In this document: positions 1 through 33,021 of the stretch, piece after piece | How the letters are laid out: the number at the start of each line of letters is the position of its first letter | Numbering within the stretch: position 1 is the first letter of the stretch | IMG/VR virus record: IMGVR_UViG_3300017952_000052 | Span: 1 to 33,021 of that record | Source of the DNA: a virus | Strand: one strand, 5' to 3' | DNA: 33,021 nt | Notes under the pieces: generated by a model | Told to the model about the DNA's origin: nothing | Seen by the model: the letters and a program-made list of their open reading frames with translations, nothing else | Databases searched by the model: none | Position numbers and translations under genes: made by a program

Positions 1-654
1 AGTTTCACCTATTTTTTCATTTGCCTGTTGTATAGCATTGATTCTAGCATTTTCTTCAGTAATAGCGTCTCTAGTTACTCTAGACTGTTCCTTTAACTGT
101 TCTGCTTTTTCAGAAAGTATGGTAATACCCAACAACTGTTCAATGATGTCTCGCTGATCGTTGGTGCGCATACTTAAAAATGGCTCAGTGTAAGTGTTTA
201 GTGCCACAATGTGCTTGAACATATCGTGACTCATGCCCAACATATCGTTGATATCTTCTTGTGTCTTACGTGAATCGCCCTGCGACTCGTCAATTAGCTC
301 TTGTTCTTCGTCGTTTACAAAAAACTTTAGCACATTAGGTGAACGTCCTCGTTCAATTCTGTAGTCGACACCGTCTTTTTCAAAATGTAGTGTAACCAAC
401 ATACCTTTTGAGTTGGTTTTGTTAATTAAATTGTTGCGTTTGATGTTGGTAAGAGCTTGCCCATACAGTGCGTAACTGAGTGCGTTAATAATAGTAGTCT
501 TACCAGTACCGTTACGTGAACCTGAATCGTCTCCACCTTGATCTAGATTTTCTCCTAGCACAAGAGTAAGTTGTTCTTTGTTAAAATCTACTGCTTGAGT
601 CTGGTTGCCCACACTCATAAAATTCTTTACTGTTAAATCCTTTAGTTTAATCAT
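1..654 (-). CDS. gp46: gp46-like recombination endonuclease ATPase subunit (SbcC/Rad50 family), C-terminus cut by window edge
   Basis: Reading the minus strand from the ATG at 654-652 gives 218 codons open to the window edge, so only the N-terminal part is present. It starts MIKLKDLTVKNFMSVG, like T4 gp46, and has a P-loop ending NGTGKTT (residues 48-54), then an ALSYALYG helix and an IERGRSPNVLKF segment typical of the SbcC/Rad50 N-terminal lobe. From about residue 185 it enters a Glu/Lys/Gln-rich stretch that looks like the start of the coiled coil. In this family gp46 pairs with gp47 to resect DNA ends for recombination-dependent replication and host DNA breakdown. Compared with T4, about ten residues (LDQGGDDSG-type) are inserted between the LGEN strand end and the P-loop, and the first P-loop glycine is Ser46. 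The start overlaps the gp47 stop by ATGA (654-651), so the two are translationally coupled. Confidence 0.93.
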   Translation of the reverse strand, partial: MIKLKDLTVKNFMSVGNQTQAVDFNKEQLTLVLGENLDQGGDDSGSRNGTGKTTIINALSYALYGQALTNIKRNNLINKTNSKGMLVTLHFEKDGVDYRIERGRSPNVLKFFVNDEEQELIDESQGDSRKTQEDINDMLGMSHDMFKHIVALNTYTEPFLSMRTNDQRDIIEQLLGITILSEKAEQLKEQSRVTRDAITEENARINAIQQANEKIGET

Positions 655-1661
655 AACTCGTTATAGATTTCCAATAGTAACTGTTTGTTAAAATTATCCG
701 AATCAATTGCCGCAATTTCTTTAGATACAATCTGATCAACACTTTCAAACTGTGTAATATCCAACTCTGTGGAAATTTCTTCTACTTGTTTTTGCGGAAT
801 CAGTGTAATTTCACGGCAACCGTGTGAAGTAATAAATGTTTCTTTGATAAAACTGGCTTCTTCATAGGAAATTGGCAAGTCTAGTGTTACTCTAAGGTAC
901 ATTTTGGGTTTGATTATGTCATCTGTTTTGTCTAACAGCTCAGAAAGTTTCACAGTTCGATACTTTGGACAGTTCCACCAGTTGATATATTCTGGATCTT
1001 TGCCATTTTCTTTGTCAAGTATCATCATACCTCGATCATCATCCCACGCATCCGCATAATTGTGGGGAAATGCGTTACCAATGTAATGAATTTTGCCTTT
1101 AACCTGGCGTTTATGGAAGTGTCCGCTAAATACGAACTCTTGATTTTTGAAGTGTTCTGGTTTTAAGTCGCCGTGATCTGGCATTTGTACCATAGCATTC
1201 ATATAAAAGTGCGGCAATTCAAAGTGACCAAACATATATTTGGCTTTACACTTTTCAATAGTTTTCCATTCGTTGCCTACCAGCCACGGAACAAGTGCTA
1301 CATCGTCTTGCTCTAGGATTTCATTGACTACAGTAATACCAGGAATGTGTTTACCAAACTCAACAGAATGGATATCACGCTTATCTTTGTAATACAAATC
1401 GTGATTGCCAGGAAAGAAGAAAAACTGATCAAATGCTTTGCCTAGTTTTTCTAAACTTCTAATAGTAGCATCCATGGTTGTAATATTAAGACTGTTTCTG
1501 TTGTGATGCCAGTCACCACAAAAAATACCAGTCTCACAACCGTGTTCTTTGGCTTGCTCTATGTACCAGTCTACAAATTCTTCACAATCGTCGTTGTGTA
1601 ATCTGCTGTTGCCTTTTAAACCAAAATGTATATCTGTAAATACTGCTGCTTTTTTAAACAC
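651..1661 (-). CDS. gp47: gp47-like recombination endonuclease nuclease subunit (SbcD/Mre11 family)
   Basis: A 336-residue metallophosphoesterase, close to the length of T4 gp47. The metal-site motifs are intact and in order: DIHFG (D10, H12), GDWHH (G49-D50, H52-H53), GNHD (residues 85-88), a GHFE motif, SGHFHKRQ and a GNAFPHNYAD segment. These are the two-metal nuclease ligands of Mre11/SbcD, so activity is expected. The partner is gp46, encoded immediately downstream with an ATGA overlap. The start is GTG at 1661-1659, supported by AGAGGA seven bases upstream on the coding strand. A sigma70-type promoter sits in the 55-bp gap between it and gp55, so it can be transcribed independently of gp55. 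Confidence 0.94.
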   Translation of the reverse strand: MFKKAAVFTDIHFGLKGNSRLHNDDCEEFVDWYIEQAKEHGCETGIFCGDWHHNRNSLNITTMDATIRSLEKLGKAFDQFFFFPGNHDLYYKDKRDIHSVEFGKHIPGITVVNEILEQDDVALVPWLVGNEWKTIEKCKAKYMFGHFELPHFYMNAMVQMPDHGDLKPEHFKNQEFVFSGHFHKRQVKGKIHYIGNAFPHNYADAWDDDRGMMILDKENGKDPEYINWWNCPKYRTVKLSELLDKTDDIIKPKMYLRVTLDLPISYEEASFIKETFITSHGCREITLIPQKQVEEISTELDITQFESVDQIVSKEIAAIDSDNFNKQLLLEIYNEL

Positions 1662-1682
1662 TCAAAATTCCTCTATTAAACT

Positions 1683-1711
1683 ATTATAATACTGTTATGT
1701 CAAATAGTCAA
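1683..1711 (-). promoter_or_regulatory. sigma70-type promoter for gp47-gp46
   Basis: On the minus strand, TTGACT (1711-1706) and TATAAT (1688-1683) are separated by exactly 17 bp, in the gap just after the gp55 stop codon. The same two hexamers with the same spacing precede gp55. A transcript starting some 7 nt past the -10 box would carry a short leader with the AGAGGA ribosome site. Promoter calls in AT-rich DNA are weak alone; the duplicate and the position in the only gap support this one. Confidence 0.72.
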
Positions 1712-1716
1712 TAGGG

Positions 1717-2544
1717 TTAATCACCATTTCTTTCGGCTTCTCTACGTTGTGCTGCTTCCCATTGACCTTCGTTTTGTCTAGTATATGAAGGATTCATGTC
1801 ATTCATTTCTAGAATATCGTCTCGAATATTTTGATTGCGTTTTTCGATATTAATAACTCTAACAAAACTGTTAGTTACTGCCGCAGTGTAGTAAGCAAAC
1901 GGATTATTTGACTTTGATTCGTCAAATTGTAAGCCAATTTGAGCAAGTTGAAGTATAGCCTGTCCGCGCATTTCGTCATTATAAGTGTAACCGCGCACAT
2001 TTCCTCTAGTAGCATAACGTTCGCACAACTTCATCCACATACGAGCTAGTTTTTCTGTGGCTTGTCCGCTAGTCTTAGAAAAATAACCATTTTCCATACC
2101 ACCAACCCAATGACTTTTACCTACACAAGTTAGTTCGCCGTTTTCGTTAAATTTAAAGTGTTGGAAAGGAGGAAAATTTAGCTTTGTTTTTGTGTCTGCT
2201 ATGGTTTTGGGATTTTTCTTTCTGCCTTTTTCTTCCGGAATATGATCAAATGTCATAATTCTAAAAATTAATTCTTCTTTTGTTATCTTTCTATAGTCTA
2301 CTTCACATTCTGCTAGTTTTACTTTTTCGCCTGCTAATTTACGTGTTTCAAAATCTTTTTGTTGTAGCCTTTTTGCCTTATTTCGTTTTGCTTCTGCGAT
2401 TGTGCGTATGTTAATACGGTCAACACTGTCTAATATAATGTCGTATTGATGATATTCTGATTCAACAAAACTGCAAAACGTTGTTTTTGATTTGTGTATC
2501 TCCGCTAGAATATCTTTGTTGTTTAAATAGTTTACTTTTCTCAC
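1717..2544 (-). CDS. gp55: gp55-like late-transcription sigma factor
   Basis: A 275-residue protein whose residues about 186-245 match the sigma70 region-2-like core of T4 gp55: YTYNDEMRGQAILQL, then FDESKSNNPFAYYTAAVTN and VRVINIEKRNQNIRDDIL. In T4 this factor lets host RNA polymerase read late promoters (TATAAATA type) that lack a -35 box, and it contacts the sliding clamp. It is longer than T4 gp55 (185 residues) because of an N-terminal extension that includes a Lys/Arg-rich stretch and an HWVGGMENGYFS segment that I associate with marine phage homologues. The C-terminus (ending QWEAAQRREAERNGD) is hydrophilic. The start is GTG (2544-2542), with AAGGAG eight bases upstream. It is first in the leftward gp55-gp47-gp46 group. 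Confidence 0.9.
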   Translation of the reverse strand: MRKVNYLNNKDILAEIHKSKTTFCSFVESEYHQYDIILDSVDRINIRTIAEAKRNKAKRLQQKDFETRKLAGEKVKLAECEVDYRKITKEELIFRIMTFDHIPEEKGRKKNPKTIADTKTKLNFPPFQHFKFNENGELTCVGKSHWVGGMENGYFSKTSGQATEKLARMWMKLCERYATRGNVRGYTYNDEMRGQAILQLAQIGLQFDESKSNNPFAYYTAAVTNSFVRVINIEKRNQNIRDDILEMNDMNPSYTRQNEGQWEAAQRREAERNGD

Positions 2545-2567
2545 GAATATTTCTCCTTATAGTATCT

Positions 2568-2596
2568 ATTATAATATACGCACTTAAAAAAGTCAA
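2568..2596 (-). promoter_or_regulatory. sigma70-type promoter for gp55
   Basis: On the minus strand, TTGACT (2596-2591), a 17-bp spacer, and TATAAT (2573-2568) lie 24-50 bp upstream of the gp55 ribosome site and GTG start. It is hexamer-for-hexamer identical to the promoter before gp47. It would be read by unmodified host RNA polymerase, so the late sigma factor itself would be made early. Its -35 box directly abuts the late-type element on the other strand (2597-2603). Confidence 0.75.
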
Positions 2597-2603
2597 CTAA
2601 ATA
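2597..2603 (+). promoter_or_regulatory. T4-late-type promoter CTAAATA for the baseplate cluster
   Basis: CTAAATA followed by ATAACAT lies 18 nt before the ATG at 2622, with an AGGAG ribosome site at 2611-2615. T4 late promoters consist of TATAAATA with transcription starting a few bases downstream; marine relatives use degenerate forms. Two similar elements (AATAAATA) precede other genes in this window at the same distance from the ATG, which supports the call. Confidence 0.6.
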
Positions 2604-2621
2604 ATAACATAGGAGAGAAAT

Positions 2622-3416
2622 ATGTCATTAGTTGATGATTTAAAAGATGCCGCCATCGACGCGGTGGAAGATGCAGTTGGTAGCGCCTTAGGCGATATCT
2701 TTGATGACCCGTTCGGTTTTTTAAGTAATCTAAGAAGTAGATCTTTGCCTACTAATGCAATACCTACTTTTAAATCGATTACTGCTGCTACAACTGTTAA
2801 CAAAGACGGAAATGACTGGAGAGTCAGATTAACTGTACCTAAGTCGTTGCAAATGGGTAATGTATTAAAACCCTTAATAGATACAGGTAACTCGATGGTA
2901 TTCCCCTTTACTCCTTCAATTATTATGATGCACAGTGCAAATTATAATAGTTTACAACCAGTTCATAGTAATTATCCTTTCCCAGTTTACGAAAGCAGCA
3001 GAGTGGATGATATTCAGATTACCGGAGATTTTTACGTCGAAAATTCAGCAGATGCAGAGTACTGGTTAGCAAGTATACACTTTTTACGATCAGTTACAAA
3101 AATGTTTTACGGAGAAAGCTCTTCTAATGCTGGCGCACCTCCGCCGTTGTCAAGATTAAATGGTTATGGTGATTACGTGTTTAAAGACGTACCTATTATT
3201 ATTACTAGTTTTCAGGTTGAATTGGCACAAGACATAGATTATATTAAAGTAGAAGTACCAGGAAAAGCTGGTAAGGAAAGTTGGGCTCCTAGCCATTCAG
3301 TAATTACTGTAAGTTGTAGACCAACATACAGCAGAGATACTGTTAGACAGTTTAGTTTAGATAAGTTTGTTAAGGGCGATTTTATTGCTGATCAAAATAA
3401 TACAGGGTTTATTTAA
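2622..3416 (+). CDS. gp48: Baseplate tail-tube cap/initiator protein, gp48/gp54-like
   Basis: A 264-residue protein at the start of the rightward cluster, directly upstream of gp53. The N-terminus (about 1-40) is acidic and predicted helical. The body has the tail-tube-initiator features I know from marine T4-like phages: TPSI near residue 98, a YPFPVYESS strand, DDIQITGDFYVENSADAEYWLASIHFLRS, a PPPLSRLNGYGDYVF loop and a C-terminal SVITVSCRPTYSRD strand. Such proteins sit between the central hub and the tail tube and set the first tube ring. T4 has two related proteins (gp48 and gp54); only one is present in this window, so which it corresponds to is uncertain. ATG at 2622 follows AGGAG by six bases. 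The stop overlaps the next start (TAATG). Confidence 0.62.
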   Translation: MSLVDDLKDAAIDAVEDAVGSALGDIFDDPFGFLSNLRSRSLPTNAIPTFKSITAATTVNKDGNDWRVRLTVPKSLQMGNVLKPLIDTGNSMVFPFTPSIIMMHSANYNSLQPVHSNYPFPVYESSRVDDIQITGDFYVENSADAEYWLASIHFLRSVTKMFYGESSSNAGAPPPLSRLNGYGDYVFKDVPIIITSFQVELAQDIDYIKVEVPGKAGKESWAPSHSVITVSCRPTYSRDTVRQFSLDKFVKGDFIADQNNTGFI

Positions 3417-3718
3417 TGTCTACATATAAAGCAACAAGCCCTTACGCAAAGACAGGGCAATTATCAACCGGAGCATTGGGTTATTTGGCAATCAGACCTA
3501 TACCTGCGGCAGGTGATGATGTTTTATATACTATTGAACCTCAATACAATCATCGTCCAGATCTATTAGCCTATGATTTATATAAAACACCAAAATTATG
3601 GTGGGTCTTTGCTCAAAGAAATATGGACATCATAAAAGATCCGATTTATGATATAGAAGCAGGAACTACAATATACTTGCCGCAAGGACCAAGTTTAACT
3701 AGAACACTGGGGATATAA
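3416..3718 (+). CDS. gp53: Baseplate wedge protein gp53 (LysM-like domain)
   Basis: A short 100-residue protein. Residues 46-91 (HRPDLLAYDLYKTPKLWWVF, then NMDIIKDPIYDIEAGTTIYLP) form the pattern of the LysM-like fold of T4 gp53, in which 'RPDL-AYD-YG-WW' and 'IxDPxxxIxAGxxIxLP' recur. In T4, gp53 clamps neighbouring wedges together at the baseplate periphery. This protein is about half the length of T4 gp53 (196 residues) and keeps little more than the LysM-like core. Translation is coupled on both sides by TAATG overlaps; AGGG at 3404-3407 is a modest ribosome site. Confidence 0.8.
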   Translation: MSTYKATSPYAKTGQLSTGALGYLAIRPIPAAGDDVLYTIEPQYNHRPDLLAYDLYKTPKLWWVFAQRNMDIIKDPIYDIEAGTTIYLPQGPSLTRTLGI

Positions 3719-6306
3719 TGGCAGAAAGTAGCACACCAGGACCAATGCAAAATGATCCTGCTGCAACAGGACAACTAATTCCAGGCACTACTCCGCCTCC
3801 TTGGCCAAATGAATTAGCAGCATTTGCTAGTTTTAACTGCGTAATGACTTTAGCAATGATAGGGCCTGATGAATTAAATGATCCTCTAGGACCTTTGGGT
3901 TATAGACAAAAAGTACCAAGCACAATCTTAGTAAGAAGCGGCGGCGGAATTGCCCCATACAAACCTATGACAGATTCAGAAAATGAATTTGGCATAGCAA
4001 CTGAGTTTTTTATCGATGACTTGTCTATGGATTCGATTATAAGTCCTACAGCAAAAACAGGTGGAACAAACGCTACTAACATTCAATTTAGAATCACTGA
4101 ACCTTACAGTATGGGACAGTTTATAGAAACGATAAGAGTTGGAGCAAAGGCATTAGGTTATCCTGTTCATACTTCTGCAGTATATTTGCTAATGTTAGAA
4201 TTTATAGGATATGACAATGCAAACAATGTTGGCAGCGGATCTTATGCAAACAGATTTATACCTTTAAAAATTACTGACATAACATTTGAAGTTACTGAAG
4301 CAGGTTCTGTATATGCTGTTACTGCTGTGCCTTATAACGAATCAGCTTTGTCTGATACAACTCAAAAAATGAGGTCAGACATAAGCATATCGGGCAGAAC
4401 GGTTGCAGAAATATTACAATCAGGACTTAACAGTTTAACTACAGAAATAAACACCCGAGAAATTGAAAAAGAAGACAAAGGAAAAGTTAATCTAGCAGAC
4501 CAATACGTTATTTCTTTTCCTAAAAAAGACAAACTAGGAGAAAATGCAGGACTAGCAGACGGCACTACTGACGGCGGAGCAACTATTGTTGCAGAACCAA
4601 GTGGCGTACAAGATGACGAAACTTTATATGCAAGTATTCGAGGAACAGGAGGAGAAGCAAATTTAATCGATATTCAAGCAGACTTTGACACCTTCAAGGC
4701 AGGCCAGACTGGAAAGGTAAAAGGCAGGTCTACAATAGGTGAAACTATTAGAGCTTTTTCAGAAGATCCTAATAATATTAATGATATTGGAACTCAAATA
4801 ATTACAGAATCTTGGATTGATGGCGGCGAACATCCGTTTGGAAAAGATGCATTTGCATACGACACAGTAAATCAAATTTATAATCGAGGTAACGTAGAAT
4901 TACAGCTAAGTGACGACTTAAGAAAGTTTAAATTTAAGTCTAGTATCCGCATCCAAGATATTATAGAAGAAGTAATATTATCAAGCGGGTACTCTAAAAA
5001 ACTGTTAAATCAATTAAAAAATTTACCTGCTGACGGTATGCTAGACTGGTTTAGAATAGAACCACAGGTGTTTGTTGTTCCTGATGATAAAACACTAAAA
5101 ATGACAGGCGATTATCCAAAGGTTTTTGTGTTTAGAGTAATAGAGTATAAAGTTCATCACAGTTTCTTTAAATCACCAACTAGTTCTAGCATTATTCCTC
5201 ATATAAAAAGTCAGTGTGCAAAACAATACAACTACATATATACTGGTAAAAACGAAGATGTATTAGATTTTAAAATTGACTATCAGTATGCATATCTTAC
5301 AAAAGTACCTGAAGACTTCGGCGAAGGAACAAAACGACTAGGAGCATCAGATAAAGCAGTTCAGCCAGCCGCCGGAGAAGTTAATGTTATAGCAGATCCA
5401 GATGCAGTGCCTCCTACTTTTAACGAAGAAGGAACTGCAAAAATAGCAGGCGATGCAAAACAAACTACAGGTAATCAGGGCGGATTAGGAGACGATAAAC
5501 CTGAAACACAAATTGCAAGATCTTTTCATCAAGCACTTCTTGACGGCTCTACAGCAGATATGATAAATTGTGAAATGACCATAATGGGAGATCCTTATTG
5601 GATAGCAGATTCGGGAACAGGCAATTACTCTGCAGGCAACACTAGTTACGATAACATGACACCGGATGGTAGTGTAAATTATCAAAACGGACAAGTTCAT
5701 GTAAATGTTGTATTTAGAACTCCTATAGATTATGACAAAGACGGCTTAATGAGATTTCCTAGTACCTCTACAAAAATTATAGGATCGTTTAGCGGAGTAT
5801 ATCTAGTGCCTGAAGTAAGACACGAAATTTCGCAAAACAAATATACATCAACATTAAAATTAATTAGAGTAAGAGGTCAGCAAGACGGTGCTGCAACAAG
5901 TCTTGTGCGCACAGGTGATGCTACAAACTCAGCACAAAGTGATGTACCGGGTAGTGTTTATGATGCAGATAGAAATATAATCCAAGACACTCAAGCAACA
6001 TTAGACCAAATTTTGTCGTTATTGCCTGGAGGCACAGTGGCTCAGTTAGCTGCTGCTGCTCTTGATAATGCCAGAGCACTAATAGGAGGACTTGATCCAT
6101 TATCAGTTACACGTGAAGCATTAGCAGCTCAGTTAGGTATAGACGTCAATTTAATACCGGAGGATGTAGATAGTATATTAGACGGTTCGTGGGATCCTAC
6201 AGATCCAGACGGCGACGGTATTCCAGGAGTGTCTGATGTATTAGACCAGTTATCAGACCTAATAGAAAATCCACCCGAACTAAACGCAGACGACTTACTT
6301 GGATAA
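3718..6306 (+). CDS. Large gp27-like central baseplate hub protein with C-terminal EF-hand-like loop
   Basis: An 862-residue protein between gp53 and gp5. The N-terminal part (about 35-235) has hub-type strands (TEFFIDDLSMDSI, FIETIRVGAKALGY, FIPLKITDITFEVTEAGSVYAVTAVPYNE). The second half contains KSSIRIQDIIEEVI, a YNYIYTGKNEDVLDFKIDY strand and a CEMTIMGDPYWIAD motif. I associate 'GDPYWI' and 'Y-Y-G-N-DVL-FKI' with tail hub proteins that carry the spike. Position before gp5 agrees, since gp27 and gp5 form the hub complex in T4. It is more than twice the length of T4 gp27 (391). The C-terminus (about 745-862) is an Ala/Leu/Asp-rich tail with a calcium-loop pattern D829-P-D831-G-D833-G-I-P-G-V-S-D840. 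GGGGA lies just before the start. The hub role is inferred from motifs and neighbours. Confidence 0.6.
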   Translation: MAESSTPGPMQNDPAATGQLIPGTTPPPWPNELAAFASFNCVMTLAMIGPDELNDPLGPLGYRQKVPSTILVRSGGGIAPYKPMTDSENEFGIATEFFIDDLSMDSIISPTAKTGGTNATNIQFRITEPYSMGQFIETIRVGAKALGYPVHTSAVYLLMLEFIGYDNANNVGSGSYANRFIPLKITDITFEVTEAGSVYAVTAVPYNESALSDTTQKMRSDISISGRTVAEILQSGLNSLTTEINTREIEKEDKGKVNLADQYVISFPKKDKLGENAGLADGTTDGGATIVAEPSGVQDDETLYASIRGTGGEANLIDIQADFDTFKAGQTGKVKGRSTIGETIRAFSEDPNNINDIGTQIITESWIDGGEHPFGKDAFAYDTVNQIYNRGNVELQLSDDLRKFKFKSSIRIQDIIEEVILSSGYSKKLLNQLKNLPADGMLDWFRIEPQVFVVPDDKTLKMTGDYPKVFVFRVIEYKVHHSFFKSPTSSSIIPHIKSQCAKQYNYIYTGKNEDVLDFKIDYQYAYLTKVPEDFGEGTKRLGASDKAVQPAAGEVNVIADPDAVPPTFNEEGTAKIAGDAKQTTGNQGGLGDDKPETQIARSFHQALLDGSTADMINCEMTIMGDPYWIADSGTGNYSAGNTSYDNMTPDGSVNYQNGQVHVNVVFRTPIDYDKDGLMRFPSTSTKIIGSFSGVYLVPEVRHEISQNKYTSTLKLIRVRGQQDGAATSLVRTGDATNSAQSDVPGSVYDADRNIIQDTQATLDQILSLLPGGTVAQLAAAALDNARALIGGLDPLSVTREALAAQLGIDVNLIPEDVDSILDGSWDPTDPDGDGIPGVSDVLDQLSDLIENPPELNADDLLG

Positions 6307-6315
6307 AATAGTATT

Positions 6316-9300
6316 ATGGCAGGCGAAAGTAGAACAAGAAATAAACCAGTAGAAACTCCATCAGGGCCGTTTGAAGCAGTGGTTGTGGGTCACCTTGATC
6401 CTAAATATATGGGCACACTACAAGTTGAATTGCTAAAAACTAGTGATGTTAGAAACGATCCAGAAAGAAGCGGACAATTAGTAGAAGCAAAATATCTTTC
6501 ACCTTTTTACGGAGTTACGCCGCAAGGAGGGTCATCAGGAAATTCGGGCTATCAAAACACACAAAAAAGTTACGGTATGTGGATGATTCCGCCCGACATT
6601 GGAACAAGAGTACTAGTAGTTTTTGCAGAAGGAAATTTAAGTAAAGGTTATTGGATAGGTTGTGTGCAAGATGAATTTATGAATTTTATGATTCCGGGCA
6701 TGGCTGCAACAACACAACTAGAAGACTATGGCAAAAAAGCACCTACCGGAGAGTACAACAAACGTAGAGAAAAAACAGGACAGAAAAATCCAACAAAATT
6801 TGCAAAACCTGTACATATTGATTTAGCTAAAACTTTAATTCAACAAGGTCTAATAGACGACGATGTAAGAGGAATATCAAGTTCGAGTGCAAGGAGGGAA
6901 ATACCTAGTGCAGTATTTGGTATTAGCACACCAGGACCATTAGATAAAAGAATAGATGCTCCTAAGTTTCAAAGAGGTGTAACAGGAGCCAAATCAAATG
7001 TTTTTGTTAGTCGTCTCGGTGGCAGTATGTTTGTTATGGATGACGGCGACGATAAAATTCTAAGAAGAGGCCATGCTAAAGATTCACCATCAGAATATGA
7101 AAACATAGAAGCAATCACTGACGGAACTCTTCATAACGGAGATGTTACCCTGCCAGCCAATGAACTGTTAAGATTAAAAACTCGTACAGGTCATCAAATT
7201 CTTCTACACAACACAGAAGATTTAATTTATATAGGTAACGCTCGAGGAACCAGCTGGATAGAAATGACGTCTAATGGTAAAATTGATATCTATGCACAGG
7301 ATAGTATAAGCATCCACTCGTCAAATGATTTAAATTTTACAGCCGACAGAGATGTCAATTTTACTGCTGGCGAAAACGTCAATTTTATGGTAGGTAAAGA
7401 TTTTAAAACAACCGCCGGCGACGGTATACATAATACCGCTGGGTTGAATATTAACAACACAGCAGGCCAAGCTATCAGTGAAATAGCAGGCACACACATT
7501 TCAAATTATGCACAAATGGACGCAAGTTATCAAAGTATAGGAAACACTGTAATTGGTGTCGGCAAAGATTTAGAAATTTCTGCAGGAAACAATTCTCTTA
7601 TAGAAGCCGGTTATAGTACCCATATAAAATCGGGTAACCATAGTAAATTTGAAGTAGAAGGCGATTTAGAATTTTCAACTGCAAATCTAAACATTGGAAC
7701 AGGCGAAGTAAATTGGGATTCGTCTACAGTTAGCTGGGACGCTAATAAATTTATTTTATACACACTAGGGCAAATAAGTTTTGAATCTGCTTATACTTAT
7801 TTTAATTCTAGAGGAGAAACAGAAATTACCACCGGCGGCGACTTTTACCAGATAATAGACGGCCGATATGGAGTTCGTGTTGACGGCGAAATCAAGTTTC
7901 AATCTGAAAGCGATGATATACAACTAAGAGCAGACAGCAACATATTAACTTGGTCTGGCGGCGAGACTAGTATGTTAGTACAAGGCGGCTGGAATGTAGA
8001 TTGTAATGAAGCGGCAGCTCTAACATCATTAGGAAAATTTAATATATCTTCAACTAACAGCGACAATCCTGCTGATGCCAGCCAAGAAAACAAAGGTGGA
8101 GTTATAGTTTCTAGCGGAGCAGGAATTCAAATGAAAACCGCTGGCGGCGAAAACGAAAGCGGCGATTTTATTATTGACAGTAGCTGGCAAGTCAAAATAA
8201 AAACAGCTGACACATTTGGTATAGATTCAGATAATAAAATTCAGTACAAAGCCGCAAACGAAATACAGCTAAAAGGATCTAAAACAGAATTACAACCTGT
8301 TGCTGATTTACCGGCTATAGCACCAGACATTAGCGTATCTGCACCTGATTATGTAACAGACATTCCTAACAATCTTATTGCTAATCCGTTTATTTCTTAT
8401 GTAAAATGGCATAAACACGATAATGCAGATATATCTAAAATTAACAGAGTACGTAGCGAATGGGATCTTCCGCCTATTTTTGCTATTCCTCCTACTCCTG
8501 CAATATATGCAGACCGAGTTGCAAGAATACCCATGCACGAACCTTGGTATCAGCACGAAAATCTAAATCCGTTAGAGTTTACTCCGGACAAGACCCGTGC
8601 AGGTTCAGAATTAAAAGACATCTATCCAGCACAAATACCTGATACGTTTGCAACCACACCAGCTGCGCAAGGCACGTCTTCTGAAAGTACTCTATTTGAT
8701 CCAGAGTTTCATTTATTTACAGAAGCAAATGGACAGTATACGTGGAGTACTGAGCGCATTACTCAATGGAAGAATATATGTAGAGATTTAGGACTAAGTG
8801 AAAATTTTGCACTAGGAGTTCGCGCAGTAATTACCAGCCAATACGGCAAGTGGGATTATGATAGAACTGAGACCAAACCCAACTACGGCAGCGACGAAGA
8901 AAACATAATTGTGTGTAGGAAACGTTACTTTAATCTTAGAGACAAGACCGATGAAGAAATAGTTAGTATTCTCTCACAGACAACTGACACAGAGTTTTTT
9001 GAAAATGTTTATGGTGGCATAACAGCATACGGCAGAGCACTAGGGAATACTATAAGTAACCTAGACGGTTCCCGTTTTAGAGGACACGGCCCGTATCTTG
9101 GTATAATAGGCAGAGCAGCACAGCAAAAAGCAATAAAATGGGCCCAATCTAAAACTGCTGTTCAATTTAACTTAACTGAGCAACAAGAACCAACCTACAA
9201 CTTACAAAATCTTAACAGTTTTGGACACGATCTAGTGCTAGCTGGTTGGTTAAAGAACCACTACAAAGATCACGGCAGGAATATGCTAGGAAATATTAGA

Positions 9301-9411
9301 ATAACACTATTTGGCACTGAGGACTACGAGCTAAATCACCAAAGAGATATGTACATATACAGGTCCCACGTTGACTCGAAAGGTGTCAGAAATATGGAGG
9401 ACAAAAGATAA
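6316..9411 (+). CDS. gp5: gp5-like baseplate hub/cell-puncturing spike with C-terminal GH19-like domain
   Basis: A 1031-residue protein. Residues 15-130 are the gp5/VgrG OB fold (GPFEAVVVGHLDPKYMGTLQVELL, then MWMIPPDIGTRVLVVFAEG and GYWIGCVQDEFMNFMIPG). Residues 190-330 contain the ARREIPSAVFGISTPGP linker and the SRLGGSMFVMDDGDD and GTSWIEMTSNGKIDIYAQDS segments that lead into the spike. Residues 340-403 are eight octapeptides of a triple-stranded beta-helix, and the helix-like region continues to about 660. No T4-lysozyme domain is inserted between OB fold and helix; instead residues about 815-940 resemble a GH19 chitinase/lysozyme (YGGITAYGRALGN, LDGSRFRGHGPYLGIIGR). The position of the usual HE catalytic Glu reads Q842. 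It should trimerise on the gp27-like hub. Ribosome site before 6316 is weak. Confidence 0.85.
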   Translation: MAGESRTRNKPVETPSGPFEAVVVGHLDPKYMGTLQVELLKTSDVRNDPERSGQLVEAKYLSPFYGVTPQGGSSGNSGYQNTQKSYGMWMIPPDIGTRVLVVFAEGNLSKGYWIGCVQDEFMNFMIPGMAATTQLEDYGKKAPTGEYNKRREKTGQKNPTKFAKPVHIDLAKTLIQQGLIDDDVRGISSSSARREIPSAVFGISTPGPLDKRIDAPKFQRGVTGAKSNVFVSRLGGSMFVMDDGDDKILRRGHAKDSPSEYENIEAITDGTLHNGDVTLPANELLRLKTRTGHQILLHNTEDLIYIGNARGTSWIEMTSNGKIDIYAQDSISIHSSNDLNFTADRDVNFTAGENVNFMVGKDFKTTAGDGIHNTAGLNINNTAGQAISEIAGTHISNYAQMDASYQSIGNTVIGVGKDLEISAGNNSLIEAGYSTHIKSGNHSKFEVEGDLEFSTANLNIGTGEVNWDSSTVSWDANKFILYTLGQISFESAYTYFNSRGETEITTGGDFYQIIDGRYGVRVDGEIKFQSESDDIQLRADSNILTWSGGETSMLVQGGWNVDCNEAAALTSLGKFNISSTNSDNPADASQENKGGVIVSSGAGIQMKTAGGENESGDFIIDSSWQVKIKTADTFGIDSDNKIQYKAANEIQLKGSKTELQPVADLPAIAPDISVSAPDYVTDIPNNLIANPFISYVKWHKHDNADISKINRVRSEWDLPPIFAIPPTPAIYADRVARIPMHEPWYQHENLNPLEFTPDKTRAGSELKDIYPAQIPDTFATTPAAQGTSSESTLFDPEFHLFTEANGQYTWSTERITQWKNICRDLGLSENFALGVRAVITSQYGKWDYDRTETKPNYGSDEENIIVCRKRYFNLRDKTDEEIVSILSQTTDTEFFENVYGGITAYGRALGNTISNLDGSRFRGHGPYLGIIGRAAQQKAIKWAQSKTAVQFNLTEQQEPTYNLQNLNSFGHDLVLAGWLKNHYKDHGRNMLGNIRITLFGTEDYELNHQRDMYIYRSHVDSKGVRNMEDKR
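7333..7524 (+). repeat. Eight tandem octapeptide repeats of the gp5 spike helix
   Basis: Residues 340-403 of gp5 read as eight consecutive 8-mers: NFTADRDV, NFTAGENV, NFMVGKDF, KTTAGDGI, HNTAGLNI, NNTAGQAI, SEIAGTHI, SNYAQMDA. A small residue or Gly at place 5 and a hydrophobic at place 8 fit the octad rule of the T4 gp5 C-terminal needle and VgrG spikes, in which three chains wind into a prism. Confidence 0.8.
8758..9135 (+). other. GH19-like (chitinase/lysozyme-like) domain of gp5 with altered catalytic site
   Basis: Residues about 815-940 of gp5. The best motif is DGSRFRGHGPYLGIIGR (917-933), matching the GH19 signature DG-x-x-FRGRG-x-IQLTGR, preceded by VYGGITAYGRALGN (898-911), which matches YANRLGN in phage GH19 enzymes. 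By alignment to 'AHESGGF-Y-E', residues 840-846 (TSQYGKW) occupy the catalytic HE position with Gln842 (codon CAA at 8839-8841) in place of Glu; a second acidic residue, E852, remains ten residues on. The fold assignment is fairly secure by motif; lack of activity is an inference. Confidence 0.6.
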
Positions 9412-10964
9412 TGGCTGCAAGTGTTTTACCATTAAGATTCTACAATCCAAGAGGCACGAGAGATCTTTCTTATCCATTTGATGACAGAGAAAGCACAGCA
9501 GGTTCAAGCTATGCCAAAGTGCTAGACGACCTTGACGATCGTCTGCGTGTAGACTTTGCTAATCTAGAAGGAGATTTTCCTAGACCCAGTTCGCTTACGC
9601 CTGATAAGGGAGTTATACAATATTTTTATCATGACGATGCCCAGTACACTTTTCGTGACGATCGCAGAGATAAATTTAGAGGACCTTACAGAAATTTACC
9701 AGTTGATGTGCCTGGCAAGTATCGTGGGACACAAACTATTTACGCTGGAAATACTGAGTTTGCAGTCCCAGCAAACAATACTTGGAGAATGACTCTCGAG
9801 CTTGATGACGCTAGACGAGATATGCAAAACTTAGATGAACTAGGGGTTATGTCATTTGAGCTAGTTACTAGGCCTGGCTGGGATATAACCGAAGGCAGCG
9901 ACGGATTCGACAATTGGGAAGACGACAGTGTTGTAGATATATTGCCGATGAAAGTTGAATTTACCACAAGCTCAAGATGGGCAGCTATCAGTAATGAAAA
10001 TCCGAGAGTAGTGTTTGTAGACGACGAGTATAAAGAATACAAAAACACTATCTATGTACCTCCAGGAGCAACTGTTCGAATCAACTACAAAACACAAGAA
10101 GCTAGCGGAATACCTAACGAGGATATAAATTATCTGAGTGTGGGAGCTAATGACGCTAGTTGGGAGAGAGGTCGTCCAACAACAGTTAATTTTCTAGGTG
10201 CTTCGCAAGGTTATGAGTTTGAAGATGAGCTCAACGGTGACGGAGAGTTAGCCTGGACATATAAACCACACGAAAACCCAGCCGACCAGCCTGCAAAAAT
10301 TAGAGTGGTGTCTACAAATTACGACACAAACGAAGATGCGTTTTATTACGATACCTCTGGTCCTGATGGATTTATTGAAAAAGTAGAAGATACACACATT
10401 GTAGATGACGCAAGGACGTCAACGAGATCTACAATTGGTTTTTGGAACCAGATTAGAGACACTATAACAAATCTGCTAGACAAACCAGAAACTGATACTG
10501 CACAATCGGGAATTCATAATAGAGCCATGCGCACAGTTACAAATGCAAATGCATTTCCTTACGTTGCAGGTGAAGAGGCTCTTAATACCTGGCAAGACGG
10601 GCAACCGTTAGTAAGACATTTTTGGTCGGCAGCAGCAGTTAGTTATGTGCTTACAACAGCAGAGATAAGAGCACTAAGAACGCAAAGTGCTTTAGATTAT
10701 GCTATGTACGGAGAAGAAATTGATTGGCGCGACTGGAATAATGTACGAAAATATGACATAGCGGTGTTTAAATTTAAAAACGCAAGCGGGGGACACGTGG
10801 GCTTTATTACTGACGTAGATTTATCTACTAATAAAGTAAAAATTGCAGGTGGAAACCAAAGTAATAAATTCAAAGAAACTGAATATTTAATAGATTCGGT
10901 TAATATGTACCTTTTAACAGTAAGACGCAATTGGGTTGCAGCAAGCAATGCTACAGTTGTTTAA
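9411..10964 (+). CDS. Tail/baseplate-associated protein with C-terminal CHAP/DUF2272-like domain lacking cysteine
   Basis: A 517-residue protein between gp5 and gp25. The N-terminal two-thirds (RFYNPRGTRDLSYPFDD at the start, an acidic middle with NTWRMTLELDD, YVPPGATVRINYKT) are beta-rich and unrecognised. The last ~115 residues resemble CHAP/NlpC-like amidase-type domains: a helix FWSAAAVSYVL (404-414), WNNVRKYDIAVFKF, then GGHVGFI (460-466) and IAGGNQSNKF. In the active enzymes the helix carries a catalytic Cys and the GGHVGF His is the base. Here the helix has W405-S406 and no cysteine exists anywhere in the protein. Relatives of the DUF2272 type, as I recall, also have 'WSAAF'. GGAGG at 9396-9400 gives it the strongest ribosome site of the cluster. 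It may be a peptidoglycan-binding or hub-closing protein; function not established. Confidence 0.6.
   Translation: MAASVLPLRFYNPRGTRDLSYPFDDRESTAGSSYAKVLDDLDDRLRVDFANLEGDFPRPSSLTPDKGVIQYFYHDDAQYTFRDDRRDKFRGPYRNLPVDVPGKYRGTQTIYAGNTEFAVPANNTWRMTLELDDARRDMQNLDELGVMSFELVTRPGWDITEGSDGFDNWEDDSVVDILPMKVEFTTSSRWAAISNENPRVVFVDDEYKEYKNTIYVPPGATVRINYKTQEASGIPNEDINYLSVGANDASWERGRPTTVNFLGASQGYEFEDELNGDGELAWTYKPHENPADQPAKIRVVSTNYDTNEDAFYYDTSGPDGFIEKVEDTHIVDDARTSTRSTIGFWNQIRDTITNLLDKPETDTAQSGIHNRAMRTVTNANAFPYVAGEEALNTWQDGQPLVRHFWSAAAVSYVLTTAEIRALRTQSALDYAMYGEEIDWRDWNNVRKYDIAVFKFKNASGGHVGFITDVDLSTNKVKIAGGNQSNKFKETEYLIDSVNMYLLTVRRNWVAASNATVV
10593..10940 (+). other. CHAP/DUF2272-like domain with Cys-to-Ser/Trp at the nucleophile position
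   Basis: Residues about 395-510. The helix FWSAAAVSYVL aligns to PWCSAFVNWVL of the cysteine-peptidase-like family (TIGR02594-type) or to WSAAFISWVM of DUF2272. His462 in GGHVGF and the GGNQS strand are retained. The Ser codon is TCG (10626-10628), so a change from Cys is not a trivial sequencing slip. Confidence 0.5.
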
Positions 10965-10982
10965 TATGGGGGTAAATACAGT

Positions 10983-11423
10983 ATGAGCTCTATAGAAAAA
11001 GATTTATATAAAAGACAGCACGTTGGCAAAAAACGTGTTTTAGCACCTAAGTCTAGATTTTATAGAGGAACTAGCACTATTAACAAAGAAAATAGCTCTT
11101 TTGTATTGTATGACCTAGCCTTAATCAAACAAGATCTAATTAATCACTTTCATATACGTCAAGGTGAAAAACTAGAAAATCCCGAGTTTGGCACAATTAT
11201 TTGGGACGTTTTGTTTGAACCCCTTACAGAAAATTTAAAACAAGCAATACAAACTGATGTAACTAGAATTGTCAACTATGATCCTCGTGTCCAAGTAGAA
11301 AGTATTGTTATTGACAGCTTTGAAAGCGGCATAAGAATAGAATGTGAGCTATTTTATATACCTTATAACATTTCTGAAAAGTTACAGTTTACGTTCGACC
11401 AAAATAACGGTTTTATCAGTTAA
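10983..11423 (+). CDS. gp25: Baseplate wedge protein gp25
   Basis: A 146-residue protein, near the T4 length of 132. It has the conserved gp25/TssE core: LALIKQDLINHFHIRQGEKLENPEFGT (45-71), VLFEPLTENLKQAIQTDV (76-93), NYDPRVQVESIVI (98-110) and the closing strand FYIPYNISEKLQFTF. In T4, gp25 starts sheath polymerisation and forms the wedge core bundle with gp6 and gp7. The family's hallmark EPR triad is DPR here (100-102), a conservative change. The ATG at 10983 follows a run of five Gs (10968-10972). gp6 follows after a 64-bp gap that carries its own promoter element. Confidence 0.9.
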   Translation: MSSIEKDLYKRQHVGKKRVLAPKSRFYRGTSTINKENSSFVLYDLALIKQDLINHFHIRQGEKLENPEFGTIIWDVLFEPLTENLKQAIQTDVTRIVNYDPRVQVESIVIDSFESGIRIECELFYIPYNISEKLQFTFDQNNGFIS

Positions 11424-11487
11424 ATTTTACTGTCTAATAATATACGTACATAATCGTTTCGAATAAATATTAGAAATAGGATAACTC
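11424..11487 (+). promoter_or_regulatory. gp25-gp6 gap with late-type promoter AATAAATA (11462-11469)
   Basis: The 64-bp gap holds GAATAAATA (11461-11469), a T4-late-like element, 18 nt before the gp6 ATG at 11488. An AGGAT ribosome site (11478-11482) lies between. The same nine bases GAATAAATA recur at 30117-30125 at nearly the same distance from a start. I see no convincing terminator hairpin in the gap. Confidence 0.62.
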
Positions 11488-14400
11488 ATGGCAGCAACTG
11501 ATAGACAAAATAGATTATTACTCGCAGAAGATTGGAAGCGAATTTATCAAAGTTTCCGTAACGCTGATTTCCAGAGTTACGACTTTGACAATCTAAGACG
11601 CACAATGATTAACTATCTGCGTCAAAATTACCCAGAAGATTTTAACGACTATATTGAAAGTTCTGAATATCTTGCATTAATTGATTTAATTGCCTTTCTC
11701 GGGCAGAATATTTCATTTAGAATTGATTTAAACGCAAGAGATAATTTTCTTGAGCTTGCTGAACGTAGAGAAAGTGTTTTACGTCTTGCAAGATTGCTAT
11801 CGTATAATGCTAAAAGAAATCAAGCCAGTAATGGTTTGCTAAAAATACAAAGTGTCCAAACAACAGAATCTGTTGTTGATTCTAACGGGTTTGACCTTTC
11901 TGGACAAACTATAGTATGGAATGATCCTAGCAATTCTAACTGGAATGAACAATTTACCAAAGTGTTAAATGCATCGTTTCCTGTAAATAATCTTTTTGGC
12001 CAGCCAGTTAAAAAAGACGTAGTAAATGGTATTTCAACACAGAAATATAAAATTGCAAGTCGAAACGCAACTCTTCCTGTTTTTAATTTTAGAAGAAGTG
12101 TTCAGGGAGTAACTTATCCCTTTGAAGTAGTTCCAGCTGATATAGTTGACGGTAACATAATTGAAGAATCACCTAGACTAGGGAATCCGTTATCAATTTT
12201 GTATAGGAACGACGGAGCAGGCCCTTCTAGCAGTAACACAGGATTTTTTGCTCATTTCCGTCAAGGAGAGCTAGAGTCAGCTGATTTTGCAATATCAAAT
12301 CCTGCTGCTAATGAAATAATCAGTATTGATACTCCGAACATTAACAATACAGATGTATGGGTATATGAATTAGACAGCAACGGAGCAGAGCAAACAGAAT
12401 GGACTAAGGTAGATTCTACCGAAGGTAATAATATTATCTATAACAGTCTTTCTAAAAATATAAAAAATATATATTCAGTTTTAACAAGAGTAGATGATAG
12501 AGCAAACTTAATTTTTAGTGATGGTGTATTTGGCAATTTGCCTAGAGGCAGATTTAGATCTTATTACAGAGTAAGTGCTAATGCTGCAATAAGGATAAAA
12601 CCTGCAGATATGACAGGAGTGTCTATCAAAATACCATATATCAGCAAAAATAATACAAAAGAAAATTTAACACTTACGTTTGAATTGCGATATACTGTAT
12701 CAAATGGTGCGACTACTGAAACTAATGATAGCATAAAAGTAAATGCGCCAACAACATATTACACACAAAATAGATTAATCACAGCAGAAGATTATAATAT
12801 TGGACCTTTATCGGTAAGCCAAGAAATTATCAAAGTCAAATCTGTAAACAGAACAGCAAGTGGAATAAGTCGGTACTTTGATCTATTAGATGCTACTGGA
12901 AAATATTCTAAAACAAATTTATTTGGAGAAGATGGCATCTTATACAAAGAGTATGTTGAACTTGCAAATAAATTTAGATTTACAACACAAACAGATATTG
13001 AAGGAATTATTGTTAATACTATAGAACCTATCTTAAAAGATAGAAAAATGACCAATTTTTATTATGATAAATTTCCTCCAATTCTAGTAACAGACTTGCA
13101 GGCGTCCTTCTTGCAAGAAACAAAAGACACAAATCGCGCAACAGGAAAATTACAAGATCCTGATGGCACTGACTATCCTGTAGGTACTTTTACTGCTAAT
13201 GCATTTAGATATATAGAAACAGGTGCCCTGCTCAAATTTGTTCCGCCAGCTGGGTATCATTTTATGCCCGACGGAACATTAATGGAAGGACCTGCTGATC
13301 ATAAAGGTTCATTAAATTATAAATGGACAAAGGTAATTGGTGTAAGCAACGACGGAACTGAAAATCTTGCTACAGGCTTAGGACCACTTGTTTTTAATGA
13401 TATTATTCCGTCCGAAGCCATATTAGAACAAATTATACCAAAGTTTACAACTTCGTTGTTAAATGACGTTAAGACACAAATAATTGATCAAGCATTTAAT
13501 TACAATACATTTGGTTTAAGATACGATGTTGCTACACGGGTTTGGAGACTTATTACAGAAACTAATTTAAATCTGTCAGCAGAGTTTTCTACAGGTAAAA
13601 CAGGAGACATAAGTAACCAACAATTAGATGCTAGTTGGTTAGTGTTATTTCAAACCAATGGTGAAAGTTATGATGTAACTAGCAGAGGACTGCGTTACGT
13701 CTACGAAAGCGATGAAGAATTAAAATTCTATTATGATGACTCGGATAAAATTTATGATTCTAAAACTGGAAAAATTATAAAAGATAGAATATCTGTTTTA
13801 AGCATCAATACAAAACCAGACGACACTGCTCCGTTTACAAGAAATTTTGATTGGGAAATATTAAAAGCATATAGAGATAGAGAAGGATACGTTGACAGCA
13901 AAAAAGTTGAAGTAGGATTTTTTGATTCTGATGACGACGGTGTTGTTGATGATCCTGATATTTTTACTGAGATAGTCCAAGAAGATGTAAATCCTAATAG
14001 TAAATTTATATTCCAAGAAAGGTATTTAACCACTGACCAAACAGAAGATTATCGATATATTAGTTCAGACGAAGTTAATATTATTACTTTAGATAGCGAA
14101 ACAGGTATAGGACCGTATAGTTCATACGATAATGGTCAAATATTTTATATAACTTTGTCTAATGTATTTAAAAAGTTAGATACTGTTAATGAAGTTTTAA
14201 CTACTACTAATGATTTTAGAGCTTTTAAAGGTAGATCACAATTACAATTTCAGTATGTTCATGCTGCAGATAGCAATATTAGAATAGATCCAAGTGCTTC
14301 TAACATAATGGATGTGTTTATGTTAACAAAAGGATACGACACAGAGTATCGTTTATGGCTGAATGGAGCACGAGCAACACAACCTAGACCTCCAAGCAGC

Positions 14401-14922
14401 GATCAATTATTTAGAAATTATGCAGCTGACATTAACAAGATTAAATCAATAAGCGATGAAATAATCTATCATCCTGTTAAGTACAAAGTCTTATTTGGAC
14501 CAAAGGCAGAAGAAACCTTGCAAGCAAAATTTAAAATTGTAAAAAATCCAGACTTAGTGTTAGATGACAATGATATTAGAACTAGAGTAATATCAGCTAT
14601 AAATCAGTTTTTTGCATTAGAAAATTGGGAGTTTGGAGAAACTTTTTATTTTACAGAGTTAGCAACATATATAATGAATCAATTAGCACCAGATGTAGTC
14701 ACAGTGGTGCTAGTTCCAGTCCAGCAATCACAAGGATTTGGAAGTTTGTTTGAAATAAAATCTGAAACTGATGAAATTTTTATTAACGGTTCGACAGTTG
14801 ATAATGTTGAAATTATTGATGCTATTACAGCAACACGTCTTAATGCATCAGGAACCGTATTAACAAGCGGAAGCACTAATTCAACTGGTCTTTCAAGTTC
14901 TAGCAACGGAAATAGTTATTAA
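11488..14922 (+). CDS. gp6: Baseplate wedge protein gp6
   Basis: A 1144-residue gp6 family protein. The N-terminal signature is clear: EDWKRIYQSFRNADFQSYDF, then NYPEDFNDYIESSEYLALID, LIAFLGQNISFRIDLNARDN and FLELAERRESVLRLARLLSY (residues about 14-110). The C-terminal third includes KYKVLFGPKAEETLQAKFKI and FALENWEFGETFYFTELATYIMN, the wedge-dimerisation part. gp6 dimers form the iris ring of the T4 baseplate and hold gp25 and gp7. At 1144 residues it is well above T4 gp6 (660), with the extra material in the middle. Residues 813-824 (DSDDDGVVDDPD) form an EF-hand-like calcium loop. It ends in a TAATG overlap with the giant gene. Confidence 0.92.
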   Translation: MAATDRQNRLLLAEDWKRIYQSFRNADFQSYDFDNLRRTMINYLRQNYPEDFNDYIESSEYLALIDLIAFLGQNISFRIDLNARDNFLELAERRESVLRLARLLSYNAKRNQASNGLLKIQSVQTTESVVDSNGFDLSGQTIVWNDPSNSNWNEQFTKVLNASFPVNNLFGQPVKKDVVNGISTQKYKIASRNATLPVFNFRRSVQGVTYPFEVVPADIVDGNIIEESPRLGNPLSILYRNDGAGPSSSNTGFFAHFRQGELESADFAISNPAANEIISIDTPNINNTDVWVYELDSNGAEQTEWTKVDSTEGNNIIYNSLSKNIKNIYSVLTRVDDRANLIFSDGVFGNLPRGRFRSYYRVSANAAIRIKPADMTGVSIKIPYISKNNTKENLTLTFELRYTVSNGATTETNDSIKVNAPTTYYTQNRLITAEDYNIGPLSVSQEIIKVKSVNRTASGISRYFDLLDATGKYSKTNLFGEDGILYKEYVELANKFRFTTQTDIEGIIVNTIEPILKDRKMTNFYYDKFPPILVTDLQASFLQETKDTNRATGKLQDPDGTDYPVGTFTANAFRYIETGALLKFVPPAGYHFMPDGTLMEGPADHKGSLNYKWTKVIGVSNDGTENLATGLGPLVFNDIIPSEAILEQIIPKFTTSLLNDVKTQIIDQAFNYNTFGLRYDVATRVWRLITETNLNLSAEFSTGKTGDISNQQLDASWLVLFQTNGESYDVTSRGLRYVYESDEELKFYYDDSDKIYDSKTGKIIKDRISVLSINTKPDDTAPFTRNFDWEILKAYRDREGYVDSKKVEVGFFDSDDDGVVDDPDIFTEIVQEDVNPNSKFIFQERYLTTDQTEDYRYISSDEVNIITLDSETGIGPYSSYDNGQIFYITLSNVFKKLDTVNEVLTTTNDFRAFKGRSQLQFQYVHAADSNIRIDPSASNIMDVFMLTKGYDTEYRLWLNGARATQPRPPSSDQLFRNYAADINKIKSISDEIIYHPVKYKVLFGPKAEETLQAKFKIVKNPDLVLDDNDIRTRVISAINQFFALENWEFGETFYFTELATYIMNQLAPDVVTVVLVPVQQSQGFGSLFEIKSETDEIFINGSTVDNVEIIDAITATRLNASGTVLTSGSTNSTGLSSSSNGNSY

Positions 14923-17900
14923 TGGCATACGACGATAATCAAAACGAATATCCGCTTCCAGGAGAACGTCCTGATAAAAGAGAATCTGCTGAATTTTTGC
15001 CTAGATATTTTAGGACAGAACCTAATAGGAAGTTTTTAGCAAGTACTATAGACCAACTACTGTCACCAGGAGTAGCAGAAAAACTTAGCGGATATATAGG
15101 CAGACGTCATGCTAGAGCTTTTAAAAATACAGACAATTATATACCTGACTTTAGTACAAATAGAGAAAACTATCAGTTAGAGCCGTCTGTAGTTATAAAA
15201 GACAGTTTAGATAACGTAACATTCTTCAAAGATTATAATGACTATATAAACCAACTCGATAGTTTTGGAGGATCTGTAAAAGATCATAGCAGACTAAATG
15301 CTGGCGAATACTACGCATGGAATCCTAATATTGATTGGGATAAATTTGTAAATTATCGAGAGTATTTTTGGTTACCAACAGGGCCAGATAGTGTCGATGT
15401 TTTCGGGCAAACTAGAGACATAGAAAGCACCTATTCTGTAAGCATAGAGGAAAATAACGATAATACAGTTTATAAATTTTCACCTCCAGGCCTAACGCAG
15501 AATCCGTCACTAACTTTGTATAGAGGAGTAACTTATAGATTTGATATTGATACCCCCGGATTTCCTATAGCATTTGCAACTAGTAGGAAGTTAAATGACA
15601 ATGGTGAATTTACTGCGATTTATAGTGACGGACAAACAAAAATAGAAGAATTAGAAGATGACAACACTCAAGAAGTAGAGTTTGTTGAAAACGGATATAT
15701 TGAATTTACTGTACCTTTAAATGCACCAGATGTATTATATTATGTTAGTAGCACAAATATAGACACTAGTGGTTTAATAAAAGTATATGATTTAGTTGAT
15801 GCTACATTTATAGATGTTGATGAAATAATCGGAAAAAAATCTTATAAAACAGAAGCAGGTTTCGAGTTAAGCAACGGCATGAAAGTTAAATTTAGAGGAA
15901 CAGTTACTCCTGCAAAATATGCCGAGTCTGAGTGGTATGTTGAAGGCGTAGGAGAAAAAATAAAATTTATTGATCAGCAAACATTGATTATTCCTTCTGT
16001 ATACTCTGATGATATACCAGTACCATTTGATTCTAACGAGTTTGATAAACTACCTTTTGCTAACGCTAATTCATATGCAGGCAGTAAGGACTATATTACA
16101 ATTAATCGTGCTAGTAAAGATTTAAATGCATGGACAAGATATAATAGATGGTTTCATAAAAGTGTTATTGAAAAAACTGCTGAAATTAATAATACAGATT
16201 TGTCATTAGATCAAGATACTAGAGCAAAAAGACCTATTATAGAATTTAATGCAGGATTAAAACTTTTCAATTTTGGTAGCGAATCAAAAATTGATGTAGA
16301 TTTAATAGATACATTTACAAGAGACGTATTTTCTGATATTGAAGGCAGCACCGGATATAATATTGATACTGTAGATATCACTGACGGAATGAGAATATTA
16401 TTTACGGCCGACACAGACATCAGAGTAAAAAATAAAATATATCAAGTTGAATTTATTACTCATAATAATATAAGACAAATAGCATTAAGAGAAACCGATG
16501 ATACAGATCCTGTTGTTGGAGAAACCATACTAGTCAAACAAGGGGCAAAAAATTCTGGTAAAATTTGGCATTATACTGGAGGCACTTGGGCAGCTGGTCA
16601 AGAAAAGACAAAAGTAAATCAGCAACCATTATTTGAAATATACGACGAAGAAGGCAATCCGTATTCAGATCAAACCGTATACGATGGCAGTACATTTTTT
16701 GGTAATAAAATTTTTAGTTATAAAATAGGAACAGGTGCAAATGATCCTGAACTAGGATTTCCATTATCATACAGAAGTATACAAAATTCTGGGGATATTG
16801 TTTTTGAATTTAATTTGCTTACAGAATCAATGGAGTACCAAATTGATAATGTCACAGAAACAAAAAATACCGACATTGGTTTTTTACGTAAGTACGATTC
16901 TTTAGATACTTTTACCTATGTAAATGGTTGGTCAAAACCTAAGTTTCACAGCAAACAAAGTATATTAAGACAATACGTTGTTGACAACAATAATTTAGAT
17001 AAATTCAAAATCGACGTTTATAGTAAACCTAATACAATAGATAATTTATGGTTGAGGGTTTACGTAAACAACGAATTGCAAAAAGAAAATGTTGACTATG
17101 TTAGAGAAACAACAGCACTTGATGAAGTATTTGTGCGTTTTAATAATCCCCTTTTAGTTAATGATGTTGTTCTTTTAAAAACAAGAGCAGATGCAGATAA
17201 AACAAGTGAAGGTTATTATGAAATACCCTATAACTTAGAGCGCAATCCACAAAATGAAAATCTGTCTACATTTACTTTAGGTGAAGTAAATGATCATGTA
17301 GATTCTATGATCGAAGAATTAAATAATTTTGAAGGAATATATCCAGGTCCTAGTAATTTGCGAGATTTAGGAAATTTAAATCCTTTCGGAACAAAGTTTT
17401 TAAAGCATTCGCATCCGTTAAATTTAGCAATTTATCATACAACTAACACTGAAGCAAATTTAATAAAAGCTATAAAATATGCTCGATCAGAATACGCAAA
17501 ATTTAAGCGTCAATTTTTACAAGTTGCTTATACATTAGGTTATGACGGACCAGTAAAAGAACACGTTGATAGAATCTTAAAAGAAGTAAACAAAGATAAA
17601 ACAAAAGAATCCCCATTTTACTTTAGTGATATGCTAGCATACACAGCAGCCAAACGCACAATTTTTGAAGTGGAAGATCCTGGTAATGTGTTTTTTGCTC
17701 TTAGTCAACCATTTCTTTTAGATACACTATCGTCAAAAGCAGTAGGTGTATATTTAAACGGAACACAACTAATTTTTGGCAGAGATTATACATTTAATGA
17801 AGAAGGGTTTTGTATTATTACTGCAACAAAACAAAACGGAGATGTCATTGAACTGTATCAATATGAAACATCCGACGGATGTTTTATTCCGCCAACACCA

Positions 17901-20900
17901 ACAAAGTTAGGATTTTATCCTAAATATCGACCAGAAATATATATTGACGATACGTATTTGGAACCTACAAAGGTCATACAGGGTCACGACGGCAGCATAA
18001 CAAAAGCCTATGATGATTTTAGAGATGATTTAATATTAGAATTAGAAAAAAGAATATTCAATAATCTAAAACAAGAATATAGAAAAGATATTTTTGATAT
18101 TCATAAATTGCAAAAAGGTATTTTTAGAGAAACTGGAATTGCTAAAAAAGATATTGATGCTTCGATGATTAGTGATTTTACTCAATGGTTATCAGTAGCA
18201 GGAAATCCTGACTACTCGGATAACTCTACGTGGTTTAACAGTGCTAACACATTTACATTTAATTATAGTTTCACCGAATCCCCAAATAACAAGCCACTTA
18301 AAGGATTCTGGAGATCAGTGTACAGACAGGCGTATGACACAGATCGTCCTCACACACACCCTTGGGAAATGTTAGGATTTACAATCAAACCCGAATGGTG
18401 GGAAGAACAGTACGGGCCGGCTCCTTATACTAGAGACAATTTTGTGTTATGGGAAGATTTGCAAAATGGAGTTGTAAGACAACCAAATGCGCCTATAAAA
18501 ATACTAGACGAGTATAAACGTCCAAGTCTTATGAATCATATTCCAGTCAACGCTGCTGGACAATTAATTAGCCCCTTAGAATCAAATTTAGCACAGGGCC
18601 ATGTTCCTGTTCTTGCAAGAACACAATTTGCGTACGGCGATGAAGCTCCAGTTGAAACAGCCTGGCGTAGAAGTTCAGAATATCCATTTGCTCTGTTAAC
18701 AGCATTTTCTTTAAATAAGCCTGCTGAGACAATTGGTGTTGGATTTGATTTATCTAGATTGTATAGAAATTTAGCAGGACAAATAGTTTATAGAGAAAGC
18801 CAAAAACCGATAGACATAAAGAATATAGTTTTTCCAAACTCAATTCAAGATACGTCAAGAGTATTAACAAGTGGTTTGGTTAATTATATGTCAAATTATT
18901 TGGCTAGCGACATTACTATCAGTTATCAAAAATATAAAGATGATTTAAAAGCTATTAACAATCAGCTTTCCTACAAGTTAGGTGGCTTTACTGAAAAACA
19001 AAAATTTCAATTGTTATTAGATAGTAGATCTCCAACTAATCAAAGCAATGTATTTGTGCCGCAAGAAAATTATAAAATATTTTTAAATAAAAGTAGTGCT
19101 GTACAAACTGTAAATTACTCCGGCGTAATAGTAGAAAAGGCACCTTCTGGATATTCTGTAAGAGGTTATGATTCTTTAAATCCAGTGTTTTCGTATTACC
19201 CTGCTATAGAAAAAACAAGCGACAGAGCAATTACAATCGGAGGAATTTCTGAGCCTTTCCTAGACTGGGCAACCGGACAACAATATCTTAAAGGTCAAAA
19301 TATTAGATACGAAAATACATTCTATAGAACAATAAATTCTCATAGATCAACAAATGTATTTGATAATAATAACTTCGAAATTATATCACAACTACCTATT
19401 CAAGGAGGTGCAACTGCTTTTATTAGGAAAAATTTTGAAACTGAAATTAGTCAACTACCATATGGAACAGTATTGCGCGACTTACAAGAAGTGGTTGATT
19501 TTTTACTAGGTTACGGAGTTTATCTAGACAGTATCGGATTCAAATTTGAATATTACGACAATGACCAACGAGCAATTCAAAATTTCCAGCAAAGTATAAA
19601 AGAATTTTTATTTTGGACTACACAAAACTGGCAAGACGGCTCTATTTTAACTATAAGTCCCGGTGCAAATAGAATAAAATTTGAAACTGAATATGCAGTT
19701 GTAGATGACCTATTCAGCACATTTTATCCTTATTCTATTTTAAGAGCAGATGCTAATAAAATAGATCCAGAGTTTGTTGATGTTTTTAGAGACGGCAACA
19801 AGTGCGAAATATCATTGAAAAATACTAACAGCGGATTGTATAATATAAGACTTAATCTTGTACAAACTGAACACGTTGTTCTTTTAGATAACACCACAGT
19901 TTTTAATGATGTAATTTATGACTTAGCTCCTGGATATAGACAAGAAAGAATTAAAGTAGTCGGATATCGATCAGACAACTGGCAAGGAAGTTTAAGTGTT
20001 CCTGGATTTATATATGATGCAGCAGAAACTACTGAATGGCTGCCTTATACAGATTATCAATTAGGGCAGATCGTAAAATACAAAGAGTTTTTCTATAGCG
20101 CAAATACTGTAGTAGAAGGCTCAGCAACTTTTAATTCAAAAGAATGGGTGCGTTTGTCAGAAAAACCAGAAGCTACATTGCTTACAAATTTGGATTATAA
20201 GGCATCGCAGTTTGCAGATTTTTATGACCTTGACACAGACAATTTTGATACAGAACAACAAAAACTAGCTCAACATCTTATAGGTTATCAAAAACGCCAG
20301 TATCTAGCAAATATAATAAATGATGATGTTAGTCAGTATAAATTTTATCAAGGATTTATTCAAGATAAAGGAACACAAAATTCTTTGTCTAAATTATTTG
20401 ATGCTCTAGCTAGTGCTGATAAAGAAAGTTTAGATTTTTACGAAGAATGGGCAATACGTTTAGGACAGTACGGAGCAGCAGACGGATTTGACGAAATTGA
20501 ATATATTTTAGATGAAAGCAAGTTTAAATTATCTCCTCAACCGGTAGAGTTAGTACAATCTATACCGTCAAACACTAGAGATGATATTTATAGAATAAAA
20601 CCTTACGAAGTTTACCTAGCACCAGAAAACTACGATCACTCGCCTTTTCCTACTAAAGCTAGCACTTTTACGGAACAAATTAAAACAGCAGGTTATGTTA
20701 ATCCTGATGATGTTGATTATTCTTTTGTACAAAAAAGTTTTATCACATCAACGGGAGTAATACCAAGCGGAGAATATGCATGGATAGCTCAAGAAGGCGA
20801 CTCTTGGACTGTATTTAAATCTACGTCAATTGACAATTTTGTTACGACTGCAACGGTAACTGTTGATACAGGTAACACAGTAGAACTAACCCTAGCAAAA

Positions 20901-23900
20901 GCAGTTAACAATGCTATTAAGCCGGGAGATATTATCGGTATATTAGATATTGAAAATCTCGAAGGGTACCATGTTGTTCAGTCCGTCGGCGCGAATACAT
21001 TAATTTTACCAAAGCCGAACGCATTTATTAATCCTGTTGAAAACGGCAATGGAATTCTAACAACATTTGATACAGTGCGATTCAGTAATTTTATTGAACT
21101 AAATGAGTATGCGCAAAAGTCTTTAGAAAATTTTGATATTGCATGGATAGACAATGACGGCTCTGACAATTGGAGTGTTTATAAAAATACCAAAGTATAT
21201 GACGTACATAATTTAATAGAAAATCCTCAAGGTAATACTGATTCCACAAGAGATTACTTTGGATCAGCAATGTCAGTTAATGACAATAACACAATTCTAG
21301 CTATAGGTTCACCTGACTATTTTGCTCAAGGTGCAGTAGACGATGTAAGAATATCTCAAAATTCTGGCTACGATGCGAATAGAACTCCAGGAACATATAC
21401 TGATTTAGAGTTATTTAATTATACTGGCACAGGAACAGGAGCTCGATTTACTGTAGTAATTGACGGATTAGGTAATGCAACAATATCTGTAACCAATCCA
21501 GGAGTTGGATATACAGGCGGCGAAGAAGTAAGCATTAATGTAACCGATATTGGCGGAACTGGCAGCGATTTAAAATTCTTTATAGTAACTAACAAAGGCG
21601 GAGTTGTTAATGTTTATACTAGAGGAAACGAAAGCGGAAATTACAGACTTTTGCAAACTATTGCACCAGATACTAATATTTTAGCTGATATTACAGAACC
21701 TACTAGATTTGGAGCCAGTGTTGCAGTTTCTGGCGATGGAAAATATTTAGCAGTCGGCTCCCCTAACGCAAGTCGAGTACTTACAAGATATAGAGGCGAG
21801 TTTGATCCTAACATTGATTACGAAAAAAATCAAATAGTATCTTATAACGAAAGTTTGTGGCAAGCAAGAAAACAAGTTTTAGGTTCTGAAGACAATATAC
21901 TTTACACAAGTTTTGATGCTTATAGTTTTATAGCAGAACAGTCAGATAGTACAGATATAAAATTACTTCTTACAGGAAATAATAGATTTAATGGAACTTC
22001 TATAGATCATCTGCTTATACGAGCACCAAAAGATCAATACGAAGGTACAGAAATAGGAGACACTATAGTTTTAAAATGGAACAATTATAGTGTTGCAAAT
22101 TTAGCTAATCCTGTAACATCTGTAGAACCTTTCCTAGGAACTTATTCTCCAGCAATAACCACTAGCACTTTAACAGGTAATCACATCATTCAAAAGAAAA
22201 TTGATCATGTTTTTAATGTTGAAAATTACACAGTGCTTCCAGAAATTGGAGATATAATTAAAACTGCAACAGCAAGTGGCAAAGTAGAATATCTTTATAA
22301 TGATGTTGCAACTAGAGAAGCTGTAATATACCTTAGCGAAACAAATGGTATATTTTTACAAACTGATGATATATTTTTAGATGAAGATGTTCTTATAGGT
22401 ACCTATGCAGAAGATAACTTTAATAATATTGATGTTCTGGGCGGATACTGGTTAATTAATACAACCTCATATCTTGTAAATTCAAGTAATTCTACTGATA
22501 CTGGGCGCGGATTAATATTTAGAGATGTACTAAATTTACGCGGCGATGACGGTGATCCTGCTACACCAGATGGCAGAACGATACCTTACTATTACTATAA
22601 TATACAAGATAACATTCAAGAGATAACTTACGTAAACGAAAATGATCGTGTAAGTTTCTTAACTCATTTATCCTATACTGGTATATTTGACACTACTATA
22701 GAAGAACGACCTTCACCTTGGTGGGTAGTACGTACCCCTATTGAATTATCTAATAATCTAAATGCTGGAGATCAATTTAAATTTTATGTCGACACCTTAG
22801 GTAGCATAGATTTAACTGGTACTGGTTTATCATCTGAACTACTCAACAACACACATACTATTGTTGAAGAATGGGACGGATATATTGACATGGAGTTTAC
22901 AGAATTCCAAACAGTAGATCTAGAGCCGGATGGCAACTTAGGAGATCCAATTGAACCAACACCTAAGTACGAATTTGATCAAGACGGCAATTTAATTACT
23001 AGAGGTCCAGGTCTTTATAGTACTGTTAGAGACTTAGTAACAGGAGCAACTGCTGAAGTAATGTTCTACCAACGTCAATTCAATAATGTTAGACTATATG
23101 TATCTAATGTAACAGGAAATTGGCTTTCAGGTAGCAGATTCGGAGAAACAGCAGCAATTGAAAGAGTGGGGTCTCCTAGCAGAACAATGGGAGAAGTGTT
23201 AGAAACTTCGTTAGGATCAGCTGAAGTAGGAAAATTATTTTTAATTTCTGAAGGTGTTACTTCAACTGGTGTGGGTACAGATTTAAGTACAGGAAACGAC
23301 TTCGACGCGACAACTAACACATTGGATCTAGAGCCACAACAAAGAGATATAGAATATTGGTTCTATGAAGAAGAAAATATACTTGGTGTACCTAGGGTTC
23401 CTAGTTATCCTGATAGTAGAAACAACGAATGGAATCAAATTTTTAATTTGCCGGCTAGTGAGTTTGGGGTAGATAGTACATTTACTAACGAAGGATTATT
23501 TTCTATCTATGAAAAAGCGCCGCTCGGCGAATATCAGTTGATAAATTATTTTACACTTCCAGACAGAGGATCAGAAAGAAAACTAGGATATAAATTAAAA
23601 TTTGCAAAAAACAATAATTTGTATTCATTGTTTGTTGCTGAAGAAGGAAATGAAACTGTAAACAATAACGGTAAAATTTATATTATCAAGAAAGGTTCTG
23701 ATGGAGTATTTGAATACGATTGGGAAATTGGAAAAGATAGAAATTATAGAGGAGAGTTCGATAACACTAGCGATTACTCAGCTGGAGAACTTGTAATTTT
23801 TAATGATACACTATATCAGGCAGTTACAAATTTAGCAGCTGGAGAATTTTTACTTTCAAATTGGACCGAATATTCAGATAATATTTCGAGATTAGGATTT

Positions 23901-26900
23901 ATACCAAGTAGTGCTTCCTTAAAACTACCAGCTGAATCAATTTTTGATCCTCACAGCGATGGATTAGAAACAGGCATCTTAAAGTTTGCTAGAGATTTTT
24001 CCGTTTCGTCAAACGGTGGTGTTGTTGCTGTATCAGCAAGCCTTGTGGGATCTGACAGTACATCTAATAATGCCATAGCAATCTACAGACGCATTAACGG
24101 AAATTATCAGTTTGTCCAAGAAATTTACGGAGAAGACGATATATCAGGATTTGGTATATCGATAGATTTAAGCGACGACGGAAATTATCTAGCTATAGGC
24201 GAAAATTTAGCCGACGATAATAAAATTAATCAAGGAAAGGTATACATTTATCAACTGCAAAATCAGCAGTTTACTTTAGTGCAAACACTTTCTAGTGCTA
24301 ATAACGAAACAAATGAAAAATTTGGATCAAAGGTAGCGTTCGACGGCCAAGTTTTAGCTGTAACAGGATTACAATCTGATGCTGTAAATCCAACTACGTT
24401 TGATATTTACAGTCAAAGAAATATTAATTCTAGTTCTTTGTATAACAGTAAGTATGCAACTGATAGAGAATCTCCGCTATCTCCAGCAAGGACTACTATA
24501 GACGGAAATCATACTATATTTACTACGCGAACAGAAGATACCGGCGTTGTTTATATGTTTGAAAATATAAACGGTTCTTTTGTTTATTCAGAATCACTTA
24601 GCTATCAAGATGAAGATTATTTCTATTTAGGAGAAAATTTAAACCTTAAGAAAAATCATGTATACGTAGCTACTCCTAGAGTAACAAAAGAAGACCACCA
24701 AGGAACAATTTTAGAATATAGAAAGCCAAACGGAACTAATGCTTGGAATGTATTAAGACAACCAGTTCCAGTAGTTAATGTTGATAAGTTTAGAGGTGCT
24801 TACATTTATAATATAAAAACCAATAAAATTATTGATTATATAGATATTCTAGATCCGGTGCAAGGAAAAATTGCAGGACCAGCTGAAGCAGAAATTAGTT
24901 ACAAAACATTATACGATCCTGCACTTTACAATGTAATTAATGAAGACTTCCAAGAGCAAAATACTTCAGCATGGGGCGAAAATGCTACTGGAAAAATATG
25001 GTGGAATCTTAGAAATGTAAGATTTTATAATACATACCAAGCAGATACAATTTTCCAAACAAATTTTTGGAATACAATTTTTCCTGGAACAAGCATTGAA
25101 ATATACGAATGGACTGAAAGTACATATTCTCCTAGCGAATGGGATAGTTTAAGTGGTACAGCCGAAGGCGAAGTTTTAGGAATAACTGGTACTACAAGGT
25201 ATGGAGACAGATTTTACACTCAAAAACAAAAATACGACCCAGTGGCGCAAAGATTTACTAATGTATTTTATTATTGGGTAAGAAATAAAAGGACTGTGCC
25301 ACTACTAGAGGACAGAAATTTAAGTGCAGACGATATTAGAGCACTTATTGAAAATCCATTCCAAGAAGGTTATAAATTTGCTGCGCTACTTAGCAATAAT
25401 AAATTTGCATTATATAATTGCAATTTAGATGTTGAAGATAAGGATGTTGCAATCAATTTTAGTTATTGGACAATTGAGAATCAAGAACAAAATATTCATA
25501 CAGAATATCAATTAATGACCGAAGGATTAGAGACTAGTTTACCAAAAACTGATATTGAAACTAAATGGTTTGATAGTTTAATTGGCTACGACGAATATCA
25601 AAGACCTGTACCCGATCCAGAATTAAGCGATAAACAAAAATACGGAACATTGTTTAAACCAAGACAAAGTTGGTTTAAAAATCAGCCAGAAGCATTAAAA
25701 CAGGTTATAGATAGAATTAACTCTGTAGCAAAAACTGTTGTATTGTCTGATCTTGCAGATTTCAGTGTTTTAAACGAAAAAGATCCCTTACCAAACATTA
25801 ATTCTAATTTGTACGATAATGCTGTCGATACATATGCTGACATTGAATTTATAGGAACAGCAAAAGTTGTTCAAGCAGAGCTAACTCCTTTAATTGTTGA
25901 TGGCGAAATAGTACAAGTTGAAATTACAAATCCAGGTAGAGGGTACATACAACCACCTTCTTATAAAATAGTTGGAGAAGGCTCCGGCGCTGATCTTCGA
26001 ATCGACATAGATGCCTTAGGTAAAGTTTCTAATGTAACTGTACTGCGCGGCGGAAAAAATTACACAGAATCTACAACTATCAAAACAAGAAAGTTTAGTG
26101 TACTAGTTCGTGCTGATGAAAATGCAACAGGCAGATGGACAATAAACGAATTTGATTCTGTAGAAAAAGTCTGGAGTAGGATAACTACACAGGCTTATGA
26201 TGTATCTAAATTTTGGCAATACGTTGATTGGTATGCACCAGACTATAATGAATTTTCGGGTATAGATGAAATTATTGATGCTACTTACGAATTGTCATCA
26301 TTAGAATTAGATTTAGGCTCTATTGTTAAAATAAATTCAGTTGGTTCTGGTGGATGGTTATTATTAGAAAAAATTGCAGATGTAGACACAGAAGATTACA
26401 CAATTAATTACAGAACAATCGGAAGAGAAAATGGAACTATAGAATTTTTGTCAAGTTTATATGATGCTGTTGCTAATAGAACAGGATTTGACACTACTAG
26501 TTTTGATGCAAGATATTACGATATTCAACCCATAATCGAAACAAGAAAAATATTACAAACTATTAGGGATGATATTTTTGTCGATGAGTTGCGAGTAGAA
26601 TATAATAAATTATTTTTTGCTAGCTTGCGATATGTTTTTGCAGAACAAAATTACGTTGACTGGGCGTTTAAAACAAGTTTTGTTAAGAGTAAGCACAACG
26701 TTGGAGAGTTAGAGCAAAGACTAACATTTAACAATGATAATTTAGAAAATTACCAAGAATATGTAAATGAGGTCAAACCTTTTAAAACAAAAATTAGAGA
26801 GTATATTAGCGGATACGACAAAATAGAACCAACTAATTCAGTAACTACTGATTTTGACTTGCCTGCTTCTTATAGTTCAATTACAAAACAAATTGTACCT

Positions 26901-29900
26901 GAGTCTGCAAAAACAACAACAACAGGTATAACAGGCATCAGTGAAGAGATGCAACAGTATCCAAAGAAGCATTGGTTAGATAATGTAGGATTTAGCGTTA
27001 CAGAAGTTAATATAGCAGAGCCTGGCTCAGGCTTTTTACAAGAACCAGTTATTTCTTTAGTTGGCGGCGGCGGCTCTGGGGCAACTGCAAAAGCATACAT
27101 AGGCGATGGAAAGATTACTCGCATTCAAGTTTTATCAGAGGGCTCTGGATACATAACTGCACCTCAAGTAGTAATTAATGGATCTCAAGAGGACGGTAGT
27201 GTTGAAGCACGAGCATCTGCTGTTTTAGGAAATACAAAAGTACGAGGAGTTCATATACGATCAAAATTTGATAGAGTAAGTGGTAATTTTTACATAACAA
27301 ATCTAGCTCAAACAGAAAACTTTGTAGGAACTGGTGCTGACCTAAAATTTACTTTAAAATGGCCTATAGATTTAAAATCAACAAGGACGGTTGTTTCTAT
27401 AGACGGCATAGAATCTTTAAGAAGCCAATACATAGTATCTAATGTTGATGACAATTCAAAATCATATTCACGTAAACTTGGCCGCATTGAATTTATAGAT
27501 CCTCCCACTTCTGGCACAGATATTAAAATTGAATACTTTTATGATATAAATCTTCTCAATGCCCAAGACAGAATCAATTTTTTCTATGATCCAACAACTG
27601 GAATGATAGGCAAAGATGTTGCGCAACTAATGGACGGAATTGATTACGGAGGCGTTGAAGTCAAAAGTTTACAATTTGATGCTCCTGCAGGATGGGATAC
27701 AAACGAATGGTTTGCATCCACTTGGGATACCTACGACAACACATTTGAAGACGAAATATTTAGAACAGACAGTTCAACTTTAACAATAGAATTACAACAG
27801 CCTTTAGAAGTAGATATAGTATATAATATTTACAAAAACGGTGTGCGTATAGATGATCCGAATTTTGGTACCGGCAATCCGATTACAAATCCAAACGCAA
27901 TAGTTCAGAGTATTACTGGTGCTGGCGAAACAGAAATAGATGTGTCTGAAAGCGGCTTAAATATTCCTCTTATTGACGGCGATGTTTTAATAGTTAGAAA
28001 AACCACCTCAGACGGTAGTTTCCTACCTGACCCGCTTGCTTATGACACTCAGTTAACTGGAGGAGATTTACAATATAACACAGCAAAAGGTATTAATGCA
28101 GAAGAGATTAATATAGACGGCGACGGATTTGTAACACCTACTACTTCAAAAGGTCCTGAAGAATTAGTTCCAGGGCAACTAGTGGACACATTAGATATTC
28201 GAGTATATCATAGAGTAGGTGACGGTGCAAGCACAATATATAGTCAAAACTATATTACTGACGGTACGACAGCAGTATACGATTTAGGTGTTAAACCAAA
28301 CACAAATCAAGCAGTGTTTGTAAGACTAGACAAAGTAAATCTTGACGAAACAGCATATACACTAGATGTTACTAACAATACTGTTACTTTTTCAACTGTT
28401 CCAACTGCTGGCAGTGAATTGAATATTCTTACAATGGGAATTTCCGGAGAACAAATATTAGACATAGACGAATTTGTAGCAGACGGAACTTCTATTATAT
28501 ACGAATTAGATATTCCTTATCAAACAGGCTCAACACATTACGTACAAGCCAATAGAGAATCAGTAGACGTAATTGTTTTTGAAACTGAAAATAATAAATT
28601 TGGACTTAACTTTACTATAGCACCTGTTGCAGGAACAGTTATATCTTACGGAATATTTTATGCATCTGGTACAAATTATAGCCATGTTAAAAGGGATACA
28701 TTCTATGCTGACGGTTCTACATTAGCATTCCAATTATCAAACATTCCATTTAATGCTCCTCCAGTAACGCATAAAGCTATTGTTACAGTAGGAGATAAAA
28801 TTTTAAATCCTGGATATAATCAAAGGTTTGAAGTAACTAGCACTAGAGAATATCAATTGCAATTATTCCAGCAGCCTAATGTATCATTACTTCCTGATCA
28901 AATAGATGTTTATTTAAATGGGTTAAAATTAGAACAAACAATTAGTTATAGATATGATATCTTTAATACAAGTGTTGTGCTCTTTAGTGGTGTAGGAACA
29001 ACAGGCGATGTACTAGAGGTTTTTGTTAACGACGACGGCGAGTACACTTTTGATACCGAAACTAATGAATTGATAATTGACACTAGTGTTGCAATGCCTA
29101 TAGATACAAAAGTAGAAGTATTGCAGTTCAGTAATCACGATATACAAGATATGACTAGAATAAATTATGACGTTGTTAACCGCACAACCTTAAGCAGTGG
29201 AACATCGGAATATGTAGAGTATCATAATTTAACAACGGGTTTAATCAAATTAAGAGGTCAAGCACTAGATGCTCAGTATGTATGGGTCGCTGTAAATGGC
29301 AACCAGTTGATACCAAGCGTAGACTACTATGTAACCGATGATAGATATTATATTCAAATTGTACAAACGTTGAGCGAAAATGATGTAATTGATATTGTGC
29401 ATTTTAGAGCATCTTTATTGAATGAAAGATTTGGATTTAGACAATTCAAAGATATGTTAAATAGAACACATTACAAGAGATTAAATGACACATATACTTT
29501 TGAATTAGCTCAAGATTTAAATTGGTATGATTTAAGAGTAGAAGTAGTAGACGGTAGCAATTTAACCGAACCTAATAAATTAAAAAATATGCCTGGTGTA
29601 CTGTTTATAGACGGAGAAAGAATAGAATACTTTGTTAAAGAAGGAAATACTTTAAGACAACTTAGAAGAGGAACACTAGGGACAGGAGTTAAGCAAGTGT
29701 ATACTGCCGGTACAAGGATTTTTGATCAGAGTGCGAAAGAAACTATTCCTTATAAGGACGAGCTAATATCAACAGTATTAACTCCTGACGGTAGCACTGG
29801 TAATTTTGAATTAGACTTTACTCCTAGTTCTGCAGACGATTTTGAAGTATTTGCTGGTGGAAAACGTCTACGTAAAAATGTAATTGATGTTTTTGATCCA

Positions 29901-30122
29901 ACAATAGATCAAGATTCACCTGAAGCAGATGTAGAAGCGGAAGCAGAGTTTAATGTTACGGATAATATACTAACATTAAATTATGTACCTTCTATAAACG
30001 AAAAAATTATAGTTGTAAGAAAGCAAGGAAAAGTTTGGAATCCAACTGGAACTTCGTTAACTGAAGCTGAAAATGACATTGCAAGATTCTTGCGTGACGC
30101 AACAGTTGACTTACCAGAATAA
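14922..30122 (+). CDS. Giant modular virion/baseplate structural protein (5066 residues)
   Basis: One uninterrupted 15.2-kb frame, 46% of the window, coupled to gp6 by TAATG. No whole-length T4 counterpart; by position it stands where gp7-gp11 are in T4. The first ~160 residues (LPRYFRTEPNRKFLASTIDQL, AWNPNIDWDKFVNYREYFWLPTG in pieces) are the likely baseplate anchor, typical of marine T4-like giant proteins. Then: a cupredoxin-like strand set (193-285; LTLYRGVTYRFDID); a conserved block at about 1006-1183 (GHDGS, RPHTHPWEMLGF, EWWEEQYGPAPYT); four sugar-binding-like modules (1446, 1705, 2289, 2941); seven FG-GAP-like propeller blades (2110-3285) with inserts; GxGY modules (2157, 3645, 4024); repeated DGST-type beta modules (4132-4980); and a RIEYF/LRRGTLGTG module (about 4890-4935). 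I count only four cysteines. Probably a long host-contacting baseplate or fibre-like element; role inferred. Confidence 0.8.
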   Translation: MAYDDNQNEYPLPGERPDKRESAEFLPRYFRTEPNRKFLASTIDQLLSPGVAEKLSGYIGRRHARAFKNTDNYIPDFSTNRENYQLEPSVVIKDSLDNVTFFKDYNDYINQLDSFGGSVKDHSRLNAGEYYAWNPNIDWDKFVNYREYFWLPTGPDSVDVFGQTRDIESTYSVSIEENNDNTVYKFSPPGLTQNPSLTLYRGVTYRFDIDTPGFPIAFATSRKLNDNGEFTAIYSDGQTKIEELEDDNTQEVEFVENGYIEFTVPLNAPDVLYYVSSTNIDTSGLIKVYDLVDATFIDVDEIIGKKSYKTEAGFELSNGMKVKFRGTVTPAKYAESEWYVEGVGEKIKFIDQQTLIIPSVYSDDIPVPFDSNEFDKLPFANANSYAGSKDYITINRASKDLNAWTRYNRWFHKSVIEKTAEINNTDLSLDQDTRAKRPIIEFNAGLKLFNFGSESKIDVDLIDTFTRDVFSDIEGSTGYNIDTVDITDGMRILFTADTDIRVKNKIYQVEFITHNNIRQIALRETDDTDPVVGETILVKQGAKNSGKIWHYTGGTWAAGQEKTKVNQQPLFEIYDEEGNPYSDQTVYDGSTFFGNKIFSYKIGTGANDPELGFPLSYRSIQNSGDIVFEFNLLTESMEYQIDNVTETKNTDIGFLRKYDSLDTFTYVNGWSKPKFHSKQSILRQYVVDNNNLDKFKIDVYSKPNTIDNLWLRVYVNNELQKENVDYVRETTALDEVFVRFNNPLLVNDVVLLKTRADADKTSEGYYEIPYNLERNPQNENLSTFTLGEVNDHVDSMIEELNNFEGIYPGPSNLRDLGNLNPFGTKFLKHSHPLNLAIYHTTNTEANLIKAIKYARSEYAKFKRQFLQVAYTLGYDGPVKEHVDRILKEVNKDKTKESPFYFSDMLAYTAAKRTIFEVEDPGNVFFALSQPFLLDTLSSKAVGVYLNGTQLIFGRDYTFNEEGFCIITATKQNGDVIELYQYETSDGCFIPPTPTKLGFYPKYRPEIYIDDTYLEPTKVIQGHDGSITKAYDDFRDDLILELEKRIFNNLKQEYRKDIFDIHKLQKGIFRETGIAKKDIDASMISDFTQWLSVAGNPDYSDNSTWFNSANTFTFNYSFTESPNNKPLKGFWRSVYRQAYDTDRPHTHPWEMLGFTIKPEWWEEQYGPAPYTRDNFVLWEDLQNGVVRQPNAPIKILDEYKRPSLMNHIPVNAAGQLISPLESNLAQGHVPVLARTQFAYGDEAPVETAWRRSSEYPFALLTAFSLNKPAETIGVGFDLSRLYRNLAGQIVYRESQKPIDIKNIVFPNSIQDTSRVLTSGLVNYMSNYLASDITISYQKYKDDLKAINNQLSYKLGGFTEKQKFQLLLDSRSPTNQSNVFVPQENYKIFLNKSSAVQTVNYSGVIVEKAPSGYSVRGYDSLNPVFSYYPAIEKTSDRAITIGGISEPFLDWATGQQYLKGQNIRYENTFYRTINSHRSTNVFDNNNFEIISQLPIQGGATAFIRKNFETEISQLPYGTVLRDLQEVVDFLLGYGVYLDSIGFKFEYYDNDQRAIQNFQQSIKEFLFWTTQNWQDGSILTISPGANRIKFETEYAVVDDLFSTFYPYSILRADANKIDPEFVDVFRDGNKCEISLKNTNSGLYNIRLNLVQTEHVVLLDNTTVFNDVIYDLAPGYRQERIKVVGYRSDNWQGSLSVPGFIYDAAETTEWLPYTDYQLGQIVKYKEFFYSANTVVEGSATFNSKEWVRLSEKPEATLLTNLDYKASQFADFYDLDTDNFDTEQQKLAQHLIGYQKRQYLANIINDDVSQYKFYQGFIQDKGTQNSLSKLFDALASADKESLDFYEEWAIRLGQYGAADGFDEIEYILDESKFKLSPQPVELVQSIPSNTRDDIYRIKPYEVYLAPENYDHSPFPTKASTFTEQIKTAGYVNPDDVDYSFVQKSFITSTGVIPSGEYAWIAQEGDSWTVFKSTSIDNFVTTATVTVDTGNTVELTLAKAVNNAIKPGDIIGILDIENLEGYHVVQSVGANTLILPKPNAFINPVENGNGILTTFDTVRFSNFIELNEYAQKSLENFDIAWIDNDGSDNWSVYKNTKVYDVHNLIENPQGNTDSTRDYFGSAMSVNDNNTILAIGSPDYFAQGAVDDVRISQNSGYDANRTPGTYTDLELFNYTGTGTGARFTVVIDGLGNATISVTNPGVGYTGGEEVSINVTDIGGTGSDLKFFIVTNKGGVVNVYTRGNESGNYRLLQTIAPDTNILADITEPTRFGASVAVSGDGKYLAVGSPNASRVLTRYRGEFDPNIDYEKNQIVSYNESLWQARKQVLGSEDNILYTSFDAYSFIAEQSDSTDIKLLLTGNNRFNGTSIDHLLIRAPKDQYEGTEIGDTIVLKWNNYSVANLANPVTSVEPFLGTYSPAITTSTLTGNHIIQKKIDHVFNVENYTVLPEIGDIIKTATASGKVEYLYNDVATREAVIYLSETNGIFLQTDDIFLDEDVLIGTYAEDNFNNIDVLGGYWLINTTSYLVNSSNSTDTGRGLIFRDVLNLRGDDGDPATPDGRTIPYYYYNIQDNIQEITYVNENDRVSFLTHLSYTGIFDTTIEERPSPWWVVRTPIELSNNLNAGDQFKFYVDTLGSIDLTGTGLSSELLNNTHTIVEEWDGYIDMEFTEFQTVDLEPDGNLGDPIEPTPKYEFDQDGNLITRGPGLYSTVRDLVTGATAEVMFYQRQFNNVRLYVSNVTGNWLSGSRFGETAAIERVGSPSRTMGEVLETSLGSAEVGKLFLISEGVTSTGVGTDLSTGNDFDATTNTLDLEPQQRDIEYWFYEEENILGVPRVPSYPDSRNNEWNQIFNLPASEFGVDSTFTNEGLFSIYEKAPLGEYQLINYFTLPDRGSERKLGYKLKFAKNNNLYSLFVAEEGNETVNNNGKIYIIKKGSDGVFEYDWEIGKDRNYRGEFDNTSDYSAGELVIFNDTLYQAVTNLAAGEFLLSNWTEYSDNISRLGFIPSSASLKLPAESIFDPHSDGLETGILKFARDFSVSSNGGVVAVSASLVGSDSTSNNAIAIYRRINGNYQFVQEIYGEDDISGFGISIDLSDDGNYLAIGENLADDNKINQGKVYIYQLQNQQFTLVQTLSSANNETNEKFGSKVAFDGQVLAVTGLQSDAVNPTTFDIYSQRNINSSSLYNSKYATDRESPLSPARTTIDGNHTIFTTRTEDTGVVYMFENINGSFVYSESLSYQDEDYFYLGENLNLKKNHVYVATPRVTKEDHQGTILEYRKPNGTNAWNVLRQPVPVVNVDKFRGAYIYNIKTNKIIDYIDILDPVQGKIAGPAEAEISYKTLYDPALYNVINEDFQEQNTSAWGENATGKIWWNLRNVRFYNTYQADTIFQTNFWNTIFPGTSIEIYEWTESTYSPSEWDSLSGTAEGEVLGITGTTRYGDRFYTQKQKYDPVAQRFTNVFYYWVRNKRTVPLLEDRNLSADDIRALIENPFQEGYKFAALLSNNKFALYNCNLDVEDKDVAINFSYWTIENQEQNIHTEYQLMTEGLETSLPKTDIETKWFDSLIGYDEYQRPVPDPELSDKQKYGTLFKPRQSWFKNQPEALKQVIDRINSVAKTVVLSDLADFSVLNEKDPLPNINSNLYDNAVDTYADIEFIGTAKVVQAELTPLIVDGEIVQVEITNPGRGYIQPPSYKIVGEGSGADLRIDIDALGKVSNVTVLRGGKNYTESTTIKTRKFSVLVRADENATGRWTINEFDSVEKVWSRITTQAYDVSKFWQYVDWYAPDYNEFSGIDEIIDATYELSSLELDLGSIVKINSVGSGGWLLLEKIADVDTEDYTINYRTIGRENGTIEFLSSLYDAVANRTGFDTTSFDARYYDIQPIIETRKILQTIRDDIFVDELRVEYNKLFFASLRYVFAEQNYVDWAFKTSFVKSKHNVGELEQRLTFNNDNLENYQEYVNEVKPFKTKIREYISGYDKIEPTNSVTTDFDLPASYSSITKQIVPESAKTTTTGITGISEEMQQYPKKHWLDNVGFSVTEVNIAEPGSGFLQEPVISLVGGGGSGATAKAYIGDGKITRIQVLSEGSGYITAPQVVINGSQEDGSVEARASAVLGNTKVRGVHIRSKFDRVSGNFYITNLAQTENFVGTGADLKFTLKWPIDLKSTRTVVSIDGIESLRSQYIVSNVDDNSKSYSRKLGRIEFIDPPTSGTDIKIEYFYDINLLNAQDRINFFYDPTTGMIGKDVAQLMDGIDYGGVEVKSLQFDAPAGWDTNEWFASTWDTYDNTFEDEIFRTDSSTLTIELQQPLEVDIVYNIYKNGVRIDDPNFGTGNPITNPNAIVQSITGAGETEIDVSESGLNIPLIDGDVLIVRKTTSDGSFLPDPLAYDTQLTGGDLQYNTAKGINAEEINIDGDGFVTPTTSKGPEELVPGQLVDTLDIRVYHRVGDGASTIYSQNYITDGTTAVYDLGVKPNTNQAVFVRLDKVNLDETAYTLDVTNNTVTFSTVPTAGSELNILTMGISGEQILDIDEFVADGTSIIYELDIPYQTGSTHYVQANRESVDVIVFETENNKFGLNFTIAPVAGTVISYGIFYASGTNYSHVKRDTFYADGSTLAFQLSNIPFNAPPVTHKAIVTVGDKILNPGYNQRFEVTSTREYQLQLFQQPNVSLLPDQIDVYLNGLKLEQTISYRYDIFNTSVVLFSGVGTTGDVLEVFVNDDGEYTFDTETNELIIDTSVAMPIDTKVEVLQFSNHDIQDMTRINYDVVNRTTLSSGTSEYVEYHNLTTGLIKLRGQALDAQYVWVAVNGNQLIPSVDYYVTDDRYYIQIVQTLSENDVIDIVHFRASLLNERFGFRQFKDMLNRTHYKRLNDTYTFELAQDLNWYDLRVEVVDGSNLTEPNKLKNMPGVLFIDGERIEYFVKEGNTLRQLRRGTLGTGVKQVYTAGTRIFDQSAKETIPYKDELISTVLTPDGSTGNFELDFTPSSADDFEVFAGGKRLRKNVIDVFDPTIDQDSPEADVEAEAEFNVTDNILTLNYVPSINEKIIVVRKQGKVWNPTGTSLTEAENDIARFLRDATVDLPE
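19257..19397 (+). repeat. Sugar-binding-like (CBM5/12-like) module 1 of the giant protein
   Basis: Residues 1446-1492: FLDWATGQQYLKGQNIRY, then ENTFYRTINSH and a closing NNFEIISQLP. The 'W-x-Y-x-x-G-x-x-V-x-Y-x-x-x-x-Y-x-A ... F-x-x-W' pattern resembles CBM5/12-type chitin-binding modules. Assignment by eye. Confidence 0.45.
20034..20168 (+). repeat. Sugar-binding-like (CBM5/12-like) module 2 of the giant protein
   Basis: Residues 1705-1749: EWLPYTDYQLGQIVKYKEFF, YSANTVVEGSATFNSKEWV. This is the copy closest to the canonical pattern, with W1706, the D-Y-x-x-G-Q-I-V-K-Y strand, F-Y-x-A and the closing W. Confidence 0.5.
21390..21595 (+). repeat. GxGY module 1 of the giant protein
   Basis: Residues about 2157-2225: YTDLELFNYTGTGTGARFTV, ATISVTNPGVGYTGGEEVSI and NVTDIGGTGSDLKF. 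This is the 'GTGA ... V-x-V-x-x-x-GxGYTxGD ... IGGTGSG' repeat common in phage structural proteins. It lies inside propeller blade 1. Confidence 0.6.
21786..21944 (+). repeat. Sugar-binding-like (CBM5/12-like) module 3 of the giant protein
   Basis: Residues about 2289-2341: RYRGEFDPNIDYEKNQIVSY, NESLWQARKQ. It shares YRGEFD, DY, a V-x-Y/F strand and an L-W/Y-Q-A strand with module 4, so these two are clearly paralogous. It opens the long insertion in blade 2. Confidence 0.5.
23742..23879 (+). repeat. Sugar-binding-like (CBM5/12-like) module 4 of the giant protein
   Basis: Residues 2941-2986: NYRGEFDNTSDYSAGELVIF, NDTLYQAVTN, LLSNWTEYSD. Contains the full pattern including the closing W. It lies between propeller blades 3 and 4. 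Confidence 0.5.
25855..26085 (+). repeat. GxGY module 2 of the giant protein
   Basis: Residues about 3645-3722: VQVEITNPGRGYIQPPSYKI, VGEGSGADLRIDID, GKVSNVTVLRGGKNYTES. Two successive G-x-G/N-Y turns, as in module 3. Confidence 0.6.
26993..27235 (+). repeat. GxGY module 3 of the giant protein
   Basis: Residues about 4024-4105: NIAEPGSGFLQEPVISLVGG, GGSGATAKAYIGDGKITRIQ, VLSEGSGYITAPQVVINGS. It aligns turn for turn with module 2, including the 'P-x-x-x-x-G-G-S-G-A' centre. Confidence 0.6.
28240..29060 (+). repeat. Tandem DGST-type beta modules near the C-terminus of the giant protein
   Basis: Three consecutive modules begin YITDGTTAVYDL (residue about 4441), FVADGTSIIYEL (about 4516) and FYADGSTLAFQL (about 4592). 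Each continues into a 'VxVNGxxLxxxxxY' strand and ends with 'P-x-x-G-x-x-I-x-I'. More diverged copies occur at about 4132 (VGTGADLKFTL) and 4949 (LTPDGSTGNFEL). Confidence 0.6.
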
Positions 30123-30125
30123 ATA
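30118..30125 (+). promoter_or_regulatory. Late-type promoter AATAAATA overlapping the end of the giant gene
   Basis: GAATAAATACAGTATAG spans the last codon and stop (TAA at 30120-30122) of the giant gene. The element ends 19 nt before the ATG at 30145, and its first nine bases equal those upstream of gp6. It would give the fibre genes a transcript independent of the 15-kb gene. Confidence 0.58.
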
Positions 30126-30144
30126 CAGTATAGCGAGATAAAAA

Positions 30145-30750
30145 ATGAGCGAAGAATTTAAAGACAACAATGGTGTAATATTACAGGGACATATTAAAAT
30201 CCACGACCCAGAAAGTGGCGAAGTCCTTATCGATAAGCGTAATGCTATACATTACGAAAATATGAGTATTTCATTAGCGGAAAGTTTGGCTAACGAAGGG
30301 ACTGGTACTATTTACGAAATGAGTTTTGGAAACGGTGGAACATCAGTTGATCCTACCGGAATAATTACATACCTTACACCAAACACAACTGGCACTAATG
30401 CTAGTTTATATAATCAAACTTTTACAAAAGTAGTCGACGATAGGAGTGTTAATAATCTTGATCCAGTTAGAAACAGGATAGAAACAAGACACGTAAGTGG
30501 CACAAACTATACTGATATATTATGTTCATGTTTATTAGACTACGGCGAACCGGCAGGGCAAAATGCATTTGACAACGCAACAGATGCAGAAAACCTTTAT
30601 GTGTTTGATGAATTAGGATTAAGAGGCTTTAGCGAATCAGGTAACGGTCGTTTGTTAACTCATGTAATTTTTCATCCAGTTCAAAAATCTTTGAACAGGT
30701 TAATACAAATAGATTATACTGTACGTGTTCAAAGTTTATCAGGAATTTGA
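30145..30750 (+). CDS. Uncharacterised 201-residue virion-structural-type protein
   Basis: I do not recognise a T4 homologue. The protein opens with a beta-type segment (VILQGHIKIHDPESGEVLID), then KRNAIHYENMSISLAESLAN (residues about 31-50) and YEMSFGNGGTSV (57-68). The 'N-A-I-H-x-x-N-M' stretch followed by 'M-x-F-G-N-G-G' is a pattern I associate with short structural proteins placed beside fibre genes in marine T4-like phages. Later segments are NYTDILCSCLLDYGEP and YVFDELGLRGFSESG. There is no signal peptide or membrane segment. It sits between the giant gene and the collar fibre, has its own late-type element, and ends nine bases before the fibre start, suggesting a connector between baseplate and fibres (inference). 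Confidence 0.65.
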   Translation: MSEEFKDNNGVILQGHIKIHDPESGEVLIDKRNAIHYENMSISLAESLANEGTGTIYEMSFGNGGTSVDPTGIITYLTPNTTGTNASLYNQTFTKVVDDRSVNNLDPVRNRIETRHVSGTNYTDILCSCLLDYGEPAGQNAFDNATDAENLYVFDELGLRGFSESGNGRLLTHVIFHPVQKSLNRLIQIDYTVRVQSLSGI

Positions 30751-30759
30751 GAGAGATAA

Positions 30760-32793
30760 ATGGCATACCAAATTAGATTTACAGACCAAGTTAATAAAGG
30801 AAATATAATTGTAGAAGACAATACAATTAACCAAGAAACTTCATTAAGTCTTCCGGGAAGAAACACTACTGCATATGGATCTAGTATTGCAGAAAATTTT
30901 TTACATATTTTAGAAAATTTTGCAAACTCAAACGAACCTGTAAATCCTGTAGAAGGACAACTATGGTACGACACTTCAGCCGGAGTAAACCAGCTTAAAG
31001 TTTATGACGGAACTGCATGGGGATCTGCAGGAGGACTCAAAAAAGGACTTACACAACCAGATGTAACAAATTCAGTAACTGGAGACCTCTGGGTAGATAC
31101 AGACAATCAGCAACTATATCTTTTTTCAGGATCAGGCTGGGTGCTAGTAGGACCTGATTTTGCAGACGGTTTAAATACTGGAGCAAGTCCAAGACAATTA
31201 ACTGGCACTGACGATCAAAACTATGTTGTATTGTTTATAGAAGTAGAAGCTACTCCGATTGTAATTGTTAGTGCAGATAGATTTATACCAAAAACTACAA
31301 TTAGAGGTTTTGCTGAAATTAAGCCTGGCATAAACATTACTACGTTAGATGTAAAAGGTGACGGCATTGCAAGATTTAATGGCCCTGCAGAAAAAGCAGA
31401 AGCACTAGTAGTTGGTGAGGTGACAGTGCCAGCGTCAAACTTTTTACGTGGCGACCAGACTAGTATAACAAACTTTCCTCTAAAAGTAAAAAATAACGGA
31501 GGCATTGCATTAGGTGCAGGAAGTCAATTTAATTTAGGTGTAGAAGGCGAAGCTGGAGTTATTAGACAAAGCACCAGTGGTGCAAACATAGACATCAGAG
31601 TTAACGATAACGGAACTACAAAAACTGTAGTAAGGGTAGATTCTTCTACTAATGTAGGTATTAATAATTCTGCACCAGACGAAGCACTTGATGTTATTGG
31701 TAATATACAAGTAAGTGATTTATTAAAAGTTGAAAGTGTTTCAAATAGCGGAACAATTAGTGATGGATCTATTGTAACTAAAGGCGGCATCGGCGTTGCA
31801 AAAGATGTTAACATAGGCGGTACACTAAAAGTTTTAGGCGGCACAATTACAAGAGCACTAACCCCAGATTTAAATAATGCCCGCAATTTAGGAACAGAAC
31901 TAGTGCGTTGGCAGAATGTTTATGCAACAACTTTTGTTGGCGATGTAATTGCAAATAATATTTCAGGCACACTTGCTGGTAAATCTCAAAGTGCAGATAA
32001 ATTAGCAAGTGTTACTACGTTTGAATTGACTGGTGATATTCAAGCACCGTCATTTACTTTTGACGGACAAGTAGGCGGCGGTACAAAAACATTTAACACA
32101 TCAGTAAGTAACGCATTTATTTCTGGAAAAACTTCTGTCGTCAACACACAAGGTGACGACGAAATTCTTATTAACAGAGTTAGCGGCTCGACAGGATTAT
32201 TTAAGATAAGTCAAAGGGATTTATTATCTGCCGTACCAACTACACCTATAGGAGCAATAATGCCTTATGCAGGTGCAACAGCACCCACAGGGTGGCTCAT
32301 ATGTAACGGCGGAGAAATACTTAAAGTTTTATACCCAGATTTGTTTAACATTATTGGATTTACATTTAAAGATGCTTCGCTAGTATCCGACGGCGGAGTT
32401 GAATTTTTTGCATTGCCTGACTTACGAGGAAGATTCCCGTTAGGGCTAGACAATATGGGCGGCTCGGCTGCTGGTCGAGTTGACGGTTTAGGTGCAAGCG
32501 AATTAGGAAATAGTGGCGGATCGCAAGAAAAAACCATTGATGTTAGTAACCTTCCAGAACACGAGCATGATATGCGAGCTGATAACGGTGACCAGTTCTA
32601 TGCTATAAGCGATGTTCCTAGCAGTCCTGCTTCCGATCCTGATGCAATAGTTTATGATTCTCCTACAGGTTCAGGTCAAGGCCAAGCTCTTAGTTCAAGT
32701 GGTGGAGTTTTAGGTGCCTCGCTAGGAGAAGCATTAGATGTGATGAATCCGTATTTGTCACTTAACTACATAATTTACACAGGAGTCGATTAA
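30760..32793 (+). CDS. Tail fibre protein with C-terminal phage tail collar domain (gp12-like)
   Basis: A 677-residue fibre. Residues 1-135 form an N-terminal module (YGSSIAENFLHILENFANS, PVEGQLWYDTSAG, TGDLWVDTDNQQLYLFSGSG) with two GxLWxDT turns. The middle (230-490) is a beta-rich shaft containing NVGINNSAPDEALDVIGNIQ, as in other trimeric fibres, and LNNARNLGTELVRWQNVYAT. The C-terminus (495-677) is a tail collar domain: PIGAIMPYAGATAPTGWLIC, PDLRGRFPLGLDNMG and PEHEHDM, as in T4 gp12 short tail fibres. Fibres of this type bind the host surface. The start follows GAGAGA, which overlaps the previous stop. The next gene begins at the stop (TAATG) and repeats the N-terminal module. Confidence 0.85.
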   Translation: MAYQIRFTDQVNKGNIIVEDNTINQETSLSLPGRNTTAYGSSIAENFLHILENFANSNEPVNPVEGQLWYDTSAGVNQLKVYDGTAWGSAGGLKKGLTQPDVTNSVTGDLWVDTDNQQLYLFSGSGWVLVGPDFADGLNTGASPRQLTGTDDQNYVVLFIEVEATPIVIVSADRFIPKTTIRGFAEIKPGINITTLDVKGDGIARFNGPAEKAEALVVGEVTVPASNFLRGDQTSITNFPLKVKNNGGIALGAGSQFNLGVEGEAGVIRQSTSGANIDIRVNDNGTTKTVVRVDSSTNVGINNSAPDEALDVIGNIQVSDLLKVESVSNSGTISDGSIVTKGGIGVAKDVNIGGTLKVLGGTITRALTPDLNNARNLGTELVRWQNVYATTFVGDVIANNISGTLAGKSQSADKLASVTTFELTGDIQAPSFTFDGQVGGGTKTFNTSVSNAFISGKTSVVNTQGDDEILINRVSGSTGLFKISQRDLLSAVPTTPIGAIMPYAGATAPTGWLICNGGEILKVLYPDLFNIIGFTFKDASLVSDGGVEFFALPDLRGRFPLGLDNMGGSAAGRVDGLGASELGNSGGSQEKTIDVSNLPEHEHDMRADNGDQFYAISDVPSSPASDPDAIVYDSPTGSGQGQALSSSGGVLGASLGEALDVMNPYLSLNYIIYTGVD

Positions 32794-33021
32794 TGAGTTA
32801 TAAATTAAATAAAACCGACGGAACGCTCCTTGTAGACTTAATTGACGGCTTTGTTGATACAGACACTACCAATTTAACACTAATTGGCCGAAACTATACA
32901 GGATTTGGTGAATTTTTAAATGAAAATTTTATCAAACTGTTAGAAAATTTTTCTAACAGTGCTTCGCCTGCTAGTCCACTAAGAGGACAACTTTGGTACG
33001 ACACAACAGCACAAAGATTAA
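32793..33021 (+). CDS. Paralogous tail fibre protein, N-terminus only (cut by window edge)
   Basis: ATG at 32793 overlaps the previous stop, with AGGAG seven bases upstream. The 76 visible codons give MSYKLNKTDGTLLVDLIDGF, then LIGRNYTGFGEFLNENFIKL, LENFSNSASPASPLRGQLWY and DTTAQRL. This matches the first ~80 residues of the preceding fibre (LPGRNTTAYGSSIAENFLHI, LENFANSNEPVNPVEGQLWY, DTSAGV) along its length, so the genes are tandem duplicates sharing an attachment module. What follows is outside the window. Confidence 0.85.
   Translation, partial: MSYKLNKTDGTLLVDLIDGFVDTDTTNLTLIGRNYTGFGEFLNENFIKLLENFSNSASPASPLRGQLWYDTTAQRL

Follow-up and report, generated by a model that had tools for sequence, protein, structure and literature searches.

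In phage T4, the genes for gp7 to gp12 follow gp6 as separate genes, an arrangement stated in the original prediction and confirmed here. In the viral DNA that we analysed (hereafter the window, i.e. the complete IMG/VR record of 33,021 bases), a single 15.2-kb open reading frame stands directly behind gp6 instead. This raises the question of whether one polypeptide combines wedge anchoring, outer arm and adhesion, as had been proposed for this locus, and of which parts such a polypeptide is built.

An intact giant frame next to gp6

The frame is on the plus strand, starts with ATG, runs uninterrupted through 5066 codons and overlaps gp6 by one base (TAATG, 14920-14924), all as originally described; this overlap suggests that the two genes are probably translationally coupled. 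In 20 base-shuffled versions of the window the longest open run was 133 codons, codon-position GC (~0.45/0.36/0.20) is uniform from one end of the frame to the other, and single uninterrupted frames of 4,896-5,343 aa begin at the same place in 18 relatives, all on other IMG/VR contigs and read to their stop codons. The giant gene is therefore not an assembly artefact, and its 5066 aa are typical for the lineage; read-through, considered as another origin of the frame, is ruled out by the shuffles and by the relatives' intact frames. The gene fills 46% of the window, which agrees with the predicted "almost half", but since the window is one whole fragment this share says nothing about the genome of the virus. 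Phage records contain no DNA nearly identical to the window.

The giant gene comes immediately after the gp6 gene of a gp53-gp5-gp25-gp6 cluster, an adjacency seen in 112 of 117 loci. The order of sigma factor, gp47 and gp46 genes in divergent orientation, followed by gp53-gp5-gp25-gp6-giant, is common to the window, PA5oct and CBB. In Salicola phage SCTP-2 the giant gene is found without an adjacent gp6, which is located ~90 kb away in the record. The statement that the giant gene ends directly before a fibre-type gene was wrong, as a PHROG 11259 gene intervenes and the Collar gene comes second (Table 1).

Some further observations concern these neighbourhoods. The divergent gp46, gp47 and late sigma factor-like genes occupy positions 1-2544 (minus strand) of the window and are arranged as in PA5oct and CBB. 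A 517-aa gene at 9411-10964, with gp5 on one side and gp25 on the other, matches the end of PHROG 1259 (hub subunit and tail lysozyme) with its last 100 residues and is, judged by this match, a separate cell-wall-enzyme-like gene. In SCTP-2 (L084:10612-19902), a second very large gene of 3096 aa precedes the giant gene in place of gp6.

Table 1. Features of the giant gene and its neighbourhood; residues refer to the giant protein, positions to the window.
Feature	Residues	Position	Strand	Basis
gp53-like wedge gene (PHROG 7145, baseplate wedge subunit)		3416..3718	+	PHROG; CBB Phage_gp53 at same place
gp25-like wedge gene		10983..11423	+	PHROG 261/43
gp6 baseplate wedge gene, 1144 aa, one-base overlap with giant gene		11488..14922	+	PHROG 10646, PHROG 219
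Giant gene, 5066 aa (PHROG 10938, virion structural protein)		14922..30122	+	ORF call, PHROG scan
Conserved block A	1-~1940	14922..20741	+	alignment identity, border mapping
Beta module	171-291	15432..15794	+	C-terminal part of PHROG 677, E 2e-9
CBM5/12-like module (ChiA1 chitin-binding type), putative	~1446-1490	19257..19391	+	1ed7 profile match
Most conserved stretch, motif FYQGFIQDKGT	1741-1860	20142..20501	+	identity 0.72-0.74
Variable slot	~1941-3285	20742..24776	+	length spread, low identity
FG-GAP beta-propeller	~2112-3275	21255..24746	+	Pfam PF14312, blade HMM, AlphaFold/Foldseek
CBM5/12 motif	2294-2315	21801..21866	+	PF02839 30.8-35 bits, cut-off 26.2
Nested other domains, ~590 aa in blade 2	2300-2888	21819..23585	+	blade-hit gap, model
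Second CBM-like stretch in slot	~2940-2980	23739..23861	+	profile match to 8fqc, 9rkv
Conserved block B	3286-~3990	24777..26891	+	alignment, border mapping
GxGY module	4025-4103	26994..27230	+	PHROG 701 E 3.8e-22; tblastn
Repeated beta modules, T7 tail-fibre N-domain/DUF2460-like	4447-5066	28260..30119	+	Pfam, relatives
201-aa gene (PHROG 11259), next after giant gene		30145..30750	+	PHROG
Tail fibre/collar-type gene, second after giant gene		30760..32793	+	Pfam Collar E 1.3e-15

Relatives in jumbo phages and cyanophages

The giant protein belongs to PHROG 10938, a family of 3324 positions annotated as "virion structural protein" (best E 2.6e-192 in the PHROG scan, with further matches along the chain at E 6.9e-81, 1.9e-77 and 1.3e-18). 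Homologues were found by tblastn in 87 phage records; the phages listed are mostly jumbo phages of ~280-490 kb, among them Atu_ph07, Phosso, PA5oct and its relatives, SCTP-2, CBB, GAP32, RaK2 and the Escherichia group of phAPEC6, and 94-95% of residues 1-1600 are covered in Phosso and Atu_ph07. The closest counterparts of the window's gp6 come from the same jumbo phages, and at least 300 related stretches are present in IMG/VR. By these sequence comparisons the setting is a jumbo-phage lineage (relatives of Rak2, PA5oct and Atu_ph07) and not an ordinary T4-like phage.

Two homologues have been detected in virions by mass spectrometry, namely CBB_236 (21 peptides, 7.72% coverage; PMC5259590) and phAPEC6 gp245 of 381.88 kDa (17 peptides, 7.6%; PMC7247149), and PA5oct gp355 is marked ESI-MS/MS in its database record. 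From these virion homologues it follows that the giant protein is a structural protein. This part of the original prediction is thus borne out at the family level, and absence from virions, the outcome that it had set against itself, is contradicted for the family by the mass spectrometry. The PHROG 10938 giants (CBB_236, phAPEC6 gp245, PA5oct gp355, Atu_ph07 AUZ94962 and XacN1 ORF325) have blocks A and B in common with the window protein, and those of the jumbo phages likewise take their place after gp6. The isolates examined differ in being shorter (3,138-4,555 aa) and in having a slot of ~150-450 aa, or, in Atu_ph07 and Phosso, one of ~1,480 aa with other modules, whereas the proteins of the window and its close relatives reach 4.9-5.3 kaa and contain nested modules besides an integrin-like propeller.

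Giant structural genes had also been anticipated at this place in marine T4-like phages, and they do occur in cyanophages: P-HM1 gp7 has 4446 aa, the S-B05 "baseplate wedge initiator" 4024 aa and the ACG-2014d protein 6817 aa (PHROG 2885/701). As in the window, these proteins are encoded directly after gp6 and contain GxGY modules. They are annotated as gp7, "baseplate wedge initiator" or structural protein, and their N-terminal part is recognisably akin to the core of T4 gp7 (E 2e-6), whereas no such core was detected in the window protein. The blade HMM found no FG-GAP propeller in the three cyanophage giants examined.

Several members of the family deviate in length or annotation. The homologous gene of XacN1 encodes 3,313 aa. 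In one IMG/VR relative (L013:10001-21043) the giant protein stops at 3680 aa and has lost most of its C-terminal region; this form may be genuinely short or may result from a frameshift or a faulty assembly. In MH494197.1 (phage CMSTMSU) and OR699182.1 (SD-6_S16), one match to the giant protein and/or gp6 spans several annotated hypothetical proteins, probably owing to sequencing frameshifts.

Two conserved blocks and a variable slot

In an alignment of 27 full-length members the giant protein is composed, in this order, of conserved block A, a poorly conserved slot, conserved block B and a C-terminal repeat region. Identity in block A is mostly 0.4-0.7 to the marine-type relatives (a label taken over from an earlier observation and not from sample habitats) and 0.2-0.5 to the jumbo isolates; in the slot it is 0.01-0.37, compared with 0.4-0.7 in the blocks. 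Searches of PDB sequences with profiles of residues 1-320, of block B and of the C-terminus gave no informative relatives, block B yielding one weak match to a tailspike. Similarly, an AlphaFold model of residues 780-1960 (pLDDT 77) had no significant counterpart among solved structures, and its top matches in a viral structure library were homologues or unnamed viral proteins. The viral-library fold search also returned the 750-aa BFVD entry A0A2Z5HGI1 (TM 0.76 by its own length), which might be a minimal form of the giant protein. Within block A, residues ~1446-1490 resemble chitin-binding domains in profile (1ed7, E 0.019) and in fold (probability 0.99-1.00 at E ~0.5-0.9), with a Pfam score of 14.4 bits, below the cut-off. 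Towards the C-terminus, the GxGY module is common to cyanophage structural proteins including P-HM1 gp7, and among 25 relatives the terminal region matches the T7 tail-fibre N-terminal domain in five and DUF2460 in eight.

The length of the slot, measured by mapping the block borders, ranges from 149 to 1481 aa in the family and is 1346 aa in the window. It amounts to 149-155 aa in Rak2-like phages, 258 in PA5oct, 448 in SCTP-2, 573-578 in two relatives (one of them a 270-kb contig), 584-1040 in four more distant IMG/VR relatives, 661 in L063, 819 in L095, 1176-1464 in the other marine-type relatives and 1474-1481 in Phosso and Atu_ph07. Because all these lengths lie between the same mapped borders, the slot is one fixed site with changing content.

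In the window this content is a propeller. PF14312 (FG-GAP_2) scores 36.3 bits against a cut-off of 23, the blade HMM places blades at residues 2111, 2261, 2889, 3020, 3075 and 3132, and a seventh was recognised by reading at ~3236. FG-GAP was found by Pfam in 34 of 34 marine-type slot sequences and CBM_5_12 in 27 of them. Relatives with shorter slots have closely spaced blades, and no blades were detected by the HMM in CBB, RaK2-type phages, PA5oct, Atu_ph07 and Phosso. Residues 2108-3305 were modelled with AlphaFold at a mean pLDDT of 76.8, poorly so for the first 118 residues; among solved structures the model matches integrin alpha heads best (Foldseek E 4.5e-8, probability 1.00), while its whole-model TM to integrin alpha is low because of the nested domains. 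The ~590 aa nested in blade 2 are modelled mostly as confidently folded beta domains. The PF02839 match at residues 2294-2315 spans a short part of the Pfam model, and the second CBM-like stretch of the slot resembles 8fqc and 9rkv, two solved phage tail spike/fibre chains. With integrin alpha the slot shares the propeller fold and the FG-GAP blade motif; it differs in being inserted in a phage baseplate-region protein and in being split by nested domains, and no DxDxDG calcium loops were seen on reading the slot propeller. As modelled, the likeness is one of fold and not of pathway.

The slot of Atu_ph07 (L082:25074-29519) contains, in place of a propeller, the cyanophage-giant modules PHROG 701, 19630, 2885 and 708, an indication that giants of the two kinds have exchanged modules. 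Proteins of diverse roles contain FG-GAP propellers or CBM5/12 folds, which counts against an adhesive reading. To judge from the slot's sequence and modelled fold, its cassette is probably used to grip host cells.

The gp7 place and the role of the giant protein

T4 gp7 likewise follows gp6 and is, as the giant protein would be, a partner of gp6, but it has only 1032 aa, with gp8 and gp10 encoded separately, and no significant match to the giant protein in sequence or in fold (the latter for residues 780-1960). Indeed, profile comparisons of all parts of the giant protein with T4 gp7-gp12 gave nothing significant, in a test of low power in which, by single-sequence comparison, even the window's gp6 reached only E 0.05 against T4 gp6. 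A KGT motif (residues 1811-1834) aligns in the same register with T4 and cyanophage gp7 at E 0.011-0.2 when small profiles are used; this match near residue 1811 is absent with deeper, merged profiles. The fold search with residues 780-1960, the one piece so compared, had no gp7 among its best PDB matches. Conversely, no gene of the gp7 families PHROG 964 and 17744 was found in Atu_ph07, PA5oct, SCTP-2, CBB or the 270-kb relative, although as controls T4 scored with both families and the cyanophages with 17744, so that among the complete relatives the giant gene stands alone as a candidate for gp7, the window itself being a genome fragment. Families of gp8 and gp11 had no match in complete Atu_ph07, PA5oct, SCTP-2 and CBB, where the T4 control scored, and the gp9/10 N-terminal family gave only short-piece matches in two relatives. 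Separate gp7 or gp8 homologues elsewhere, which the original prediction had named as evidence against itself, were thus not encountered in these relatives. That the giant protein occupies the place of gp7 is well supported; that it is homologous with gp7 is, from the sequence comparisons, unproven.

With some preference, we regard the giant protein as the baseplate-wedge scaffold of a jumbo myovirus, with an exchangeable adhesion cassette in its slot, a reading whose virion evidence comes from homologues and not from the window's phage. It would fill the place of gp7 and be co-translated with gp6; blocks A and B would dock on gp6, gp25 and gp53 and thereby form each wedge and its outward arm, and the fibre-type modules at the C-terminus may hold fibres or neighbouring wedges. 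The cassette would be displayed at the baseplate rim, where it could bind glycans or proteins of the host surface and so make attachment by the fibres more avid or more specific ahead of sheath contraction. Of the combined role originally proposed, a virion protein of the baseplate region encoded after gp6 stands, given the homologues in virions, and adhesion is plausible in view of the integrin-alpha-like propeller and the CBM5/12-type modules, while the combined gp7/gp8/gp10 content found no significant profile match in the low-power test. A wider proposal, which we hold tentatively and rate a little short of probable, is that the jumbo lineage concentrates baseplate scaffold and host recognition in one chain of 5,000 residues, with the integrin-alpha-like propeller as a host-binding head of a contractile tail. 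The chain would comprise a fixed wedge frame and a single cassette slot with interchangeable contents, which range from next to nothing through a simple propeller to a propeller with nested modules of glycan-binding type or to modules of cyanophage type.

The giant protein could instead be an adhesion arm attached to the baseplate or tail (a whisker, side fibre or decoration of the rim) whose gene just happens to stand behind gp6, with another, unrecognised protein as wedge initiator. Its beta-rich modular build with CBM- and propeller-type modules and fibre-type C-terminal modules would suit such an arm, as would the missing gp7 signal, the separation of the SCTP-2 giant from gp6 and the unusual whiskers and fibres of Rak2-like virions (PMC5259590, PMC7247149). 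However, it is blocks A and B, and not the adhesion-type slot, that have stayed conserved even between very distant phages, as is typical of a scaffold; complete relatives offer no other gp7 candidate, and cyanophages carry a giant gp7 at the same place, so that we consider an arm of this kind quite unlikely. The fusion of T4-type gp7, gp8 and gp10 suggested earlier agrees with the genome position and with the lack of separate gp8 or gp11 in complete relatives, and the C-terminal repeats are weakly gp10-like (E 0.004, uncorrected for 33 windows and 7 proteins). Yet apart from this weak gp10 likeness no T4 gp8-gp12 module stood clearly above shuffled controls, no match to any of gp7-gp12 was significant, the architecture of conserved blocks, slot and T7-fibre-like repeats departs from the T4 order, and the giant gp7 of P-HM1 still has a separate gp8 after it; such a fusion appears very improbable.

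The slot, for its part, may have grown neutrally by domain insertion and serve as a structural spacer or rim-to-rim contact and not in host recognition. Rak2-like phages manage with ~150 aa, and propellers are common scaffolds of protein-protein interaction. The CBM5/12-type motifs in 27 of 34 slots and the high divergence between relatives fit a host-facing element better, and we therefore think a mere spacer somewhat unlikely.

Giant virion proteins at this place are already known from jumbo phages and cyanophages and have hardly been studied. New are the anatomy of the giant protein, the propeller-bearing nested form in a large uncultured lineage and the single-slot design, which we did not find described in a literature search covering few subscription journals; FG-GAP was likewise absent from the papers listed there on baseplates. 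Jumbo phages are widespread, and yet "virion structural protein" is all that the annotation says of the clade's largest protein in the baseplate region. Its anatomy (conserved frame, one variable slot, borders) makes it testable: fragments for expression follow from the borders, Rak2-like phages with their ~150-aa slot show the scaffold at its minimum, and surfaces that are possibly bound can be predicted from the slot contents. If the propeller binds hosts, it would give these uncultured phages a receptor-binding unit separate from the tail fibres and help host prediction from metagenomes.

Two minor observations may be added. The 270-kb relative (L092, G001:C1:206942) and another relative (L090, G002:C1:23813) have further open frames of 3103 and 4724 aa, respectively; since these carry the T4 gp9/10 N-terminal motif, more than one giant structural gene is present in these phages. 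Concerning expression, the T4-type late promoter TATAAATA was rejected as an operon marker, the window being depleted of it (1 seen against 6.35 expected). TAAATA occurs upstream of the window's gene starts at 2622, 10983 (TAAATAC at 10973) and 11488, and at the giant gene's stop codon at 30120, which opens this motif in 17 of 18 relatives. Across the related stretches L004-L081, 175 of 608 TAAATA lie at most 60 nt upstream of gene starts, regions that make up 1.7% of the sequence, in a count that includes relatives repeatedly and is uncorrected for AT-rich intergenic composition. On the strength of this distribution, TAAATA is possibly the core of the lineage's late promoter.
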